A DNA stretch of 64,000 nucleotides from Acidisarcina sp. GTDB lineage: Bacteria > Acidobacteriota > Terriglobia > Terriglobales > Acidobacteriaceae. Where the stretch lies: contig DATLIY010000009.1 of the NCBI GenBank assembly GCA_035539175.1, positions 248,001 to 312,000 of the forward strand, in the 5' to 3' direction. The notes under the pieces were generated by a model. The model did not search any database. It was given only the letters and a program-made list of their open reading frames with translations, and was not told where the DNA came from. Position numbers and translations under genes: made by a program. This document shows, in pieces, positions 1-64,000 of this stretch. The number at the start of each line of letters is the position of its first letter. The stretch's first letter is position 1.

Positions 1-2497
1 TTCCATCATCGAGACTCTTTGAGAAGGTATAGACGCCTCGCAACTGGAAGCCCCCAGAAAAGCGATGGTGAATATCCGCCTGCAAGCCGTTGTAAGAGCT
101 AACTCCATCCGACACCCAGGTCGTCGTGTTTGCCAGCGCCGGATTGGCAAGGGGCGATCCGGGCGCATAGTACACCCGCCCTGAGGGAAGGATGGAGGGG
201 ACAGGCTCATTCACATCCTCCGATAGCATCTCGTGGTAACCATGGGAGCCTACATATCCAAGGCTCAAAGATGTGGCTGGAGCTATCTCCTGCTCAACCT
301 TCAGCGTATAGGAGAGAAACGTCGGCGTATGCGCATCGGGCTGCACTCCACTTGGCGATACCAGGCTGTTACCACCAAGCGGCTGCCCCGGAGTTACTTT
401 CAAGCTAGACACCGATACATTCTTCAAGGACTGCGTTGTGTTGAATGGAGCCGTCTGATCCAGTCGGTAGTCGAGGTTATCGAGAAGTGCGTTGTACATA
501 CCAAAGCTTGCGTGCACAATCGTCTTCCCTTGCTTGAATGGATCCCAAGCCAGCCCCACGCGCGGCTGCGGAAGAAACTTTGCATGGTTGACAGTAAGTG
601 CCGAGGAGCCAATATGAGGATTCGTCTCGATAACTCCCTTCGAATCGAAAAGATAGTTGGACGCTCGTGATTGCACCTCGTTCCAGCCATCCGTCGACTC
701 AAAACGGAAACCTATCTTGACTTCAAGGTTCGGCCGAACCTTCACCGTGTCCTGAACAAAGCCAGCCCATTCCAACGAGCGCCAGCCAAGTTCCGTTGGC
801 GCAGGAACAACGGTGAATGTCGATACCTTGCCCTGGAGAAAATTCGCAAGGCTGCTGAAGGAAGCTTGACCATACTGATACTGCGCCAGATTGTCATTCG
901 CCTGAATTCTCTGCAGCCACACTCCCGCTTCCAGTTGGTGGTTCCGATGCGATACGAACACGTGATCATCCAGAGTGAACAGGTTTCTCGCGGTCGTCAG
1001 ATTACTTCCCGCATTCGTTCCAGCCAGGCTTATCTGGGATGCTCCATTAAGAGCCGTGCCGCCACCTATCACCAATGCGCCGATAGGACGCCCCACCACC
1101 CAGCCGGGAACATTCACGGACGTTGTACCAGTAAAGTTATAAGCTGCGCGGGAAAACCCCACGCGCGCGGTATTCAGCACATTGGCGGAGTACACATGCT
1201 GCTCCTGAATGCTGAAGACCTGCTCGCGAAGCCCTTCCACAACTGAGCTGAGTGGATTCACGCTGGGAGTATTCGCAAAGCTGTCGTCTATCGTGTAGGC
1301 GGCAGAGAGCGTATCCGCATTGGAGATATTCTGATCGAACCGCGCGGTGCCGAAGTCTTCCCGAATCTTCTGCAGCGGATGGCTGTAGGCCGTCGCGATG
1401 CCATCACCAAGCTCAGGACCATTCTGTACAGGCCACAAGGCGAGCAATGGCTGGACACTCGCGACAGCCGCCGCACGAGCTGCGTTGTCGGGCACCAGCG
1501 TCACATTGCTAAGTCCGAGATTCTGGCGAAATCCTTCATAGTTGCCAAAGAGAAAAAGCTTGTTCGTGCGCAAAGGTCCACCCAGCGACCCGCCAAACTG
1601 GTTTCTCTGGAAATTCGGAATTGAGCCGTGATCAAAGTAGTTGCGGGCATCCAGCGCGCTGTTCCGCAAAAACTCAAAGGCAGAGCCATGAAGCTTATTC
1701 GTGCCCGGAGCTGTCACAATGCTGATCTGCGCACCAGGCCGCTTGCCATACTCTGCGCCATAGCTGTCCGTCACAACGTTGAACTCACGAATGCCGTCTA
1801 CGCCAAGAAGCTGACCGCTGGTGCCTCCGGGCGTGACGTTGATCAGCGAAGCGCCTGTATATTCAATGCCGTTCAAGAGGAAGATATTTTCCTGTGGACG
1901 ATGACCGCTGACTGCGAACATATTTCCGACGGAGGAATTCGAAGTCCCAACTCCACCGGTTCGCTGAGCTGTGTAATTCACCACTCCAGGATTCAGAGTG
2001 ACCAGTTCGTCGTAGCTGCGGCCATTCAACGGCAGTTCTTTCACCTGGCGCTCATCCACAAGCCCAGAGGTTTGCTGCGTAGTCAGACTAACTGTCGGCG
2101 GAAGCTCGGCAACTACAACCTCCTCCTGAACTGTACCGAGCGGAAGAACCATATCGACAGATGTGCTTTGGCCAACAACCAGCGTGATGCCCGTCTTCAC
2201 CTGCGAGTGGAAGCCATCCTTGGAGGCGAGTACGTGATAATTGCCAACTGGGATGGAAGGTGCCGCGTATCTTCCGACAGCATCGGTCACGAGGATTCGT
2301 TGCGCGCCGGTGTCAATGTTACGCAAGGTTACGCTAGCGCCGGGCAGTTCTGCTCCGGAAGGATCGCGCACCGTTCCAGAGATCGATCCTCCAACAACCT
2401 GCGCCTCCATCGAGCCAGTCCACGCCAGGACCAGCAGCGCAGCAACAAACACAACCGCGAACCGGGTACGAATTGAGACGAACGAAGGTACAAACAT
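1..2497 (-). CDS. TonB-dependent receptor, Oar-like (3' end outside window)
   Basis: Outer-membrane receptor for energised uptake of a large substrate; the substrate is not identifiable. The frame is open from ATG 2497 to the window edge (832 codons). It starts with a signal peptide (residues about 1-33, ending near MEAQ). A carboxypeptidase-regulatory-like domain follows at about 35-120 (SISGTVRDPSGAELPGA). The plug has LPLNGRSYDELV and a region rich in SxxxxNMFAVSGHRP. Barrel segments near the edge read YTFSKSLDD, typical of Oar-type acidobacterial receptors. An AGGAG at 2506-2510 lies 8 nt before the ATG. A consensus-like promoter and a hairpin terminator lie in the leader. It is divergent from the cys operon, so sulfur-linked transport is possible but unproven. 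Confidence 0.9.
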   Translation of the reverse strand, partial: MFVPSFVSIRTRFAVVFVAALLVLAWTGSMEAQVVGGSISGTVRDPSGAELPGASVTLRNIDTGAQRILVTDAVGRYAAPSIPVGNYHVLASKDGFHSQVKTGITLVVGQSTSVDMVLPLGTVQEEVVVAELPPTVSLTTQQTSGLVDERQVKELPLNGRSYDELVTLNPGVVNYTAQRTGGVGTSNSSVGNMFAVSGHRPQENIFLLNGIEYTGASLINVTPGGTSGQLLGVDGIREFNVVTDSYGAEYGKRPGAQISIVTAPGTNKLHGSAFEFLRNSALDARNYFDHGSIPNFQRNQFGGSLGGPLRTNKLFLFGNYEGFRQNLGLSNVTLVPDNAARAAAVASVQPLLALWPVQNGPELGDGIATAYSHPLQKIREDFGTARFDQNISNADTLSAAYTIDDSFANTPSVNPLSSVVEGLREQVFSIQEQHVYSANVLNTARVGFSRAAYNFTGTTSVNVPGWVVGRPIGALVIGGGTALNGASQISLAGTNAGSNLTTARNLFTLDDHVFVSHRNHQLEAGVWLQRIQANDNLAQYQYGQASFSSLANFLQGKVSTFTVVPAPTELGWRSLEWAGFVQDTVKVRPNLEVKIGFRFESTDGWNEVQSRASNYLFDSKGVIETNPHIGSSALTVNHAKFLPQPRVGLAWDPFKQGKTIVHASFGMYNALLDNLDYRLDQTAPFNTTQSLKNVSVSSLKVTPGQPLGGNSLVSPSGVQPDAHTPTFLSYTLKVEQEIAPATSLSLGYVGSHGYHEMLSEDVNEPVPSILPSGRVYYAPGSPLANPALANTTTWVSDGVSSYNGLQADIHHRFSGGFQLRGVYTFSKSLDDG

Positions 2498-2727
2498 TAT
2501 TCAAGCTCCTAAAGAAATAGGTTTCAGCGAGCTCGTGGGCATTTCTGCACGAACTCCTGGCAATCACGGATGGAAATCTGAAATCGGAGTACTGAGTCGA
2601 CAGGGCGTCAACAACAGGAGCAACAACAAAGCGAGAGCTTCGGAGTAAAGCTCATGCGCAGCAAGGGCGCGCGCCATTCGAAGATGAAATCAAGTTCTAC
2701 CAAGAGATCTTCCTGAGCCTGAAAATG

Positions 2728-2757
2728 AAAAACCGCCGAACATTGAAGTTCTGGCGG
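2728..2757 (-). terminator. hairpin terminator in the TonB-receptor leader
   Basis: On the minus strand CCGCC-AGAAC pairs with GTTC-GGCGG around a TTCAAT loop (one bulged base), followed directly by TTTTTC. It lies between the predicted promoter and the receptor start, so it could work as an attenuator. I do not recognise a known riboswitch aptamer in front of it. Confidence 0.55.
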
Positions 2758-2894
2758 CGGGGAATTCCGATTCCTTGAAGATGGAGATCAGAGATTCATG
2801 GTCCGATTCATGGACGCATGCCGCCACATGCAACTACGTGGAGTCCTACACATACAACACGTGAATGGGGCGGAAAGGCGCATAGCTTTCGTTG

Positions 2895-2923
2895 AGCATA
2901 GGGAGAGTTGCGGAAAACGTCAA
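2895..2923 (-). promoter_or_regulatory. sigma70-like promoter for the TonB receptor
   Basis: On the minus strand TTGACG (2918-2923) and TATGCT (2895-2900) are separated by exactly 17 nt, close to the vegetative consensus. The predicted start near 2888 gives a leader of about 390 nt before the receptor ATG at 2497. The leader contains a terminator-like hairpin. Confidence 0.55.
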
Positions 2924-3120
2924 GATTGATTGGGGCCATTCTTCGTTCTGATCGTCTGATTCTGTGCTGCCAGGTGGCTCCTTCGGTTGACATATCCGGC
3001 AATATCAAGCAATCTAAAAGAGCAATGATATCCACCCTTCCCATCCGCGCATGTCGCATGAACCGCAGCTGTTGTACGTGTAACAGCATGGGGGTTTGTC
3101 GGCGTGGATGCGAGCATGGA

Positions 3121-3138
3121 TAGATAAAGACTTATCTA
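3121..3138. promoter_or_regulatory. perfect 7-4-7 palindrome upstream of cysD (operator candidate)
   Basis: TAGATAA-agac-TTATCTA is a perfect 7-bp inverted repeat 20 nt upstream of the leader terminator of the cys operon. AT-rich dyads of this size are typical operators. No regulator gene is adjacent, so the binding protein is unknown. Confidence 0.4.
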
Positions 3139-3157
3139 GATCAAGCTCCTATAAAAG

Positions 3158-3195
3158 AGCCCACCGCCTGACCTCCTTCGGCGCGTGGGCTTTTT
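3158..3195 (+). terminator. leader terminator/attenuator before cysD
   Basis: AGCCCAC (3158-3164) pairs with GTGGGCT (3185-3191), extended by CGC/GCG with one bulge, and is followed by a T-run. It ends 63 nt before the cysD start and no gene lies upstream on this strand. It therefore probably attenuates the cys transcript. The complementary strand is also terminator-like (ending CTCTTTT). Confidence 0.6.
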
Positions 3196-3258
3196 CCTTT
3201 TCACCTCAAAATTTGCAGGATATCCACTCCGCGAACCAGGCGGCGAGTAGAGAAAACA

Positions 3259-4191
3259 ATGGCTACAAGCGTAGTAGACACACAAGCAGTTCAGGCAAGG
3301 CTCAGTCACCTCCAACTGCTGGAGGCAGAGAGCATCCACATCTTTCGCGAGGTGGCTGCCGAGTTTCAGAAGCCCGTCATGCTCTACTCCATTGGCAAGG
3401 ACTCCTCGGTGATGTTGCGCCTGGCGCAGAAGGCCTTCCATCCCGGCCCAATTCCCTTCCCACTGCTGCATGTGGACACGGGTTACAAATTCCGCGAGAT
3501 GCTGGAATTTCGCGACTCTTACACGCGCGAGCTTGGCCTCAATCTCATCGTGCATCGCAATGAAGAAGCATTGCGTGACGGGACGAATCCAGTCCGGCTG
3601 GGAACGCAACGTTGCTGCGCACTGCTGAAGACCACGGCGCTGCTGGATGCGCTCCGCGAGCATGGCTTCGACGCGGCGTTCGGTGGCGCGCGGCGCGATG
3701 AAGAGAAGTCCCGCGCAAAGGAAAGAATCTTCTCCTTCCGCGATGCGGCAGGACAGTGGGACCCCAAAAACCAGCGTCCGGAATTGTGGAATCTCTACAA
3801 CGGCCGCATCGGACCGGGAGAGAGCATCCGCGTGTTTCCGCTATCGAATTGGACCGAGCTGGACATCTGGCACTACATCCACCTGGAGAAGATCCCTATC
3901 GTGCCGCTGTACTTTGCAAAGGAGCGGCGCATGCTCGTGCGCGGCGACAGCCTCATCCCCGTGGAGCAGCCCTTCGTCAAGGGTCTGCCGGGAGAAGAGC
4001 AGTGGATCCGCTGCCGTTTACGTTCGCTCGGATGCAGCCCCTGCACAGGTGCGATTCGGTCCGATGCAGACACCTTGCCGAAGATCATCGCTGAGTTAAT
4101 TTCCTTTCGCTCCTCGGAGCGAGCCAATCGCGTCATCGATCACGATCAGGATGGATCGATGGAGATCAAGAAGAGGGAGGGCTACTTCTAA
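3259..4191 (+). CDS. cysD: sulfate adenylyltransferase subunit 2 (CysD)
   Basis: Catalytic subunit of ATP sulfurylase, making adenosine 5'-phosphosulfate (APS) from sulfate and ATP in the cytoplasm together with CysN. It belongs to the PP-loop ATP pyrophosphatase family: the P-motif SIGKDSSVM lies at residues 44-52, followed by HVDTGYKF. The C-terminus ends KKREGYF, as in CysD generally, and 310 aa is the usual length. The ribosome site before ATG 3259 is weak (GAGTAGAG). The cysN ATG follows the stop directly (0 nt), so the two are translationally coupled. A terminator and a palindrome in the leader suggest attenuation or repression. Confidence 0.97.
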
Positions 4192-5883
4192 ATGCCGCAT
4201 ATTACAGATGCCCCAGATATCTTGCTGGATACGGTCGCGGATACCTCTCTGTCCATCGAAGAGTTTCTCGCTCAGGAGCAGTCCAAGGATCTGCTGCGCT
4301 TCAGCACCGCAGGCAGCGTAGATGATGGCAAATCGACGTTGATTGGCCGCCTTCTCTATGACTCGCAGAATGTGTATGAAGATCATGTGCGAGCGGTAAC
4401 TCATACCAATGGTGCACAAACTGCTCCCACCATCGACTTTGCGCAATTGACAGATGGGCTGCGCGCCGAGCGGGAACAAGGTATCACCATCGATGTAGCC
4501 TATCGCTATTTCTCCACCAGCAAGCGCAAGTTCATCATCGCCGATACTCCCGGGCATGAGCAGTACACGCGTAACATGGCGACCGGGGCCTCGACCGCGG
4601 ATCTAGCCATTATTCTGCTGGACGCACGCAAAGGAATCCTTACCCAGTCGCGGCGCCATGCTTACATTGCATCCCTGCTCGGCATTCCCAAGCTGGTAGC
4701 CGCCATCAATAAGATGGATCTCGTCGATTATTCGCAGGATGTCTTTGAGCAGCACCAGCGAGATCTTCAGGCACTCGCTGCCAGCCTGGGGAACGTCGAG
4801 CTGGAGTGCATACCCGTCAGCGCATTGCAGGGCGACAACGTCGTAACGCGCGGCGAGAATACGCCGTGGTACTCGGGGCCAAGCCTGTTGGAATATCTTG
4901 AGACGGTGCCAGTCGCCGAGCGTCATTCGCATCTCGGATTCCGTATGCCGGTGCAGCGCGTCATCCGTCCGCACCAGCATTTTCGCGGCTTTGCCGGTCA
5001 GATATCCGCGGGCGCCATCCATCCTGGAGACACCATCGTTGCACTACCCTCGGGTCGCAAGAGCCGGGTGCAATCGATCAGCACCTTCGACGGCGAGCTA
5101 AGCGAAGCGCACGCACCACTCTCAATCGTGGTCACGCTGGAAGATGAACTCGACATCAGCCGCGGAGACTTGATTGCCAGTGACCAGGCACCACCGCAGG
5201 TTGCGAAGAACTTTGAAGCTTCACTCGTGTGGCTGCATCCGCAACAACTAAATGTCGGCAAGACATACCTTCTCAAGCACACGACGCAAACCGTGAAGGC
5301 GCGCGTCAGTTCCATCCATCACAGGATTGACATCGAGACGCTCGCCGAGCAGCCCGCGGAAACGCTGCAGATGAACGCGATCGGCGTCGTCACGGTAGAG
5401 GCTAATCGAGCCTTGATCGTCGATGCCTACAATCAGAATCGGAGCACGGGAAGCTTCATCCTCATCGATCCCGCGAGCAGCGCGACTGTAGGCGCCGGCA
5501 TGATTCGTCAGGTGATGGATGACCGCGACGGAACTTTCACTACCGAAGAACTACAGGCGTCAGCCCTCATCGCTCTCGGCAACCGGCACACGCTGGCTGC
5601 AACTCTCGAAGACAGGCTGCTCGCATCTGGAGTGGCGGTCGTTCGCACGCGCGTGCAGAACCCAGACACATGGCGGGCGCTCCTGCTCGCCGGTGTCGTC
5701 ACTCTCGTCGAATCCGACTCAGCGGAGCTCTCCATCGCGTCGCTGCACGGAGGTCAATCTGAATTGATTGCAGATCCCCTGGCTGCACGCTCGGAGAGCG
5801 ACACGGATCTCGTCGAAGCTGTGCTGGATGCACTAGGCGAAAAACAAATCATCGCATTGCCCAACGGAGGCAAAACAAAATGA
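4192..5883 (+). CDS. cysN: sulfate adenylyltransferase subunit 1 (CysN) with degenerate CysC-like tail
   Basis: GTPase subunit that drives ATP sulfurylase. The G-domain motifs are intact: AGSVDDGKST (residues 40-49), DTPGHEQY (118-125) and NKMD (173-176). Elongation-factor-like beta-barrel domains run to about residue 440. At 563 aa it is longer than stand-alone CysN (about 470) and shorter than CysNC fusions (about 630). Residues 445-563 have no Walker A (GxSGSGKS) but contain ALIALGNRHTLAATLEDRLL, which resembles the helix after the APS-kinase P-loop. I infer a decayed CysC domain. The stop overlaps cysH by 4 nt (ATGA). Confidence 0.95.
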   Translation: MPHITDAPDILLDTVADTSLSIEEFLAQEQSKDLLRFSTAGSVDDGKSTLIGRLLYDSQNVYEDHVRAVTHTNGAQTAPTIDFAQLTDGLRAEREQGITIDVAYRYFSTSKRKFIIADTPGHEQYTRNMATGASTADLAIILLDARKGILTQSRRHAYIASLLGIPKLVAAINKMDLVDYSQDVFEQHQRDLQALAASLGNVELECIPVSALQGDNVVTRGENTPWYSGPSLLEYLETVPVAERHSHLGFRMPVQRVIRPHQHFRGFAGQISAGAIHPGDTIVALPSGRKSRVQSISTFDGELSEAHAPLSIVVTLEDELDISRGDLIASDQAPPQVAKNFEASLVWLHPQQLNVGKTYLLKHTTQTVKARVSSIHHRIDIETLAEQPAETLQMNAIGVVTVEANRALIVDAYNQNRSTGSFILIDPASSATVGAGMIRQVMDDRDGTFTTEELQASALIALGNRHTLAATLEDRLLASGVAVVRTRVQNPDTWRALLLAGVVTLVESDSAELSIASLHGGQSELIADPLAARSESDTDLVEAVLDALGEKQIIALPNGGKTK

Positions 5884-6578
5884 CGGAAGCAACTCAAGTG
5901 GGTACCGCGAGCCTCGCAGAGAAGGTCGCCGCAGCGAAGCTGCTTGTGAAACAGCAGGTCGAAGAAGCGCAAGGGAAACTATGCGTGACCAGCAGTTTTC
6001 AGGCCGAGGATGTAGTTGTGCTTCACCTCGTCACGCAACTCGCTCCTCGTGTTCCCGTACTCTTCCTGGACACTGGTTACCACTTCAAAGAGACCTACGA
6101 GTATCGCGACCGCATTGCAGCGGAGTGGAATCTGAATCTTGAAAATCTGTTACCTCGTTTGACCGTCCAGGAACAGGAATCGCAGTTCGGCATTCTGCAT
6201 CAGACTGCCCCCGACAAGTGCTGCAGCCTGCGTAAAGTGGAGCCGCTCTTCGCCGGGTTGCAGCGCTTCGACGCGTGGTTTACCGGGCTCAGGCGGGAGC
6301 AGGCGAAAACTCGCGCCGATCTGCAGACGGTTGACCTGTTCACGCTGCCCGGAGGCAAACAGCTGCGCAAGATCAGCCCGCTTGCCGACTGGTCCACGCG
6401 AGACGTGTGGCACTACGCCGCGGAACACAACATTCCCTTGTTGCCGCTCTATGACAAAGGCTATTCGAGCATTGGATGCGAGCCATGTACCAGCCTGCCA
6501 CTTGATCCGAACGATCCTCGCTCCGGCCGCTGGTCGGGACGCAAAGTAGAGTGCGGGATTCACATTCAGCCGGCATAA
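5880..6578 (+). CDS. cysH: assimilatory adenylylsulfate (APS) reductase, CysH family
   Basis: Thioredoxin-dependent reduction of activated sulfate to sulfite. At 232 aa it is the usual length. Cysteines 114-115 (DKCCSLRK) and 200/203 (GCEPCT) form the CC-...-CxxC set that binds the [4Fe-4S] cluster in APS reductases and is absent from PAPS reductases. The catalytic ECG(I)H motif is at 224-228. Specificity for APS is inferred from this family knowledge and fits the absence of an intact APS kinase in the operon. It overlaps the cysN stop by 4 nt. Confidence 0.93.
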   Translation: MTEATQVGTASLAEKVAAAKLLVKQQVEEAQGKLCVTSSFQAEDVVVLHLVTQLAPRVPVLFLDTGYHFKETYEYRDRIAAEWNLNLENLLPRLTVQEQESQFGILHQTAPDKCCSLRKVEPLFAGLQRFDAWFTGLRREQAKTRADLQTVDLFTLPGGKQLRKISPLADWSTRDVWHYAAEHNIPLLPLYDKGYSSIGCEPCTSLPLDPNDPRSGRWSGRKVECGIHIQPA

Positions 6579-6594
6579 CGGCAAGAGGGCTTAC

Positions 6595-7425
6595 ATGGAA
6601 TACGCAATCGGGTTTCTGATTGCTTTTGTTATCGCGGTAACTGGAGTAGGCGCCGGATCTATTACCGCACCACTGCTGATCTTCTTTCTCCATGTTCCGG
6701 TGGCTGTCGGAGTCGGCACTGCCCTGGCCTATTCAGCCATTGTGAAGTTCCTTCTCGTCCCGATCCAGATGTGGCGGCGGCAGGTGAACTATCGCATCGT
6801 TGGTTTCATGCTGCTTGGTGGTCTTCCGGGCGTGATCCTCGGGTCCATCCTCTTCCGCTATTTCGATCTGAAGGGCCAGCAGAATGTGCTCTATGTCGTG
6901 CTGGGTCTGATCATCACCGCCTCCTCCGGCTGGCACCTTTACCGGCACTTTCGTCCGGTGGACCGCGAAACAAAACAGAAGGATCGTCCGCGATCCCTTG
7001 CTGCCCTCATGCTGCCCGTGGGTTTTGAGGTAGGCTTCTCTTCTTCCGGCGCTGGAGCATTAGGCACCATAGCGCTACTGGGACTTACTTCCCTCACTAC
7101 AGCCCAGGTTGTAGGTACTGATCTTGCCTTCGGCTTCTGCGTCTCGCTCATCGGAAGCAGCATGCACATTCTGCATAGCAGCTATGGCACGGCCCTGCTC
7201 ATCAAACTGGTTTGCGGCGGCATGGTCGGAGCCTTGTCCGGCTCCCTTCTCGCACCCCGCCTGCCCAACCGGCAGCTCCGTCTTGCGCTCTCCGCATGGC
7301 TGCTGATCCTGGGCCTGCAGTTCTGCTATAAGGCGGTTACGAACGAAGTGGGATCCAGGCCGATTCCATCCGCTATATCCGCACCATCCATGCGCCCAAT
7401 CCCAGCCTCCATCCACGTGCGCTGA
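6595..7425 (+). CDS. TSUP (TauE/SafE) family permease, probable sulfur anion transporter
   Basis: Polytopic inner-membrane protein of 276 aa, opening with AIGFLIAFVIAVTGVGAGSI, the hallmark N-terminal repeat of the TauE/SafE/DUF81 family. A second repeat near residue 145 reads GFEVGFSSSGAGALGTIALL. The family exports or imports sulfite, sulfate or sulfonates. Its place 16 nt after cysH points to sulfate uptake or sulfite export for this pathway, but direction and substrate are not shown. AGAGGG precedes the ATG. Confidence 0.85.
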   Translation: MEYAIGFLIAFVIAVTGVGAGSITAPLLIFFLHVPVAVGVGTALAYSAIVKFLLVPIQMWRRQVNYRIVGFMLLGGLPGVILGSILFRYFDLKGQQNVLYVVLGLIITASSGWHLYRHFRPVDRETKQKDRPRSLAALMLPVGFEVGFSSSGAGALGTIALLGLTSLTTAQVVGTDLAFGFCVSLIGSSMHILHSSYGTALLIKLVCGGMVGALSGSLLAPRLPNRQLRLALSAWLLILGLQFCYKAVTNEVGSRPIPSAISAPSMRPIPASIHVR

Positions 7426-7459
7426 ACATCGTTCCTCCAAGTGACTTAAGTCCCTGCAT

Positions 7460-7490
7460 CGCTTCTGACAATCTTCTAATGTCAGAAGCG
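7460..7490. terminator. perfect 10-bp hairpin after the TSUP gene
   Basis: CGCTTCTGAC (7460-7469) and GTCAGAAGCG (7481-7490) form a perfect stem around an 11-nt loop. There is no U-run, so it may be a transcript-end stabiliser rather than a classical terminator. A second long hairpin lies on the other side of the cupin gene. Confidence 0.4.
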
Positions 7491-7577
7491 TGGACGATTT
7501 GTATCGAGGCTGCAGCGCATGTCCCGGAACAAACTAATGCGTGGCAGATGTCCATCCAGAATCCAGAGGACAAAACT

Positions 7578-7904
7578 ATGAACTACACATTCATCGCCGA
7601 TCTCATGAAAGAGTTTGAACTTCCCGAGCAAGGAATTTTGAGCCGCATCCTCCACAAGGACGACAAGGTAAATATCACCGCATTTTCCTTTTCGGCGGGG
7701 CAGGAGCTATCCGCCCACTCAGCACCGACGCCCGCGGTTCTCTACTTTCTTGAGGGAGAAGCCGAGGTACTGCTGGGCGAGGACAAGGTCCAGGCCAGGG
7801 CCGGCTCCTTTATCTACATGCCTCCGATGCTCGCTCACGGCATTTCAGCGCAGTCTCCGCTCAAGATGGTGCTGATCCAGATCAAGGTTCCCGCTGCCGC
7901 CTGA
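7578..7904 (+). CDS. small cupin-domain protein
   Basis: A 108-aa single-domain cupin. The core reads LSAHSAPTPAVLYFLEGEAEVLLG, then GSFIYMPPMLAHGISA, which are the two conserved cupin strand motifs. The first motif has only one clear histidine, so metal binding is uncertain. ATG 7578 is preferred over the in-frame ATG at 7479: AGAGGA lies about 7 nt before it, and the earlier start would sit inside a perfect hairpin. Its role is unknown. It is flanked on both sides by long hairpins, so it is probably transcribed alone. Confidence 0.8.
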   Translation: MNYTFIADLMKEFELPEQGILSRILHKDDKVNITAFSFSAGQELSAHSAPTPAVLYFLEGEAEVLLGEDKVQARAGSFIYMPPMLAHGISAQSPLKMVLIQIKVPAAA

Positions 7905-7945
7905 GTAGCCTCCAAATTAGAAGAGGCGCCAGAAGAAACATTCAG

Positions 7946-7994
7946 GAGTAACGCGGAAGGAGCGCGAGCCACTCGCAGTCCTTCCGCGTTACTC
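7946..7994. repeat. perfect 16-bp inverted repeat with nested hairpin
   Basis: GAGTAACGCGGAAGGA (7946-7961) pairs perfectly with 7979-7994. The 17-nt loop itself contains GCGAG/CTCGC, giving one long rod-like hairpin. There is no T-run on the plus strand. It ends 7 nt before the ATG of the DUF3467 gene and could cover its ribosome-binding region. Confidence 0.6.
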
Positions 7995-8001
7995 TAGAAC
8001 C

Positions 8002-8301
8002 ATGAACCAACCCACACAGCAGCCCCGCGTTGTCCTGACCCAAACCCCCGATTATCGCGAAACCTACGCCAATAGCGTCCAGGTTCGTGTCAGCGTCTGG
8101 GATTTCCTCCTGACCTTTGGCACGGCCCAGCAGCAAACACCAGAAGAAGTAACCATCCATAACCAGCAGGGCGTCTACCTCAGTCCGCAGCAGGCCAAAG
8201 CTCTGTGGAACATGCTGGGCCAAAACCTCGAACAATACGAGATGACTTTTGGCAATATCGCGTTGGAGCCATTGAAGCAACCCCACGGACCAGTACACTA
8301 A
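8002..8301 (+). CDS. DUF3467 domain protein
   Basis: Small soluble protein of 99 aa. DYRETYANSVQVRVSVWDF near residues 17-35 and LSPQQAKALWNMLGQNLEQYE near 57-77 match the DUF3467 family pattern (YxN...D F, then an aligned helix). The function is unknown. No strong Shine-Dalgarno is visible, because the space just upstream is occupied by a long hairpin. It lies 20 nt before the next gene. Confidence 0.75.
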   Translation: MNQPTQQPRVVLTQTPDYRETYANSVQVRVSVWDFLLTFGTAQQQTPEEVTIHNQQGVYLSPQQAKALWNMLGQNLEQYEMTFGNIALEPLKQPHGPVH

Positions 8302-8321
8302 GAAGTCATTTAGACTGAGCC

Positions 8322-9917
8322 GTGACGCGCATACCTCTGAAACTCGAGCCGCCATTGGATCGTCCGCTGCCTCTATGGATCGTCTTCCCCGTGATCTTTA
8401 TTGCGGTCTATCTCTCACACGCGGCGCTTCTGCGGCTCCCCTACTATTGGGATGAGGCGGGCTATTACATTCCCGCAGCCTACGACTTCCTGCGGACGGG
8501 ATCCCTGATTCCCTCTACCACGCTGTCGAATGCGCATCCCCCTCTTCCCTCTCTCTACCTCGCTCTCTGGTGGAAGACCTCCGGCTTTATTCCTGCGGTC
8601 ACCCGCACGGCCATGTGTATGGTGGCGGCCCTGGCTCTGCTGGCGGTTTATGGACTGGCGCTCAGGCTGAACCACCGCCCCGGAGTGGCCATCTGGACCA
8701 CCTTGCTGACCGGGCTCTACCCGGTATGGTTTGCGCAAAGCACCATGGCGCACGCCGACCTGTTTGCGGCTGCCGCTACCCTCTGGGCGCTCAACTTCGT
8801 CCTTCTGCCCCTGCCCACAAGAAGGCAACTCTGGGCGGGGACAGGTTTTTTCGCGCTGGCCGCTCTGGCAAAAGAGACCGCCATCATTACGCCTCTCGCC
8901 CTGGTCCTCTACCAAGCCGTCCAGGCCCTGCGGGGAGAGGCGAATCTGCGGCTGAAGAGGCTGGCAAACGCCGCAATCCTGCTGTTTCCTCTGCTGCCCC
9001 TCGCCATTTGGTATGCCTACCACCGCGCGCGCACCGGATATATCTTTGGCAATCCGGAGTACCTCCGCTACAACGCTACCTCTACCCTTACGCCGCTGCG
9101 GGTTCTGGTTGCGTTCGGGCATCGCACCATGCAGCTCACCGCGCACATGAACCTCTTTGTTCCGGTGCTGTGCATGCTTGCAGCAATGCTGCTCGATCCG
9201 CTGCGCGAAGACGACGGAGAACTGCGTCCGCGCATTCCGCTGCCATCTCAGGCGCGAATCTACGTTGTGCTGCTGGCCAATGCGGTGGGCTTTTCCCTGC
9301 TGGGCGGAGCGCTACTCACGCGCTACCTGCTGCCCATGTACCCCCTGGTGCTGCTGCTGGCAGTTTCCACCTTTCGCCGCCGTGTCCGCTACTGGCAGGC
9401 CCTTTGCGCCCTGAGTGCGCTGGCCTTCCTTCTGGCGCTCTTCATCAATCCGCCCTATCGTTTCGCGCCGGAAGATAACCTGGCGTACCGCGATGTCATC
9501 CTGCTGCACCAGCAGGCGGTTCGTCAGATCGCCCTCCATGCCCACGATGCCACGGTTCTGACCGCGTGGCCGGCAAGCGACGAACTCAGCAAGCCGGAGA
9601 TTGGATACGTTCGCAAGCCGATACGCACCTTCACAATCGACAACTTCTCCGCCGCAGAGCTTGCCAAGGCCGCAGCCCAGCCCGGTTCCTATTCCGCAGC
9701 TTTTGTCTTCTCTACCAAATACGATCCTCCCCACCTTCCTCTGAATCTAGGAGCAAGGAATGAGGCTCTGGACGAGCGTTACTTTGGCTTCCATCACGAT
9801 CTTTCGCCAGATGAGATCGCCCGGCTGTTGGGCGGAAGAGTAATCTGGCGCGGAGAGCGCGACGGGCAATGGGCTGCGGTTCTTCAGTTTGACCGGACCG
9901 GACCCTCTCAGCAGTAA
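8322..9917 (+). CDS. GT39/ArnT-like membrane glycosyltransferase
   Basis: Polytopic membrane protein of 531 aa, probably a GT-C fold enzyme that moves sugar from a polyprenyl phosphate carrier to a lipid or protein in the periplasm. After the first membrane segment comes LPYYWDEAGYYIPAAYDF, whose Asp-Glu (residues 44-45) is the GT39/PMT catalytic loop signature. FAQSTMAHADLFAAAATLWAL and further membrane spans follow. The start is GTG (8322). The acceptor is unknown. The next gene begins close behind. Confidence 0.8.
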   Translation: MTRIPLKLEPPLDRPLPLWIVFPVIFIAVYLSHAALLRLPYYWDEAGYYIPAAYDFLRTGSLIPSTTLSNAHPPLPSLYLALWWKTSGFIPAVTRTAMCMVAALALLAVYGLALRLNHRPGVAIWTTLLTGLYPVWFAQSTMAHADLFAAAATLWALNFVLLPLPTRRQLWAGTGFFALAALAKETAIITPLALVLYQAVQALRGEANLRLKRLANAAILLFPLLPLAIWYAYHRARTGYIFGNPEYLRYNATSTLTPLRVLVAFGHRTMQLTAHMNLFVPVLCMLAAMLLDPLREDDGELRPRIPLPSQARIYVVLLANAVGFSLLGGALLTRYLLPMYPLVLLLAVSTFRRRVRYWQALCALSALAFLLALFINPPYRFAPEDNLAYRDVILLHQQAVRQIALHAHDATVLTAWPASDELSKPEIGYVRKPIRTFTIDNFSAAELAKAAAQPGSYSAAFVFSTKYDPPHLPLNLGARNEALDERYFGFHHDLSPDEIARLLGGRVIWRGERDGQWAAVLQFDRTGPSQQ

Positions 9918-9942
9918 TCCCGGCGCAGGCCCGCCGGGGCAC

Positions 9943-9948
9943 TATAAT
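9943..9948 (+). promoter_or_regulatory. TATAAT -10 element before the TPR gene
   Basis: A perfect TATAAT lies 9 nt upstream of the GTG at 9958. No good -35 is seen. If it is used, the transcript would start at or beside the GTG, giving a leaderless message. Confidence 0.35.
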
Positions 9949-9957
9949 CACCTTGAC

Positions 9958-11598
9958 GTGAGGCCTCTTCAACCAATTCGCTCCATCCTGTCGACGCTGC
10001 TGTTCGCGGCGTTGTGCCTGTCTGCTGCCGCGCAAAATGCAGCGAACTCCGCAGCAGCCGCGATGCCCCGCAATGGACGGCTGCTCCTGGTGATGCCGTT
10101 CGACAACCGCTCCTCGCAGTCCAATCTGGACTGGATCGGCGAATCGATGCCGGAGGTGCTGAATCAACGGCTTACCTCGGCGGGTTTCCTTCCCATCACC
10201 CGCACCGATCGGCTCTATGCGCTCGATCACCTGGGATTGCCGGAGAACTTTCGGCCTTCGCGGGCAAGCATGCTCCGCATGGCGCAGACCCTCGATGCAG
10301 ACTACGTCATCTACGGCACCTATACCCTCGACGGCAGCACGCTCAAAGCGACCGCGCAAATTCTTGATGTTGCGGGGTTAAAGCTCGGACAGCCCATCGA
10401 GCAACAGGCCGAACTCCCGCATTTGATCGACCTCTTGAATAGCCTCGCGTGGCGCACCGCCCGGCAACTCGATCCCAGCTACTCCGTAGCGGAACAGAGC
10501 TTTGTCGCAGCAAATTCGGATATCCGGCTGGATGCCTTCGAGAATTACATCCGAGGACTAGTCGAAGCGCAGTACGCTGAGCGGATTCGGCACCTGAAAG
10601 AGGCGGTCCGGCTGAACCCGCGCTTTTATGCCGCATGGCTGACCCTGGGCAGAGCCTACTTCGCCCACCAGGATTTCGAGCTGGCGTACACCACGCTTGG
10701 CAAGCTGCCGAAGAATGACTCGCATGCGCTGGAAGCGCAGTTCTATCGCGGTCTCGCGCTCTTCTATACCGGTAACTACGCCAAGGCGGAGGATGCCTTC
10801 GCCTTCGTTGCCGCCATGCTTCCCCTGCCCGAGGTGGTGAACGATGAAGGGGTGGCGGCCAGCAGGCATGGCCGCGATGGCGGCCCGCTGTTTGAACAGG
10901 CGATCGCAATCGATCCCAAAGACCCTGACTACCACTTCAACCTCGCGGTAAGCATGCGACGCCGCAACAATCTCGCTGGCGCGCAGCACGAGATCGAGAT
11001 AGCCGGGAAACTGCGGCCGTCCGACTCCGAGATTCAGTCCGTGGCGGCTCTCCTTAAATCGGAGCCTGCCCGGGTGGTTCCGACGAAAGCCTACCCCGGA
11101 GCCCCGGAGAGCGACCCGCCCTCGGAACCGCTGGAGCGGATCAAGCGCGGATACAACGAAGCATCGTTCCATCAGGCTGCGTTTGAGCTCGAGCAGGTGC
11201 AGGCCATGCAACTCGCCACCCTGCCCGCTGCCGATCGCGCCAAGGCTCTCACCCGGCAGGGCACCCTGTTCCTGAATCGCGGATTCGTTCTCGAGGCTGA
11301 GCGCCAGTTCCTGGATGCGGTCAAGGCCGATCCCTCCAGCGCGTCCGCCCATGCCGGCCTCGCACAGGTGCGCGAGCATAGCGGAGATCCGGCGGCTGCG
11401 CGCGAGGAAGCCCAGAAATCCCTCTCCCTCCAACCCAATGTCACCGCCTATCTCGTGCTGGGACGGCTGGATCTGGCCGCAAATCAGCTCCCTCAGGCCA
11501 CCACCGACGTCAAAGAAGCTCTTCGCGTAGAACCTGCCAATCCAGAGGCTCGCGCCCTGCTGCAGGCAATAGATTCGAGAGGCCAGAAACTGCCATGA
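9958..11598 (+). CDS. exported TPR protein with FlgO/TolB-N-like domain
   Basis: 546 aa from the GTG at 9958. I prefer this to the upstream ATG at 9889 because it opens directly with a signal peptide (RPLQPIRSILSTLLFAALCLSAAAQ) and avoids overlapping the previous gene. An N-terminal domain (PFDNRSSQSNLDWIGESMPE) resembles FlgO/TolB-N-like modules. It is followed by tetratricopeptide repeats through the C-terminus (for example HLKEAVRLNPRFYAAWLTLG and FLDAVKADPSSASAHAGLAQ). It is probably a periplasmic scaffold. The stop overlaps the nfeD-like gene by 4 nt. Confidence 0.75.
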   Translation: MRPLQPIRSILSTLLFAALCLSAAAQNAANSAAAAMPRNGRLLLVMPFDNRSSQSNLDWIGESMPEVLNQRLTSAGFLPITRTDRLYALDHLGLPENFRPSRASMLRMAQTLDADYVIYGTYTLDGSTLKATAQILDVAGLKLGQPIEQQAELPHLIDLLNSLAWRTARQLDPSYSVAEQSFVAANSDIRLDAFENYIRGLVEAQYAERIRHLKEAVRLNPRFYAAWLTLGRAYFAHQDFELAYTTLGKLPKNDSHALEAQFYRGLALFYTGNYAKAEDAFAFVAAMLPLPEVVNDEGVAASRHGRDGGPLFEQAIAIDPKDPDYHFNLAVSMRRRNNLAGAQHEIEIAGKLRPSDSEIQSVAALLKSEPARVVPTKAYPGAPESDPPSEPLERIKRGYNEASFHQAAFELEQVQAMQLATLPAADRAKALTRQGTLFLNRGFVLEAERQFLDAVKADPSSASAHAGLAQVREHSGDPAAAREEAQKSLSLQPNVTAYLVLGRLDLAANQLPQATTDVKEALRVEPANPEARALLQAIDSRGQKLP

Positions 11599-12950
11599 GA
11601 CATGGAAGCAGAATTGTCCTGTTCCGGCTGCTAATGACGGCGCTGTTCCTGACATTCTGTTTTCCTGCCGTTCTCCGTGCCGCGTCCCCCGCCGATTCCG
11701 GTCGGCACATCGTCCTGCTGCGAATTCACGATACCGTCCAGCCGATGAGCGATGAATACCTTCAGCGAGGCCTGAAGAGCGCCGCTGACACCCGCGCCGA
11801 GGCCGTTGTGGTGGAGCTCGATACGCCAGGCGGCCTGCTGGATTCCACCCGCGATATGGTTCGAGGGATTCTCGACTCGCCGGTGCCGGTCCTCGTCTTT
11901 GTTGGGCCATCCGGCAGCCGCGCGGCATCAGCCGGTTTCTTCCTGCTGGAGGCGGCAGACATTGCTGCCATGGCTCCCGGCACCAATACCGGGGCCGCGC
12001 ACCCCGTTGTAGAGATCGGGAAGGTCGACCCCATCATGAAGCAGAAGGTTGAGAACGACGTTACCGCCTTTCTTCGCTCCTATGTGGGCCAGCGCAAGCG
12101 CAATGCCGAGGCGGCCAACGCGGCGGTAATGGAGTCCAAATCCTATACTGCGGAAGAGGCGCGCCAGCTCAACCTTATCGACGTCGTCGCACCCACCACC
12201 GAGGAACTGCTGCGAGCCGTGGATGGCCGCACCATTACCCGCTTCAACGGGCAGACGGTTACCCTCCATACCCACGGAGCATCGATTCTCCCGATCGAGC
12301 CTACACTGCGGGAGAATATTCTCGATCGCCTCATGGACCCGAACCTCGCGCTGCTCATCCTGGTGGTCGGGGCGCTGCTCATTTATCTGGAATTCAATAC
12401 CCCGGGGACGATCGTTCCCGGAGCAATCGGCACCTTGCTGGTGCTGCTGGCGCTCTTCGCGCTCAATCTGCTGCCGGTTCGCTATATGGCGGTGCTCCTC
12501 ATTGTCGCGGCCTTCACCCTCATGCTGCTGGAGGTCAAGTTCGCCAGCCACGGAGTGCTTGCGGGCGTGGCCATCCTGTGCCTGATCTTCGGTGCCCTCA
12601 CGCTGGTAGCCGGTCCGATCCCCGAATTGCGCGTCCATCCAGCGACAGCCATCGCCGCCGGATTCGCCTTCGGACTGATAACCGTCTTCCTCGTCCGGCT
12701 GGCAATCCGCGCACGAAGGTCCAAGTCACGTACCGGAGTCGACGCCCTGCTTGGCGAGGTTGGAGTGGCGATGCAGCCGCTCGAGCCCAGCGGGCAAGTC
12801 CTTGTCCATGGCGAGTTATGGCAGTCCGAGAGTCCCGACCCCATCCAGAAGGGCGAGCAGGTCCGCGTCCGAGGGGTACGTGACCTTACGTTATTAGTGG
12901 AGCGGGTTCCCTCCAGCCAATCCGCGGTCGTTTCCTCCCATCACGGCTGA
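11595..12950 (+). CDS. NfeD family membrane serine protease (ClpP-class)
   Basis: 451 aa. After a signal peptide, a periplasmic ClpP/crotonase-fold protease domain (about residues 35-215) carries LDTPGGLLDSTRDMV and GSRAASAGFFLLEAAD. The Ser in ASAG is the predicted nucleophile and forms a Ser-Lys type site. Four to five membrane spans (about 245-370) and a C-terminal OB-fold NfeD domain (LLGEVGVAMQPLEPSG) follow. In the known STOPP system the protease cleaves the partner stomatin; a slipin gene follows here after 34 nt, exactly that pairing. Confidence 0.92.
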   Translation: MRHGSRIVLFRLLMTALFLTFCFPAVLRAASPADSGRHIVLLRIHDTVQPMSDEYLQRGLKSAADTRAEAVVVELDTPGGLLDSTRDMVRGILDSPVPVLVFVGPSGSRAASAGFFLLEAADIAAMAPGTNTGAAHPVVEIGKVDPIMKQKVENDVTAFLRSYVGQRKRNAEAANAAVMESKSYTAEEARQLNLIDVVAPTTEELLRAVDGRTITRFNGQTVTLHTHGASILPIEPTLRENILDRLMDPNLALLILVVGALLIYLEFNTPGTIVPGAIGTLLVLLALFALNLLPVRYMAVLLIVAAFTLMLLEVKFASHGVLAGVAILCLIFGALTLVAGPIPELRVHPATAIAAGFAFGLITVFLVRLAIRARRSKSRTGVDALLGEVGVAMQPLEPSGQVLVHGELWQSESPDPIQKGEQVRVRGVRDLTLLVERVPSSQSAVVSSHHG

Positions 12951-12984
12951 TACGCTGCGGTACAATCCGTGCTGAGCGAGGCTC

Positions 12985-13785
12985 ATGGAAATGGATACTC
13001 TAGGAATACCCGGCCTGATCGTTGTCGCTGTCATCATCCTCTATCTCCTCAACTCCATCAAAATCCTCAGGGAATATGAGAGAGGCGTGATCTTTCGGCT
13101 GGGCAGAGTATTGCCCGAACCCAAAGGCCCCGGCATCATCCTTGTCTTCCGCCCCTTCGACTCGATGGTCCGCATCTCGCTCCGGCAGGAAGTGCTCGAA
13201 GTGCCGCCCCAGGACGTGATCACCCGCGACAATGTAACCATCAAGGTGAATGCGGTCATCACGTTACGCGTGCTCAACCCCTCGCGGGCCGTTATCGAAG
13301 TCAGTAACTACGTCTACCAGACCTCCCAGTTTGCCCAGACAACCTTGCGGTCCGTGCTGGGTGAAGTGGAGCTCGACGAGCTTCTCTCGCATCGCGACAG
13401 CCTCAACATGCGCATTCAGACGATCATCGACCAGCGCACCGAGCCCTGGGGCGTCAAGGTTGTCAGTGTCGAAGTAAAACAAGTTGACCTGCCGGAATCC
13501 ATGCTGCGCGCCATGGCCAAGCAAGCCGAGGCAGAGCGCGAAAAGCGCGCCAAGGTGATCCATGCCGAGGGTGAGTACTCCGCCGCGCAGCGGCTGGTGG
13601 ACGCCGCCGCACTGCTGGCCACGCAGCCCGTCACCCTGCAACTTCGTTATCTGCAAACGCTGACTGAGATCGGAGTCGAGAAGAATACGACCATCGTCTT
13701 CCCGCTTCCCATCGAGATTATGTCTCTACTCAACAGGTTTGCCGGCAGCACGCACAGTCCGGATCACCCGGAGAAACAAGGATGA
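12985..13785 (+). CDS. slipin (stomatin/SPFH-domain protein)
   Basis: 266 aa. One N-terminal membrane segment ([18 protein letters not shown]) is followed by an SPFH domain: [40 protein letters not shown], then a helical [19 protein letters not shown]. It forms membrane microdomain oligomers and is the expected partner of the NfeD protease just upstream. Either ATG 12985 or 12991 could be used. It overlaps the SPOR gene by 4 nt, so the three genes form one operon. Confidence 0.93.
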
Positions 13786-14483
13786 ACACCATTTTCGAAA
13801 CAGAAGAACGCGAAGACCGCCAGGATTCCGAGTTCACACTCAGCACCGGAACCATACTGGGCATCTTCTTTGGACTAGTTGTCGTTTGCGGAGTGTTTTT
13901 CGGCTTCGGATACTCCATGGGCAGGCGCGCAGCGGAAGCGAAGGCAGCAGCAGCCCAGACCGCCGCGACCACGGAGACTGCCGCAACCACCGTTACCCGG
14001 CCCAAGCCCTCCGCGCTCGAGGTGCTCCCACCGCAGACCCAGGCGGCCACCACACCTCCCGATGAAACCGCAGCCCCAACCCCGGCCGCACCAGCCGAGG
14101 ATGCCAACTCCGCCAGTGTCGAACCGGCTGCCGCGCCGAAACCACGGCCAGCACCGCGCTTGATCGCCGCTGCCGCACCTGTGACGCCACCAGCATCGCG
14201 GCCAGCGTCCACGGCGGTACAGTCCCCCAGAGCTATTGCCAGGCCAGTCGCACAAACCCAGGGCCAAACCCAGAGCATGGTACAGATTGCCGCTGTATCC
14301 CACGCGGAAGATGCCGACGCGCTCGTAGCAGCGCTCAGAAAACATGGATATGTTGTCTCTGTTCGCAGTGAACCGCAGGACAAGTTGATGCACGTGCAGA
14401 TTGGCCCCTTCGGCAGCCATGCGGACGCTGTGGCCATGCGCCAGAAGCTTCTCTCCGACGGCTACAACGCCATCATCAAGTAG
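13782..14483 (+). CDS. SPOR-domain membrane protein
   Basis: 233 aa. A short cytoplasmic N-terminus and one membrane span ([20 protein letters not shown]) are followed by a long Pro/Ala/Thr-rich periplasmic linker (about 45-160). A C-terminal SPOR domain (about 165-233: [20 protein letters not shown], then [19 protein letters not shown]) binds denuded peptidoglycan. It probably acts at the division site or in wall remodelling. It is the last gene of the NfeD-slipin operon and overlaps the convergent plsC gene by 8 nt. Confidence 0.9.
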
Positions 14484-15216
14484 TCTCCATGCGGGGGCTC
14501 GCGCTCGGCTCCCGCATCCACTCCGGCAGAGATGAGGCAACCGCATCTCGCGTTGCGCTCATTAAAGCCTCGCGGCTCGCAAAGTCCTTTGGCCACAATG
14601 GCTCATGAAAGCGAACGTGTGCCGTGCCCGGAATAACGCTCTTGCTCCCGACGGGCATCAGCTTCTCCGTTCCCCATATTGAGACCGGAATAACCGGAGC
14701 GCCACTGTCCATTGCCAGGTAGAATGGCCCTTTTTTGAAGGACATCAGCCGCCCATCCCGCGAACGCGTGCCCTCCACAAATGTGGTGATGTGAATGCCC
14801 TCCCCCAGCAGTCGGGCAGCAGTGTGCACGCTCTCCCGTGCACTGTCCAGCCGTCCCGCGCGGTCAACCGGGATAAAGTCAGCAAGCTTCATTCCCAGGC
14901 CCAGCAGCGGAATCTTCATCAGGGATCGCTTCAGAAAAATCGAGGTCCTGCCCGGAATCGCCCCCACCAGCACTGGCGGATCCATGTTTGATATGTGATT
15001 CGACATGAAGATGCAGGCTTGATTTGCCGGCACATGCTCGCAGCCTTGCACATCGGTCTCGATCCCTACCAGATGCAACCCCGTGCGCACCAACCACAGA
15101 GACATGCGATAAAGGGGCATGATGTCCCCGCTCAGCAGTCGCCAGGGGATGCCAATGGCCGCAACTGGAACAGCAAGAATGGAATACCAAAGAAGCAGGA
15201 TAATTGCACGAATCAT
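14476..15216 (-). CDS. plsC: 1-acyl-sn-glycerol-3-phosphate acyltransferase (PlsC family)
   Basis: 246 aa membrane-associated acyltransferase, second step of phosphatidic acid synthesis. The catalytic box NHISNMD (HxxxxD) is near residue 75. The substrate-binding FVEGTRSRDGRLMSFKKG is near 145 and VIPVSIWGTEKLMPVGS is block IV. The N-terminal membrane helix is LLLWYSILAVPVAAIGI. It is the last gene of a long minus-strand run, 44 nt after mpl. Confidence 0.92.
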   Translation of the reverse strand: MIRAIILLLWYSILAVPVAAIGIPWRLLSGDIMPLYRMSLWLVRTGLHLVGIETDVQGCEHVPANQACIFMSNHISNMDPPVLVGAIPGRTSIFLKRSLMKIPLLGLGMKLADFIPVDRAGRLDSARESVHTAARLLGEGIHITTFVEGTRSRDGRLMSFKKGPFYLAMDSGAPVIPVSIWGTEKLMPVGSKSVIPGTAHVRFHEPLWPKDFASREALMSATRDAVASSLPEWMREPSASPRMETT

Positions 15217-15260
15217 TTGATCTGGCAGCTCTACTATCTAGCCTAACAGCAACCTTTGTG

Positions 15261-16709
15261 TCACTGCTTCCCGGCCAGTTGGCGCAGGCGTCGCGGCAGC
15301 TTTTCATAGATCCCATCGAAGCCGCCATTCGACAAAATTGCCACTACATCTCCAGCCCGCACTTGCGGCGCAATCGCTTCGACAATCTCATCGGCGTTGG
15401 CATGCAACTCCGCCGGATGACCGGCTTCGCGTAACCGCTGCACGATGATCTCAGGATGCAAACGCTCTGCCGCCGGGATGCTCTCCTGCTTGAAGATCTG
15501 CGCCAGCACGACTTCATCCGCGAGCATCAGGCTCTCCACCAGTTCGCGTTCGAATACATTGCGGCGAAGCGTATTCGATCGCGGCTCAAGGATGGCCCAA
15601 AGCCTCGCCCCTGGATACGACGCACGCAGGGCCTTCAGCGTCTCGCGAATGGCAGTAGGATGGTGGGCAAAGTCGTCGATAATCGTCACCCCATGCACGA
15701 CTGCCTTCACTTCCAGGCGGCGCTTCACGCTTTCGAATGTAGCCAGGGCCTCCGCGATCGAAGCCACATCGATTCCCTGTCCATAGGCCAGCGCCGCGGC
15801 AGCCGTGGCGTTCAGCGCATTATGCTCGCCAGCCATGCCCAATGACAGCTCGGCCCACGGCTCACCCGCGTGCAACAGGCTCCAGTGAGTGCGCCCGTCC
15901 ACGTGGCGGAAGTCGGTTAGACGCCAGAGGGAATCGGCTTGAAATCCATATCGCTCGACAGGGCACAACGCACGGCTCACACATTCGGTAACATTCGCGC
16001 TGTTGTCGTATGCCACAATGCGTCCCCGCCCGGGAACCAGGTTCACCAGCCGCTTGAACGCTGTCTTTACGGCTTCCAGATCACGGTAGATATCGGCATG
16101 GTCAAACTCCACATGCGTCAGGATCAGCCCATCCGGAAAGTAGTGCATGAACTTCGGCCCCTTGTCGAAGAATGCTGTATCGTACTCATCGCCTTCGATC
16201 ACAAATGGTCGTGTAGACCGCAGTTGGAAACTGGTATGAAAATTCTCCGCCACGCCTCCAATAAGAAATGAGGGAGCCAGCTCCGGCCGCCTGCGCGAAG
16301 CTACCTCGTAGATCCAGGCCAGCATGCTGGTCGTCGTCGTTTTGCCATGCGTCCCAGCCACCACCAACGAGTCGCGTCCCCGCAGAAAATGATCGTGAAT
16401 GCTGGCTGCCAGCGAGGCGAACGGGATTCGCTCATTCAGCAGATACTCCACCTCTACGTTGCCCCTCGAGAGTGCATTGCCCACAATTACAAGATCGGGA
16501 TGCGGCTCCAGGTTCGCAACCGCGTACGGCTGCGACACTGGAATGCCCAGCTCCGCCAGCAATTCACTCATCGGCGGATAGACCGCGCTGTCCGAGCCCG
16601 TCACCCGGTGTCCCAGCAGTTGCAGCAATCCGGCAAGTGAAGCCATTGCCGTACCGCAGATTCCAATCAGATGAATGTGTTTTTTAGCAATGTGAGTTTC
16701 AGAGGACAT
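15261..16709 (-). CDS. mpl: UDP-N-acetylmuramate:L-alanyl-gamma-D-glutamyl-meso-DAP ligase (Mpl)
   Basis: 482 aa Mur ligase that reattaches the tripeptide L-Ala-D-Glu-mDAP to UDP-MurNAc in murein recycling. The N-terminal Rossmann motif is HLIGICGTAMASLAGLLQ. The ATP loop is GTHGKTTTTSMLAW (about 110) and the C-terminal domain has IDDFAHHPTAIRETL. The GTAMASLA and EGDEYDTAFFDKGPKF signatures favour Mpl over MurC. The ATG overlaps the ldcA stop by one base (TGATG). Its neighbours ldcA and dapF supply and trim the same peptide. Confidence 0.95.
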   Translation of the reverse strand: MSSETHIAKKHIHLIGICGTAMASLAGLLQLLGHRVTGSDSAVYPPMSELLAELGIPVSQPYAVANLEPHPDLVIVGNALSRGNVEVEYLLNERIPFASLAASIHDHFLRGRDSLVVAGTHGKTTTTSMLAWIYEVASRRRPELAPSFLIGGVAENFHTSFQLRSTRPFVIEGDEYDTAFFDKGPKFMHYFPDGLILTHVEFDHADIYRDLEAVKTAFKRLVNLVPGRGRIVAYDNSANVTECVSRALCPVERYGFQADSLWRLTDFRHVDGRTHWSLLHAGEPWAELSLGMAGEHNALNATAAAALAYGQGIDVASIAEALATFESVKRRLEVKAVVHGVTIIDDFAHHPTAIRETLKALRASYPGARLWAILEPRSNTLRRNVFERELVESLMLADEVVLAQIFKQESIPAAERLHPEIIVQRLREAGHPAELHANADEIVEAIAPQVRAGDVVAILSNGGFDGIYEKLPRRLRQLAGKQ

Positions 16710-17653
16710 CAGTGTTTTCGATTTACCGCCGGCTCCAGCAGTTGAAGCATCGGCTCTCCTTCCAGATTCAATTCCGCTGTCACGCCCAGCGGCAAAGTAA
16801 CATTGCCATGCGAAACATGGCCTGCGCGCAGACCGATCGCAATCGGCCCCTCAATCGAACGCAGCACCTGCAGGATCACTTCATCCAACAGTCCTGGGTC
16901 GGCTCCCGGAGAAACGCAGTCCAGCATCTCTCCAAAGATCACGCCAGTCACTCCATCCAGCTTTCCGCCCAGCAGCATCTGGCGCAGCATGCGATCCACC
17001 TGGTAAGGCTTGGCGGCAACATCTTCCAGAAACAGCAGCTTGCCTTCGGTGTGGGGCGCATAGTGCGTGCCCATCGCAGCCGTCAGGATACTCAGGCAGC
17101 CGCCGTAGAGCGTGCCCTTCGCAGTTCCCTTCCGCAGAACGCGCAAGCCGTGCGCGGGCCCGTAGCAGGCACGCTCTCCAGCGAGAACCGCGCGGAAGCT
17201 CTCCAGATCGACGCCATTGTCCGCGGCAAAATCTGCGGAAAGCATCGGCCCATAAAACCCCGGTAAGCCAACCTGATCGAGCAGCCAGGTTTGCAGTGCA
17301 GTCAGGTCGCTGTAACCGATAAGCGGCTTGGGATTGCGCCGGATAAGCTCAAGGTCAAGCCCCGCCAGCAAATAATTGGATCCGTAACCGCCACGGCTAC
17401 AAAGGATCGCCGCCACTTCGTCATCCTGAAATGCAGCATGCAAATCCTGCAACCTCTGCTCCGCCGTGCCGGCAAAATAGGGACGCGCCTTCGACAACAG
17501 ATGCTCACCGCGCTTCACCTTGTATCCCTGCTGCTCCAGAAATGCAATCGCACGCGCAATGCGCTCCGGACGCGGATGGCTTGCTGGAGATACGAGGGCG
17601 ATCGTGCACCCTGGCGTGACTGCTGGTGGCTTTCGATTCGGCTGATCGCCCAT
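16709..17653 (-). CDS. ldcA: muramoyltetrapeptide LD-carboxypeptidase (peptidase S66)
   Basis: 314 aa cytoplasmic serine peptidase that removes the terminal D-Ala from recycled tetrapeptide, making the tripeptide that Mpl uses. It shows IALVSPASHPRPERIARAIAF at the N-terminus. The nucleophile region is ILCSRGGYGSNYLL (about 107), then PKPLIGYSDLTALQ. The C-terminal part is LLFLEDVAAKPYQVDRML, as expected for S66. It starts directly after the dapF stop (0 nt) and shares one base with mpl. Confidence 0.94.
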   Translation of the reverse strand: MGDQPNRKPPAVTPGCTIALVSPASHPRPERIARAIAFLEQQGYKVKRGEHLLSKARPYFAGTAEQRLQDLHAAFQDDEVAAILCSRGGYGSNYLLAGLDLELIRRNPKPLIGYSDLTALQTWLLDQVGLPGFYGPMLSADFAADNGVDLESFRAVLAGERACYGPAHGLRVLRKGTAKGTLYGGCLSILTAAMGTHYAPHTEGKLLFLEDVAAKPYQVDRMLRQMLLGGKLDGVTGVIFGEMLDCVSPGADPGLLDEVILQVLRSIEGPIAIGLRAGHVSHGNVTLPLGVTAELNLEGEPMLQLLEPAVNRKH

Positions 17654-18463
17654 CTACCAGGATTCTCCCCTGGCAATAAGCTCCGCTGGTCCGGTCAACA
17701 CGATCTCCGCGTCGCGCTCCGGCCACTCCACCTGCTGCGTACCCCCCGGAGCGTGCACGCTCAACTTGCGGTGGACGTTTCGCAAAACCATGCTAGCCGC
17801 GGAGGTGGCACAGGTTCCGGTTCCCGAGGAAGTCGTCGGTCCGACTCCGCGTTCAAAGATGCGAATCTCAATCTCATCTGGACTCACGATGCGAACAAAC
17901 TCCACATTGGTCTGCCGGGGAAAATCCGCGTGATGGCAGATCTCCTCGCCGATGCGCTGCCAGGGCTTTCCCTGCACCGTGAATTCCAAATTCTCTACGA
18001 AGATCACAAAGTGAGGATTGCCCGTGGAAACCACAGCGCCCTCAATTCGCTCGCCGGTTGCAAGCTCTACCGCACGAGCCTCAACCGTTGGCACCCCCAT
18101 GCGCGAGGCAATCTGGAAATGAGGAGTCTTCGCTGCAATCAGGAAACACTCCCGCAGCCCCGCTTCCGTTTCAATCCTGAGCGATTCTCCCGCGTGGGCT
18201 CCTTTGCTGTGGGCCATCCACGCCGCCACGCATCGCGTACCGTTGCCGGAAATCTCCGCTATCGAGCCATCGGCGTTGTAGAGCGTGATCCTGCCGGAGC
18301 GCTCGCCCGTCCACTCGAAATATTCGACGCCGTCGGCTCCGATGCCCGTGTTCCGCGAGCAGAGCCGTTGTGCCACTTCGCGTTGTGCAACTGATTCCAC
18401 ATCGCGGCTTTCGACAATCAAAAAATCGTTGCCGCATGCATGTGCTTTGGTAAATGGAATCAC
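17654..18463 (-). CDS. dapF: diaminopimelate epimerase (DapF) with Ser at the second catalytic Cys
   Basis: 269 aa. It converts LL- to meso-DAP for lysine and peptidoglycan. The first catalytic motif is intact: EISGNGTRCVAAW, Cys78. The second family motif, normally ACGTGACA, reads SSGTGTCA here (Ser212-Ser213-Gly214), so the second catalytic cysteine is replaced by serine, with another Cys at 218. HACGNDFLIVE at residues 8-18 is also slightly divergent. The fold and neighbours (ldcA, mpl) support DapF, but activity or stereochemistry could be altered. It overlaps the mgtC stop by 4 nt. Confidence 0.88.
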   Translation of the reverse strand: MIPFTKAHACGNDFLIVESRDVESVAQREVAQRLCSRNTGIGADGVEYFEWTGERSGRITLYNADGSIAEISGNGTRCVAAWMAHSKGAHAGESLRIETEAGLRECFLIAAKTPHFQIASRMGVPTVEARAVELATGERIEGAVVSTGNPHFVIFVENLEFTVQGKPWQRIGEEICHHADFPRQTNVEFVRIVSPDEIEIRIFERGVGPTTSSGTGTCATSAASMVLRNVHRKLSVHAPGGTQQVEWPERDAEIVLTGPAELIARGESW

Positions 18464-19179
18464 TCTTCCTCCGGATCGCGAAATGTCAACACCTCGTCGA
18501 TCGACTTCTTTGCGCGCAAGGACTGTTGCAGTCCCAGGTGCTGTTTACTGGTTGCTACGACGGGAAAGGAGATGCGATGCACCTGGTCGAAGTTATCCTG
18601 CTGCACGTCGAACAGTCTCCGATTCTCGGAATCCATCGCTTCCAGGATCTCTCCCATCATGCGGGTATTGTCCTTCCCGCGAGCCTCATAAATCAGCGGA
18701 TACACCTTGAGATTGAAGCGCCCCTCCAGCAATCCCACCGACTCCAGCGCAATCAACACCACGGCAGTCGCCAATATCGCGGGAAGATAAAGGCCAGCGC
18801 CACACGCCATTCCGATGGAAGCAACCACGAAGACTGTCGCTGCGCTCGTCATCCCGCTGATGCGATTACGATTGTGCAGGATCAGACCCGCGCCAAGAAA
18901 ACCTATGCCCTGCACGATATTCGACGCCACGCGCCCCTTATCGGGATTGGATTCCCCCGCCAGCACGACGGAGAGAAACGTGAAGAGCGCACAGCCAAAG
19001 CAGATCAGCAGATTCGTCCGCAGACCCGACGGCTTGTGGCGGAACTCGCGATCAAATCCGATAGCCGCGCCCAGCAGCGAGGCCACCAGAAGCCTGCTCA
19101 TCGCTCCGCCGGCAAGCACCACCTGCTGCAGTTGATCGAAGCGGAAACCATGGCCGAGTTGAACCAACGCTATGAGCAT
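18460..19179 (-). CDS. MgtC/SapB family membrane protein
   Basis: 239 aa. Membrane spans include LLVASLLGAAIGFDREFRHK. Then come GLRTNLLICFGCALFTFLSV and IVQGIGFLGAGLILHNRNRI with GMTSAATVFVVASIGMACG: the conserved MgtC N-domain. A soluble ACT-like tail of about 80 residues follows. The family affects Mg2+ homeostasis, ATP synthase or virulence in other bacteria; the role here is unknown. It overlaps dapF by 4 nt. Confidence 0.9.
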   Translation of the reverse strand: MLIALVQLGHGFRFDQLQQVVLAGGAMSRLLVASLLGAAIGFDREFRHKPSGLRTNLLICFGCALFTFLSVVLAGESNPDKGRVASNIVQGIGFLGAGLILHNRNRISGMTSAATVFVVASIGMACGAGLYLPAILATAVVLIALESVGLLEGRFNLKVYPLIYEARGKDNTRMMGEILEAMDSENRRLFDVQQDNFDQVHRISFPVVATSKQHLGLQQSLRAKKSIDEVLTFRDPEEE

Positions 19180-19206
19180 CTCAGCATTCCATTCAGCGTG
19201 ATGCTA

Positions 19207-20844
19207 TCACTGTCCCGGGGCCGCTGGCGCCACTGGAGTATCCACTTGAGAACGATAAACCCTGGCGCAGGGCTGCCCCGTGGAACAGGTGACACTCATC
19301 AGCTCCAGGTGGTCAGGATGCAGCTTGATCGCCTTGTCCACCACATCGCCATCGGTCGCAACCACCCACCGCGCCGACTCTGCCGGCTTCTCCAGCGCCG
19401 GTTTGAAGCGGTAATAGTCCGTTTCGTTGATCGTCCGGCGCAGCGGAATCGCCGCCTGTTGCAATGCCCCTACATGCTCCGAGGTATACATCAGGATAAG
19501 TCCGTCCGGCGGCAACGATCGAAGCGCATCCGCCAGCGCACCCTCGAAAGGGATGCGGGTACGCGAGTTTGCAATAGCCTCCTGGAGAACAATGGGTCTT
19601 GCATGCAGCAGCGCCGCCGAATTTGCCAGGATCAGCAGGATCATCGTGGCATATACCCATTGGCCGGCCTTTGGAGAGCGCGCCTGAACCCAACTCAGCA
19701 GCCAACTCGCCGCGAAGGCAGCAAACAGCGCAAAGACCGGCAGCATTTCCATCCCGTAGCGCGTGTTGTACCAGGAGAAAGGCCACCATACCGGGATGAA
19801 GATCGGAACCGATCCGTAGGCGATCGAGTAAGCATAAAACGGCAGCGGAATCCACAACAGCAGCGCCGCCCCAATCGCCCGCGAACGCGCATATAGCGCC
19901 AACCCGGTGCCAGCCACAGACAGCCACAACAGCTTGTTGGCCCAGCGGATGGGTACAGCGTCAAGTTCGGCGGCCTTCAGAAAATGCAGCGCCGCCACCC
20001 GCATGCTGTGCCACCCCGGATAATGCGGCGATCCCGGAGTCGCGGTTCGCAGTTCGATTGCGCGCGCCGAGTAGGGTCCGCGCATGAAGTCCAGCGGATC
20101 CCCGAACTGTCTCGCGTTGTACGCCAGCCACAATGCGGGTGCGGCTCCCAGCATCACGGTGAACAGGATGAAACTGCCCATCACCGGCTCACGCAGTTTG
20201 TGCTGCCTCCATAGCGCAATGGCTACAACCAGCCACGCGAAGCTGGCATAAATCCACCCGTCGTAACGGGTGTAGACAGCCGCTACCAGCACCAGCCCTG
20301 CAGCGATGAGGAGGCGGTCGGCTCGCCGTCCAGCTTCTCCGCTATCCAGTTCCAGGCAGAACTCCGCAACCAGCAGCGCGACCCAGATCATCTCTGCCAG
20401 GAAGAGCGGCTCGGTCATCGCAGTGGATTGCAGATACAGCAAGCCAGGATTCAACGCGAAAAACGCCAGCGCCAGCAGAGAAACGCGCGGCGCCAGCCAC
20501 AACCGCGCAAGCCGATAGATCCCCACACAGCCCGCGATGTAGCAGGCCATCGATGGAAACGCTCCGGCAGCACCGTTCTGCCACCAGTCCATCCGCTGCA
20601 CGAAAGGGATCAGCAGGAGATGCGGCAGCGGCAGCCAGACGGAACCTAGCTGCCGAAAGCCTGGATTCATCGAGTCAAAGACGCGGCGAGCGATGTGCAG
20701 GTGCGCCACCGCATCGCCGTAGAGCAACAGCAAATGATGTTCGAAGCAATAGTCAAACGCAACAAGAGCGAGCGCCGTTGCGGCCACCAGTACCGGAAGC
20801 CATTCGCGGCGCTGCGATCGCCGGTCTGCCTCCGTGCTACTCAA
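19207..20844 (-). CDS. GT-C type membrane glycosyltransferase (GT39-like)
   Basis: About 545 aa, with ten or more membrane spans. The early loop LLLYGDAVAHLHIARRVFDS with GFRQLGSVWLPLPHLLLIP is typical of a bacterial polyprenyl-phosphate mannosyltransferase-like family. LYLQSTAMTEPLFLAEMIWV is also conserved. The start is uncertain: TTG 20844 is preferred because the in-frame ATG at 20937 would overlap the kinase by 100 nt. A TTG start overlaps it by 8 nt, as in a coupled operon. The acceptor is unknown. Confidence 0.72.
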   Translation of the reverse strand: MSSTEADRRSQRREWLPVLVAATALALVAFDYCFEHHLLLLYGDAVAHLHIARRVFDSMNPGFRQLGSVWLPLPHLLLIPFVQRMDWWQNGAAGAFPSMACYIAGCVGIYRLARLWLAPRVSLLALAFFALNPGLLYLQSTAMTEPLFLAEMIWVALLVAEFCLELDSGEAGRRADRLLIAAGLVLVAAVYTRYDGWIYASFAWLVVAIALWRQHKLREPVMGSFILFTVMLGAAPALWLAYNARQFGDPLDFMRGPYSARAIELRTATPGSPHYPGWHSMRVAALHFLKAAELDAVPIRWANKLLWLSVAGTGLALYARSRAIGAALLLWIPLPFYAYSIAYGSVPIFIPVWWPFSWYNTRYGMEMLPVFALFAAFAASWLLSWVQARSPKAGQWVYATMILLILANSAALLHARPIVLQEAIANSRTRIPFEGALADALRSLPPDGLILMYTSEHVGALQQAAIPLRRTINETDYYRFKPALEKPAESARWVVATDGDVVDKAIKLHPDHLELMSVTCSTGQPCARVYRSQVDTPVAPAAPGQ

Positions 20845-21772
20845 GGTGACTGAGTCCGCGGAAAAGCCCGAACCGCTGATCGATCTCGGCACGGTCCAGC
20901 GACTGCAGCCGCTCCGTTCCGAAGCGCTCGACCGCAAACGATCCCATCACTCCGCCATAAAACATCGCCGTCTTAAAGACGAGAGGGGTCAGCCTGGGCT
21001 GCGAAGCCAGATAGCCGAAGAAACCGCCCGCAAAGGAATCGCCTGCTCCGGTCGGATCCATAACCTTGGACAGCGGCAATGCCGGCGCACGAAATGGCAG
21101 CGTCACAACCTCGGTCCCCTCGGGAAACGAGCGATCGCTGAAGAAGGCCGTGGCTCCGTATTCGCCATGTTTCACAATCAGCGTCTTCGGGCCCATCTCG
21201 AGAATCTGGCGGGCAGCGCCCACAAGATTGTCATTCTTCGCCAGCATCCTGGCTTCCGTGTCGTTGATCAACAGGGCATCCAGGCCCTTGAGTACGCGGG
21301 CCAGCTTGTCTTGATGTCCGGTGATCCAGTAGTTCATGGTGTCGCCGCCCACCATGCGCACGCCCGACATCTGGCTGCGCACGTTTTCCTGCAGCACAGG
21401 ATCGATGTTTGCGAGAAACAGAAATTCGCTGTCCTCGTATGCCGCCGGAATCTTCGGCGAGAATCTCTCGAAGACATTGAGTTCCGTCTTGAGCGTCTGC
21501 GCCTCATTCAGGTTCTGCATGTAGGAGCCGGTCCAGTGGAAGCTCCGCCCATTGGCCCGCTCCAACCCCGACGTATCGACGCCACGATTGGTCAGTACGG
21601 CTTCGTTCTCTTTGGAAAAGTCTTCGCCCACCACGGCGATGACGCGAACCGGCGCAAAGTAACTGGCCGCCAGAGAGAAATAGGTAGCCGCGCCTCCCAG
21701 GCAGTTCTCCACACGGCCGTGCGGAGTCTCAATACTGTCAAACGCAACACTTCCGACTACAAGAATCGCCAT
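20837..21772 (-). CDS. PfkB family sugar/nucleoside kinase
   Basis: 311 aa ribokinase-fold kinase. The N-terminus is ILVVGSVAFDSIETPHGRVE with GGAATYFSLAASYFA, the first PfkB signature. The anion-hole motif DPTGAGDSFAGGFFGYLAS (about 250) holds the catalytic Asp. The substrate is not clear. The location 27 nt after mtnP suggests salvage of methylthioribose, ribose or a nucleoside, which is inference only. The next gene overlaps its 3' end. Confidence 0.88.
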   Translation of the reverse strand: MAILVVGSVAFDSIETPHGRVENCLGGAATYFSLAASYFAPVRVIAVVGEDFSKENEAVLTNRGVDTSGLERANGRSFHWTGSYMQNLNEAQTLKTELNVFERFSPKIPAAYEDSEFLFLANIDPVLQENVRSQMSGVRMVGGDTMNYWITGHQDKLARVLKGLDALLINDTEARMLAKNDNLVGAARQILEMGPKTLIVKHGEYGATAFFSDRSFPEGTEVVTLPFRAPALPLSKVMDPTGAGDSFAGGFFGYLASQPRLTPLVFKTAMFYGGVMGSFAVERFGTERLQSLDRAEIDQRFGLFRGLSHLE

Positions 21773-21799
21773 TGCTTCTCCCGATTTACTGGTGCGCGT

Positions 21800-22678
21800 T
21801 TACTGGTGCACGGGAAGATACTTCCCGATGATCAATTCCAACTTTTCCCGCGTGGCCTGGGGTACTGCATCCGCATGAGTCAGGATGGCGTACTGCAGTG
21901 CCGTGGCGCAGGCACAGGTACGCTCCCGAGGCATCGCCGCCACCGCAGCGCGCACCACCTTAGCTGCATTCGTCGCGTTCTGGTTCAACACGGCTACAAT
22001 CTGCTCCACCGTCACGGCATCGTGCGATTCATGCCAGCAGTCGTAGTCGGTCACCATTGCCATCGTCGCGTAGCAGATCTCCGCCTCACGCGCCAGCTTC
22101 GCCTCCTGCAGATTCGTCATGCCTACCACATCTGCACCCCAGCTTCGGTACAGGTTGGATTCCGCGCGGGTAGAGAATTGCGGCCCCTCCATGCAGACAT
22201 ACGTGCCGCCGGGTTTGCCCACAACTCCCACACTCCTGCAGGCATCGACAAATACCCCGGAGACGGTGGCGCATACCGGGTCGCCAAATGCAACGTGGCC
22301 CACGATCCCGTCTCCAAAGAACGTCGCATTGCGGAGAAACGTGCGATCGATGAACTGATCGGGCATGACAAAATCGGTGGGCTTATGCTCTTCCCTGAGC
22401 GAGCCTACTGCCGAGACTGAGAGAATACGCTCGACTCCGAGCTGCTTCATCGCGTGGATATTCGCGCGGAAGTTCAATTCTGATGGCAGCAGGCGATGTC
22501 CGCGGCCATGCCTGGCCAGAAACGCAACCTTGCGTCCTTCCAGCTCGCCCAGCACAAATGCATCCGATGGATCGCCAAAAGGAGTACGGATCCGCTCTTC
22601 ATGGATCGCCGTCAGTCCCGGCATCGAGTACAGACCGCTGCCGCCGATAATCCCAATCTCCGCCTGTTGCAACATCAC
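21800..22678 (-). CDS. mtnP: S-methyl-5'-thioadenosine phosphorylase
   Basis: 292 aa. It cleaves methylthioadenosine with phosphate to adenine and methylthioribose-1-phosphate, salvaging purine and sulfur. The phosphate loop is [35 protein letters not shown] and the PNP/MTAP family 2 signature [20 protein letters not shown] follow, with [20 protein letters not shown] later. The length is usual. ATG 22678 or 22675 may serve as start. It links loosely to sulfur assimilation elsewhere in the window. Confidence 0.94.
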
Positions 22679-22762
22679 ACTCCGCCGCTCTCTCCTGTAA
22701 CGGAAAGGCGGATTGAATTAGAAAGAAGGAACGTTTCAGTATAACAACCGAGGCGGAGAACC

Positions 22763-24364
22763 TCAGTGCATCAAGCCCGCACGCATCATCCCGCATCCCC
22801 CCAGAAAACGGCGCAGGAATGAGGTCAGATCCTCCCGCCGCAAGCTCGAAGCATCCGCCATGCGGAGTTGCTCGCCCTGCTGCGCGCCCGTCAGCAGAAG
22901 CTCCAGCTTGCGCGCCAGCGCCAGGTCGAAGCTCTCGCTGATAAAGACCTGCCTGCCGGTCACCACGATCAGCGCCGGGCCTTCGCTTGTGTGGTAGATC
23001 TGCTCTCCGTGCGGTGTATCGCTCTCACTGTCCAGTGATACGCCGGAGTACTTCACGCCCAGTTCCTTGGCGTACATGGTGGCAAAAGCCTGCGCCGCCT
23101 CTTCCGTCTTCCAGTTGGAGAAATACAGAGTGCTCAGCGATTTTGTCGACGCCTTCTCCTCCGGCGTGTGGGCGCTCTTTCTCTGCGCCGCATAGTACAA
23201 GCCGCCATCCCACGCCGGCGTCAGCGCACGCGAGACCGCCGGCCCGCCAAACAGCTCAGTAAGAATCCGCACGTCAAGTTGCCCCATCACTCCAACATCG
23301 TAAGGGTCGTAATCCGCGTCCACCAGACCGTGAATATCGGGCATGCGCAGCAGCGGAATCTTCTGCGCCGCCTCGTAGGCATGCGGATTCATAACTTCAT
23401 AGCTGGTCGAGGGCGGATGATCCAGCACCCCTGCAAACGCCGCCTCCACTCCGCGATCCTGCAACATGGCCGTTTCAAACTTCAGCCCATCCCTGTAAGG
23501 GAAAAGCAGTTCCTGCTGCAGCAGGAGTGGAGCCCGCGCCAGCACGGGCGAGTCGGCTGCATCATCCATTTGATCCATCCGATCCTCGACCTCCCGGCCT
23601 GCGGTCAACAGAGTCTTGCCCGTCGGCTTCAATTGCCAGTCGAGAAATACAGCCATCGCCTGCCCTTCCAGTACGGCATCGCGAGCTGTATCCGTTTCGT
23701 CCACCGCCAGATGCTGATTGTCCTCCGCCACCGTATGCGAGAGCCCGGTCTGCGTCTTCGATTGCCACTTTTCCAGATTCACCCGCTGATCCTGCAGGGC
23801 GTGGGTCAATTCGTGCGCCAGCACGGACTTCTGCTCCTCCGGCTCAATCCAGTCGAGCAGGTTCACCGTCTTCGTCTTGTCATCGTAGTAGCCCGCAACC
23901 TGCTCCTTCAGCAGGCTGACGAGGAACGGCCCTAGCTGGAAGTCCCGATCGATCAGCCCAAACTTCTTCAAAACAATTTCGCCGCGCTGCATCCGCTTCG
24001 CGTCTTCATCGTTCTTCAGCTTCTCCAGGATGTATTGCTCCACCGCCTCGCGGGTCGTCAGGCGCCTCTTAACCTTGCTCCGAATGGGGAGCTTGCTGTC
24101 CTCCGATGAGAAACGCAGAATCTCATCCACTGAGCGGAAAAGCTCCTTCGCCTGCTGCGGTGAGATCTTCCTGTCGTGCGGGGGCTGTCTGCTGTCCGGC
24201 TTGGTCTGGGCTGGGCTGGCCTGGTCCGGCTTTGGCTGCGCAGTTGGTGCGCCCTGCTGTGGAACGGGTACCGCTGTCTGCGCCAGCACAAACATCTGCG
24301 CGCCCGTCAGCTCGAACCCGAGTATCGCAGCACCGGCAACGGCGCCTATCTTCTTCCAATTCAT
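22763..24364 (-). CDS. secreted zinc metallopeptidase-like protein (HELTH)
   Basis: 533 aa from ATG 24364, chosen over 24412 because GAAGG lies about 8 nt upstream and a signal peptide follows at once (NWKKIGAVAGAAILGFEL). A Pro/Gln-rich linker (30-65) precedes the catalytic domain. SVLAHELTHALQDQ at about 181-193 is an HExxH zinc site, and a Glu-rich VLEGQAMAVF about 45 residues later may hold the third ligand. I do not recognise a named family member. It is probably periplasmic or secreted and is the first gene of the long minus-strand run. Confidence 0.78.
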   Translation of the reverse strand: MNWKKIGAVAGAAILGFELTGAQMFVLAQTAVPVPQQGAPTAQPKPDQASPAQTKPDSRQPPHDRKISPQQAKELFRSVDEILRFSSEDSKLPIRSKVKRRLTTREAVEQYILEKLKNDEDAKRMQRGEIVLKKFGLIDRDFQLGPFLVSLLKEQVAGYYDDKTKTVNLLDWIEPEEQKSVLAHELTHALQDQRVNLEKWQSKTQTGLSHTVAEDNQHLAVDETDTARDAVLEGQAMAVFLDWQLKPTGKTLLTAGREVEDRMDQMDDAADSPVLARAPLLLQQELLFPYRDGLKFETAMLQDRGVEAAFAGVLDHPPSTSYEVMNPHAYEAAQKIPLLRMPDIHGLVDADYDPYDVGVMGQLDVRILTELFGGPAVSRALTPAWDGGLYYAAQRKSAHTPEEKASTKSLSTLYFSNWKTEEAAQAFATMYAKELGVKYSGVSLDSESDTPHGEQIYHTSEGPALIVVTGRQVFISESFDLALARKLELLLTGAQQGEQLRMADASSLRREDLTSFLRRFLGGCGMMRAGLMH

Positions 24365-24415
24365 TCCCAGAAACCTTCCTTGCCCTCGTCCGCAGCCATA
24401 TTCATTCTGCAAGGC

Positions 24416-24421
24416 TATAAT
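24416..24421 (+). promoter_or_regulatory. TATAAT -10 element before ygfZ
   Basis: A perfect TATAAT lies 18 nt upstream of the ygfZ ATG, in the short divergent space with the metallopeptidase gene. The -35 position has no good match, so the promoter is suggested rather than shown. Confidence 0.4.
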
Positions 24422-24439
24422 CTAGTTGTATTTTCCGCT

Positions 24440-25558
24440 ATGAGCGATTCCATCCCCACTTCTAACGAAGCAACAATCGCCGAGCCCGTCGCCAGGCCAA
24501 CACCTCTGGCAGAGTTCCTGCGGAGCAATGCACCTGCGCTCGAACTACGCACCTATCAAGGCGCCATAACCCCTCTGGTATTTGACGATGCAAACCAGGA
24601 AGCAGAGTCGGCCCTGCGCTCCGCCGCCGCAATGGACCTCGGCTGGCTGGCTCGTATCGCCGTTACCGGCAAAGATCGTGCCCGCTGGCTCTCCGGAATG
24701 ACCACCAATGCCGTCAAGACCCTCGTCGAGGGCACCGGGAACTACAGCTTCGTGCTGAACGCACAGGGCCGAATTCAGGGCGATATATATACCTTTCAGG
24801 AGCAGGACCGGCTCGTGCTGGAAACCTCCGCGAACCAGGTCGACCGGCTCACCCAGCATCTTGACCACTTCATCATCATGGATGATGTGGAACTCGCGCC
24901 TCTGGCTGAACTTACGGCGCTGGGCGTTGTCGGACCGTCAGCCGCGGCGGTTCTGAGCAAGCTCGGTTTTGATGCTGCGCAACTGCAGCCGCTCGAAGAG
25001 CGCCCGTGGGTCTGGAACGGGATTCCGATAACCGTAGTGCGTTCTTATAGCGTGCTGATACCGCGCTTTGAGCTGTGGTTTGCCGCCGGGCACGTGGCTT
25101 CTATCTGGACAGCCTTGCTGGAGAACGGCTGCCGTCCCTGTGGTCTAGAGGCGGTCGAGACCCTGCGCATCGTCGAAGGCATCCCCGCGTACGGAATCGA
25201 TATTCAAGAGAAGCATCTGGCACAGGAGACCTCGCAAACCCGGGCACTCAATTTTTCCAAGGGCTGCTACCTTGGCCAGGAGATTGTGGAGCGCATCCGT
25301 TCCCGCGCCAACATTCATCGCGCCCTGCGCGCCTTTGCCCTGCAAGGCGCAACTCCGGCGCCAGGCGCGGAGTTGCGCTCTGGAGACAAGGCGGTTGGAA
25401 ATATCACCAGCGTGGCAACTCTCACGCTCAACGGCACGCCCCGGGCTTTTGCCCTGGGGACGGTTCGCCTGGATGCCATTGGCCCGGATGCAACCCTCGA
25501 GTACGACGGCGGCACCGCGGCTCCGCTGGAGAAGCCGCCGGAGATCGGAGCCGTCTGA
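24440..25558 (+). CDS. ygfZ: YgfZ/GcvT-family folate-binding Fe-S repair protein
   Basis: 372 aa. ATG 24440 is chosen because the frame upstream of it is antisense to the metallopeptidase gene. A GcvT-like domain includes LARIAVTGKDRARWLSGMTT. The YgfZ signature KGCYLGQE is at residues 274-281 with the redox Cys276. The known role of the family is tetrahydrofolate-dependent help in assembly or repair of certain Fe-S enzymes (for example MiaB). It could assist the Fe-S APS reductase encoded in this window, but there is no direct evidence. Confidence 0.9.
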   Translation: MSDSIPTSNEATIAEPVARPTPLAEFLRSNAPALELRTYQGAITPLVFDDANQEAESALRSAAAMDLGWLARIAVTGKDRARWLSGMTTNAVKTLVEGTGNYSFVLNAQGRIQGDIYTFQEQDRLVLETSANQVDRLTQHLDHFIIMDDVELAPLAELTALGVVGPSAAAVLSKLGFDAAQLQPLEERPWVWNGIPITVVRSYSVLIPRFELWFAAGHVASIWTALLENGCRPCGLEAVETLRIVEGIPAYGIDIQEKHLAQETSQTRALNFSKGCYLGQEIVERIRSRANIHRALRAFALQGATPAPGAELRSGDKAVGNITSVATLTLNGTPRAFALGTVRLDAIGPDATLEYDGGTAAPLEKPPEIGAV

Positions 25559-25681
25559 TTTCGCGAGATTGAGTCGGATCGCACAATCACGGCGTGGTCC
25601 ATCCTGCCATAGATCAAAACCGGGAAGAATCCTGTACGAAGAAGATCGAAAATAATCCGTTTCGAAGAATGGACAAGAATC

Positions 25682-26296
25682 ATGGATGAAAAAGAGTCCC
25701 AGTTCACCGTTACCGACCGGCGCAAGTTCACGCTAGAGGGGGAGCTCCGCGACGAAGCCAGCTTGCCCCCGGAAGAGCCCGTTGCTGAATCGAAGCCAGC
25801 GCCTTCTCCTGCTGCGGCAGAAAAGCCAGCGCGCGGACCACAACTCGTCACCTCTGCGCCCACAGAACCGGCCGCTGAACACGAAGAGGATGGCTCCGAA
25901 GTAGGGCCACCGCCGACGGCGCAGGAAACCGCTGAGCAGCACGCCGCTTACCAGCAATCCTCCCGCGTGCTCGACAAGATGATCCAGGACGCGAATCCCG
26001 GAATGCCCGCTTCCGAAGAAGCAACCTTTGAACAACTGGTGCAGTCGATCTATCTCTCCGCGATCGTGCAGATGGGCGGAGCCACCAAGCCCGGCGAGCA
26101 GCCACGGGTCGACATCGTAGGCGCGCGCCAGAACATCGATATCCTTGGAATCCTCGTCGACAAGACAAAGGGCAACCTCACCGACCGGGAGTCGCACCTT
26201 CTGCAAAACGCTCTCTTCGATCTGCGCATGATGTTCCTGGAGCTGACCAACGCCATCGCAGCGCAGGCTACCCAACCACCCACTGGTAAGAAATAG
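25682..26296 (+). CDS. DUF1844 domain protein
   Basis: 204 aa soluble protein. The acidic Pro/Glu/Ala-rich N-terminal half (about 15-95) looks disordered. The C-terminal DUF1844 domain holds FEQLVQSIYLSAIVQMGG and RQNIDILGILVDKTKGNLT with LLQNALFDLRMMFLEL. The function is unknown; in related genomes it often sits near housekeeping genes. The 123 nt before it carry no recognised element. The following gene starts 12 nt downstream. Confidence 0.85.
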   Translation: MDEKESQFTVTDRRKFTLEGELRDEASLPPEEPVAESKPAPSPAAAEKPARGPQLVTSAPTEPAAEHEEDGSEVGPPPTAQETAEQHAAYQQSSRVLDKMIQDANPGMPASEEATFEQLVQSIYLSAIVQMGGATKPGEQPRVDIVGARQNIDILGILVDKTKGNLTDRESHLLQNALFDLRMMFLELTNAIAAQATQPPTGKK

Positions 26297-26308
26297 CTAA
26301 GCGGATTT

Positions 26309-27079
26309 ATGGAAGCAGTGATGACAATTCTTGGCAGTGGCACTTCGATGGGTGTGCCCACCCTCGGTTGCGACTGCCGCGTCTGCACCTCCTCCGACGC
26401 GCGGGACCGCCGGACGCGCCCCTCCGTCTCCATTCGCTGGGAGAACCACTGTATCCTGATCGACACCGGTCCGGACTTCCGGGAGCAGGCATTGCGCGAA
26501 GGCATCCGCGATATTGACGCCATCCTCTATACCCACTCCCACGCAGACCACATCCTGGGACTCGATGACCTGCGCCCCCTCAGCTTTCGCAACAAACACA
26601 AGATCCCTCTCTATGCGGACGAGGCTACCGCCAGCACACTGGAGAAGGTCTTCGACTATACCTTTGCAGTCGACGCCAAGTATCCCAATCGCGCCCGCGT
26701 GGAACTCAACCGCATCCAGGGCGCAATCGACCTCTTCGGGGTTCCCTTTCAGCCCATCCCCCTCCTGCACGGAGAAATGCAGGTAACCGGCTTCCGCTTT
26801 GGCAATGCCGCCTACCTGACGGACATGAACCACATCCCCGACAGCAGCCTGCCGCTGCTGCAAGACCTCGATGTAGCGATCCTCGACGCGCTGCGGCACA
26901 CACCGCACCCCAGCCACTCCACGCTCTCCCAGTCGATTGCATGGGCCAACCTCCTCAAGCCGCGCATGACATACTTCACCCATATGTCCCACGACATCCT
27001 CCACGCGGAGACCGAAAGCAATTTAGCGCCGAACATACGGCTGGCCTATGACGGCCTGCAGATTCCCTTCGAAATCTAA
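26309..27079 (+). CDS. MBL-fold metallohydrolase, PhnP-like
   Basis: 256 aa. ILGSGTSMGVPTLGCDCRVC is the family N-terminus, whose Cys residues may bind structural zinc. YTHSHADHILGLDDLRP is the HxHxDH metal motif. YLTDMNHIPD and YFTHMSHDI give further ligands. It is similar to PhnP (phosphoribosyl cyclic phosphodiesterase) and lipoate-protein-ligase-linked MBL proteins. No phn genes are nearby, so the substrate is open. It is separated by 2 nt from ribF. Confidence 0.88.
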   Translation: MEAVMTILGSGTSMGVPTLGCDCRVCTSSDARDRRTRPSVSIRWENHCILIDTGPDFREQALREGIRDIDAILYTHSHADHILGLDDLRPLSFRNKHKIPLYADEATASTLEKVFDYTFAVDAKYPNRARVELNRIQGAIDLFGVPFQPIPLLHGEMQVTGFRFGNAAYLTDMNHIPDSSLPLLQDLDVAILDALRHTPHPSHSTLSQSIAWANLLKPRMTYFTHMSHDILHAETESNLAPNIRLAYDGLQIPFEI

Positions 27080-27081
27080 CC

Positions 27082-28047
27082 ATGCTGATATTCCGCAGCC
27101 TCGCTGAGATACCTCCCGGCTTTGGTCCCTGCGTCGTGAGCGTAGGCAACTTCGACGGCGTGCATCGCGGTCATCGCTGGGTTCTGGAGCAGGTCAAGGA
27201 GCGCGCCCGCACACTCGCGGCACGTTCCATTGCAGTTACCTTTGATCCGCATCCGACCTGCATCCTGCGGCCCGAACGTGCTCCCCGTCTCATCACCCCG
27301 CTCGAAGCACGGCTCGAATTGCTGGCCGCCACGGAGATTGACGCCGTACTGGTGATCCCTTTCACGCAGGAGCTGTCCAGCATGTCTGCCGTGGAGTTCG
27401 CGCAATCCGTTCTTTGCGAGAAGCTGGCGGCGGTCGAGGTTCATGAGGGTTCGAATTTTCGCTTTGGGCATCGTGCCCAGGCGGGAGTCGATGAGTTGCG
27501 CGAATTAGGCCGCAGCCTCGGATTTCAGGTGCGCGTGTACGAAGCGCTCCACCGCCGCGGCATGGTCATCTCCAGCAGCACGGTTCGCAGCCTGATTGCA
27601 GCCGGAGATGTACGGCAGGCCCGCAGCCTGCTGGGGCATCCATTTTTTGTCCGGTCCACACCGGCGCGCGGGCGCGGGATCGGCGGCAAACTCCTCGTAC
27701 CCACAGTGAACCTGGCGGAGTATAACGAACTGCTGCCGGCCTTCGGCGTCTACATCACCTGCCTGCGTATTCAGGATCGGCTCTTTGAAGCGGTGACGAA
27801 CGTCGGCAATCGGCCCACCTTCGGGCCCGACTCCTTCGCCGTCGAGTCTCACATCCTCAACTTCCAACCCGTTGCCCTGGACGAAACAACTCCGCTGGAG
27901 CTGAGCTTTTTCGATCGGCTGCGAGAAGAGAAGCAGTGGCCCTCGCCTGACGCCCTGCGCGCCCAGATTATGCGGGACGTCGCCCAGGCACAACGCTACT
28001 TCCGCCTGGCCAATCAATATCGCCGGAATCACTCCCGCGCCCTCTAA
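27082..28047 (+). CDS. ribF: bifunctional riboflavin kinase/FAD synthetase
   Basis: 321 aa. It makes FMN and FAD. The N-terminal nucleotidyltransferase domain has VVSVGNFDGVHRGHRWVLEQ and VTFDPHPTCIL. The C-terminal flavokinase domain has GRGIGGKLLVPTVNLA and TNVGNRPTFG with ETTPLELSFFDRLREEKQW. Length and domain order are as in the family. It converges with the PBP gene after 7 nt. Confidence 0.96.
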   Translation: MLIFRSLAEIPPGFGPCVVSVGNFDGVHRGHRWVLEQVKERARTLAARSIAVTFDPHPTCILRPERAPRLITPLEARLELLAATEIDAVLVIPFTQELSSMSAVEFAQSVLCEKLAAVEVHEGSNFRFGHRAQAGVDELRELGRSLGFQVRVYEALHRRGMVISSSTVRSLIAAGDVRQARSLLGHPFFVRSTPARGRGIGGKLLVPTVNLAEYNELLPAFGVYITCLRIQDRLFEAVTNVGNRPTFGPDSFAVESHILNFQPVALDETTPLELSFFDRLREEKQWPSPDALRAQIMRDVAQAQRYFRLANQYRRNHSRAL

Positions 28048-28054
28048 GCCTAAC

Positions 28055-30499
28055 TCAGCGGACCGGGACGCTATGCACCGCTGCAACATGGCGCAGAGCA
28101 GGCGGATGCGCTGCAGCCGTCCGCCCCGAGGCAACAGGTTTGGGAGAAATGGGCCGCGTCGGGACTGGCGCCACGTTCTTCCCACCCGAAGTACCTGGCT
28201 TCTTTGCCGGTAGAGCCGTCGTTGGCGCAGCCGCTTTATTGAGTAAGGGTGCTCCAGCCGACTTGCTTCGCTCCTCCGAGGGGAAGACCTCGTCATCCTT
28301 GCCGGCGATCGCCGCCTTCATAAACTGCATCCAGATCGGCAGTGCGGCTCGTGCGCCCGTCTCCTTGTCGCCCAGCGACTGGCGGCTGTCATAGCCAACC
28401 CACACGCCGCAGGTAACGGAAGGAGAGAAGCCAAGAAACCAGGCATCGGTAAAGTCGTTGGTCGTGCCCGTCTTGCCTCCAAGGGGATGATTGAGAGACG
28501 CCGCAGCTCCTGCTGTTCCCCCATGCACGACCTCTTTCAGCATCACCATCATCAATCTCGCCGTTTTGGCGCTCGTCGCCTCGGAAACCTGCGGCAAATC
28601 CTCCATCAATGTCATTCCATCGGCATTGGTCACCTTGCGGATCAGCCGCGGCGCAATACGGATGCCGTCATTCGGAAAACTGCTGTACGCGGCAACCTGC
28701 TCTTCGAGCGTCACCTCCACCGACCCCAGTGCCACCGGCAGAAATGCTGGAATGTTGCTGGTAATGCCGAACCGGTGTGCCACCTCGATCACACGGCGGA
28801 TGCCAACGCGATCCGCCAGCTTCAGCGCCGGAATGTTGCGCGAGTCCGCAAAGGCGTGCAGCAGCGAGATCGAGCCCAGATACTTGCCGTCATAGTTGTG
28901 CGGAGTATAGGAGCCAAAGCTCACCGGGCTGTCGGAGATGGAGTCCTCCGGCCGCGCACCCTCCTCCACCGCAGCCGTATAAACATAGGGCTTGAACGAG
29001 GAGCCCGTTTGCCGCTGCGCCTGGGTCGCACGGTTGAACTGCGACAGGTTGAAGTCACGTCCGCCCACCATCGCGAGCACATCGCCGGATGCATTATCCA
29101 TCGCGAAGAGCGAGCCCTCCGTGCCCGAATCCTGTTCGAGCGTTCCCTTCAGCGGGCCTGCCGCCGGCAGAGTGTCGCTCAGGTGTACGTAAAGAATGTC
29201 GCCGGGGCGCAAAAATGTGTCCGCTGTCTTCTGACCGGTCCACGCCCAATCCTCCGGCGTCAGCAAGACCTCCTGCGATCCGACCTTCGCCGTTACCTGG
29301 TAGGGCAGGACGGAGGTAGCCAGCGCATGCACATACCCCCCAGCCTCCGGCGGCATCACCCAGTCCGGATGCTTAAAGTCCTCCAGCGAAATGCCGCCCG
29401 CGATGGTGTTGAGCAGATGGCCGTTCCATCCATGGCGGCGCTCATAGGCCGCAAGGCCATCCTGCACCGCACGGTTCGCGATTCTTTGCAGATCGAGATC
29501 GAGCGTGGTGTAGACACGCAGTCCCGCCTCATGCACTTCATCCGCGCCCAGCTTCTTCTCCAGCTCCCTGCGCACATCCTCCACAAACCACGGCGCCACT
29601 GAATTCGGCGGAGACTGCACGTGCAGCCCCAGCGGCTCAGCCTTGGCGGCATTCGCCTGCGCCGTCGTAATGGCCCCGTCTTCCAGCATCGCGTTGATCA
29701 CCATGTTCCTGCGACGCAGGGCGCGGTCTGGATTGAGGATCGGTGAATAGCCCACCGGACCCTTCGGAAGCCCTGCCAGCAATGCGGCCTCGGGCAAAGT
29801 CAGATCCTTGGCATGCTTGCTGAAGTAGAACTCCGATGCTGCCTCAAATCCGTACATCCCATGCCCCAGATAAATCTGGTTCGCGTACAGAGTGAAGATC
29901 TGCTGCTTGGTAAACGACCGCTCAATCTGGATCGAGAGAAAGACTTCCTGCATCTTGCGCCCTACGCGGCGCTCGGAGGAGAGAAACAGATTCCTCGCCA
30001 GTTGCATGGTCAGCGTGGAAGCGCCCTGCGCGCGATTGCTGGACGTAAGGTCGTGATAAGCCGCGCCGATCACTCGAAAGACATTGATGCCCCAATGGCT
30101 CTCAAAATTCTTGTCTTCAATGGAGATGACGGCTTGGCGAAGTACCGGGGCAAAGTCCCCATAATTCACCACAACACGACGCTCCAGCGCAAAGGATCCG
30201 AAGATGCGGCCGTGTACGTCGTAAAGATCCGTAGTTGTGTTTGGACGGTAGCGCTCCAGCTCGTCTATCTGCGGCAGATCGGCGGAGTAGACCATCATCA
30301 GGCCGCCCAGCACGCCCACCAGCGCCGCCAGAACCAGCAGCACCGCGAGAGCTATGTTGCCTGCGATCTTTTTTCGGCCGCGGCCTTCCGCCCGTGCGGG
30401 CGGACGAAAGCGTCTAGGCTGGGAGCCGGGTCCAGCACCAGGCCGGGGAACTTGGTCAGTGGATTTCAAGGGGACGTCCGTTAAAGCCGAGGATAGCAC
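28055..30499 (-). CDS. class A penicillin-binding protein (PBP1A type)
   Basis: 814 aa. An Arg/Pro-rich cytoplasmic tail and a membrane anchor (IALAVLLVLAALVGVLGGLM, about 49-70) precede the GT51 glycosyltransferase domain. That domain has catalytic Glu128 (ISIEDKNFESHWG) and GASTLTMQLARNLF. An insert domain follows, then the transpeptidase with Ser500 (TGSSFKPYV), SRN and GGKTGTTN motifs. The C-terminus is a basic Ala/Pro-rich tail. It polymerises and crosslinks peptidoglycan and fits the murein genes elsewhere in the window. Confidence 0.95.
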   Translation of the reverse strand: MLSSALTDVPLKSTDQVPRPGAGPGSQPRRFRPPARAEGRGRKKIAGNIALAVLLVLAALVGVLGGLMMVYSADLPQIDELERYRPNTTTDLYDVHGRIFGSFALERRVVVNYGDFAPVLRQAVISIEDKNFESHWGINVFRVIGAAYHDLTSSNRAQGASTLTMQLARNLFLSSERRVGRKMQEVFLSIQIERSFTKQQIFTLYANQIYLGHGMYGFEAASEFYFSKHAKDLTLPEAALLAGLPKGPVGYSPILNPDRALRRRNMVINAMLEDGAITTAQANAAKAEPLGLHVQSPPNSVAPWFVEDVRRELEKKLGADEVHEAGLRVYTTLDLDLQRIANRAVQDGLAAYERRHGWNGHLLNTIAGGISLEDFKHPDWVMPPEAGGYVHALATSVLPYQVTAKVGSQEVLLTPEDWAWTGQKTADTFLRPGDILYVHLSDTLPAAGPLKGTLEQDSGTEGSLFAMDNASGDVLAMVGGRDFNLSQFNRATQAQRQTGSSFKPYVYTAAVEEGARPEDSISDSPVSFGSYTPHNYDGKYLGSISLLHAFADSRNIPALKLADRVGIRRVIEVAHRFGITSNIPAFLPVALGSVEVTLEEQVAAYSSFPNDGIRIAPRLIRKVTNADGMTLMEDLPQVSEATSAKTARLMMVMLKEVVHGGTAGAAASLNHPLGGKTGTTNDFTDAWFLGFSPSVTCGVWVGYDSRQSLGDKETGARAALPIWMQFMKAAIAGKDDEVFPSEERSKSAGAPLLNKAAAPTTALPAKKPGTSGGKNVAPVPTRPISPKPVASGRTAAAHPPALRHVAAVHSVPVR

Positions 30500-30582
30500 G
30501 CAGGCGACTGTGAAACATCGTCCATCTCCCTGCGGACTCTAGCTGTTTACCCCTGCCGCCGGAGCGGTTTCCCGAAGCCGCT

Positions 30583-31785
30583 CTATGTGTTCTTCTGCTT
30601 CAGCAGCTCCAGCGCCTTGTTCAGTTGATCGTCTGCCTTGGGACCAGTCTGCGGCGGCACATCCTCTGCCCTGTCGTCCTGATCCAGACTCGACGCCACG
30701 ACGACATTCGGAGTCACAGCTTCATCCTGAATCTTTTTGCCGGAAGGGGATGCATACTTTGCCACCGATACGATCACAGCAGCCCCATTCTGCATCTCGA
30801 TCGTCTTTTGGATCGATCCCTCTCCGAAGGTCCGGTCTCCAACAACATCGCCCCGCTTGTTATCCAGAATTGCCCCTGCAACAATCTCGCCGGGGCCCGC
30901 CGTACCATGATTCACGACGACCGCCAGCGGCGCTGCGGTGATGAACTTCGAGCTCTCTGCCACAAAGGTCTGCTTGGCAAACTTCTGGCCTTCAAGAGTT
31001 GCGATTGTGCCGTTTTGCAGAAACGCGTTTGCCAGGCGAATCGCCTGGTCGCTGTCGCCCTCGGCCACGTCGCGCAGGTCGAGCACTACCTTCTTGTTGC
31101 CGTTCTTGCCCATCGCCCGCAGACGTGCTTCCATTTCGGAGACGCGCTCCTTCGTCAGCACCGATGGCTTCAGGTAAAGAATGCTGCTGTTCTCATACTG
31201 CTGTTCGCCCAGTGCGGGAACGACCTCAGCCGTCCGTGTCAACGTGACCTTTTCCGGTTCCGCCTTGCGTGGCCGCACCACGGAGAAGGTGACGCTGGTG
31301 CCCGGCTTGCCCTCAAGCATCAAACGGATCATCGCCAGCGACATCTCGCGCGTAGACTGGTCGCCAATTGATTCGATAATGTCGCCGTCCCCGATCTGTT
31401 GCTTTTCTGCCGGGCTTCCCGGAACAACAGAGACGACGGTTGCATAGCCGAAACGCTTGGACAGGTTGATCCCCACCTGCGCCGTGCCTTCGCTCAAGTG
31501 CTGCTTGTAAGTCTTGTACTCATCCGGGGTCAGATAGCTGGAGTCTGCGTCCAGGGACTCCAGAAGCCCATGCAAGGCCCCATTCGTCACTTTTCCGATG
31601 TTTGGCTCCGACACGTAGTCGCTCTGAATCTTCTTGAGGACTTCGCTGTAGACCTCCATCTCTTTGTAGGCGCCATCCTTCTCCGTGCCGGCGCGAACAC
31701 CGCTGGGGCCGAAGCTGCCAAGAAATACGAAGAATACGAGGGCCACCGAGATGGCGAGGACAGAACGCTTGAAACTCTTGGACAT
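30583..31785 (-). CDS. S41 (CtpA-like) PDZ protein lacking the catalytic Ser-Lys dyad
   Basis: 400 aa from ATG 31785, which starts a clear signal peptide (KRSVLAISVALVFFVFLGSF); the longer open frame upstream is not supported. A helical region holds NGALHGLLESLDADSSYLTP, a PDZ domain lies at about 100-185, and the S41 core at about 200-345. Where active CtpA has NxGSASASEIVAGAL, this has VNHGTAGPGEIVAGAI (residues 291-305), with Gly297 at the nucleophile position. Where active enzymes have TFGKGSVQ, it has TFGEGSIQ (Glu322 for Lys). It is probably a pseudoprotease acting as a periplasmic scaffold or regulator. Confidence 0.85.
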   Translation of the reverse strand: MSKSFKRSVLAISVALVFFVFLGSFGPSGVRAGTEKDGAYKEMEVYSEVLKKIQSDYVSEPNIGKVTNGALHGLLESLDADSSYLTPDEYKTYKQHLSEGTAQVGINLSKRFGYATVVSVVPGSPAEKQQIGDGDIIESIGDQSTREMSLAMIRLMLEGKPGTSVTFSVVRPRKAEPEKVTLTRTAEVVPALGEQQYENSSILYLKPSVLTKERVSEMEARLRAMGKNGNKKVVLDLRDVAEGDSDQAIRLANAFLQNGTIATLEGQKFAKQTFVAESSKFITAAPLAVVVNHGTAGPGEIVAGAILDNKRGDVVGDRTFGEGSIQKTIEMQNGAAVIVSVAKYASPSGKKIQDEAVTPNVVVASSLDQDDRAEDVPPQTGPKADDQLNKALELLKQKNT

Positions 31786-33820
<2,035 letters not shown>

Positions 33821-33883
33821 TGGGTCCTGGCGCAATTCGCGATCGAACAGGCCAGCACAGACAGCAGAAGGTGAGGTAGAAAG

Positions 33884-35203
33884 ATGGCCGCTCCAGAAGC
33901 AGCATCCAACTCCGTTCGATCCGGCAACATTCAAGCTGCTGCCGCACCCATGCATCAAGGGCGCTCTTTAGCCATTGTTACCTCCCTGTTCTTTCTGTGG
34001 GGCTTCATCACCTCTTTGAACGACATCCTGGTTCCGCACCTGAAGTCGATCTTTGAGCTGAATTACACGCAGGTCATGCTGGTGCAATTCGCCTTCTTCT
34101 CGGCCTACTTTCTGTTCTCCTTACCGTGGGCCAGGGTGATTGATAAGATCGGCTATCAGCAAACCATGGTGGCTGGCCTGCTCACCATGGGTTTTGGCGC
34201 ATTTCTGTTCATTCCCGCTGCTTCGGTTCCTTCGTTCCCCATGTTTCTGGTGGCGCTCCTGATCCTTGCTGCCGGAATCACCGGCCTCCAGGTAGCAGCC
34301 AATCCATATGTGATCGCACTCGGCAAACCCGAGACCGGATCCAGCCGGCTGACGCTGACCCAGGCCTTCAACTCGCTTGGCACAACCCTGGCGCCTAAGA
34401 TCGGAGGACTGCTCATCCTGGGCACCGCGGTTCCCTTAGCCCTCGAGAAGCTGCGTGCGCTCACCCCCGCCGCACTGCACGCCTATCGCTTGCAGGAAGC
34501 TGCCACCATCAAGATGCCCTATATCTCGATCGGCATTGTGCTGGTGCTGCTCGGGCTTACGATCTCCCGGTTAAACCTGCCGAAGATTCCACACGCGCAT
34601 CGCCCTGCCGGGGAGAAGGTTCCGGATTCGCTCTGGAAACACCCCAACCTCATCTTTGGGACGATTGGAATCTTTACCTATGTGGGCGCGGAGGTCTCTA
34701 TCGGGAGCTTTCTCGTGAGCTACCTGGGCCAACCCAACATCGCTGGCTTTTCTCCGCCGGTCGCAGCAGGTTACGTCTCCTTCTACTGGGGCGGCGCGAT
34801 GGTGGGGCGCTTCATTGGCGCGGGGCTGCTGCAGCGCGTCAAGACAAGGTATCTACTCGCGACCTGTACGGTCTGCACCACCGTGCTGGTCGTCACTTCC
34901 ATGCTGTCCAGCGGACACCTGGCGATGTGGACCCTGCTCGCCGTTGGCCTGTTCAACTCCATCATGTTCCCGAGCATCTTCACTCTGGGCGTGGCAGAGC
35001 TCGGGCCGCTGACGGGAGCCGGGTCCGGCGTCATGAATATGGCGATCGTCGGCGGAGCCATCGTTCCAGTGATTCAGGGAGCGATCGCAGACCGTATCGG
35101 CATTCATCACGCCTTCTTCGTCGCGTTGCTCTGCTATCTGTACATCTTCTTCTACGCCACCAGAGAATCCAAACCGAATAGCGAACGGCACGCCAAGGCC
35201 TAG
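33884..35203 (+). CDS. sugar:H+ symporter, FucP-like MFS family
   Basis: 439 aa with twelve predicted spans. LFFLWGFITSLNDILVPHLK is the FucP signature. FFSAYFLFSLPWARVIDKIG and GLQVAANPYVIALGKPETGS (with the SRLTLTQAFNSLGTTLAPKI block) are the conserved family motifs. The substrate is probably fucose, glucose, galactose or a related hexose. It follows a LamB-like porin, so outer- and inner-membrane steps may be co-expressed. Confidence 0.92.
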   Translation: MAAPEAASNSVRSGNIQAAAAPMHQGRSLAIVTSLFFLWGFITSLNDILVPHLKSIFELNYTQVMLVQFAFFSAYFLFSLPWARVIDKIGYQQTMVAGLLTMGFGAFLFIPAASVPSFPMFLVALLILAAGITGLQVAANPYVIALGKPETGSSRLTLTQAFNSLGTTLAPKIGGLLILGTAVPLALEKLRALTPAALHAYRLQEAATIKMPYISIGIVLVLLGLTISRLNLPKIPHAHRPAGEKVPDSLWKHPNLIFGTIGIFTYVGAEVSIGSFLVSYLGQPNIAGFSPPVAAGYVSFYWGGAMVGRFIGAGLLQRVKTRYLLATCTVCTTVLVVTSMLSSGHLAMWTLLAVGLFNSIMFPSIFTLGVAELGPLTGAGSGVMNMAIVGGAIVPVIQGAIADRIGIHHAFFVALLCYLYIFFYATRESKPNSERHAKA

Positions 35204-35265
35204 CTGTGGAGGCAATCGACCTGCGGTAGTCTGTGCGCGCGACATTTCTCCTCCACGCTCCTGTT

Positions 35266-35291
35266 GTCATCCTGAGCGCAGCGAAGGATCT
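35266..35291 (+). repeat. short interspersed repeat, copy 1 (core TCATCCTGAGCGCAGCG)
   Basis: The copy here is followed by AAGGATCT. The same core occurs at 47,614-47,637 and, inverted, at 57,761-57,783. Similar elements are very common between genes in acidobacterial genomes (general knowledge). This copy lies in the 233-nt space after the sugar transporter, which has no gene. Confidence 0.7.
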
Positions 35292-35436
35292 GCTCCATCC
35301 TGCCGCCGCTGCTGGCGGATCAAGATCCTGACAGCCTACAGGAGGCCAGCTACAGGGAGTCAGCCAGATCTACTCTCTGTCGTGTCTTCGGGGGATACTT
35401 TGGTGGCGGTCGAGGTTCTGAAAGAAGCCCGGTAAA

Positions 35437-35853
35437 CTATTTGTTGTTCACATACTGAGATATCACCTTGTCGGCAAAACTGAAGATGCCATCGACGCAT
35501 CCCGATGTAGTGTTCTTCCCGCACAGTCCTACACGCTGTCCAAGGAAAGCGGAGTGATACAGGATCACTTCGGATACCGCAATTTGTACTGCTCCCCCAG
35601 GATCCGCATTGTCGTCGAGCGTGATGATACTAATCTTCGGATATATCTTCTCGTTCTCCTCAGAATCCCGTCTTTCCTCATACCGGGAACTCGCTGCGAT
35701 GCGGTCTCGCAAGTAGCTGAGGGAGGCTTCAGCGATCATCCCGTGGCATTCACAGGCGACGATAATCCCTTGTCGGGAAGCAGGTTGCGAATGAAGATTG
35801 GCAGGGAAAGAAAACAGAATTAAGGCGCAGGCAAACAGAGTCGTTTTTGGCAT
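35437..35853 (-). CDS. small exported hypothetical protein
   Basis: 138 aa from ATG 35853, chosen because AGGAGG lies 6 nt upstream and a signal peptide follows at once (PKTTLFACALILFSFPANLHSQ). The mature part has four cysteines (ACECHGMIAEA, then GLCGKNTTSGCVDGIF), which could form two disulfides. No family is recognised. It is the last complete chromosomal gene before the prophage boundary. Confidence 0.6.
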   Translation of the reverse strand: MPKTTLFACALILFSFPANLHSQPASRQGIIVACECHGMIAEASLSYLRDRIAASSRYEERRDSEENEKIYPKISIITLDDNADPGGAVQIAVSEVILYHSAFLGQRVGLCGKNTTSGCVDGIFSFADKVISQYVNNK

Positions 35854-35918
35854 TGCGCTTCCTCCTAAGAAAAGTGGGCGGAGAAACCTGCCCACCATAC
35901 CAACGCGGTAATGCCTAG

Positions 35919-36048
35919 TCGATCAGTACGCCCGCCTGGGCCCAGACGCGTGATCGCCATATGCTGGCAGTGGAACCAAAAGCCTCGAGGCCTCGTTCCA
36001 CTGCCACTTGGATGGCGCTCCCGACATCGGTGCAGCGGGATTTCCATT
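35919..36048 (-). pseudogene. relic of a tyrosine integrase (catalytic-domain fragment)
   Basis: About 130 nt align base-for-base with the intact prophage integrase region at about 38,641-38,790. Shared runs include ACGCCCGCCT, GCGTGATCGCC and CTCGTTCCA. In one minus-strand frame it still reads HCQHMAITRLG beside the intact YDCRHTAITRLA. The alignment has gaps and substitutions, and Arg II is lost. It is a decayed remnant of a related, earlier integrase. Confidence 0.75.
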
Positions 36049-36068
36049 CCTACGCGGCCGCGGGCGGG

Positions 36069-36225
36069 GTCGACCTACGGGAACGCCGCTGACCTACGGG
36101 ACGGTGCCCGTAGTTCAAGGCTCGATGGCCCCCACATATCGGGGGTCACGCCGTGAGATCTACAACCTGTTGGATTTCAATTCGGTGTGGTGGCGGTGGA
36201 CAGAATCGAACTGTCGACCTACGGG
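36069..36225. repeat. direct repeats of a tRNA-derived 13-mer (att candidate)
   Basis: GTCGACCTACGGG occurs at 36,069-36,081 and again at 36,213-36,225 inside the tRNA-like sequence. A shorter copy (TGACCTACGGG) is at 36,090-36,100. The latter forms a perfect dyad, CTACGGG-acggtg-CCCGTAG (36,094-36,113). Repeats of tRNA sequence beside an integrase suggest attachment cores or scars of repeated integration. Confidence 0.5.
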
Positions 36226-36259
36226 TTATGAGTCCGTCGCTCTAACGAGCCATACCGTG
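36188..36259 (-). pseudogene. degenerate tRNA-Met (CAT), probable attachment site
   Basis: On the minus strand the anticodon arm (GGACTCATAACCC), variable loop, T-arm (GACAG-TTCGATT-CTGTC) and 3' acceptor CACCGCC-A-CCA are intact. The D-loop is cut to about four bases (GCTC-GTTA-GAGC). The 5' acceptor CACGGTA pairs at only four of seven positions with the 3' strand. This is what a tRNA 3' part left at a prophage junction looks like; the functional copy is expected elsewhere. Confidence 0.65.
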
Positions 36260-36364
36260 GGTCAGCACCTGGATGCACAACGACTGAATTGAAACCGAAT
36301 CTGAAGTTCTCGAAAACCATACTCGCGATTTTTTTACTGCGCAAGCACTATTTTAGAAAAAAAT

Positions 36365-36556
36365 CTAGAGCGGGCTGCGCGGGTTGCGTGCTCCGCAGTG
36401 GGGGCAGGGTTTGCGGCGCTCGCGGGCGCTCAGGGGAGCCAGGCAGCCGACGCAGGGCACGAGGTTGCGCGGCTTGCGGGGGATGCGCTTAGCAAACTCG
36501 GCCCGGATCAGCGCGTCGGGGATCGTGGTGAGATCCCATTCAGGGGTGTATTTCAT
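36365..36556 (-). CDS. small zinc-ribbon protein
   Basis: 63 aa. The C-terminal zinc ribbon has CVGC (35-38) and CPHC (52-55), ending GARNPRSPL. The N-terminus is EWDLTTIPDALIRAEFAKRI. The ribbon and tail closely resemble those of the gene 16 nt upstream in the same operon (CPGC...CPHCGARNTCSPF). The function is unknown; it is probably a small nucleic-acid or protein-binding accessory factor of the prophage. Confidence 0.6.
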   Translation of the reverse strand: MKYTPEWDLTTIPDALIRAEFAKRIPRKPRNLVPCVGCLAPLSARERRKPCPHCGARNPRSPL

Positions 36557-36571
36557 GCTTACGCTTCTCCT

Positions 36572-36880
36572 CTAGAATGGGCTGCACGTGTTGCGCGCTC
36601 CGCAGTGGGGACAGCGGAGGTCTCTGTCGTTCAGTGGGGCCTGGCAGCCTGGGCAGGGCTGTTGATCCCACGGCACATTAGAGGATCTATCGCCATCAGC
36701 CACGCGCATAAAGACCTCGTCGTCCGCCGAATAGATCACGTCGAAGATACTCGCGGCGGCTCGTATCCATTTCGTGCGGTCGTCAATTCCCCACGCTGTT
36801 TCAGGCTGTGGAAGAGTCTTGAGCAAGCCTTCAATGAAGGGGTGTAACGTGGTGCTCTCGCGCTTTTCATCGTTGCTCAT
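36572..36880 (-). CDS. zinc-ribbon protein, paralogous tail with downstream gene
   Basis: 102 aa. The helical N-terminal part (HPFIEGLLKTLPQPETAWG) is followed by acidic stretches and a C-terminal zinc ribbon CPGC/CPHC ending GARNTCSPF. It shares that tail with the 63-aa gene 16 nt downstream. No known family is recognised. Both probably belong to the accessory region of the prophage between the integrase and the left attachment site. Confidence 0.6.
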   Translation of the reverse strand: MSNDEKRESTTLHPFIEGLLKTLPQPETAWGIDDRTKWIRAAASIFDVIYSADDEVFMRVADGDRSSNVPWDQQPCPGCQAPLNDRDLRCPHCGARNTCSPF

Positions 36881-37095
36881 GGTTCATCCCTGCGAATCTG
36901 CGCCGGGGTTACCTACCCGGCCCCGGCTACCACGCCGGAGGCACCGCTTGCCCGAGGATGGGCACGGCGGAGACTAAGATTCCTAACTGAGGCGGAGTCT
37001 GACAATCCTAATCTTGGCGAATTCTTCGGCGCGTGGCCAGTCTGGGGAGACATAAATACTTTCCGAGTGAGCGCCGATTATCTCATTTCACGATG

Positions 37096-37119
37096 AAAAA
37101 TCTCGCGCGGTTGCCGCGC
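37096..37119 (-). terminator. rho-independent terminator after the 130-aa gene
   Basis: On the minus strand GCGCGG-caa-CCGCGC is followed by GAGATTTTT. It lies 12 nt after the stop of the gene at 37,131 and would end the small operon that contains the CRISPR-like repeats. The 215 nt between it and the 102-aa gene show no gene. Confidence 0.65.
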
Positions 37120-37130
37120 TTGTCACGTTA

Positions 37131-37523
37131 TTAAACCCAGTTCTCCGGGTCCGCCATGAAATCCTCGGATTCCGCGGCCTGCCTATCCTCATCCGCCATA
37201 AACTCAGCGAATTCCGCAGCCTGCCTATCCGCACGGCGCTCTTCGTCCTCGTCCTCTACAACCTGCATATAGGAGCGAGCCGCGAGCCTAGCCGCCTCCC
37301 GCCTCGCATACGCGTCCGCCCATTGCTCCTCTGTAAACGGGTTATACGAGTGCGAACCCTCTAGCCTGCCGCCAGCATAGGGGCAGTTGAGTGCGGAATC
37401 TAGCGATACATGGTGATGCCCGCACGTCCCGTGTCGTTCAACCCCGATCTCCACCCCATCAACCAGGAACCATCCAGACAGTTTGCTCCTGCGTACCCAC
37501 GTATATGTTTCTGCGCGTGTCAT
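37131..37523 (-). CDS. acidic hypothetical prophage protein with tandem repeat
   Basis: 130 aa. The N-terminal part has HGTCGHHHVSLDSALNC with Cys and His residues that may bind metal. The C-terminal part is very acidic and contains a near-tandem repeat (DRQAAEFAEFMAD, then DRQAAESEDFMAD). AGAGGAG lies 7 nt before the ATG, and the same leader sequence precedes the 220-aa gene upstream. No family is recognised. A strongly acidic tail is seen in many DNA-mimic and anti-restriction proteins, but that is only a possibility. Confidence 0.6.
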   Translation of the reverse strand: MTRAETYTWVRRSKLSGWFLVDGVEIGVERHGTCGHHHVSLDSALNCPYAGGRLEGSHSYNPFTEEQWADAYARREAARLAARSYMQVVEDEDEERRADRQAAEFAEFMADEDRQAAESEDFMADPENWV

Positions 37524-37555
37524 TGTCGTTCTCCTCTGCAGGGGTTGCGGCGGCC

Positions 37556-37645
37556 TTGTACATCCCCGCTGACGCGGGGAACATGTCCATATTGTGCCTG
37601 TCAGTAACGACTCAACCGGTTCATCCCCGCACGGCGGGGAACGTG
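37556..37645 (-). CRISPR. two-repeat, one-spacer type I-E-like mini-array
   Basis: Two 29-nt repeats (37,617-37,645 and 37,556-37,584 in transcript order) flank a 32-nt spacer (37,585-37,616), the exact 61-nt period of type I-E arrays. Both have GTTCCCCGC and GCGGGGAT arms, giving the perfect stem CCCCGC/GCGGGG with a 3- or 4-nt loop. The first repeat ends ATGAACCG, one base from the E. coli crRNA 5' handle ATAAACCG. The second ends in a degenerate ATGTACAA, as terminal repeats often do. No cas genes are in the window. Two simple hairpins are the alternative, but the spacing and handle argue against that. Confidence 0.65.
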
Positions 37646-37649
37646 GTGA

Positions 37650-38312
37650 TTATACATCCTCGTCGATGTCGAGTTCGCCATGATCTGTGATTGTCCAGAC
37701 TGGAACTCGTCCGGTACTCTCCAGCACCGCTTTCGCTAACCGTTCACTCATCCGGCGCAGTTTAGCAGCAGAGCCGTAGGCCGCCTCAGAGTCTCCGCTA
37801 ATGCGGAGACAGTCGATCATGTCTACGATGCCGCCACCGTGAGCCTCGTACTGGCCGTCAACCCGCATAGATACGATGCGTGCGTCAATTTTGGAATCCC
37901 GCACAGCATCTAGGACCGTGTCTCCGACGCCGTAGATGATCCCGTCGGCGTAGACTGCGTACCACTGCGGGTGCATTGCTGCGACTGCCCGCTTAACGCA
38001 TTCGTGTCCATAGCGGAGGGAGTCCACTTTTTCCTCGAGCGTGAACTGCGAGGACCGGGCGAATACCAACAGGCCACGGTACACCTCCTCGACTTTGCGG
38101 CCATCTATATCGGTCCAGCGCGCGACGTACTGCTCCCCATCAAGCAACGTCTGGATTGTCATTCCGTACACCTCGGGATGCTGGATTTTGTATTCACGAA
38201 TTGCGAGGATGGCCTGTTCGGCCTGCTCGACCGTGATCGATTTCACCACCTCGATAGGACTCTTGGTCTCTTGTTCCCAGTACCGGATTGTGTAGCTGAT
38301 CGTGTGTTCCAT
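37650..38312 (-). CDS. hypothetical prophage protein upstream of the mini-array
   Basis: 220 aa from ATG 38312, which has AGGAG 7 nt upstream; an ATG five bases earlier is out of frame. Its N-terminal domain (HTISYTIRYWEQETKSPIEV) looks like a small alpha/beta fold. WYAVYADGIIYGVGDTVLDA near the middle resembles a DUF-like 'xYxVYxDGxxYGxGDT' module seen in small phage proteins. The function is unknown. The array-like repeats begin 4 nt after its stop. Confidence 0.6.
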   Translation of the reverse strand: MEHTISYTIRYWEQETKSPIEVVKSITVEQAEQAILAIREYKIQHPEVYGMTIQTLLDGEQYVARWTDIDGRKVEEVYRGLLVFARSSQFTLEEKVDSLRYGHECVKRAVAAMHPQWYAVYADGIIYGVGDTVLDAVRDSKIDARIVSMRVDGQYEAHGGGIVDMIDCLRISGDSEAAYGSAAKLRRMSERLAKAVLESTGRVPVWTITDHGELDIDEDV

Positions 38313-38361
38313 GTCATTTCTCCTCTGCGGTTGGTCCGCTTGCTTCTCAACAACAATTGCG

Positions 38362-38390
38362 AGATTAGGCGCACATAGCCCACGTGTCAA
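38362..38390 (-). promoter_or_regulatory. consensus promoter for the 220-aa gene / mini-array operon
   Basis: On the minus strand a perfect TTGACA (38,385-38,390) and TAATCT (38,362-38,367) are separated by 17 nt. The predicted start near 38,355 leads into the 220-aa gene, the CRISPR-like repeats, the 130-aa gene and the terminator at 37,096. This suggests expression in the lysogen by host sigma70. Confidence 0.65.
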
Positions 38391-38425
38391 GAGGAAAATG
38401 CAAAAAAATGAAAATAATTTTGGGC

Positions 38426-39682
38426 TTATTTTTGGGCGGAAAAATTCGCGACGCGGACCGGCGCGGGCCGGACGGGAGATGGAGCGAATCCCTGGTACGG
38501 GTTCGGCTGGCTGGGGGCCTCGGGCGCGAGGCGATGGAATCCATTCGCGTGCTCCATCCAGCGCCGTTGCGCCGCCGAGGAGATATGCGTGTAGTGGCGG
38601 CGCATTTTCTCGCTCACGTGTCCCGCCCGCGCCATGATGATGTCGATCGGCACGCCCGCCTCAGCCAGGCGCGTGATCGCCGTATGCCGGCAGTCATAGC
38701 ACCGGAACCAGGTGAGCCGCGAGGTAGAGCGCACCTCGTTCCATTGCCGTTTGATGCCGCTCTCGGACATCGGCGCGGTGGGATCCCAGTCGATCGACGA
38801 GTTGCGCCGGGGAAACAGATAGTGCCCCATGTCTCTCGCGCCCAGCATCCGCGCCCGCTCCAGCAGCCGCTCCAGCGCCCAGAGCACGTCCGCGCCCACC
38901 AACTCGATGGTGCGCGCGCGATGGATGTTTTTCGCGCTCTTGCGCGGGACGACGAGGACGCGCTGAAACAGATTGACGTCGCCCAGGCGCAGGCCGCGCA
39001 GCTCGTCGGTACTCATGCAGGTGGAAAACGCAAGCAGCGAATACCAGTAGACGATATCCCAGCGGGTCTGCAGGCGGCTGACGTCGAGCCAGTGCTGCTG
39101 CTCCTCCGGCGTCAGCGCGCGCGGAATATCCTGCTCGTCATCGTCGATCAGCGTGTGCATCTCGTAGATCTCGCGCATCTGATCGGTCCAGCAGTCGACC
39201 TGCTGCAGCAGGTGGATCAGCAGGCCCAGCTCCTGCCGCACTTTTTTCGCTTTGGCCGGGCAGGAGGTTTTCCCCCTGGCTGGAACCTCCACGCCGCCCA
39301 CCCGGCGCGGCTTCGCATCCTGCGGCCGGCGATAGCGAATGAACGGCTCCGCACCGCGCACGCGCGCCTGTTGATAGGCAATGATGTTCTCCATGCCGAT
39401 CTCGCCGAGTTGCATGCCGCCGAAAAAGAGAGTGAGGGACGCGATGTATTGCCCGTAATCCTCCGCTGTCCTCTCCCGTATATACCGCGCGGACAGGGCA
39501 CCTGGCCGTACATCGGTGATGGACCGCGACTGCAGCCAGCACTGGGCCGCAACCTCAAACAACGAACCAGCAGAAATCGACATCAGCAATTGAGCCCGCA
39601 ATTCCCCACACAGGGGACAATCGATGTGCCCCGGCGTGTGCCGTTTGGATTCGTCTAATTGAGCGCGATCATATGCAGCCAT
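38426..39682 (-). CDS. int: tyrosine-type prophage integrase
   Basis: 418 aa site-specific recombinase. The N-terminus has a CPLC motif (22-25) with nearby His, a possible zinc site. Catalytic residues: Arg229 (TDELRGLRLGD), Arg332 (YDCRHTAITRLAEAG, with Tyr329 in place of the usual His), His355 (ARAGHVSEKM) and Tyr364 (RRHYTHIS). It lies 2.2 kb from the tRNA-Met remnant, its probable target. Two palindromes sit just upstream of its start. Confidence 0.93.
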   Translation of the reverse strand: MAAYDRAQLDESKRHTPGHIDCPLCGELRAQLLMSISAGSLFEVAAQCWLQSRSITDVRPGALSARYIRERTAEDYGQYIASLTLFFGGMQLGEIGMENIIAYQQARVRGAEPFIRYRRPQDAKPRRVGGVEVPARGKTSCPAKAKKVRQELGLLIHLLQQVDCWTDQMREIYEMHTLIDDDEQDIPRALTPEEQQHWLDVSRLQTRWDIVYWYSLLAFSTCMSTDELRGLRLGDVNLFQRVLVVPRKSAKNIHRARTIELVGADVLWALERLLERARMLGARDMGHYLFPRRNSSIDWDPTAPMSESGIKRQWNEVRSTSRLTWFRCYDCRHTAITRLAEAGVPIDIIMARAGHVSEKMRRHYTHISSAAQRRWMEHANGFHRLAPEAPSQPNPYQGFAPSPVRPAPVRVANFSAQK

Positions 39683-39694
39683 GCGACACCTGTC

Positions 39695-39712
39695 GAGTAC
39701 CCTTTGGTACTC
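39695..39712. promoter_or_regulatory. perfect palindrome upstream of int (operator candidate 1)
   Basis: GAGTACC-cttt-GGTACTC is a perfect 7-bp dyad 13 nt upstream of the integrase ATG. It could bind a repressor or an excisionase-like protein, or the ribbon-helix-helix protein encoded 60 nt away. Confidence 0.4.
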
Positions 39713-39739
39713 TAAGAGACGCCGATGAGGTGTCTCTTA
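39713..39739. promoter_or_regulatory. perfect palindrome upstream of int (operator candidate 2)
   Basis: TAAGAGAC (39,713-39,720) and GTCTCTTA (39,732-39,739) form a perfect 8-bp dyad directly next to the first palindrome, in the divergent space between int and the 53-aa ribbon-helix-helix gene. Confidence 0.4.
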
Positions 39740-39769
39740 GATACACAACGCTGCCAATAGCATGGCCAC

Positions 39770-39931
39770 ATGACCAAAATGCAGCACACCACCCTGCGGC
39801 TCAGCAGCGTCCAGATCCGCCAGGTCAACCAGCTCGCGCAGAAGCTGCAGCTCGATCGCGCCAACGTCATCCGACTCGCCATTGCACGCCTGGCCGAGGC
39901 CGAAGGCATTGTGATTCCGCACCGCTCCTGA
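39770..39931 (+). CDS. short ribbon-helix-helix (CopG-like) protein
   Basis: 53 aa from ATG 39770 (ATG 39779 is also possible). The sequence HTTLRLSSVQIRQVNQLAQK, then DRANVIRLAIARL, fits the beta-strand, helix, turn, helix pattern of MetJ/Arc-type DNA-binding dimers. It is divergent from int across the two palindromes, so it is a candidate regulator of int and of itself. There is no clear ribosome site. Confidence 0.6.
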   Translation: MTKMQHTTLRLSSVQIRQVNQLAQKLQLDRANVIRLAIARLAEAEGIVIPHRS

Positions 39932-40093
39932 GATGACCTGCCGGCAAACTACCCACGTATCTACTTCGCCAACAAAAATGCAGCGCAGGTAACATGTACC
40001 CCCTTTTGCACTGGATTGCAATACATTTCCGATATTTTTTCTTGCGCAGCGGAGGAGGATTGACTACATTGGGTGTCCCAACAGGAGACACAC

Positions 40094-40276
40094 ATGGCGG
40101 CAGGCGAGCAAAAAACACCATCCAAACGAAACGAACGGGCGCAGGCGCGCACTATCAGCCTGCGACTGCAGGGACCGCAGCTGGCCGCGCTCGATCGCCG
40201 CGCGGAGCGCATGGGCATGACGCGCAGCGCCGTGATCCAGATGGCGCTGGCGTTGTTTTTGCAGAAGGAGTTATAG
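40094..40276 (+). CDS. ribbon-helix-helix (CopG-like) DNA-binding protein
   Basis: 60 aa from ATG 40094, which has AGGAG 6 nt upstream. A basic N-terminus is followed by ARTISLRLQGPQLAALDRRA and GMTRSAVIQMALALFL, a clear RHH fold. It is the second such protein here. The next gene starts 16 nt downstream, so it may control the zinc-ribbon/acyltransferase cassette or be an antitoxin-like factor without a visible toxin. Confidence 0.75.
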   Translation: MAAGEQKTPSKRNERAQARTISLRLQGPQLAALDRRAERMGMTRSAVIQMALALFLQKEL

Positions 40277-40292
40277 AGAGAGGAGCTGCAGG

Positions 40293-40793
40293 ATGGGCGC
40301 GACTACGGGCAGGATGATCCGGTGTTCGGCGTGCGGTGCGGAGGTGGCTCCAGGCACGGAGTATTGCAGCGGCTGCGGCCTGAGACTCGCCGCCTATGCG
40401 GTGCCGGTGGTGGCGCGGCAGCGAAGAGGTCTGCCGATCCTGCTCTGGATCGCCATCTTTGCCGCCGGGCTCTACTGCCTGAGCTACTTCCTATATCAAT
40501 CGGATGAGCATGCCCATGAGGCGCATCGTGCGGCGCTGCTGGTAGCCCTGCACGATGGCTCGCTGGCCACGCCGGAGGCATTCCAGCGGAGCTGCGGCCA
40601 GGCCGACGCGATCGCCACAACGCCGCTGCGGCAGGGGCCTGTCCTGGAGTATCGCGGGCTCAATCTGGCGGTGGCATTTTCCGGCCGCGATGTACTGTTC
40701 GCCGATCGCGATCGCCTGCTGACCCGCTCGCATCCGATCTGGCTGCCGGCGGACAATAGCGCGATCGAGCCGCACTGCTCCACATCGCGATGA
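40293..40793 (+). CDS. zinc-ribbon single-pass membrane protein
   Basis: 166 aa. AGGAG lies 7 nt before ATG 40293. An N-terminal zinc ribbon (RCSACGAEVAPGTEYCSGCG) is followed by a basic stretch and a membrane span (PILLWIAIFAAGLYCLSYFL, about 46-66). A soluble C-terminal domain of about 95 residues has two cysteines (RSCGQADAI and PHCSTSR). The function is unknown. It is coupled to the acyltransferase by a 4-nt overlap, so it probably works with it in the envelope. Confidence 0.65.
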   Translation: MGATTGRMIRCSACGAEVAPGTEYCSGCGLRLAAYAVPVVARQRRGLPILLWIAIFAAGLYCLSYFLYQSDEHAHEAHRAALLVALHDGSLATPEAFQRSCGQADAIATTPLRQGPVLEYRGLNLAVAFSGRDVLFADRDRLLTRSHPIWLPADNSAIEPHCSTSR

Positions 40794-41872
40794 ATCGCAT
40801 CCCCACTCTCGACGGCTGGCGTGGCGTCGCCATTCTGCTGGTGCTGATCGATCACGCGATCTGGGGAATTACCGGAGCAAACCCACTCGGGCGAGTGAGC
40901 CAGCACGGAGTTGCAATTTTTTTCGTCCTGAGCGGCTACCTCATCACCTCGCGATTCTGCGAGGAGTTCGACAGGACAGGCAAGCTCGATCTTGGGCGCT
41001 TCTATGCACGCCGATTCTTCCGCCTCATGCCCGCTGCGTGGCTCTATCTCGCAATCGTCGGCGTGGTCCTTCTCAGCCAGGGATTTTTCTATACGCGGCG
41101 CGAACTGCTCGGCAGCCTGCTATTTTTTCGCAATTTCATCTACAACGAGGGAACCAGCCTCACCGGCCATTTCTGGTCCCTCTCACTCGAGGAGCAGTTT
41201 TACCTGACCTGGCCAGCGGTTTTGCTGTTCGCAGGATTCAAGCGTGCGCGCTGGATCGCCGGCGCAGCGATTGTGCTGCTGGTCGCCTATCGTTTCAGCC
41301 AGCGCGACACGCTGCTGGCACTGCCGCTGTGGGCGACGTTTCGCACCCAATTTCGCGCGGATGGATTGCTGATCGGATGCCTCGCCGCGCTTCTCCTGCC
41401 GGGCCTGTCGAGGCGGTTTCAACCATGGATGATATGGCCGCTCCTGCTCGCATTCGGATTCTGCCTGCATCGCTACGATCAGATTATCCCTGCCGGCGAG
41501 TCTCTCATCATCGCGCTCCTGCTGCATGCGACCACGCTGTTTCCACAGACCATCGCGGCCCGGCTTCTCAGCTGGAGAGCGCTGACCTTTCTCGGCGCGA
41601 TCTCCTATTCGCTCTACCTGTGGCAGCAGCTCTTTCTCCTCACGCGAGTGACGCATCCCCTCGATAGCCTGGTCCCGATCGCGCTGCTCTTCGCGATCGC
41701 AATTCTCAGCCATTTCTACCTGGAGCTGCCATTGATCCGCCTCGGGAAAAACCTCAGCCCTTCGCGAGCATCACGATGCTCATCTCCGCGCTCGTCGTAC
41801 TCAGCGACGAGTCCGCATAGGCGTACATCTCGATCGTCGAGCCCTGCGATAGGTGAACCACCCGCACGTTGA
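40790..41872 (+). CDS. acyltransferase family 3 (OafA-like) membrane protein
   Basis: 360 aa with about ten spans. It opens RIPTLDGWRGVAILLVLIDH, the family signature with the catalytic His, followed by FFVLSGYLITSRF and FWSLSLEEQFYLTWP. Such enzymes O-acylate surface polysaccharide. In temperate phages they change the host surface receptor (lysogenic conversion). Its last 40 codons overlap the convergent tail-fibre gene by 119 nt and read as Ser/Arg-rich low complexity, so the native end may have been altered. Confidence 0.88.
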   Translation: MNRIPTLDGWRGVAILLVLIDHAIWGITGANPLGRVSQHGVAIFFVLSGYLITSRFCEEFDRTGKLDLGRFYARRFFRLMPAAWLYLAIVGVVLLSQGFFYTRRELLGSLLFFRNFIYNEGTSLTGHFWSLSLEEQFYLTWPAVLLFAGFKRARWIAGAAIVLLVAYRFSQRDTLLALPLWATFRTQFRADGLLIGCLAALLLPGLSRRFQPWMIWPLLLAFGFCLHRYDQIIPAGESLIIALLLHATTLFPQTIAARLLSWRALTFLGAISYSLYLWQQLFLLTRVTHPLDSLVPIALLFAIAILSHFYLELPLIRLGKNLSPSRASRCSSPRSSYSATSPHRRTSRSSSPAIGEPPAR

Positions 41873-43172
41873 TCGAGCCATTGCGTTTCACAGCCGTGAC
41901 GAACCACGAGAACCACGAGCCGTCGACCGCCGTGGAGTTTGCTCCCTGCCCGTAGCTCACGCCCGATGTCGCGTTATCGACAATGCGCAGCTTCGTCGTA
42001 ATCATGTAGGTGCCGGAGATCGGAATCGTATATTGATTCGTCGAGGAGTTCCATCCATTATTGTTATCCGCGACGACCGTCCCAAACGTAATTTTGCTGA
42101 ACGCATTCGAGACCGATTGCGTGCTGCTATCCGTCACATCCAGCACCACCGATTGCGGCACGCCGATCATCACCACGACTGCCTGAAAATAGCCAGTGCC
42201 TGGCGAGCTATAACTGAAGTTAGGCGAGACCGTTCCATTGCTGGTGGCAGCTTCCAGGTAGAGACAGCCCGAAGCCCCCGCCCCGTCGTTTGCCGTTTTC
42301 TGCAGCGTGCCGCGATCGACCGTATCGGTCGAGGCACCGCGATTCATCGTGAAATACAAAATGGAACTGCCGGAGGATACGGAGGCACTCGGACCCGCGA
42401 CCGGAGAGGTGAACGCCCCTCCAAATTGAGCGACGTATGCGTTGTTGAACGCTACAGTGCCGGCGCTGATATACGCGGCGAGCGCCACCACTCCCTCTCC
42501 CGATCCGATGAACGTCGCGGTGACCGATCCCGCGGTGATGTCGCTCGCACTCAGGATTTTGTACGCGACAAATCCATTGACGTAGGACAACCCGGATTCC
42601 TGACTCGCGAACGTCCACGGAGATCCGGACAGAGAACTCAGGCTCTGCCAGTGGCCACCGCAACACACAATGAAATCGCCGGCCAGCGCTCCCGACGGGA
42701 GAGAAACCGCGACGGAGGTGGTGGTCGTCGTGGCGATCGCAGTCCCGCGCAGCGTCGGAATGGTGCTGCCACCACCACCACCGCCCGTTCCATTTGCCGC
42801 CGCAGTGACGCGCCCCTTGGCGTCCACCGTGATATTCGCGCTCGTGTAGCTGCCAGCAACTACTCCCGAGGAGGCAAGGGTCGCCGCGGCGCTTCCAGGC
42901 CCGCTGGCCGTGACGTCGCCCGTCAGCGCAGTAATCGCGTTGCCTGTCGCTGCGCTGATTTTGCCAGTAGCGTCGACGGTGATGGTGGATCCATCGGGCT
43001 GGACCGCGCCCAGAGCCACAGCGGTAGCCGCAGGCACGTTCGCGGAGGTTGGGTTAACCGGCCAGCCGGTAGCAGGATCGGTGCCCGTGCTCGTGCCCTT
43101 TTGCCAGCGCACATTCACCGCGGCCGCCGGCGCTGCCGGCGTGGTGTTGTTCAGATTTACGATCTCCGACAT
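41754..43172 (-). CDS. phage tail fibre/collar protein with C1q-like end
   Basis: 472 aa. The N-terminal part has the common phage-fibre repeat ITVDATGKISAATGNAITAL and SANITVDAKGRVTAAANG. A glycine linker follows (about residue 130). A middle beta-rich domain and a C-terminal region resembling C1q/TNF-like trimers (NQYTIPISGTYMITTKLRI) complete it. It probably recognises the host surface. It is the last structural gene and faces the acyltransferase gene. Confidence 0.8.
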   Translation of the reverse strand: MSEIVNLNNTTPAAPAAAVNVRWQKGTSTGTDPATGWPVNPTSANVPAATAVALGAVQPDGSTITVDATGKISAATGNAITALTGDVTASGPGSAAATLASSGVVAGSYTSANITVDAKGRVTAAANGTGGGGGGSTIPTLRGTAIATTTTTSVAVSLPSGALAGDFIVCCGGHWQSLSSLSGSPWTFASQESGLSYVNGFVAYKILSASDITAGSVTATFIGSGEGVVALAAYISAGTVAFNNAYVAQFGGAFTSPVAGPSASVSSGSSILYFTMNRGASTDTVDRGTLQKTANDGAGASGCLYLEAATSNGTVSPNFSYSSPGTGYFQAVVVMIGVPQSVVLDVTDSSTQSVSNAFSKITFGTVVADNNNGWNSSTNQYTIPISGTYMITTKLRIVDNATSGVSYGQGANSTAVDGSWFSWFVTAVKRNGSINVRVVHLSQGSTIEMYAYADSSLSTTSAEMSIVMLAKG

Positions 43173-46100
43173 TTATGCTCCGTTGACCTGGAAGCCCTGG
43201 CCGCCGCCGCCGGCACTGGCGGCCGCGCCCGTGGGCGTGTAGCTGTACACGACGACATCGGCGAGCGATTGCAGGCCGCCGCCAAAGGAATTAAAGCTGC
43301 AGATTTTAAACTTGAGAGTCTTGCCGATCCAGGTTGGATCCATCGTCAATTTCAGCAGCCCGCTGCCATCCGGAGAGAGGAACGCGAACCGGCTGCCCAG
43401 CGGATGGTCGACTCCGGCGCCCGTCGCAGGCGCGGCATAGACTGCGCGGCGGAGCTTGTTCCCCGTCCCCGTCGCCTGCAGCGTGTATTTGTTGGCCGCG
43501 GTCAGCGTGGCCGCGGCATAGCTCATCAGCTCGTACGCGATGGCATAGGATCCCCCGCCCGCGATATAGCAAGGGTAGAGAAAATTGTCCTCGTCGCTCA
43601 CCTGGTAGCTGAGCAGCGTTCCCGCCGACTCGGTGAGATCGAGCGCGAGATTGTTCACCGTATCTGGATCGGCGGCCGCGGGCCAGTCGGCAGTGCTCAC
43701 GCCGGTGATCGCGCTCGCCGTCAGTGGATCGCCGACCGGGTTGTAGGAGCTGCCCCCATCGGTCGACAGAAACACCTGGGCGCCGCCGTAGTTCGCCGCC
43801 GGCGACGAGACCGCCAGCCAGAGCTGCGCCTGGGCGGCGTTGCCATAGAGCCGCGGCACCGGCTCGAAAATCACCGGGGCATTCACGTTGCCGGCGCTGG
43901 CATTGGTGTCCACCGTGTTCTGCGTGGGCGTGGTGGCCGCGAGCAGATCGGGAGAGCACATGCCATAGACGAAGGGCTCCGCCTCGCAGCGCAGCGATCC
44001 ATCCTGTTCCTCGGCCGTGCTGGTGATCCGCACCGGCACCTGGACGATGGATGCCGCGCGATCGGTGACCGTGACCAGATCCATGGGCGCGAGCAGCGAC
44101 CACCTGGAGTTGACCGTAAACACATAGGTATCGCCGCCGAACTGTTTGCGCCGCGCCTGGATTGCCAGCAGTTTGCGCGCGATCGCGGCATCCTGCACCG
44201 CATTGTTCACCACCGGATCCGCCTTGCGCACGCCATAGAGCGCGATGGCCGCGGCCTCCGGCTGCTGCACCACGACGGGCGCATAGTTCGCCGCGCGGGA
44301 GATGCATTGCATCTGCAGCACATTGGGCTCATCGATGCGCGAGACGGTGGTGAGCTGGACGGGCGGCCCGCTGCCGACGAAATCGCCATTGTCGGCATCG
44401 AGCGCGGCGACCGGCCCGGAGGCCGTGGGCGCGGTATAGTTTGCGCCGTTGCCCGCCGTCGACTGCTCCGCGTAGGGAAACGAATACAGTTTGCTGCCGA
44501 GATAAACGGGCGCGGCATTGGCGGCGGCATAGAGCGTTTTGAGCCACTCACCGGCCGCCTGCTGCGCGTTCATCAGCAGCGAGCCCCAGAGCCCGTAGGC
44601 GCGGCACTGCCGGCGCACACTGTCGAGCGAGGGCAGGTCGAGGAAATCGCCCAGCGGCCGCGGCCCAGGCGCAGGATCGACCGCTTTGAAGGCGAGCATG
44701 CAGATGCCATCGGGCGCGCGCGCGCCGGGCTCGACAAACGTATAGCTGCCGCCGCTGCGCACCTGGCGCTGATGAATATGCTGTCCGCTGGCGGGCATCT
44801 GCCCGGAGAAATTGACCCGCGTCAGACAATCCCACTGCGCGACCACGGGATTGGTGATGATTGTTCCGCCGCCGTTCTGATAGAGTCCGATGGCGAGCAG
44901 GTAGGCCGGCAGATCCTGCAGGTTGGTCGTCGTCCCCGTCACCCGCGCTGCGCTGCCCACCGCGACCGAATCCAGAGTATCGACTCCCGCCACCTCGAGC
45001 AGCGTGGTGCTCCAGCTGTAGCTCTGCCCGGTGACGGTGACGGTGTTCGCGCCCGAGGCCGCGCATTTGGCGTACCACACCTGGTAGCCTGGCGTGCCGG
45101 AAAACACCGGCGTCCAGACGTTGCCCGCGGTATCGCTGATGCTCATCGCACCCACGCCGCCGTTGGCGATGACGACGAGAAAATTTCCCGCAGTATTCGG
45201 CTGGTTGTAGGGGATCGGCGCGAGGGTGAACGCCTCCGTGCTGGTCTCCGATTTCTGCTGCACGCATCCCGGCAGGTCGTAGCAGGAGAGCCCGCGTTCG
45301 AGCGGCGTATAGGCCGTGCCGGAGCCGATCGCGGCCTGGGTGATGCCGCTCTTGACCACATCCTCGATGATGTCGGCGAAATCGCAATCCCCGCTGGGGT
45401 AGATGCCGAACTTGCCCCGCACCTCGCAGAGCAGATGCGGAATCGCGGCGCTCGATCCGAGGTCGAGACTCGAGCTGCCCATGCCGGCAAACTGGGGATA
45501 GACGATCTGCTGCGCCGCCAGGCCCGCATCGGAATATTCCGTCCCCGAGCCGAGCTGGCTCTCAAACGCCAGGCGCAGGCGCTGCTGCGGCGGCTGGTAG
45601 CTGGTCGCCGCTTTGAGCCGCGCATAGTAGATGTTGATGTTGCCGGTCACGAACGCGCCGCCGGCGTCATATTGCAGGGTCGCGCCATAGCTCGGCTGCC
45701 AGCGATAGCAGTGCGGCCAGTAGCGGAATGCGGCATTGAACGTGGGATCGGGGCCCTGCTCCAGCTCGTTCCACATCGGGATTTCGTAACTGCCGGTGAG
45801 CGTGACGCTGCCCTGACCGCCGTAATCGTTGAACGTGACGTTATAGGTCACCGTGCGCGTGACCGCGATGACTGCGTAGAAATGCGCGTCGCTCACCGTC
45901 CACGAGCTGCCGCTCTGCACCGCGAAATCGAGCGGATAGAGATGGCCATTCGACCACATCTGCAGCACGCCCATGAGCGGGTTGTGCCCAATGCAGAAAT
46001 CGACATTCTCGACGTAGGCCGTGATCCCCTTTTTCATTTGTTTCAGTTTTTTCGTGCTGCCGCCGCGGCGCAGGTTGGCCGCCCAGATGGCGAGCAACGC

Positions 46101-46208
46101 CGATTGCGTCTGCCCATAGATCTGCGGGATGGTGCTGCCGTAGGTGGAGGACTGCAGCAGCGAGCCCAGCGCGGTGGGACGGGTGGTGGATTGCGATTTT
46201 CCCTGCAT
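43173..46208 (-). CDS. phage tail-tip/host-specificity protein (GTA gp15- or gpJ-like)
   Basis: 1011 aa. The N-terminus (GSLLQSSTYGSTIPQIYGQT) is typical of tail-tip proteins next to NlpC/P60 genes. The central part has KPFVYG/YVFTVNSRWSLLAPMDLV-like baseplate-hub sequence (EPFVYGMCSPDLL). The C-terminal part ends in low-complexity GGGGQGF. It is smaller than the about 1,300-aa RcGTA protein. Position after DUF2460, DUF2163 and NlpC genes supports the role; the sequence alone is weaker. Confidence 0.82.
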   Translation of the reverse strand: MQGKSQSTTRPTALGSLLQSSTYGSTIPQIYGQTQSALLAIWAANLRRGGSTKKLKQMKKGITAYVENVDFCIGHNPLMGVLQMWSNGHLYPLDFAVQSGSSWTVSDAHFYAVIAVTRTVTYNVTFNDYGGQGSVTLTGSYEIPMWNELEQGPDPTFNAAFRYWPHCYRWQPSYGATLQYDAGGAFVTGNINIYYARLKAATSYQPPQQRLRLAFESQLGSGTEYSDAGLAAQQIVYPQFAGMGSSSLDLGSSAAIPHLLCEVRGKFGIYPSGDCDFADIIEDVVKSGITQAAIGSGTAYTPLERGLSCYDLPGCVQQKSETSTEAFTLAPIPYNQPNTAGNFLVVIANGGVGAMSISDTAGNVWTPVFSGTPGYQVWYAKCAASGANTVTVTGQSYSWSTTLLEVAGVDTLDSVAVGSAARVTGTTTNLQDLPAYLLAIGLYQNGGGTIITNPVVAQWDCLTRVNFSGQMPASGQHIHQRQVRSGGSYTFVEPGARAPDGICMLAFKAVDPAPGPRPLGDFLDLPSLDSVRRQCRAYGLWGSLLMNAQQAAGEWLKTLYAAANAAPVYLGSKLYSFPYAEQSTAGNGANYTAPTASGPVAALDADNGDFVGSGPPVQLTTVSRIDEPNVLQMQCISRAANYAPVVVQQPEAAAIALYGVRKADPVVNNAVQDAAIARKLLAIQARRKQFGGDTYVFTVNSRWSLLAPMDLVTVTDRAASIVQVPVRITSTAEEQDGSLRCEAEPFVYGMCSPDLLAATTPTQNTVDTNASAGNVNAPVIFEPVPRLYGNAAQAQLWLAVSSPAANYGGAQVFLSTDGGSSYNPVGDPLTASAITGVSTADWPAAADPDTVNNLALDLTESAGTLLSYQVSDEDNFLYPCYIAGGGSYAIAYELMSYAAATLTAANKYTLQATGTGNKLRRAVYAAPATGAGVDHPLGSRFAFLSPDGSGLLKLTMDPTWIGKTLKFKICSFNSFGGGLQSLADVVVYSYTPTGAAASAGGGGQGFQVNGA

Positions 46209-46217
46209 AGTGTCTGC

Positions 46218-46706
46218 CTAGCCGAACGGGTTGAACACGTCCATCTCGCGATAGCCGGTGAGCGGATGCTGCGTCAGATCGGTCTCCTGCACGCGATCGT
46301 CGGCGGCATGGATGCCGAGCGGCCATGCGGTGACGATCGCGCCGTGGTTGTGGATCCTGCTGCCCGCCACGCGGAACAAAACCAGGTCGCCGGGCCGAGG
46401 CTGGGCATCGCCACGGCAGAGCGTCTCCGCCACCTGGCGCGCGTGCCGCATCAGCCGCAACAGATAACGCTCGCTGCTGGCGTGACAGAACCAGTCGTGA
46501 CTGTAGATGCCAAGATCCTGTAAATCCTCCGCCGCGGCCGCGCCGATCTCGATCAGGTATTCGGCGAGCAGCGTGGCGCAATCGCATCCAGCGCCGCGTA
46601 CACGGCCCCGCAGCACGTAGGGCGTGCCAATCCATGCCCGCGCACACACGATGGCCTCTGCGCGGCACTGCGGCGTATCAGACAGCGGTCTGTGGACTGG
46701 GCACAT
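46218..46706 (-). CDS. NlpC/P60 family tail peptidase
   Basis: 162 aa from ATG 46706, which overlaps the previous gene by 29 nt; the longer open frame upstream is antisense-like Arg/Ser-rich sequence. The core shows WIGTPYVLRGRVRGAGCDCA with catalytic Cys, and RIHNHGAIVTAW with catalytic His. In GTA-type and lambda-type tails this enzyme opens peptidoglycan during DNA entry. It is followed by the tail-tip gene after 9 nt. Confidence 0.85.
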   Translation of the reverse strand: MCPVHRPLSDTPQCRAEAIVCARAWIGTPYVLRGRVRGAGCDCATLLAEYLIEIGAAAAEDLQDLGIYSHDWFCHASSERYLLRLMRHARQVAETLCRGDAQPRPGDLVLFRVAGSRIHNHGAIVTAWPLGIHAADDRVQETDLTQHPLTGYREMDVFNPFG

Positions 46707-47604
46707 AGGGGAATCCGTAGTAGCTCTCATCGCCGAGGTTGATGGGCGCCGCCTTCGAGACGTAGAACGTATCCACGCCGGGCGTAGGCGGCCAGGGGAG
46801 CGGCGAATAGATCGTGAATGCGGAGTGGCTGTTGCTCGAGCCGTCGGTATATCTCCCGTTGCCGCCGATCGCCGACCAGGCCCCGGCAAGCGTCGCGCCG
46901 GGCCCGTCGAGAAACACCATGTAGCCGTGCTGGAACTGGTTGCCGGAATAAATTTTGTTGGCTGTCGGCGTCAGGCAGTCGGCATAGATCTGGTTGACCG
47001 TCGAGCCGGTAAAACATTTGAAAACCGGCAGCGAGGGATCGCCCGGCACCCGCGATGCGCCTGCATAGGCGGCGAGCGGATTGGTGACCTCGACGACGGT
47101 GGAGGGAATTTTCTGCGTCACCACATTGAGGAAACTCTTGAGGCGGAAAACGAGTTGGCCGCGATCGACGATGCAGGTATCCACCCGGCCGCCGAACCAG
47201 TCGGCGCAGCCCAGCGTATTCGCGTCCCCTGGCGCCGGCATGAATGCGCGGAACAGATGTACCGGCCAGTTATCATAAATGTGCAGCCTGGCGCGTTGCC
47301 GAGGCGATGCGGTGGCCATGCTGGCGGTCGCGGTGGCGGAGCCCGGCGACCAGGTGACCTCCAACTGCTGCACCTCGAGGCCGATTTTGGCGGTCACGCC
47401 GCCGCGCGAGACCACCGCCGGCTGAAACGTGCCCCAGGGAGAATAGAGCACCGGCGCCTCGTGATTCGTGAGCCAGATGGAGCGCGGATCCTCCGGCGCG
47501 CCGATGAGATAGAGATCGCGCAGCAACAGCTTGTTGTTCGTCGCGAGATAATTTTTCACCGCGGCCGTGTTGTCCTGGCCGGTGCCGCCGATTACTGTAC
47601 GCAT
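46678..47604 (-). CDS. DUF2163 family tail hub protein (GTA gp13-like)
   Basis: 308 aa. NKLLLRDLYLIGAPEDPRSI at the N-terminus is consistent with the BR0599/DUF2163 family, as is VFKCFTGSTVNQIYADCLTP with paired Cys in the middle. It also has FMVFLDGP-like GYMVFLDGPGATLAGAWSAI. In gene transfer agents this protein forms the hub between the distal tail ring and tip. AAAGGA precedes the ATG; the gap to the upstream gene is filled by the interspersed repeat. Confidence 0.8.
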   Translation of the reverse strand: MRTVIGGTGQDNTAAVKNYLATNNKLLLRDLYLIGAPEDPRSIWLTNHEAPVLYSPWGTFQPAVVSRGGVTAKIGLEVQQLEVTWSPGSATATASMATASPRQRARLHIYDNWPVHLFRAFMPAPGDANTLGCADWFGGRVDTCIVDRGQLVFRLKSFLNVVTQKIPSTVVEVTNPLAAYAGASRVPGDPSLPVFKCFTGSTVNQIYADCLTPTANKIYSGNQFQHGYMVFLDGPGATLAGAWSAIGGNGRYTDGSSNSHSAFTIYSPLPWPPTPGVDTFYVSKAAPINLGDESYYGFPYVPSPQTAV

Positions 47605-47613
47605 CGCATCCTT

Positions 47614-47637
47614 TCATCCTGAGCGCAGCGACGAATC
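47614..47637 (+). repeat. short interspersed repeat, copy 2 (inside prophage tail operon)
   Basis: It carries TCATCCTGAGCGCAGCGA and fills the 31-nt gap between the DUF2460 stop and the DUF2163 start almost exactly. The core matches copies at 35,266 and 57,761. Confidence 0.65.
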
Positions 47638-48523
47638 AGAGCGCGCTGGGCCGCGACTGCTGCAACCGGATCTTGCCCGAGCCCTTGCCTGCCGCGGATC
47701 CGCCGATCGTCCAAAACTGATTGGAGAATTTCTCCATATCCTGCGCATCGCTCGCGAAGCGCACACGGAAATAAAAATTAAATTGCGCCGTCACTGGCGC
47801 GGCCGGTCCGGGATTATAGCCCTGATCCGTCCAGGTAACGGTGCCGTCGGTGGTGGTTCCTCCGGCATCGTTCCAGCTGGGCGCCGTGCTGCCGGTCGTG
47901 CCCGCCGTGGTCACCTTCTGCAGATGCCCGGCGGGGTCGAGGATCTGATAGCCCAGCGCCCGCGCTGCTCCCGCGCTCCACCCCGGCGGCGAGGGCCATT
48001 TAATCACCAGCCCCATGTAGGAAGCGCCGGGCAGCGCCAGCCCCGGCCCCTGCACGGTATACGAGGAGGAGGATTGCAGCACGCCGTTGCAATACACGGT
48101 GAGCGCGCCATTGAGGTCCGTGACGTCCTCGTAGAATAGCCCGCCCAGAGTGCGCTGCACTGGCGAATAGTAGTTGCCCACACCATCGTTGACGAGCTGC
48201 AGCTGTGCCAGCGGCGTATTCGGCGCGCCCGCCAGCATCGCCGGGCCCACCGAGTTGTCGTCGGGATCGAGAAACAGGAAATCGGCTGCCTGCCCGCCGT
48301 GGTAGAGAAAAAAGTCCTCGAGCGTGCGCAGCTCGCTGACTGTAAAACTCCCCGCCGGCCAGTCGCGGAGAAAATCATAGACCAGCTCCCAGCTCCATTG
48401 CGGATTGACCGTCTGCGGCAGGCGCACCTCGTATTTATTGGGCGCGGCCTGCACCAGGGTATCGAACTGCACCGTGCGCAACACCGGCAGCGTGAGCCCC
48501 GGCAGCGTGGGAAATATTTTCAT
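47636..48523 (-). CDS. DUF2460 family distal tail protein (GTA gp12-like)
   Basis: 295 aa from ATG 48523; the longer frame upstream lies inside the tape-measure gene. FPTLPGLTLPVLRTVQFDTL is followed by WSWELVYDFLRDWPAGSF. TLEDFFLYHGGQAADFLFLD and the C-terminal FNFYFRVRFASDAQDMEKF are characteristic of DUF2460 (TIGR02217). It forms the distal tail ring below the tube. It is coupled to the tape-measure gene by a 4-nt overlap. Confidence 0.85.
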   Translation of the reverse strand: MKIFPTLPGLTLPVLRTVQFDTLVQAAPNKYEVRLPQTVNPQWSWELVYDFLRDWPAGSFTVSELRTLEDFFLYHGGQAADFLFLDPDDNSVGPAMLAGAPNTPLAQLQLVNDGVGNYYSPVQRTLGGLFYEDVTDLNGALTVYCNGVLQSSSSYTVQGPGLALPGASYMGLVIKWPSPPGWSAGAARALGYQILDPAGHLQKVTTAGTTGSTAPSWNDAGGTTTDGTVTWTDQGYNPGPAAPVTAQFNFYFRVRFASDAQDMEKFSNQFWTIGGSAAGKGSGKIRLQQSRPSAL

Positions 48524-51123
48524 GCGAGTGCCCCGGCGCGATAGCCCTCGCGCACAATGCTGAGGATGTCGTCGGCATGGGCGCGCAATGTGCCACGCAT
48601 CCCGCTGCGATCGTAGGCATTCACCTGCCCGTTGTAGTGCAGGTTGACTGTAGTGCTCTTGTGCTGCGAGCTGCTGGACTGGTTGACCAGCGACTCGAAA
48701 TTCTGCGTCTGCGTCGGCGTCAGCACACGTTCGCCCGCTTTCGCCAGCACCGGCACATGCATGCCGCCGCCGGCAGTCACCACGCCGCCGCGGTCGAACA
48801 TGGCCATCGGCATATAGGCGAGAGTCATGGCGGCCTGCGCCGCGGCCATGGCCGGGGCGATCGGCGGATTGATGGCCGACCAATAGGCCATGGCGCCGGC
48901 GGCCGCGACGCCCGCATCGCCGGTCACCGTGGCCGCATTGCTGGCCGCCACGGCGGCGTGCTTCCTGGCCCGGCCGGAGACCTCAAGCACCTCATCCATC
49001 ACCCACATCTCGGCTTTTTTCAGCAGCCATTGCAGCACAAAATCGGCAAGGCCGGTGAGAATCGAATTGAACATCCGGGCAAATCCCTGGGCCAGCGACT
49101 GCGTGCCCTGCATCATGCCCTGCAGCACGTTGCGGAATCCCGCATTGATCTGCTGGAACGACTGCTGCCATTTTTTCTGCTGCTGATCCTGCATCTGCTG
49201 CTGTTGCTGTTGCAATTGCTGATCGAGCTGCAGCATCTGGCGATCGTGCTGCCGACGCAGCTCCAGTTGCTTGTTCAGATCCTGCTGGTAGCGCGCGCCG
49301 TCGGCCACATCGAGCACAGCCTCCGCCTGCAGCGCCTGCATGCGGATCTGAAACTCCTGCTGCGCGGCCTGGCGGAGGATGGCGAGGCGCTGCTCCGCCG
49401 TCATGCGATGCATTTTGACCTCGAAAGCACTGTCGGCCTCGAGGTCCCTGTAGTTCTCCTGCGCGATGCGGCCCTCCTCCTCGCGCGCGCCGCGATAGAT
49501 CTCGACGCCCCTGCGGGCGACCTCCTCATTCGCGCGAATCTCGCGCTCGCCGGCCTGGATGAATTCGTCAACATCGCTGTTGACCTTGGGCTGCGTAGTC
49601 TCGATCCGCGGCGGCTCTTTGCCTGCCCTGGCCGCCCTTGCCGTTTTCTCTTTCCTCCCTTTGTCCTCGGGATGCAGATCCGAATCGAGAGTGTTTTCGA
49701 TTTTCTTGCGCTCGGGGCGCGCGTCCGGAACAAAATTTTTATAGACACCCTGCCAATCACTGGCGATGTCCTTGAATCCCGCCTTCCAGGTGTCGACGAA
49801 ATTATCCTTGAGCGCCGCCGTATCCGCCTGGATCGCGGAAAAATTCCCCGTAATCGCGTCATAGAACAGCTTGCCCACGCCCCCCAGGGCACGGGCATTC
49901 GCCACGATGATGGTTGCGATTCCCTCGAATACGGTGCGGAACGTAGCCTCGGCGAGATGCAGCGTGCCCACGATCCCCATGACCGCATCTTCCGCATGCT
50001 CGAGCACCGGGATCATCCCGTGGCGGAACTCGGCCGACAGCCGCGCGGTATCCTGCGTCCAACGGCGCGAGGCTTCGATGCTCTCCTCGGTGATGCCCGT
50101 CAGCTCGGCGGCCTTTCGGGTATCGTCGGCGAGCGCTGCACCCTCCTCCATCAGCACCGGGATGAGCGCCATGCCTCCCCGGCCGAAGAGCAGCCGAGCG
50201 GCGTGGGCGCGAGTGGCAGCATCGCCGGTACTGGCCATGCCCGCGGCCACCTTCTCCAGCAGCTCCTGCGGACGCGAGTTGCGCACCTCTTCGATCGAAA
50301 CCCCGATCTCGTGAAATCCCTCGGCGGTCTTCTTGTTGCCGGTCGCTGCCTCGACGCGCGCAACGTTGAGCTTGACCAGTCCGGTGGCGACCGCATCCCA
50401 ATCGCCGCCCATCTCCTTCACGATCTGCTGCAGCCCGGCCAGCGGCCCCACGGCGATCCCGGTTTTGGTGGCGAGGTGGTCCAGCTCCACGTTGACCTTG
50501 GCCAACTCGTCGAGAAAATGCGTGGCAAACCCGACGGTCATGCCAGCGCCCAGCAGCGAGCCCAGCCCGGCAAAACCAGCAGTCATGCCTGCGCCGGAGA
50601 GTTTGGCCGTCTCCGCCGCCTCGATCATGCGCTCTTTAACCACCGTCGTGGCCTCGGAGACGCCGGCGGTCAGCCGCTCGAACGCGGCCAGCACGCCAGT
50701 GGTTGCGACCACCTCCTCGGCGGCAGCCTGGGTCACAGAAGCGGCCTCGGCCTGTTTGGCCGCGGCAACCTCGGCAGCTGCGGCGGTCACCTTCTGCTGA
50801 GCGGCCGCCAGCAACGCGCTCGATTGCACGCCGCCCATCGCGCCATCGCGGGTGAGAATCATCGCCCGCCGCAGATCCTGCATGGCGGCGGCCTGCGCCT
50901 TGGTGGCCTCGGCCACGCGCAGCGATTCCTTGGAGATATTCAGCGCGGACGCTTTCACGTCCTCACTGAGACCGCGAAACGCAGCCTTCGCTTTGGTGCT
51001 GGCCTGCTCGAAGGACACAGCCATGCCATTGGCCGCGGTCCTGGTGATCTCCTGGACACTGGCCATTCCGTCGTTGATTGCGCCGACATCGACGGTCGCG
51101 CCGATTGCGAGATTAGCCCCCAT
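48520..51123 (-). CDS. tail tape measure protein
   Basis: 867 aa from ATG 51123, which has GGGGAGG 5 nt upstream. The N-terminal part is long and helical (SFEQASTKAKAAFRGLSEDV). A hydrophobic, membrane-like block (TAGFAGLGSLLGAGMTVGFA) is typical, as is LVKLNVARVEAATGNKKTAE. A Gln-rich coiled coil and a C-terminal hydrophobic stretch follow. By the usual 0.15 nm per residue, the tail would be about 130 nm long. It follows the tail chaperone genes, as in lambda-like phages. Confidence 0.92.
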   Translation of the reverse strand: MGANLAIGATVDVGAINDGMASVQEITRTAANGMAVSFEQASTKAKAAFRGLSEDVKASALNISKESLRVAEATKAQAAAMQDLRRAMILTRDGAMGGVQSSALLAAAQQKVTAAAAEVAAAKQAEAASVTQAAAEEVVATTGVLAAFERLTAGVSEATTVVKERMIEAAETAKLSGAGMTAGFAGLGSLLGAGMTVGFATHFLDELAKVNVELDHLATKTGIAVGPLAGLQQIVKEMGGDWDAVATGLVKLNVARVEAATGNKKTAEGFHEIGVSIEEVRNSRPQELLEKVAAGMASTGDAATRAHAARLLFGRGGMALIPVLMEEGAALADDTRKAAELTGITEESIEASRRWTQDTARLSAEFRHGMIPVLEHAEDAVMGIVGTLHLAEATFRTVFEGIATIIVANARALGGVGKLFYDAITGNFSAIQADTAALKDNFVDTWKAGFKDIASDWQGVYKNFVPDARPERKKIENTLDSDLHPEDKGRKEKTARAARAGKEPPRIETTQPKVNSDVDEFIQAGEREIRANEEVARRGVEIYRGAREEEGRIAQENYRDLEADSAFEVKMHRMTAEQRLAILRQAAQQEFQIRMQALQAEAVLDVADGARYQQDLNKQLELRRQHDRQMLQLDQQLQQQQQQMQDQQQKKWQQSFQQINAGFRNVLQGMMQGTQSLAQGFARMFNSILTGLADFVLQWLLKKAEMWVMDEVLEVSGRARKHAAVAASNAATVTGDAGVAAAGAMAYWSAINPPIAPAMAAAQAAMTLAYMPMAMFDRGGVVTAGGGMHVPVLAKAGERVLTPTQTQNFESLVNQSSSSQHKSTTVNLHYNGQVNAYDRSGMRGTLRAHADDILSIVREGYRAGALA

Positions 51124-51783
51124 TCTGCCTCCCCTTCCCTCGCAGCCTGTCCTGCTGCTCGTCTGCCCACTGCGCCATCTCACGCAATTCCGGCGGCATG
51201 GATTGTTGCGCGAATCCTGGTCCCATCTGCTGAACGGCCAGCAGCTGGTCGCGCGCCTGGTCCTCGCTCACCGGCTGCCGCTTGCGCTCGCCGAGATAGC
51301 GCAGCGCAAGGATGACGTGGGTGGGCGGCTCCTCGATCCAATAATCGAGCAGCTCGAAAATATTGACGACCGGCTCCTCATCGATCGCCGACGGCAGGCA
51401 ACCGAGAGCGGTGGCGACGCGGCCATAGACCCAGCGCCAGTCGGCCACCGCCGCGGTCCTCCTCTGCGTGCCGCCGGCGCCTATTCCCCCTCGGAGACCG
51501 GAGCCATGCCGGAGGCCGACTGCACCGCCCGTATCGCAAGCTGAAACGTGTGCAGGTCGAGCCACTCGGCGAGCTGCTCATCGGTCACCTCGGGATAGTT
51601 GCGGCGCACGGCCAGGCCGATGATGGGGATGTAGGCATCGAACGTTGCGAGCGCATCCTGCGGCTGCTCATCCGCGCGGGTGAGCGTGGCATATTGCGCG
51701 CGAAAATCGCGGGTCGAGAGAGAGGGGATGTAATAGTTCTGCCCGTTCATATAGACGGGCACGCCGAGATATTTCAATTTCAT
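51113..51783 (-). CDS. frameshifted tail assembly chaperone (gpGT-like)
   Basis: The extended product shares its N-terminus with the 100-aa chaperone and would continue after a -1 shift at the five-G run in GAGGGGGAATAG. There the Gly codon GGG can re-pair one base back. The -1 frame then reads GIGAGGTQRRTAAV and continues to QNGG, ending at 51,113, 11 nt inside the tape-measure start. The region after the slip has no own good start. Lambda G/GT-type frameshifting is widely conserved at this place; here it is inferred from frames and position. Confidence 0.65.
51481..51783 (-). CDS. tail assembly chaperone (gpG-like)
   Basis: 100 aa. GAGGAG lies 8 nt before ATG 51783. The sequence KLKYLGVPVYMNGQNYYIPS and DAYIPIIGLAVRRNYPEVTD fits small tail chaperones that sit between the major tail protein and the tape measure. 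It ends at a TAG just 3 nt after the five-G run. Confidence 0.72.
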   Translation of the reverse strand: MKLKYLGVPVYMNGQNYYIPSLSTRDFRAQYATLTRADEQPQDALATFDAYIPIIGLAVRRNYPEVTDEQLAEWLDLHTFQLAIRAVQSASGMAPVSEGE

Positions 51784-51813
51784 GGATGCAGCTCCTCGAG
51801 ATAGAAACACACA

Positions 51814-51844
51814 ATGAGCCGCGGCTGGTTGGCGCGCGGCTCAT
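51814..51844 (-). terminator. 10-bp hairpin between major tail protein and chaperone genes
   Basis: ATGAGCCGCG (51,814-51,823) and CGCGGCTCAT (51,835-51,844) form a perfect stem with an 11-nt loop. On the minus strand it is followed by TGTGTGTTT, a poor U-run. It may partly terminate or protect the transcript end so that the major tail protein is made in excess. A run of nine G (plus strand) lies next to it. Confidence 0.45.
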
Positions 51845-51867
51845 CTTTTGCGGGGGGGGGTAACTGT

Positions 51868-52635
51868 TTAGTTGACGTCGGCGTAGATGGCGCCCACGGC
51901 TCCGGTGACATCGGCCGAGGCGTCGAACGTGATATCGGCCATCCAGAAATCCTCCTGTTTCGTGGGAATGCTGATCGATCCCATGGTGCAGGAGTTGAGC
52001 TGCAGGGCAAAATATTTGGTGCGGAACACGTTGTACAACAGCGCGCTGAACTCGGGCGCATATCCCATGAGCTGGCTCGTGAGATTGATGGTCACACCAT
52101 TGGTTGCGTCGGAATAGAGATAGCTGAGCAGCACCGCCGAGGCTGTCTCTGCGGCATTGAACGTGTAGCTGGCCGCGGTGGGCGTGCCGCCCGTGGTGGC
52201 CTGCACAAACGTGTATTGTCCGACGAGGGGCGCCGTGGCCACCCGGATCATATTCAACCCGGTGTCCTTGTTGATGACGCCGTAATCGGTCAGCAGCGAT
52301 CCAGCAACGGCTTTCGTGGGCGCGATGGTCGCCGCCGGCACGTGCGATTCCAGATCGACGATGCGCTGCACCCCGGCCGCCGAGGCGAGGCCGAAATAGA
52401 GCTGGTTCATCATCGTGGGATCGAGCGTCGCAATCTTTCCTTTGCAGGTGACGTCGATCTTGCCGCGCGCCTTGGCGGCCGCGAACTGGTTTTGCCCGTA
52501 GAGCTTCTTCAAATCCGCCTTGAATTCGACCTGCACCTCCTGCAGAATGCCGAACCTCTGCGGCGTGGGATTGGTGGCGGTGTTGCCGGCGTTGGGGTTG
52601 CCAAAGAGCACCCCGGAACCAAACTGCAGGTTCAT
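51868..52635 (-). CDS. major tail (tube) protein
   Basis: 255 aa. FGSGVLFGNPNAGNTATNPT and QRFGILQEVQVEFKADLKKL are followed by ARGKIDVTCKGKIATLDP, the pattern of phage tube proteins. A mostly beta sequence rich in Thr/Ala follows. Position between the tail terminator and the chaperones supports the assignment. GGAG precedes the ATG. Confidence 0.82.
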   Translation of the reverse strand: MNLQFGSGVLFGNPNAGNTATNPTPQRFGILQEVQVEFKADLKKLYGQNQFAAAKARGKIDVTCKGKIATLDPTMMNQLYFGLASAAGVQRIVDLESHVPAATIAPTKAVAGSLLTDYGVINKDTGLNMIRVATAPLVGQYTFVQATTGGTPTAASYTFNAAETASAVLLSYLYSDATNGVTINLTSQLMGYAPEFSALLYNVFRTKYFALQLNSCTMGSISIPTKQEDFWMADITFDASADVTGAVGAIYADVN

Positions 52636-52721
52636 AGCTGTCTCCTCCTGGCGCTCTCTGTAGCGCGGTTATAGCGCTCGCGAGAGCGCGGTTGTGGTTG
52701 TGGGGTTTGCGGTGAGCGAGA

Positions 52722-53198
52722 TTACGGCACGAGAATTTTGAGAGGCAGGATGGCCGCGGCCTGCGCGCCGAAAATGCCGGGATCGAGGCTGGTCTCGCCC
52801 TCGATCCAGCAGTGCGAGAACCGGCCGCCCAGGGTGAACACTCCATCCACCAGGTTGTCCGGCTGCAACGCGTCATCGATCGCCTTGAGCATGGCGTTGA
52901 GCTGCGTAGCTGCGAGCGTCGTCTCCTGGCCGACATCCTCGTCGACCACCGGAGCCTGGCAGTATAGAATGATGTAGCCCTCGAGCATCAGCCGAGTCGG
53001 CACGCCGCGCGGTTTGGGCAGGTGCTGCTCTTTCGTCTGGATGAGAAACAATGCAGGTTGCTCGGCGATGCCCAGATCCGGCGGCGGCTTGTGTTTACGC
53101 CCTATGCTCACGAACATCCCCGCCGGCAATTTGCTCTGGAACCAGGCGAAGAGCGCGGCCCACAGCGCCTCGCGATCGACACTCTGATAGGGATTCAT
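52722..53198 (-). CDS. probable tail terminator / minor tail protein
   Basis: 158 aa. VDREALWAALFAWFQSKLPA and RLMLEGYIILYCQAPVVDED resemble the gpU/gp17-like tail terminator fold (helix-beta). LNAMLKAIDDALQPDN near the middle is characteristic. It sits between the gp10-like gene (4-nt overlap) and the major tail protein, the expected place for the terminator. Confidence 0.68.
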   Translation of the reverse strand: MNPYQSVDREALWAALFAWFQSKLPAGMFVSIGRKHKPPPDLGIAEQPALFLIQTKEQHLPKPRGVPTRLMLEGYIILYCQAPVVDEDVGQETTLAATQLNAMLKAIDDALQPDNLVDGVFTLGGRFSHCWIEGETSLDPGIFGAQAAAILPLKILVP

Positions 53199-53674
53199 TC
53201 GGCGATGGCCTCCGCAACCGCATCCGCGAGGATCTGCAGGATCGAGTCCTGATATTTCTGGAGCGCGGGATTCATAAATGGCCGCGCCCTGACCTGGAAC
53301 GCCGCATGGCCATGGCTATAGAGGCTCTCCGCATCCGGCTCGGCAAACTCGAAGATTTTGCCCTCGACCGCGGGAACATTCGTGCCCTCCTCCATCCAGA
53401 GGCCGACGTGTTTCATACCCACATCGGCGGTGACGTTGCCGCGCAGGATCAGCGGCGTCTCGCTCACCCAGGGACTGCGCACGATCGCCCCTTTCAGCTC
53501 GCCGGAGCGATTCTGGATGCCCGCCTCGGCCATCTCCTCGACCGCCGCGCCGGCGAGGCCAGCCATGGCCCGCTGCATGCCATCGCGGAGCGATGCCAGG
53601 ATCCGCTGGCGCACCGCGTCGATATGCTCGACAGCCTGGTCGACGCTCTCCGGCTCTACTACGAGGCCGATCAT
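53195..53674 (-). CDS. HK97 gp10-like / minor tail protein Z-like connector
   Basis: 159 aa. RSGELKGAIVRSPWV, GMKHVGLWMEEGTNVPAVEG and QVRARPFMNPALQKYQ are the family landmarks (a small beta core and the conserved RPFxxPAL). It probably completes the head-tail interface. It overlaps the following gene by 4 nt at both ends. Confidence 0.78.
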   Translation of the reverse strand: MIGLVVEPESVDQAVEHIDAVRQRILASLRDGMQRAMAGLAGAAVEEMAEAGIQNRSGELKGAIVRSPWVSETPLILRGNVTADVGMKHVGLWMEEGTNVPAVEGKIFEFAEPDAESLYSHGHAAFQVRARPFMNPALQKYQDSILQILADAVAEAIAE

Positions 53675-54312
53675 CGCTGCGGCCTCTGCACCCGCGATTG
53701 CATGCGGGCCTGCTGCTCATCGCGGCGGCGGTTGACCGAGGGCAGGCAGCGGCGATAGCGCTCGATCACGGAGAGCGTAGTCGGCGGAGCGTCCACCTGC
53801 TCCACCTGCACATCCTCGCCCTCCGTGCTGCGGCGGCGAACGGTGCCGGTATTGGGCCGCCCCTTGTAGCGGTAGACGACCCAATCGATGACCGCCTGCT
53901 CGATATCCGCGGGCACGGTGGCGTAGCCCGCGCTATAGCTGATCGCAATCGGCGCGCCGTCGGTAAACGTCTGGCCGATGAGGTACAGCTGATAGATGCG
54001 CTCCGGATCGATGTCCTGATCGATGTAATAGCCGGGTGCCATCTTGTCAATGCTGGCGGGAACCGCGACACCATTGATTTTGAGCGTAGCGACGGCCACG
54101 ATCGGCCAGTGCCAGAGCGTGATCCGCGTGGCTCCGTCGCCCATGTGCACCTCGCTGTAGCTGGTCTCCAGCAGATCCGGGCGCAGCGTGGCGCGCAGAA
54201 AATCCTGACTGCAGGAGCTGATGAGGCGGGTGAGCAGCGCGTCATCGCTCACCGTGGTGGTGGCGATCGGCGCCCAGCCCTTGACGTTCGCGAGTGTGGT
54301 CAGATCTGCCAT
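53671..54312 (-). CDS. head-tail connector protein (gp6-like)
   Basis: 213 aa. LTTLANVKGWAPIATTTVSD starts the domain; then DALLTRLISSCSQDFLRATL is the conserved helix. Then PIVAVATLKINGV and a helical end (IEQAVIDWVVYRYKGRPNTG) follow. It fits the adaptor proteins under the portal. The C-terminal extension is Arg/Gln-rich. It begins directly after the preceding gene (0 nt). Confidence 0.75.
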   Translation of the reverse strand: MADLTTLANVKGWAPIATTTVSDDALLTRLISSCSQDFLRATLRPDLLETSYSEVHMGDGATRITLWHWPIVAVATLKINGVAVPASIDKMAPGYYIDQDIDPERIYQLYLIGQTFTDGAPIAISYSAGYATVPADIEQAVIDWVVYRYKGRPNTGTVRRRSTEGEDVQVEQVDAPPTTLSVIERYRRCLPSVNRRRDEQQARMQSRVQRPQR

Positions 54313-55197
54313 TTATGCCACCTGGTTCCGGTAGGGTTCGAGGAAATTCGCGACGACGCGCGGCAGCTGCAGATCCTCCGCTCCGCCGTGGTCGTAATAG
54401 AACTCGACCAGCATTTTGACTGCGGACAGAATCGGCCGGGGCACAGGATCCCCCAGCCATGCGGTCACGCCACTCACCGTGGTAGAGCCCGCGGCCGCCA
54501 GGGTTGCGTTGCCATTGCTGTCGACGCTCGCGATATTGGTCACCAGGGTTGCGCCGGCAGGTCCCGCGCCCGGAATCGAGACGGCCAGCCCGCGATCGCC
54601 GGGGAGCAGTGGCGCATCCGCCGGATTGAATTTGTATCCCGGTATGGTCAGCGCCGCCGATCCCGCCGCCAGCGAAACCGCGAGCGGGCCGCCATAGCCG
54701 CAGCGAAACTGCACCAGTACATTGCTGGGCACCATGCGCGTCGGCGGCCAGGGCCGCGCCCAGGCAGAGAGCAGGCGTCCCGGCTGCGTCTCACTGCCGC
54801 GCTCCAGTTGATAGCCATATTGCAGCCCACCATTCCCGTAGGTCGTGTCCAGCAGCAGATCCTGCACCGCGCCGAACGTGTCGACGTAGCGCACAAACTC
54901 GATCGACTGCACCGGCGGCTGCGGCAGATCGATCTGCGGATAGCCTCTCCAGTTGTAGCGCGAGGGCGTTCCGGGGAAACCATCGAGGCGCAGCAGCCAG
55001 GTCTGCGTGAGGAATGCTCGCCGGCAGTGGTTCTCGCAGGCGACGCGCGCGGCAACGATAAATCCGCGCAACTTGTCGGCGAGGATCTCACTGGCGAGCC
55101 GGTCAGAATCCTCGACGGGGCCGAAACCGAGCTGCAGTTTGACCTCGGCGAGCGTGACCGGCTCCGCGGCCGGTGGCGTGATGAGGACGAGGCTCAT
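54313..55197 (-). CDS. head-tail connector, phiE125 gp8-like
   Basis: 294 aa. It opens ITPPAAEPVTLAEVKLQLGF, then RAFLTQTWLLRLDGFPG, both typical of phiE125 gp8/gp6-like adaptors. PPVQSIEFVRYVDTFG continues the fold. Compared with the family (about 190-200 aa) it carries an added segment at about 185-250 (TIPGYKFNPADAPLLPGDRG), perhaps an extra beta domain. Confidence 0.78.
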   Translation of the reverse strand: MSLVLITPPAAEPVTLAEVKLQLGFGPVEDSDRLASEILADKLRGFIVAARVACENHCRRAFLTQTWLLRLDGFPGTPSRYNWRGYPQIDLPQPPVQSIEFVRYVDTFGAVQDLLLDTTYGNGGLQYGYQLERGSETQPGRLLSAWARPWPPTRMVPSNVLVQFRCGYGGPLAVSLAAGSAALTIPGYKFNPADAPLLPGDRGLAVSIPGAGPAGATLVTNIASVDSNGNATLAAAGSTTVSGVTAWLGDPVPRPILSAVKMLVEFYYDHGGAEDLQLPRVVANFLEPYRNQVA

Positions 55198-55379
55198 TTC
55201 AATTTCCTGCGTTTCGCGGCGGGCGGCGGTTGCAGCGGTTGGGGCTGCGCCTCAGCTGCAGGCGCAGGCTCAGCATACGGATCCTCGGCGCGGCCGGCGG
55301 CCAGCAGCGCCAGCCCGACATCCGAGGGAAATTCGCGGATCTGGCCCGCGTAGTAACCATCTAATTCGCGCAGAAACAT
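55194..55379 (-). CDS. small hypothetical phage protein
   Basis: 61 aa from ATG 55379, with GGAG 7 nt upstream. The N-terminal half (FLRELDGYYAGQIREFPSDV) looks like small head-completion or bacteriophage-lambda FI-like peptides. The C-terminal half is Pro/Ala/Gln-rich and ends in basic AAKRRKLK. It overlaps the connector gene by 4 nt, which supports translation. Confidence 0.6.
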   Translation of the reverse strand: MFLRELDGYYAGQIREFPSDVGLALLAAGRAEDPYAEPAPAAEAQPQPLQPPPAAKRRKLK

Positions 55380-55410
55380 GGGAAACTCCAGAGCCTGATT
55401 GTTTCGGGGA

Positions 55411-55458
55411 AAAGAAAGGCGGGGCAAGACTGCAGCCCCGCCTTTGCGCGGAAAATCA
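55411..55458. repeat. 48-nt terminator repeat, copy 1
   Basis: It contains the perfect 11-bp stem AAAGGCGGGGC/GCCCCGCCTTT with TTTTC on both strands' 3' sides. It is identical at 47 of 48 bases to the copy 350 nt to the right. It lies just downstream of the 81-aa gene (minus strand) and should terminate or attenuate its transcript. Confidence 0.75.
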
Positions 55459-55483
55459 CACACTTCAACTCCCGCGAGCTGCG

Positions 55484-55729
55484 TTAACTCGCGGGAACCT
55501 CCGTGAAATCCAGGTAGAGATATAACCCAACCAGCTTCTCGAAAAACTCGGCAGCAGCGGGGTTGGTGATCGTCAATTCGCATGCGCCTGATGGCGTCGA
55601 ATTGGAAAAACTCTCGTTCTCAGGGGTGTGTTCGTCACCCTTGTAAACGGCGTATAGCTTTACGACCGTAGTGCCGTAGTTGTCTTTCAAAATCTGGCCC
55701 ACACAGAACTTCGCTCGTACACGTTCCAT
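55484..55729 (-). CDS. small hypothetical protein between terminator repeats
   Basis: 81 aa from ATG 55729, with GGAGAAGG upstream. The sequence RVRAKFCVGQILKDNYGTTV and VVKLYAVYKGDEHTPENESF is beta-rich and resembles small decoration or DUF7446-like phage proteins, but I do not name it. It is bounded on both sides by near-identical 48-nt terminator repeats, as a mobile phage cassette ('moron') might be. Confidence 0.6.
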   Translation of the reverse strand: MERVRAKFCVGQILKDNYGTTVVKLYAVYKGDEHTPENESFSNSTPSGACELTITNPAAAEFFEKLVGLYLYLDFTEVPAS

Positions 55730-55760
55730 CGTCCTTCTCCATTCCCGTCGTAATTCCCAA

Positions 55761-55808
55761 AAAGAAAGGCGGGGCAAAACTGCAGCCCCGCCTTTGCGCG
55801 GAAAATCA
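55761..55808. repeat. 48-nt terminator repeat, copy 2
   Basis: It differs from copy 1 by one base (A for G in the loop). It lies at the 3' end of the 160-aa capsid-associated gene and overlaps its stop. Copies 1 and 2 are exactly 350 nt apart. Confidence 0.75.
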
Positions 55809-56288
55809 GGCCGTTGCCGTGGGGTTCTGGTCGCCGGCAAACCGCAGGCCGGAGAGGATTGCCACAGCACTGGCGATGCAAGAGTTGACGCCGTTGGCGA
55901 GTGCCAACTGCACATATTTCAGTCCGGCAGGCAGCGCGTCGGCATCGACCTCGATGACGTAGAAAATGCCGTCGTTGGGAGAGGGCACGAAACCCGCAGC
56001 GGGGACCGGCGTGCGCGTGGTGAGCACGTCGTTCGCGGCGCCGGCGGTCTCCTGCTTAAACACGTCGAACGGGATCGCCGTAGGATTGCTGCCGAGGTTG
56101 TCGGAGCAGGCGTTGAGGGTTACGGCGCCGGGCGCGGCTGCGCTGACGCCGATCTGCAGCAGAATGGAGGCATGGCCGGCCAGGGCCATGGAAAACGGCT
56201 GACCGGTTTTGCCGCCGGTGATATCGACCGGGGGCAGAACATTGACCACGTGCCCCGACTGGGCAACATAAAATCCCTTTGCGCTCAT
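55806..56288 (-). CDS. probable capsid-associated (decoration-type) protein
   Basis: 160 aa. The N-terminal SAKGFYVAQSGHVVNVLPPV is followed by beta-rich sequence (HASILLQIGVSAAAPGAVTL). Its place directly after the major capsid gene suggests a decoration or stabilising protein, but no family match is recognised. It ends within terminator repeat copy 2. GAAAGGAAAA precedes the ATG. Confidence 0.6.
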   Translation of the reverse strand: MSAKGFYVAQSGHVVNVLPPVDITGGKTGQPFSMALAGHASILLQIGVSAAAPGAVTLNACSDNLGSNPTAIPFDVFKQETAGAANDVLTTRTPVPAAGFVPSPNDGIFYVIEVDADALPAGLKYVQLALANGVNSCIASAVAILSGLRFAGDQNPTATA

Positions 56289-56371
56289 GGATCATTTTCC
56301 TTTCCGGGCCCGCAGGCCCAGGACGAAAGAGCTAGGGCGGTGCGAAGCAACCGCGCCGCCCTAGCGGTGGA

Positions 56372-57625
56372 TTACGACAGGGCGACGAAGGGCGCCAGAG
56401 TGTTGGCGCCGTTCTTCGGCGTGAGGGGTTTTTTCCAGGCAGCCTGACCATCGAGGCGCGCCTTCCAGCGGAAAGCGGCCTGATCGGTGAGGAACTGCAC
56501 GTGGATCGAGGTATCCATCTGCACGCCGCTGCGCCGCGCGAGATAGTACTGGCTGAGATCGGCCAGCACGATGTCGCCGCTGGTTCCGGAGGTAGCGGCA
56601 TATTCCACCGGGATCACCGGACGGCCCATCATGACGCCATAGTTGGAGTTGTTGCCCCGCTCGCCGGGCGCAGTGTAGAGCAGCTCCACTGCCGTGCCCG
56701 AGCCGCGGGTGAGGTTCCAGAGCAGATCCTCAACATCCTGGTTGATAAACCAGCAGGCATTTTTCCGCGAGGGAGCCCAGCAGCGTTTCCACATGGCGAA
56801 AATATCGGTGTTGACCACCGTGCCGCCGGTAGTGCGGTTGAGTTTGAGCAGCGCGCCCGATTTGGTATAGCCAAGCGGCATGCCCGCGCCGGTGCCGTTG
56901 ACAATCGCATCATCGATGCGGAAGGCGAACTCCAGCGGGACAACCTTGTCCACATACGAGGCGAACGCTGCAGCATCGGAGAGCTGCTCATCCGTCGCAT
57001 ACGTGATCGCGATGAGTTTTTTCGCGATGAACTCCATCTGGCGGAACTTGGGCTGCGAGGCGGTGTAGGGCTGCGATTCTCCCAGCCAGAACGACTGGAT
57101 GCCGCCCCAGCGGCTGCCATCGGCGCGGCTGTCCTCGTCGACCGCATTGACCACCAGGCGATTACTCGTCGTCATCGGCTGGTCAAAGCAGCGCTGCGCC
57201 AATTCCGAGGCATCGTAGGCACGCTGCCAGACGCCGGGAGCGAACTCCGGAGCGATCAGGAAACCGCCCTCGGCGTCCACTGACTCGTTGCCACCCAACC
57301 CGGCGGCCATCAGCCGCGGATCGAGCTGCGCCCCCTTGCTGACCGAGTGCTGGCGCACTGCCTGCAGCTGCTCAGCGAGCGAGGCCCAGGGCCGTTTGCT
57401 GGCCTCGGGCGCGCTGACCTCGATAGCCGGCGAGTTGCGCTCGAGATCGAGCAGCGCCTCCTGCGAGGCGATCTTGCCCTGCAGGGTGGTGCACTCCGCG
57501 ATCAGAGCATCGAACTCCTTCTGCTCATCCGCGGTGAGGATGCGATTCTCTTTTTCGGCCAGGGCATTCAGAGCGTTGGCTTTCGCACGCGCGTCTGCAA
57601 GCTGCTGCCGCAGTTTTTTCAACAT
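56372..57625 (-). CDS. HK97-family major capsid protein
   Basis: 417 aa. An N-terminal coiled-coil delta/scaffold domain (LRQQLADARAKANALNALAE to about residue 110) is removed by the prohead protease in this family. The mature part starts near SVDAEGGFLIAPEFAPGVWQ and shows the HK97 landmarks (DDAIVNGTGAGMPLGYTKSG and GRPVIPVEYAATSGTSGDIV). Strong RBS-like GGAG precedes the ATG. Confidence 0.95.
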   Translation of the reverse strand: MLKKLRQQLADARAKANALNALAEKENRILTADEQKEFDALIAECTTLQGKIASQEALLDLERNSPAIEVSAPEASKRPWASLAEQLQAVRQHSVSKGAQLDPRLMAAGLGGNESVDAEGGFLIAPEFAPGVWQRAYDASELAQRCFDQPMTTSNRLVVNAVDEDSRADGSRWGGIQSFWLGESQPYTASQPKFRQMEFIAKKLIAITYATDEQLSDAAAFASYVDKVVPLEFAFRIDDAIVNGTGAGMPLGYTKSGALLKLNRTTGGTVVNTDIFAMWKRCWAPSRKNACWFINQDVEDLLWNLTRGSGTAVELLYTAPGERGNNSNYGVMMGRPVIPVEYAATSGTSGDIVLADLSQYYLARRSGVQMDTSIHVQFLTDQAAFRWKARLDGQAAWKKPLTPKNGANTLAPFVALS

Positions 57626-57760
57626 TGCGTTCTCCTTTTAGGGTTGTGTCGGGTGGGACTGCTGTGCGCTGCGGCAGGCTGCCATCGGGCAGGTTTGCAT
57701 GCGCGATGCGGGATGGCGTCGGCCTCCCCGGAAAATGTTTGGATCTGAGCGGTAAAGCAG

Positions 57761-57783
57761 GTCCTCGCTGCGCTCAGGATGAC
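57761..57783 (-). repeat. short interspersed repeat, copy 3 (inside prophage head operon)
   Basis: GTCCTCGCTGCGCTCAGGAT is the inverse complement of the core found at 35,266 and 47,614. It lies in the 169-nt gap between the prohead protease and capsid genes, which holds no other recognised feature. Confidence 0.65.
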
Positions 57784-57794
57784 AAGGGCTTCAC

Positions 57795-58895
57795 TTACAG
57801 GCCCGCGAGCAAAGCCTTGCGCCGCTGGGCTGCCTGCTGGATGCCGATCGCGCTGGGGCAATCGCAACCCTCGCAGTTACAATTCACGTGATCGCAATCG
57901 TCGCAGTCGTCATTGCTCTGGCAGGGCTCGCAGGGGCAGGTGCAATCGCCGTCCTCGGCATCTCCCTCGGGGCCTCCATCTGCCGACGCCAACGGCGCCT
58001 CCACTCCAAGCGCGGCGCGGGCCGCGGCCCCGCTGTTGCGGGTGACGCCATACTGGCCGAGCACGTCATCGAGCGTGGCGACGCGATCGGCGAGGCCCAG
58101 CGTCACCGCCTGCTGCGCGGGAAACACGCGTCCCTGGCCGAATTTGCCGGTCACCTCCGCCAGGCTGACGCCGCGGCCGCGCGCCACGGCTTTATCGAAC
58201 ATCGCGCCGGGGCTGTCGACCATCTCCTGCAGATGCTCCAGGGCAGCAGGCGTCAATGGCTGATACGAATTGCCCTCCGTTTTGTTTTCGCCGTGCTTTA
58301 CGAAGGTCATCCGAATGCCCTCCTCATCGAGCCGTTTCGAGATGTCCTCATGCAAGATATAGACCCCGATGGAGCCGGTGAGCGACGACGGGCTGACCAC
58401 CACCTCCGAGCAGGAGCAGGCGATCCAGTAGGCAGCGGAGGCCATCAACGAGTTGCTGACAGCGATAACTTTCTTGGTTTTGCGCGCCGCATAGATCTCG
58501 TCGGCCAGCTCAGGTACGCCGCTGATGGTGCCGCCGGGCGAATCGACGTCGAAAACAATAGCCCGGACATTGGGATCGTTGCGCGCCTGGCGGAACTGCG
58601 CCGTCAATTGCTCGGTCGAGCAGCCTCCGGAATATTCGCTCATGAGCGTGGCGCGCTGCACGATGGTGCCATAGATGGGAATGACCGCGACCGCGCCTTT
58701 GGCCGAGGCGCTGGCATTCTGCACCCTCGCCGCGCGCACCTGCTGCTCTGCGCGCAGCGTGGCCAGCTGGGCCTCGCCGGGGCCGCCGCCGGTCGCCTTC
58801 ATCTCGAGGAATGCTGCGATCTCCTGCAGTTTCTCGGGCAGGATGGCCCAGGGCATGGCCGACAGGGCCGCGAGAATGCGCGTGTATGTTTTCAT
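57795..58895 (-). CDS. S49-family prohead protease with Cys-rich C-terminal tail
   Basis: 366 aa. The SppA/gpC-like domain has PIYGTIVQRATLMSEYSGGC and FDVDSPGGTISGVPELADEI. The nucleophile region is NSLMASAAYWIAC (Ser153), then SLTGSIGVYILHEDISKRL. It cleaves scaffold and capsid tails. Residues 318-346 contain ten cysteines in 29 residues, in CxC and CxxC spacing, followed by a short basic end; this is unusual for the family. It overlaps the portal gene by 4 nt. Confidence 0.92.
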   Translation of the reverse strand: MKTYTRILAALSAMPWAILPEKLQEIAAFLEMKATGGGPGEAQLATLRAEQQVRAARVQNASASAKGAVAVIPIYGTIVQRATLMSEYSGGCSTEQLTAQFRQARNDPNVRAIVFDVDSPGGTISGVPELADEIYAARKTKKVIAVSNSLMASAAYWIACSCSEVVVSPSSLTGSIGVYILHEDISKRLDEEGIRMTFVKHGENKTEGNSYQPLTPAALEHLQEMVDSPGAMFDKAVARGRGVSLAEVTGKFGQGRVFPAQQAVTLGLADRVATLDDVLGQYGVTRNSGAAARAALGVEAPLASADGGPEGDAEDGDCTCPCEPCQSNDDCDDCDHVNCNCEGCDCPSAIGIQQAAQRRKALLAGL

Positions 58896-60508
58896 TGAAT
58901 CACCCCTTGCACTGCAATGGTTGCGAGCCGGACCGGCTCATGGATCGCGACCTGATCGAGCCAGGCGGACGCGCGGACCCGATCGCCCGCGACGATAAAC
59001 TCCTCGAGCCTGCCGGCGCGCTCCGCCATCTGGGAGCGAACCGCGGAGACGGTCTCCGCCGGCAGGCGCAGGACGTCGCAGATGAAACGCTCCTGCTCCG
59101 AATAAAACTCGGCAACCTCATAATCGTTGGCGTTGCGCTCCACCAGTTTTTTTGCGCCGTTGACCTCGCGGCGCACGCAGCGCGAGGCCGCGTCGCTGGC
59201 CAGCAACAGCAGCCGCGCAGAGGCCGGATCCTGCTGCGGATCCGCAGTGTCGGTGCTCCCAGGAGTGGCCGGTGCAGGCGCGGCCGGCGACTGCTGGATC
59301 TGGTCGAGCGGCAGCCAGTTCGACGGCCGCCAGTAGGTTTTTCCTTTGCCGCCGGGAATCGGATTCAGATCCTCCAGCTCGCGCACATCGTCCTGGCACA
59401 TCCAGCCGTTCTCGACCGCGACTTTGTAGGCTGCATAGCGGCTGGCCGTATCGCCGCGCAGCAACGCGGCCATGGAGAATTTGGCGAAATAACGCGGATT
59501 CAGAATCAGGTCGCGCTGAATGGCCTGCTCCCACATGACCAGACGCGGCAAAATGCACTGCACGGCAAACATGATGTTGAACTGCTCGACGCTCGCATAG
59601 GTCGCGGTTTTTTCCGTCTCGCCGATGAGGTGCGGCGGCACGCCGAAGATGCTGCAGATCTCGATCCGGCTGAATTTGCGCGAGTCCAGGAGCTGGGCGT
59701 CGATGGGCTTGACGCCAAGCTCCTTAATGGTGAGCCCGAGCGGCAGCAGCGCGGTTTTGTGGCGATTCTCTCCGGTCTGCGAACGCTGCCAGCTCTCGCG
59801 GAAGCGCAGCTCGTCTTCCTTGGTTTTGAAATTGGTGTTCTCGATGACGGTGCCGGGCTTGGCATCGTTTTTTAGGAATCGCGCCGTGTAATCCTGCTGC
59901 GCCAGGGCCACGCCAAACGTATCGACCGCCATGGCGATCGTCGATTGGCCCGTCATGCCATCATCGGACCAGCCGCGCAGATGAAACACCTCGTCCTGCA
60001 TCAGGTTGCGCGTCTGGTTGACTAGCGGATCGTTGTAGACATAGCGCAGGCGGCCGGAGGGCAGGAGTCGCTCGACGCGCACGCGATCGGGATGCAGCGG
60101 GATGAGCTGATCGACCGCGCCACGCGGGCCGGGCACGATCTCGGCATAGGCGTTGCCGCGCAGCTCGAAATGGCCCTGCATCATTTGCTTGAATTCGTAG
60201 GCGGTCTGCTGTGCATTGGGCTGCGAATAGAGCAGATCGTAGACGGGATGATGCACGACAACCTTTTTCCCATCGCCCGCCATGGAGGTGTAGAGGCGGC
60301 AGGGCATCATCGCTATATTTCGGCTGATGATGCTGACGCAGGCGTGCACGGCGGCGAGCCGCTTGGCGCTCTCGGGAGAGACGCGCATGCCGGTGGCGCT
60401 ATCGTAGCCCAGCGGGCTGTACCAGTAGTCGTCCCAGGGCGCGGGCGTCCCGCTCGCGTCCGCGCGGAAACCGATGGCTCCGCGAGTGATGCTCTCAATC
60501 AGGCTCAC
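58892..60508 (-). CDS. HK97-family portal protein
   Basis: 538 aa. AVHACVSIISRNIAMMPCRL, HPVYDLLYSQPNAQQTAYEF and LIPLHPDRVRVERLLPSGRL are conserved portal blocks. GVPPHLIGETEKTATYASVE with RLVMWEQAIQRDLI is the stem/crown signature. A C-terminal extension of about 120 residues past NPIPGGKGKTYWRPSNWLPL is common in this subfamily. It forms the dodecameric DNA gate. Confidence 0.94.
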   Translation of the reverse strand: MSLIESITRGAIGFRADASGTPAPWDDYWYSPLGYDSATGMRVSPESAKRLAAVHACVSIISRNIAMMPCRLYTSMAGDGKKVVVHHPVYDLLYSQPNAQQTAYEFKQMMQGHFELRGNAYAEIVPGPRGAVDQLIPLHPDRVRVERLLPSGRLRYVYNDPLVNQTRNLMQDEVFHLRGWSDDGMTGQSTIAMAVDTFGVALAQQDYTARFLKNDAKPGTVIENTNFKTKEDELRFRESWQRSQTGENRHKTALLPLGLTIKELGVKPIDAQLLDSRKFSRIEICSIFGVPPHLIGETEKTATYASVEQFNIMFAVQCILPRLVMWEQAIQRDLILNPRYFAKFSMAALLRGDTASRYAAYKVAVENGWMCQDDVRELEDLNPIPGGKGKTYWRPSNWLPLDQIQQSPAAPAPATPGSTDTADPQQDPASARLLLLASDAASRCVRREVNGAKKLVERNANDYEVAEFYSEQERFICDVLRLPAETVSAVRSQMAERAGRLEEFIVAGDRVRASAWLDQVAIHEPVRLATIAVQGVIQ

Positions 60509-60684
60509 TGATTACGCCCCCTGAAACGGGTTGCTCCATAGCCGAGGAAAAAAGAGGCTGCCGACACGAGCAGGCCGCCCACGACGAAGCCGAGCGGCGG
60601 CCAGGCCAGCCACAAGCCATACACAAAAACGCCCGCGCCGGCGATCACGCCCAGGTCACAGAGAAATTTGACGAGCTCCTTCAT
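60505..60684 (-). CDS. small two-span membrane protein between terminase and portal
   Basis: 59 aa from ATG 60684; it shares 4 nt with each neighbour gene, supporting translation. Two hydrophobic helices (VIAGAGVFVYGLWLAWPPLG and VVGGLLVSAASFFLGYG) are followed by a basic tail (RFRGRNQ). Holin-like in size and topology, but placed in the head module and not next to an endolysin, so the role is open. Confidence 0.6.
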   Translation of the reverse strand: MKELVKFLCDLGVIAGAGVFVYGLWLAWPPLGFVVGGLLVSAASFFLGYGATRFRGRNQ

Positions 60685-62468
60685 ACCACTCCCACGTCGG
60701 TCGAGGTGTACGCGTTGACTGCGGAGGCCGCCATCCAGCGATTGATGGCGAGGATGATGGCCACAGCGCCATCGATTTTGCGTTCGATATTTTCCCGCAC
60801 GGGATACCAGTTTTCGCGCAGGCTGACCCGGCAGATAGTGTTCGACACCATCCACGTCAGGAGTGGATTGCCGTCAAAATGGAATCGCCCGCTGAGAACA
60901 ATTCCCTCAAACTCCTTCATCGCTGCCGAGGTGTTCTCCTCGCACTGTTTCAGCTCGGAGATCTCGACGCCCTGGTTCCAGTCATCGCGCACGCGCAGAA
61001 ACTGGACCAGCGGCGCGGCGTGCAGCGGATCGAAGACGAGCTCGCGCAGCAGCAGCTGCTGCGCGTCGGCGGCCAGATCGTCGTTGACGTGCAGGTAATC
61101 GGTAATGTCGCCGGGCGTCTCGATCAGGAAGCCCTGCCTGGACCACTCGAGGAAATGCACATTCCTGGGATCGCGGATCTGCTGCTCGTTCAGGTAGTGC
61201 CGCGAAAAACAGTAGTAGTGATCCTCCCCATTGATGCGGCGTTGGAAAACGCGCACGCTCGAAACCGTGTCGCGCCGCGAGGCGAGATCGATAGCCTCAA
61301 TGCAGGGCTCCGCCAGGAAGTCCTCGATCCGCAGCGTGGGATCCGCGCAGGCGTCCCATTTGACCATGTTCATCCAGGCCACCCGCTGGTTGACCCAGAT
61401 GTTGAGGTTCTTTGTTTTGAATCCGTTCTGCCGCGCCGCCGACTGCGCGGCCTGGAACTGATCGGCCTCGATGATCTCCGGATTGACCGAGACCCCAAAA
61501 TTCGGATTCGCCTGCAGCAGGGCTTTTTTCGATTTCCAGTCGATCCCCTTATCGACGGTGAAAATGATGGTGAAGAGCCGGTCATTGATGCGGCGGCCGG
61601 CGAGGACCTCCTGCGCCTCCAGGTGTTTGTTGTAGCAGGGCGATGCGGTGTTGCTGCCCGCCGTGGTGATCTCCAGCAGCAGCGGCTGCCGACGCGCCTG
61701 CATGCCGGTGCGCGCCCAATCGAGCAGCGCATCGGTTTTGTATTCGTGATACTCATCCGCAGTGACGCAATGCGGCGAGGGTCCATCTGCCGGTTTGCCC
61801 TTCAGCACCTTGAACGACGCGCCGCGCGACTGGATGACCAGGCTGGCGGCGTTGACCCAGATGCTGTACGCCTTGCGAAACTCCGGCGAGGCCTCGACCA
61901 TCGCCCGCGCGGTGCGAAATACCTCGCCCGCCTGGTCGCGCGAGGCTGCGCCGGCAAAAACTTCCGCGCCGAACTCGCCATCGGCTGCGAAGCAATACAG
62001 CGCGAAAGCCGCGGCCAGCGTGGTCTTGCCGTTCTTACGCGCGACCTCGATGTAGGCTTCCGAGAAGCGCCGGAAGCCCTCCACGCGATCGACCCAGCCG
62101 AAGATCGAGCAGCCGATGAAGATCTGCCACGGCTCGAGCTGGATCAGCTCGCCATGCGAAGCATTGCCGCGGAAATCGTCCTTGATATGCGGCAGCGCCT
62201 CGACGAATCGGCAGAGGCGATTCGCTTTGGTCTCGTCGAAACGCCAGCGATAACTTTTCCGGCGGCTGCGCTTCAGGTCATCGAGATGACGTTTGCAGGC
62301 CTGCCGCACCTCCGTGCAGGCCAGGATTTTTTTGCGCACGACATCGCGCGCATATCGCTCGGCGCGCTCCGCGTAGGTGAGGCTATTGGATGCTGGCCTC
62401 CTCGGCGGCAAGCTCCTCGAATACGTTACTGTGGCCGCTGCGCTCACTGGTGCCTGCTGCGCCTGCAC
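60681..62468 (-). CDS. terminase large subunit
   Basis: 595 aa as drawn. The ATPase has Walker A ARKNGKTT (about 143-150) preceded by EPWQIFIGCSIFGWV, and Walker B/acidic CVTADEYHEYKTDALL. The nuclease part has IDLASRRDTVSS and GAVAIILAINRW. The start is unsure: ATG 62468 overlaps the small subunit by 86 nt, while an in-frame TTG downstream (codon 20) would shorten the overlap. Confidence 0.93.
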   Translation of the reverse strand: MQAQQAPVSAAATVTYSRSLPPRRPASNSLTYAERAERYARDVVRKKILACTEVRQACKRHLDDLKRSRRKSYRWRFDETKANRLCRFVEALPHIKDDFRGNASHGELIQLEPWQIFIGCSIFGWVDRVEGFRRFSEAYIEVARKNGKTTLAAAFALYCFAADGEFGAEVFAGAASRDQAGEVFRTARAMVEASPEFRKAYSIWVNAASLVIQSRGASFKVLKGKPADGPSPHCVTADEYHEYKTDALLDWARTGMQARRQPLLLEITTAGSNTASPCYNKHLEAQEVLAGRRINDRLFTIIFTVDKGIDWKSKKALLQANPNFGVSVNPEIIEADQFQAAQSAARQNGFKTKNLNIWVNQRVAWMNMVKWDACADPTLRIEDFLAEPCIEAIDLASRRDTVSSVRVFQRRINGEDHYYCFSRHYLNEQQIRDPRNVHFLEWSRQGFLIETPGDITDYLHVNDDLAADAQQLLLRELVFDPLHAAPLVQFLRVRDDWNQGVEISELKQCEENTSAAMKEFEGIVLSGRFHFDGNPLLTWMVSNTICRVSLRENWYPVRENIERKIDGAVAIILAINRWMAASAVNAYTSTDVGVV

Positions 62469-62847
62469 CTACAGCGCTGGGCGCGATGTTGACCTTGCTG
62501 CGATCGGCCGGATTCATCCCCATTTTCCCCAGCAGCTCGGCCAGGCGGTTGAAGTCGCCGATTTTGGCATTCGGGTTGGTGCGAATGCGATAGTAGAGGC
62601 GGCATGCGAGCTCCAGATGCGCGCGATCGGCCGAGGTCAGCACACCTGCGGGCGCCTGCGACACCAGCTCGTGCCAGATGGCCAGCAGCCTGGATCCGCT
62701 ATAGCCGTCAGGATCAAAGCAAGCAGGCGGCGGCCCCAGCGGGCCATCGGGTTTGGGCTCATTCGCCCTGGCCGCACGACGCTCCGGATGTTTCTCGAAG
62801 CTGCCAGAACGCTCATGCTCGGCGGTAGATTTTCGCGGACGGCCCAT
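62383..62847 (-). CDS. terminase small subunit (P27-like)
   Basis: 154 aa. GRPRKSTAEHERSGSFEKHP is the usual basic N-terminus of this family. A central helical domain (LLAIWHELVSQAPAGVLTSA with DRAHLELACRLYYRIRTNPN) binds the packaging site. FNRLAELLGKMGMNPADRSK follows. It precedes and overlaps the large subunit. Confidence 0.88.
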   Translation of the reverse strand: MGRPRKSTAEHERSGSFEKHPERRAARANEPKPDGPLGPPPACFDPDGYSGSRLLAIWHELVSQAPAGVLTSADRAHLELACRLYYRIRTNPNAKIGDFNRLAELLGKMGMNPADRSKVNIAPSAVGAGAAGTSERSGHSNVFEELAAEEASIQ

Positions 62848-63111
62848 TGTGTTTTCCTGAGACGCATCGCGCCATGTTTTCCCGTCGGACGCCTGCTGCG
62901 AGGCGGTCCTATGGGCATTTCTGCGTGACGAGTGACAAATCTATAGAGGTGATTGACTATGGCCTAACGGTGCTCGGTTTGACCCTAAAATCGTGATTTT
63001 GGAGACGCACGTTTGCTATGCCAATCGGTCTAAGCTGGCCGGCTTCCCAGAGATTTTGCCCCCCCCACCCTCGCCCCACACGCCGACCGTAACCCCTTGT
63101 TATCCATGCAT
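62848..63111. other. intergenic region before the terminase, possible cos site
   Basis: 264 bases without a credible gene between the HNH and small-terminase genes. In HK97-like phages with HNH next to terS this is where the cohesive-end site lies. I see C-rich (CCCCCCC near 63,060) and AT-rich stretches but no defined cos motif. Confidence 0.3.
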
Positions 63112-63465
63112 TTACCGACGATGGCCAAAGCCGCCGTCCTCCATCGCAGTCTTGCGTGAGTGGCACCGATGGCACAGCGGCTGCCAGTTGCTGCTATCCC
63201 AGAAGAGCCGCATATCCCCGCGATGCGGAATGATGTGATCCACGCAGCTGGCTGCCACCTCCACCTCCCCATGCTCCCCCACGCACAGCGGATGCGCCGC
63301 CAGATACGCCTTGCTGACCCGCTGCCAGCGCGCACCATAGCCACGCTGCGCCGCAGTGGGACGCTGATCCTCGCCCCGCCCCCGCGCCCGGCATGGCTCG
63401 CAGTAGCCATAGCTAACCAGACGCCCACACCCTCCAGGGCACGGCCGCTTGGCCGCAAACGGCAC
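63112..63465 (-). CDS. HNH endonuclease
   Basis: 117 aa. An N-terminal zinc site (CPGGCG and CEPC) is followed by WQRVSKAYLAAHPLCVG. The HNH core is VDHIIPHRGD and SNWQPLCHRCHSRKT. In cos-type phages such an enzyme works with the terminase in DNA cutting and packaging. Position before terS supports this. Confidence 0.9.
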   Translation of the reverse strand: MPFAAKRPCPGGCGRLVSYGYCEPCRARGRGEDQRPTAAQRGYGARWQRVSKAYLAAHPLCVGEHGEVEVAASCVDHIIPHRGDMRLFWDSSNWQPLCHRCHSRKTAMEDGGFGHRR

Positions 63466-63701
63466 TACTCCACCGCCGCAATTGCATCGTGGATCTGCGC
63501 CGCGAACGCGTCCAGCGAATGAAACACCGGAGCACTGCGCACCGTGATCGTCAGCGCCGGAGCCACATACGCATAATGCACGCGCGCGCCATAGCCGCAG
63601 ATGTCGCCCTCCGTGCCCTCCAGCCGAAATCCCCTGGCCGCCATCGCCTCGCGAATCCGCTCCAGCCGATCCGGCGTGACATCAAACGTCAATACCTGCA
63701 T
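63465..63701 (-). CDS. small hypothetical phage protein
   Basis: 78 aa. TPDRLERIREAMAARGFRLE and GYGARVHYAYVAPALTITVR suggest a compact alpha/beta fold, ending SLDAFAAQIHDAIAAVE. No family is recognised. It shares one base with the HNH gene and with the gene before it, so the genes are translationally coupled. Confidence 0.62.
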   Translation of the reverse strand: MQVLTFDVTPDRLERIREAMAARGFRLEGTEGDICGYGARVHYAYVAPALTITVRSAPVFHSLDAFAAQIHDAIAAVE

Positions 63702-63919
63702 TACGCTCTCCCCTCATCCAGCGCTGGCAGAATGTCGTGGATGGCGGAGTTGATCTCGCGCGTCTCCCGTATCGACCGCTCCCACCACGCGCCCTTGATC
63801 GTCTGCACCTGGGCGTCCTGCATAGCGGGAAACCTCGTGCGGATCGCGCTGTCCATCCGCGCATCCATCCTCATGCTGTGCAGTATCCGCGTATCCATCC
63901 TGATCGGACTCATCCCCAT
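63701..63919 (-). CDS. small hypothetical phage protein
   Basis: 72 aa, Met/Arg-rich N-terminus (MSPIRMDTRILHSMRMD). The helical C-terminal part (RETREINSAIHDILPALDEG) resembles the partial protein at the window edge (TREIEQVLLILLEIARNE). No family is recognised. Several in-frame ATGs make the start uncertain. Confidence 0.5.
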   Translation of the reverse strand: MGMSPIRMDTRILHSMRMDARMDSAIRTRFPAMQDAQVQTIKGAWWERSIRETREINSAIHDILPALDEGRA

Positions 63920-63931
63920 ATCCCCGCCCCC

Positions 63932-64000
63932 TTATGGCCACATCTCATTGCGCGCAATCTCCAGCAGGATCAGCAGCACCTGCTCGATCTCGCGCGTGTC
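63932..64000 (-). CDS. 3' end of a hypothetical phage protein (partial)
   Basis: The last 22 codons before TAA (63,932-63,934) read DTREIEQVLLILLEIARNEM and WP. The TREI... pattern is shared with the 72-aa protein that follows 12 nt downstream. The start is outside the window. Reading frame and coupling make it likely but unproven. Confidence 0.45.
   Translation of the reverse strand, partial: DTREIEQVLLILLEIARNEMWP

Follow-up and report, generated by a model that had tools for sequence, protein, structure and literature searches.

The primary survey of mini-arrays without cas genes in phages and prophages is reportedly that of Faure et al. 2019. The parts of the literature on which we draw describe viral mini-arrays that lack cas genes and carry one or two spacers, mostly directed against related viruses (PMC6858448, PMC11656645, PMC7099407). 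Phage mini-arrays are reported there to be without leaders (PMC6858448), and their leaders to differ from those of the hosts (PMC7099407). The locus analysed in this work is a further member of this known kind, a leaderless phage mini-array without cas genes. Its special features are a lysogen with no detectable Cas6e or Cas1, a repeat loop of only 3 nt and two repeats that are unlike each other.

Results

The array lies near the left end of a tailed prophage

The window, i.e., the whole 64-kb stretch of DNA that was analysed (G000:C9:248001-312000), belongs to a 3.92-Mb genome of 99.96% completeness. An earlier note on this DNA had placed the repeat pair inside a prophage, and att repeats, an integrase and structural genes agree with this location (Table 1). 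The structural genes encode tail proteins, a tape measure, a head-tail connector, a head protease, a portal and a large terminase, and seven of the ten prophage proteins scanned matched a PHROG family. From the positions of the 193-bp direct repeat, we estimate a prophage of ~42 kb starting at ~36247. At the left repeat copy ARAGORN found no tRNA, as in the whole window, and the Rfam tRNA model still matched 36191-36259 at 38 bits. The intact tRNA-Met on the right together with the broken copy on the left matches what integration into the 3' portion of a tRNA gene would leave. The mini-array lies between attL and the integrase, ~1.3 kb inward from the left prophage end.

Table 1. Positions of the mini-array, its neighbours and the prophage features. 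Positions refer to the window unless a contig is given.
Feature	Position	Strand	Description
attL	36054..36246		left copy of 193-bp direct repeat, 98% identical; broken tRNA-Met end
Prophage, tailed phage, ~42 kb	36247..64000 in window, on to ~G000:C9:326172		direct repeats, integrase, structural genes
Terminator-like hairpin and T-rich tail after ORF B	37105..37119	minus	terminator scan; closes the proposed transcript ORF A - mini-array - ORF B
ORF B	37131..37523	minus	130 aa, no known family; start 32 nt after R1, GAGGAG ahead of it
Repeat R1 (terminal repeat)	37584-37556	minus	29 nt, 7-bp stem, 4-nt loop GTCA, eroded handle ATGTACAA
Spacer	37616-37585	minus	32 nt
Repeat R2 (upstream repeat)	37644-37617	minus	28 nt, 7-bp stem, 3-nt loop CGT, complete 5' handle ATGAACCG
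ORF A	37650..38312	minus	220 aa, no family matched; 5 nt between its stop codon and R2
Promoter-like site upstream of ORF A	38362..38390	minus	-35 TTGACA perfect, 17-nt spacing, weak -10 TAATCT (3/6); by reading the sequence
Tyrosine integrase of prophage	38426..39682	minus	Pfam PF00589, E 4.9e-18; PHROG 1
Right copy of 193-bp repeat	G000:C9:325980-326172, beyond window		intact tRNA-Met (ARAGORN)

From 38426 onwards, the window and the IMG/VR record UViG_3300028024_000179 agree in all of the 6,257 bases compared. The record starts exactly at the integrase stop codon and hence is without the mini-array region. This record appears to be the same prophage in clipped form and not independent evidence on the array. 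As it suggests, trimmed provirus records, and surveys of them, may miss elements near attachment sites.

Further traces of integration were seen around the prophage and elsewhere in the genome. Just outside attL, an integrase-like stretch at 35918-36041 (54 bp at 85%; 72% over ~124 bp) may have been left by an earlier integration at the same tRNA. G000:C12:9692-10420 holds another homologue (53%) of a prophage gene, and G000:C13:144907-145488 matches part of the integrase at 69% on the DNA level; both sites may belong to further prophages. Near the left end of the prophage, the opposite strand carries an acyltransferase-family gene (PF01757; window 40790-41872, plus), which may modify the surface of the lysogen.

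The repeat pair keeps every part that one crRNA needs

The earlier note described two 29-nt repeats, 61 nt apart, around a 32-nt spacer. Spacer and R1 have these lengths, but R2 comprises 28 nt, and because it is one loop base short, the repeat spacing is 61 nt on one side and 60 nt on the other. Read on the minus strand, R2 is ACGTTCCCCGCCGTGCGGGGATGAACCG and R1 is ATGTTCCCCGCGTCAGCGGGGATGTACAA. As RNA, they share the stem UCCCCGC/GCGGGGA, perfectly paired in each, and differ in their loops (CGU in R2, GUCA in R1). The CCCCGC/GCGGGG stem claimed for both repeats is confirmed, and CCCCGC-N3..5-GCGGGG occurs in the 64-kb window solely at these two places. A handle close to that of type I-E had been assigned to the first repeat. 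R1 indeed carries an eroded version, but the complete handle is that of the upstream R2; there it immediately precedes the spacer, the place required of a crRNA 5' handle. It matches the 8-nt I-E pattern A-T-R-A-A-C-C-G and is identical to the handle of cellular I-E arrays. In RNA form the two handles read AUGAACCG (R2) and AUGUACAA (R1).

In length and stem, both repeats conform to type I-E repeats (~29 nt, GTTCCCCGC/GCGGGGAT stem), and outside the stem the GTT before and the ATGAACCG after it fit as well. Spacer length and period likewise agree with type I-E (32-33 nt and ~61 nt), and a 32-nt spacer with a 61-nt period was also found in the I-E arrays of the cellular genomes in this analysis. 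A 3-nt loop as in R2 is also present in the virus loci L073 and L096. Erosion has spared all 14 stem positions in both repeats and the R2 handle; it is confined to the loops and the 3' handle of R1. The anatomy keeps every part needed for one crRNA, in agreement with the earlier description of a type I-E-like mini-array.

Chance is excluded as the origin of the repeat pair. A first-order Markov control predicts 0.07 single CCCCGC-N3..5-GCGGGG stems per 64 kb, and a pair of stems 50-70 nt apart arose in none of 100 simulated sequences. With up to three mismatches and a 4-nt loop, the I-E pattern had R1 as its sole match in the window and no match in 100 dinucleotide shuffles. Across the genome, R1 is the only exact occurrence of the 4-nt-loop stem pattern, with seven more sites at two mismatches, not counting the palindrome read backwards; this genome-wide search covered 4-nt loops, and 3-nt loops of the R2 type were sought in the window. 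The predicted fold of the segment shows both hairpins. Taken as a whole, the segment folds slightly better than shuffled sequences (z -1.69; 10 of 200 shuffles equally stable). The locus is a genuine type I-E phage mini-array, and well placed.

Two same-strand genes flank the array

Between the stop codon of ORF A and R2 there is no room for a leader, given the distance of only 5 nt. Judged from this layout, the RNA of the mini-array would likely stem from read-through from ORF A. A promoter-like site upstream of ORF A was noted by reading the sequence; the promoter scan lists none in the region upstream of the mini-array. The terminator scan gave four terminator-like sites in the region, where 1.5 are expected.

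ORF A and ORF B matched no family in Pfam, PHROG or PADLOC and no credible one in NCBIfam. ORF A hit the NCBIfam model of a maltose alpha-D-glucosyltransferase with E 0.006 and 14.8 bits, far below the cut-off of 719, and this hit was discarded as noise. No relative of ORF A was found in viral_contigs, and the best and sole match of ORF B in genome_contigs is weak (25 residues, 56%, in a Bacteroidaceae assembly). The other virus array loci compared encode no relative of either ORF. Single-sequence structure prediction gave a mean pLDDT of 40 for ORF A and 67 for ORF B, the latter confident for one long helix only. In the 3' part of ORF B, a 42-nt tandem duplication (window 37150-37233, 83% identical) doubles a 14-residue segment.

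Compatible machinery occurs in the family

Neither Cas6e nor Cas1 was matched anywhere in the lysogen genome, prophage included, which for these two proteins bears out the earlier statement that the array comes without cas genes. The lysogen genome also holds no other exact 4-nt-loop I-E repeat. A genome of the same genus gave two untyped Cas1 matches and no Cas6e. The proposal that the RNA loads host Cascade is not supported in that wording, and we assume that the mini-array is probably idle in its present lysogen, since Cas6e and Cas1 are not detectable there.

The earlier note had asked for a I-E system in this or related hosts. None was detected in the lysogen as judged from Cas6e and Cas1, but the family provides one. 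Cas6e was matched in nine of 300 genomes of this bacterial family, in eight of them above the curated cut-off. The genome G612, of another genus in the family, contains a complete I-E operon (cas3, cse1, cse2, cas7, cas5, cas6e, cas1) and an array with 26 copies of GTTCCCCGCACACGCGGGGATGAACCG. Stem and handle of these repeats are the same as in R2, which makes this the nearest compatible array found. The repeats of G005, G558 and G676 are of the GTTCTCCCCACG type with another stem, G505 has 138 repeats ending in GATGATCC, and G440 has one repeat pair with a different stem. G204 and G471 showed no I-E-like array in the sequence stretches examined.

By pattern (up to one mismatch), the I-E repeat type was present in 12 of 396 genomes of the phylum, in some with one or two copies only. 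The pattern occurs just once or twice at G385:C5:108199, G364:C2:138002 and G240:C1:1674346, and these sites may be solitary repeats or mini-arrays. As Cas6e and the I-E operon exist elsewhere in the family, a phage of this family could come across a matching Cascade, although such encounters would be rare judging from this sample.

The spacer finds no target in the collections searched

The protospacer search suggested in the earlier note returned no target in any collection searched. In viral_contigs we found neither the exact 32-nt spacer nor the 18 nt at its start, and the same holds for a 20-mer that spans the junction of spacer and R1 and for a synonymous-codon version of the spacer (one of three open reading frames). 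The best matches in phage records were 17 nt long at E 3. Plasmid records yielded no match, and neither did genome_contigs when five wobble positions were allowed. Among 300 genomes of the family, the spacer matched only itself at up to three mismatches.

A target related to the prophage itself was considered, but the match was not accepted as evidence. In 22 of 32 bases the spacer matches L025:11436-11467, in the same codon register and within a gene of the same prophage (L025:10901-11656, minus), with a maximum of 19 of 32 in the reversed-sequence control. By a binomial estimate, about half of one match of this quality is expected over the 1.06 Mb of loci compared. All homologue loci had at least 14 mismatches, copies of the same site aside, and by eye the aligned homologues were unlike the peptide that the spacer would encode there. 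A tentative assignment of this gene to DUF2303 was confirmed by neither Pfam nor NCBIfam.

We also compared 501 I-E spacers with this prophage and obtained no clear signal, the best matches having 8 mismatches (four spacers) against 9 (13 spacers) in the reversed-sequence control. These spacers come from cellular and virus-borne arrays; the set includes spacers of arrays seen in more than one record, and not all arrays contributed theirs. Spacers of three other phage mini-arrays had no convincing phage target, one of them giving weak partial matches at E 0.3.

Other phage-borne arrays and the divergence of repeat loops

A scan of IMG/VR for handle, 29-36 nt and a next stem gave 37 records with at least one I-E repeat-spacer-repeat unit. 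Cas6e was absent from 29 of the 30 records tested, which may be fragments. There are 30 distinct virus array segments (31 were listed, one being the reverse reading of L087), and 22 of these have two or three repeats. Measured from the stop of a same-strand ORF, the array starts after 11 nt in L071, 3 nt in L072, 6 nt in L082 and 4 nt in L091, compared with 5 nt here. The remaining rows have gaps of 17 to 375 nt, and one has no upstream ORF; the comparison rests on 15 virus array rows (13 distinct) from 20 loci with mechanically called ORFs. In L075 and L091 a same-strand ORF spans the array. Erosion of the terminal repeat is also found in the phage mini-arrays L060, L071, L083 and L089. A loose scan of L096 (IMGVR_UViG_3300046376_000041, 41 kb) showed three two-repeat I-E-like pairs on the minus strand, at 1731, 4273 and 6012, and a stricter scan recovered the first two.

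Three IMG/VR records contain a 50-54% identical homologue of one prophage gene, and none of them has a 4-nt-loop repeat at up to two mismatches, 4-nt loops being the range of the search and one record being an 11.5-kb fragment. Absence from related prophages, which the earlier note would have held against its reading, is thus seen in part.

R1 and R2 combine different loops with identical stems. A hand count of short phage arrays (IMG/VR L060-L096) shows a loop difference within the final repeat pair in 15 of 22 arrays and a stem difference in seven of 22. For the last repeat pair of cellular arrays, loop and stem differ in one and three of 16 segments, respectively, which come from 12 loci. 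In the phage arrays, loop differences outnumber stem differences even though a stem offers 14 positions for change and a loop only about 4. The loop difference between phage and cellular arrays gives a Fisher p of 0.0002 with 16 segments and 0.001 with 12 units, for groups that are unmatched: the virus set required a perfect ATGAACCG handle and stem halves in two neighbouring repeats, and the cellular set was collected by other patterns. The 22 phage arrays, with two or three repeats each, were kept by hand, leaving out longer arrays and the L087 reverse reading; virus arrays with the same first spacer were merged, and L065, L073 and L087 end at a contig edge. Because of these different patterns and of arrays cut at contig ends, we take loop divergence as a lead.

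Loss of spacers via recombination between repeats is described as a possible limit for mini-arrays (PMC7099407), and the diverged repeats of CreTA are reported to be more stable (PMC9458426). Divergent loops on conserved stems would, by the same logic, stabilise an array against recombination. The titles and abstract openings covered by our literature search make no mention of loop divergence in mini-arrays, and as far as these go the pattern is possibly new.

Discussion

We propose, with a probability of roughly 0.5, that the locus is a leaderless one-spacer I-E mini-array in a phage operon that gives one crRNA to the Cascade of a I-E host. From the layout we infer that the array would be co-transcribed on the minus strand with ORF A and ORF B. 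In a I-E host, cleavage by Cas6e behind both stems would set free a single standard crRNA, made up of the R2-derived 8-nt handle, the 32-nt spacer and, at the 3' end, the hairpin of R1. This crRNA might then load host Cascade and aim it at DNA that matches the spacer. In analogy to known mini-arrays, its quarry would most likely be a competing phage or another mobile element.

We favour this guide function because every position that one crRNA needs is intact and erosion is limited to parts that it does not use. The proposal is weakened by the lack of a target in all searches, the differences between R1 and R2, the short R2 loop, the missing Cas6e and Cas1 matches in the lysogen and the lack of a promoter in the scan. 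It is further weakened in that the repeats of known mini-arrays are described as equal to those of the host, and none such were found in this lysogen in the search for 4-nt-loop repeats. Overall, the mini-array probably lets the phage draw on the CRISPR machinery that some of its hosts possess.

Loss of function altogether would make the locus a stranded fragment, a piece of the I-E array of an earlier host that was gained by recombination and now decays. A lysogen with neither Cas6e nor Cas1 detectable, the eroded R1 handle, the shortened R2 loop, the missing spacer target and the three related virus records that have no 4-nt-loop repeat are all in line with decay. We nevertheless regard it as unlikely, as decay has spared the 14 stem positions of both repeats and the R2 handle, terminal-repeat erosion recurs in four further phage mini-arrays and tight placement behind a stop codon recurs in 4 of 15 virus array rows. 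About equally unlikely, in our view, is a decoy or sponge RNA that would shield the phage by tying up Cas6e and Cascade in a I-E host, similar to Racrs and with or without loading of the spacer. Two I-E Racrs are reported to have inhibited a I-E system, and Racr candidates to cluster with anti-CRISPR genes (PMC10651486); here both flanking genes run in the direction of the array and have no known family, and a decoy would also fit the lack of a spacer target in the collections searched. Racrs, however, are solitary repeats, and the Racr survey kept repeats unassociated with others (PMC10651486). The complete handle and the standard 32-nt spacer, both kept here, are needless for a decoy, and the two flanking ORFs show no match to Pfam, PHROG or PADLOC families nor a credible one to NCBIfam. 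The Discussion of the Racr study ascribes the aberrant complex of RacrIF1 to its missing 5' handle (PMC10651486), and the complete 5' handle of R2 thus favours a guide over a decoy of the RacrIF1 type.

Two diverged repeats around one spacer-like segment also resemble creA as described in PMC9458426, and the spacer might accordingly steer Cascade to repress a nearby promoter. We rejected such a regulator, which appears very improbable, since seed-plus-PAM matches nearby are not above chance: the window and the adjoining 19 kb contain one, against a mean of 0.44 and a maximum of two for 50 shuffled spacers (with an assumed PAM set). Moreover, it is the first repeat of CreTA that is more diverged (PMC9458426), but the last one here, and the genome has no Cas6e or Cas1 match. 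Least credible of all is a chance proximity of two unrelated hairpins, be it terminators or mRNA-stabilising stems. Their position between two same-direction genes and the whole-segment fold, little better than that of shuffles, would suit them. On the other hand, simulated sequences did not produce such a pair, the bases before and after the stems fit I-E repeats too, and the terminator scan lists neither stem, so that the terminators which the earlier note had raised as an alternative can be dismissed.

If the mini-array is functional as a guide, such guides would be kept for hosts other than the present one. The locus provides a clean minimal case of a phage with one guide RNA and without the tested proteins to use it, in a lysogen that shows neither Cas6e nor Cas1. 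With regard to the other phage arrays, we may tentatively speculate, in full awareness that this is rather unlikely, that I-E phage mini-arrays are adapted guide cassettes and more than mere copies of host pieces. Their stems would be conserved for Cas6e, and the loops, like the unused last handle, would be pushed to diverge, which would reduce recombination and preserve the spacer. Placed behind a stop codon in a phage operon, the cassette would pass through CRISPR-less hosts before it reaches one with a compatible Cascade. The comparison with other phage arrays also offers a testable idea of how phages stop a two-repeat array from deleting itself, namely by giving similar stems unlike loops.

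Among the systems described in the sources used here, the CreTA antitoxin RNA likewise has two diverged repeats that flank one spacer-like segment (PMC9458426). In contrast to CreTA, our locus has no nearby partial target with PAM above chance and no cas locus as judged from Cas6e and Cas1, and its divergence pattern is the reverse (PMC9458426). Racr units, too, are phage-borne intergenic repeat mimics co-oriented with small genes of unknown function, and I-E versions exist (PMC10651486). A Racr, however, is a single repeat away from others (PMC10651486), whereas the array studied here combines two repeats, spaced by 61 nt, with a standard spacer and a 5' handle that is complete. SPV arrays resemble it in that a virus carries one or two spacers and borrows the effector complex; unlike our locus, they have host-like leaders and known reciprocal targets. 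Closest are the phage mini-arrays without cas genes, even though R1 and R2 differ in loop and handle and the lysogen showed no Cas6e, Cas1 or identical array, with no other exact 4-nt-loop repeat. Like these, our locus lies within a provirus, as seen from its 193-bp direct repeats, tRNA-Met ends, integrase and structural genes, and the element has no cas genes as far as Cas6e and Cas1 are concerned. It shares with them a count of one or two spacers, an intergenic position, the leaderless organisation of bacteriophage mini-arrays and the fit to a cellular CRISPR subtype.
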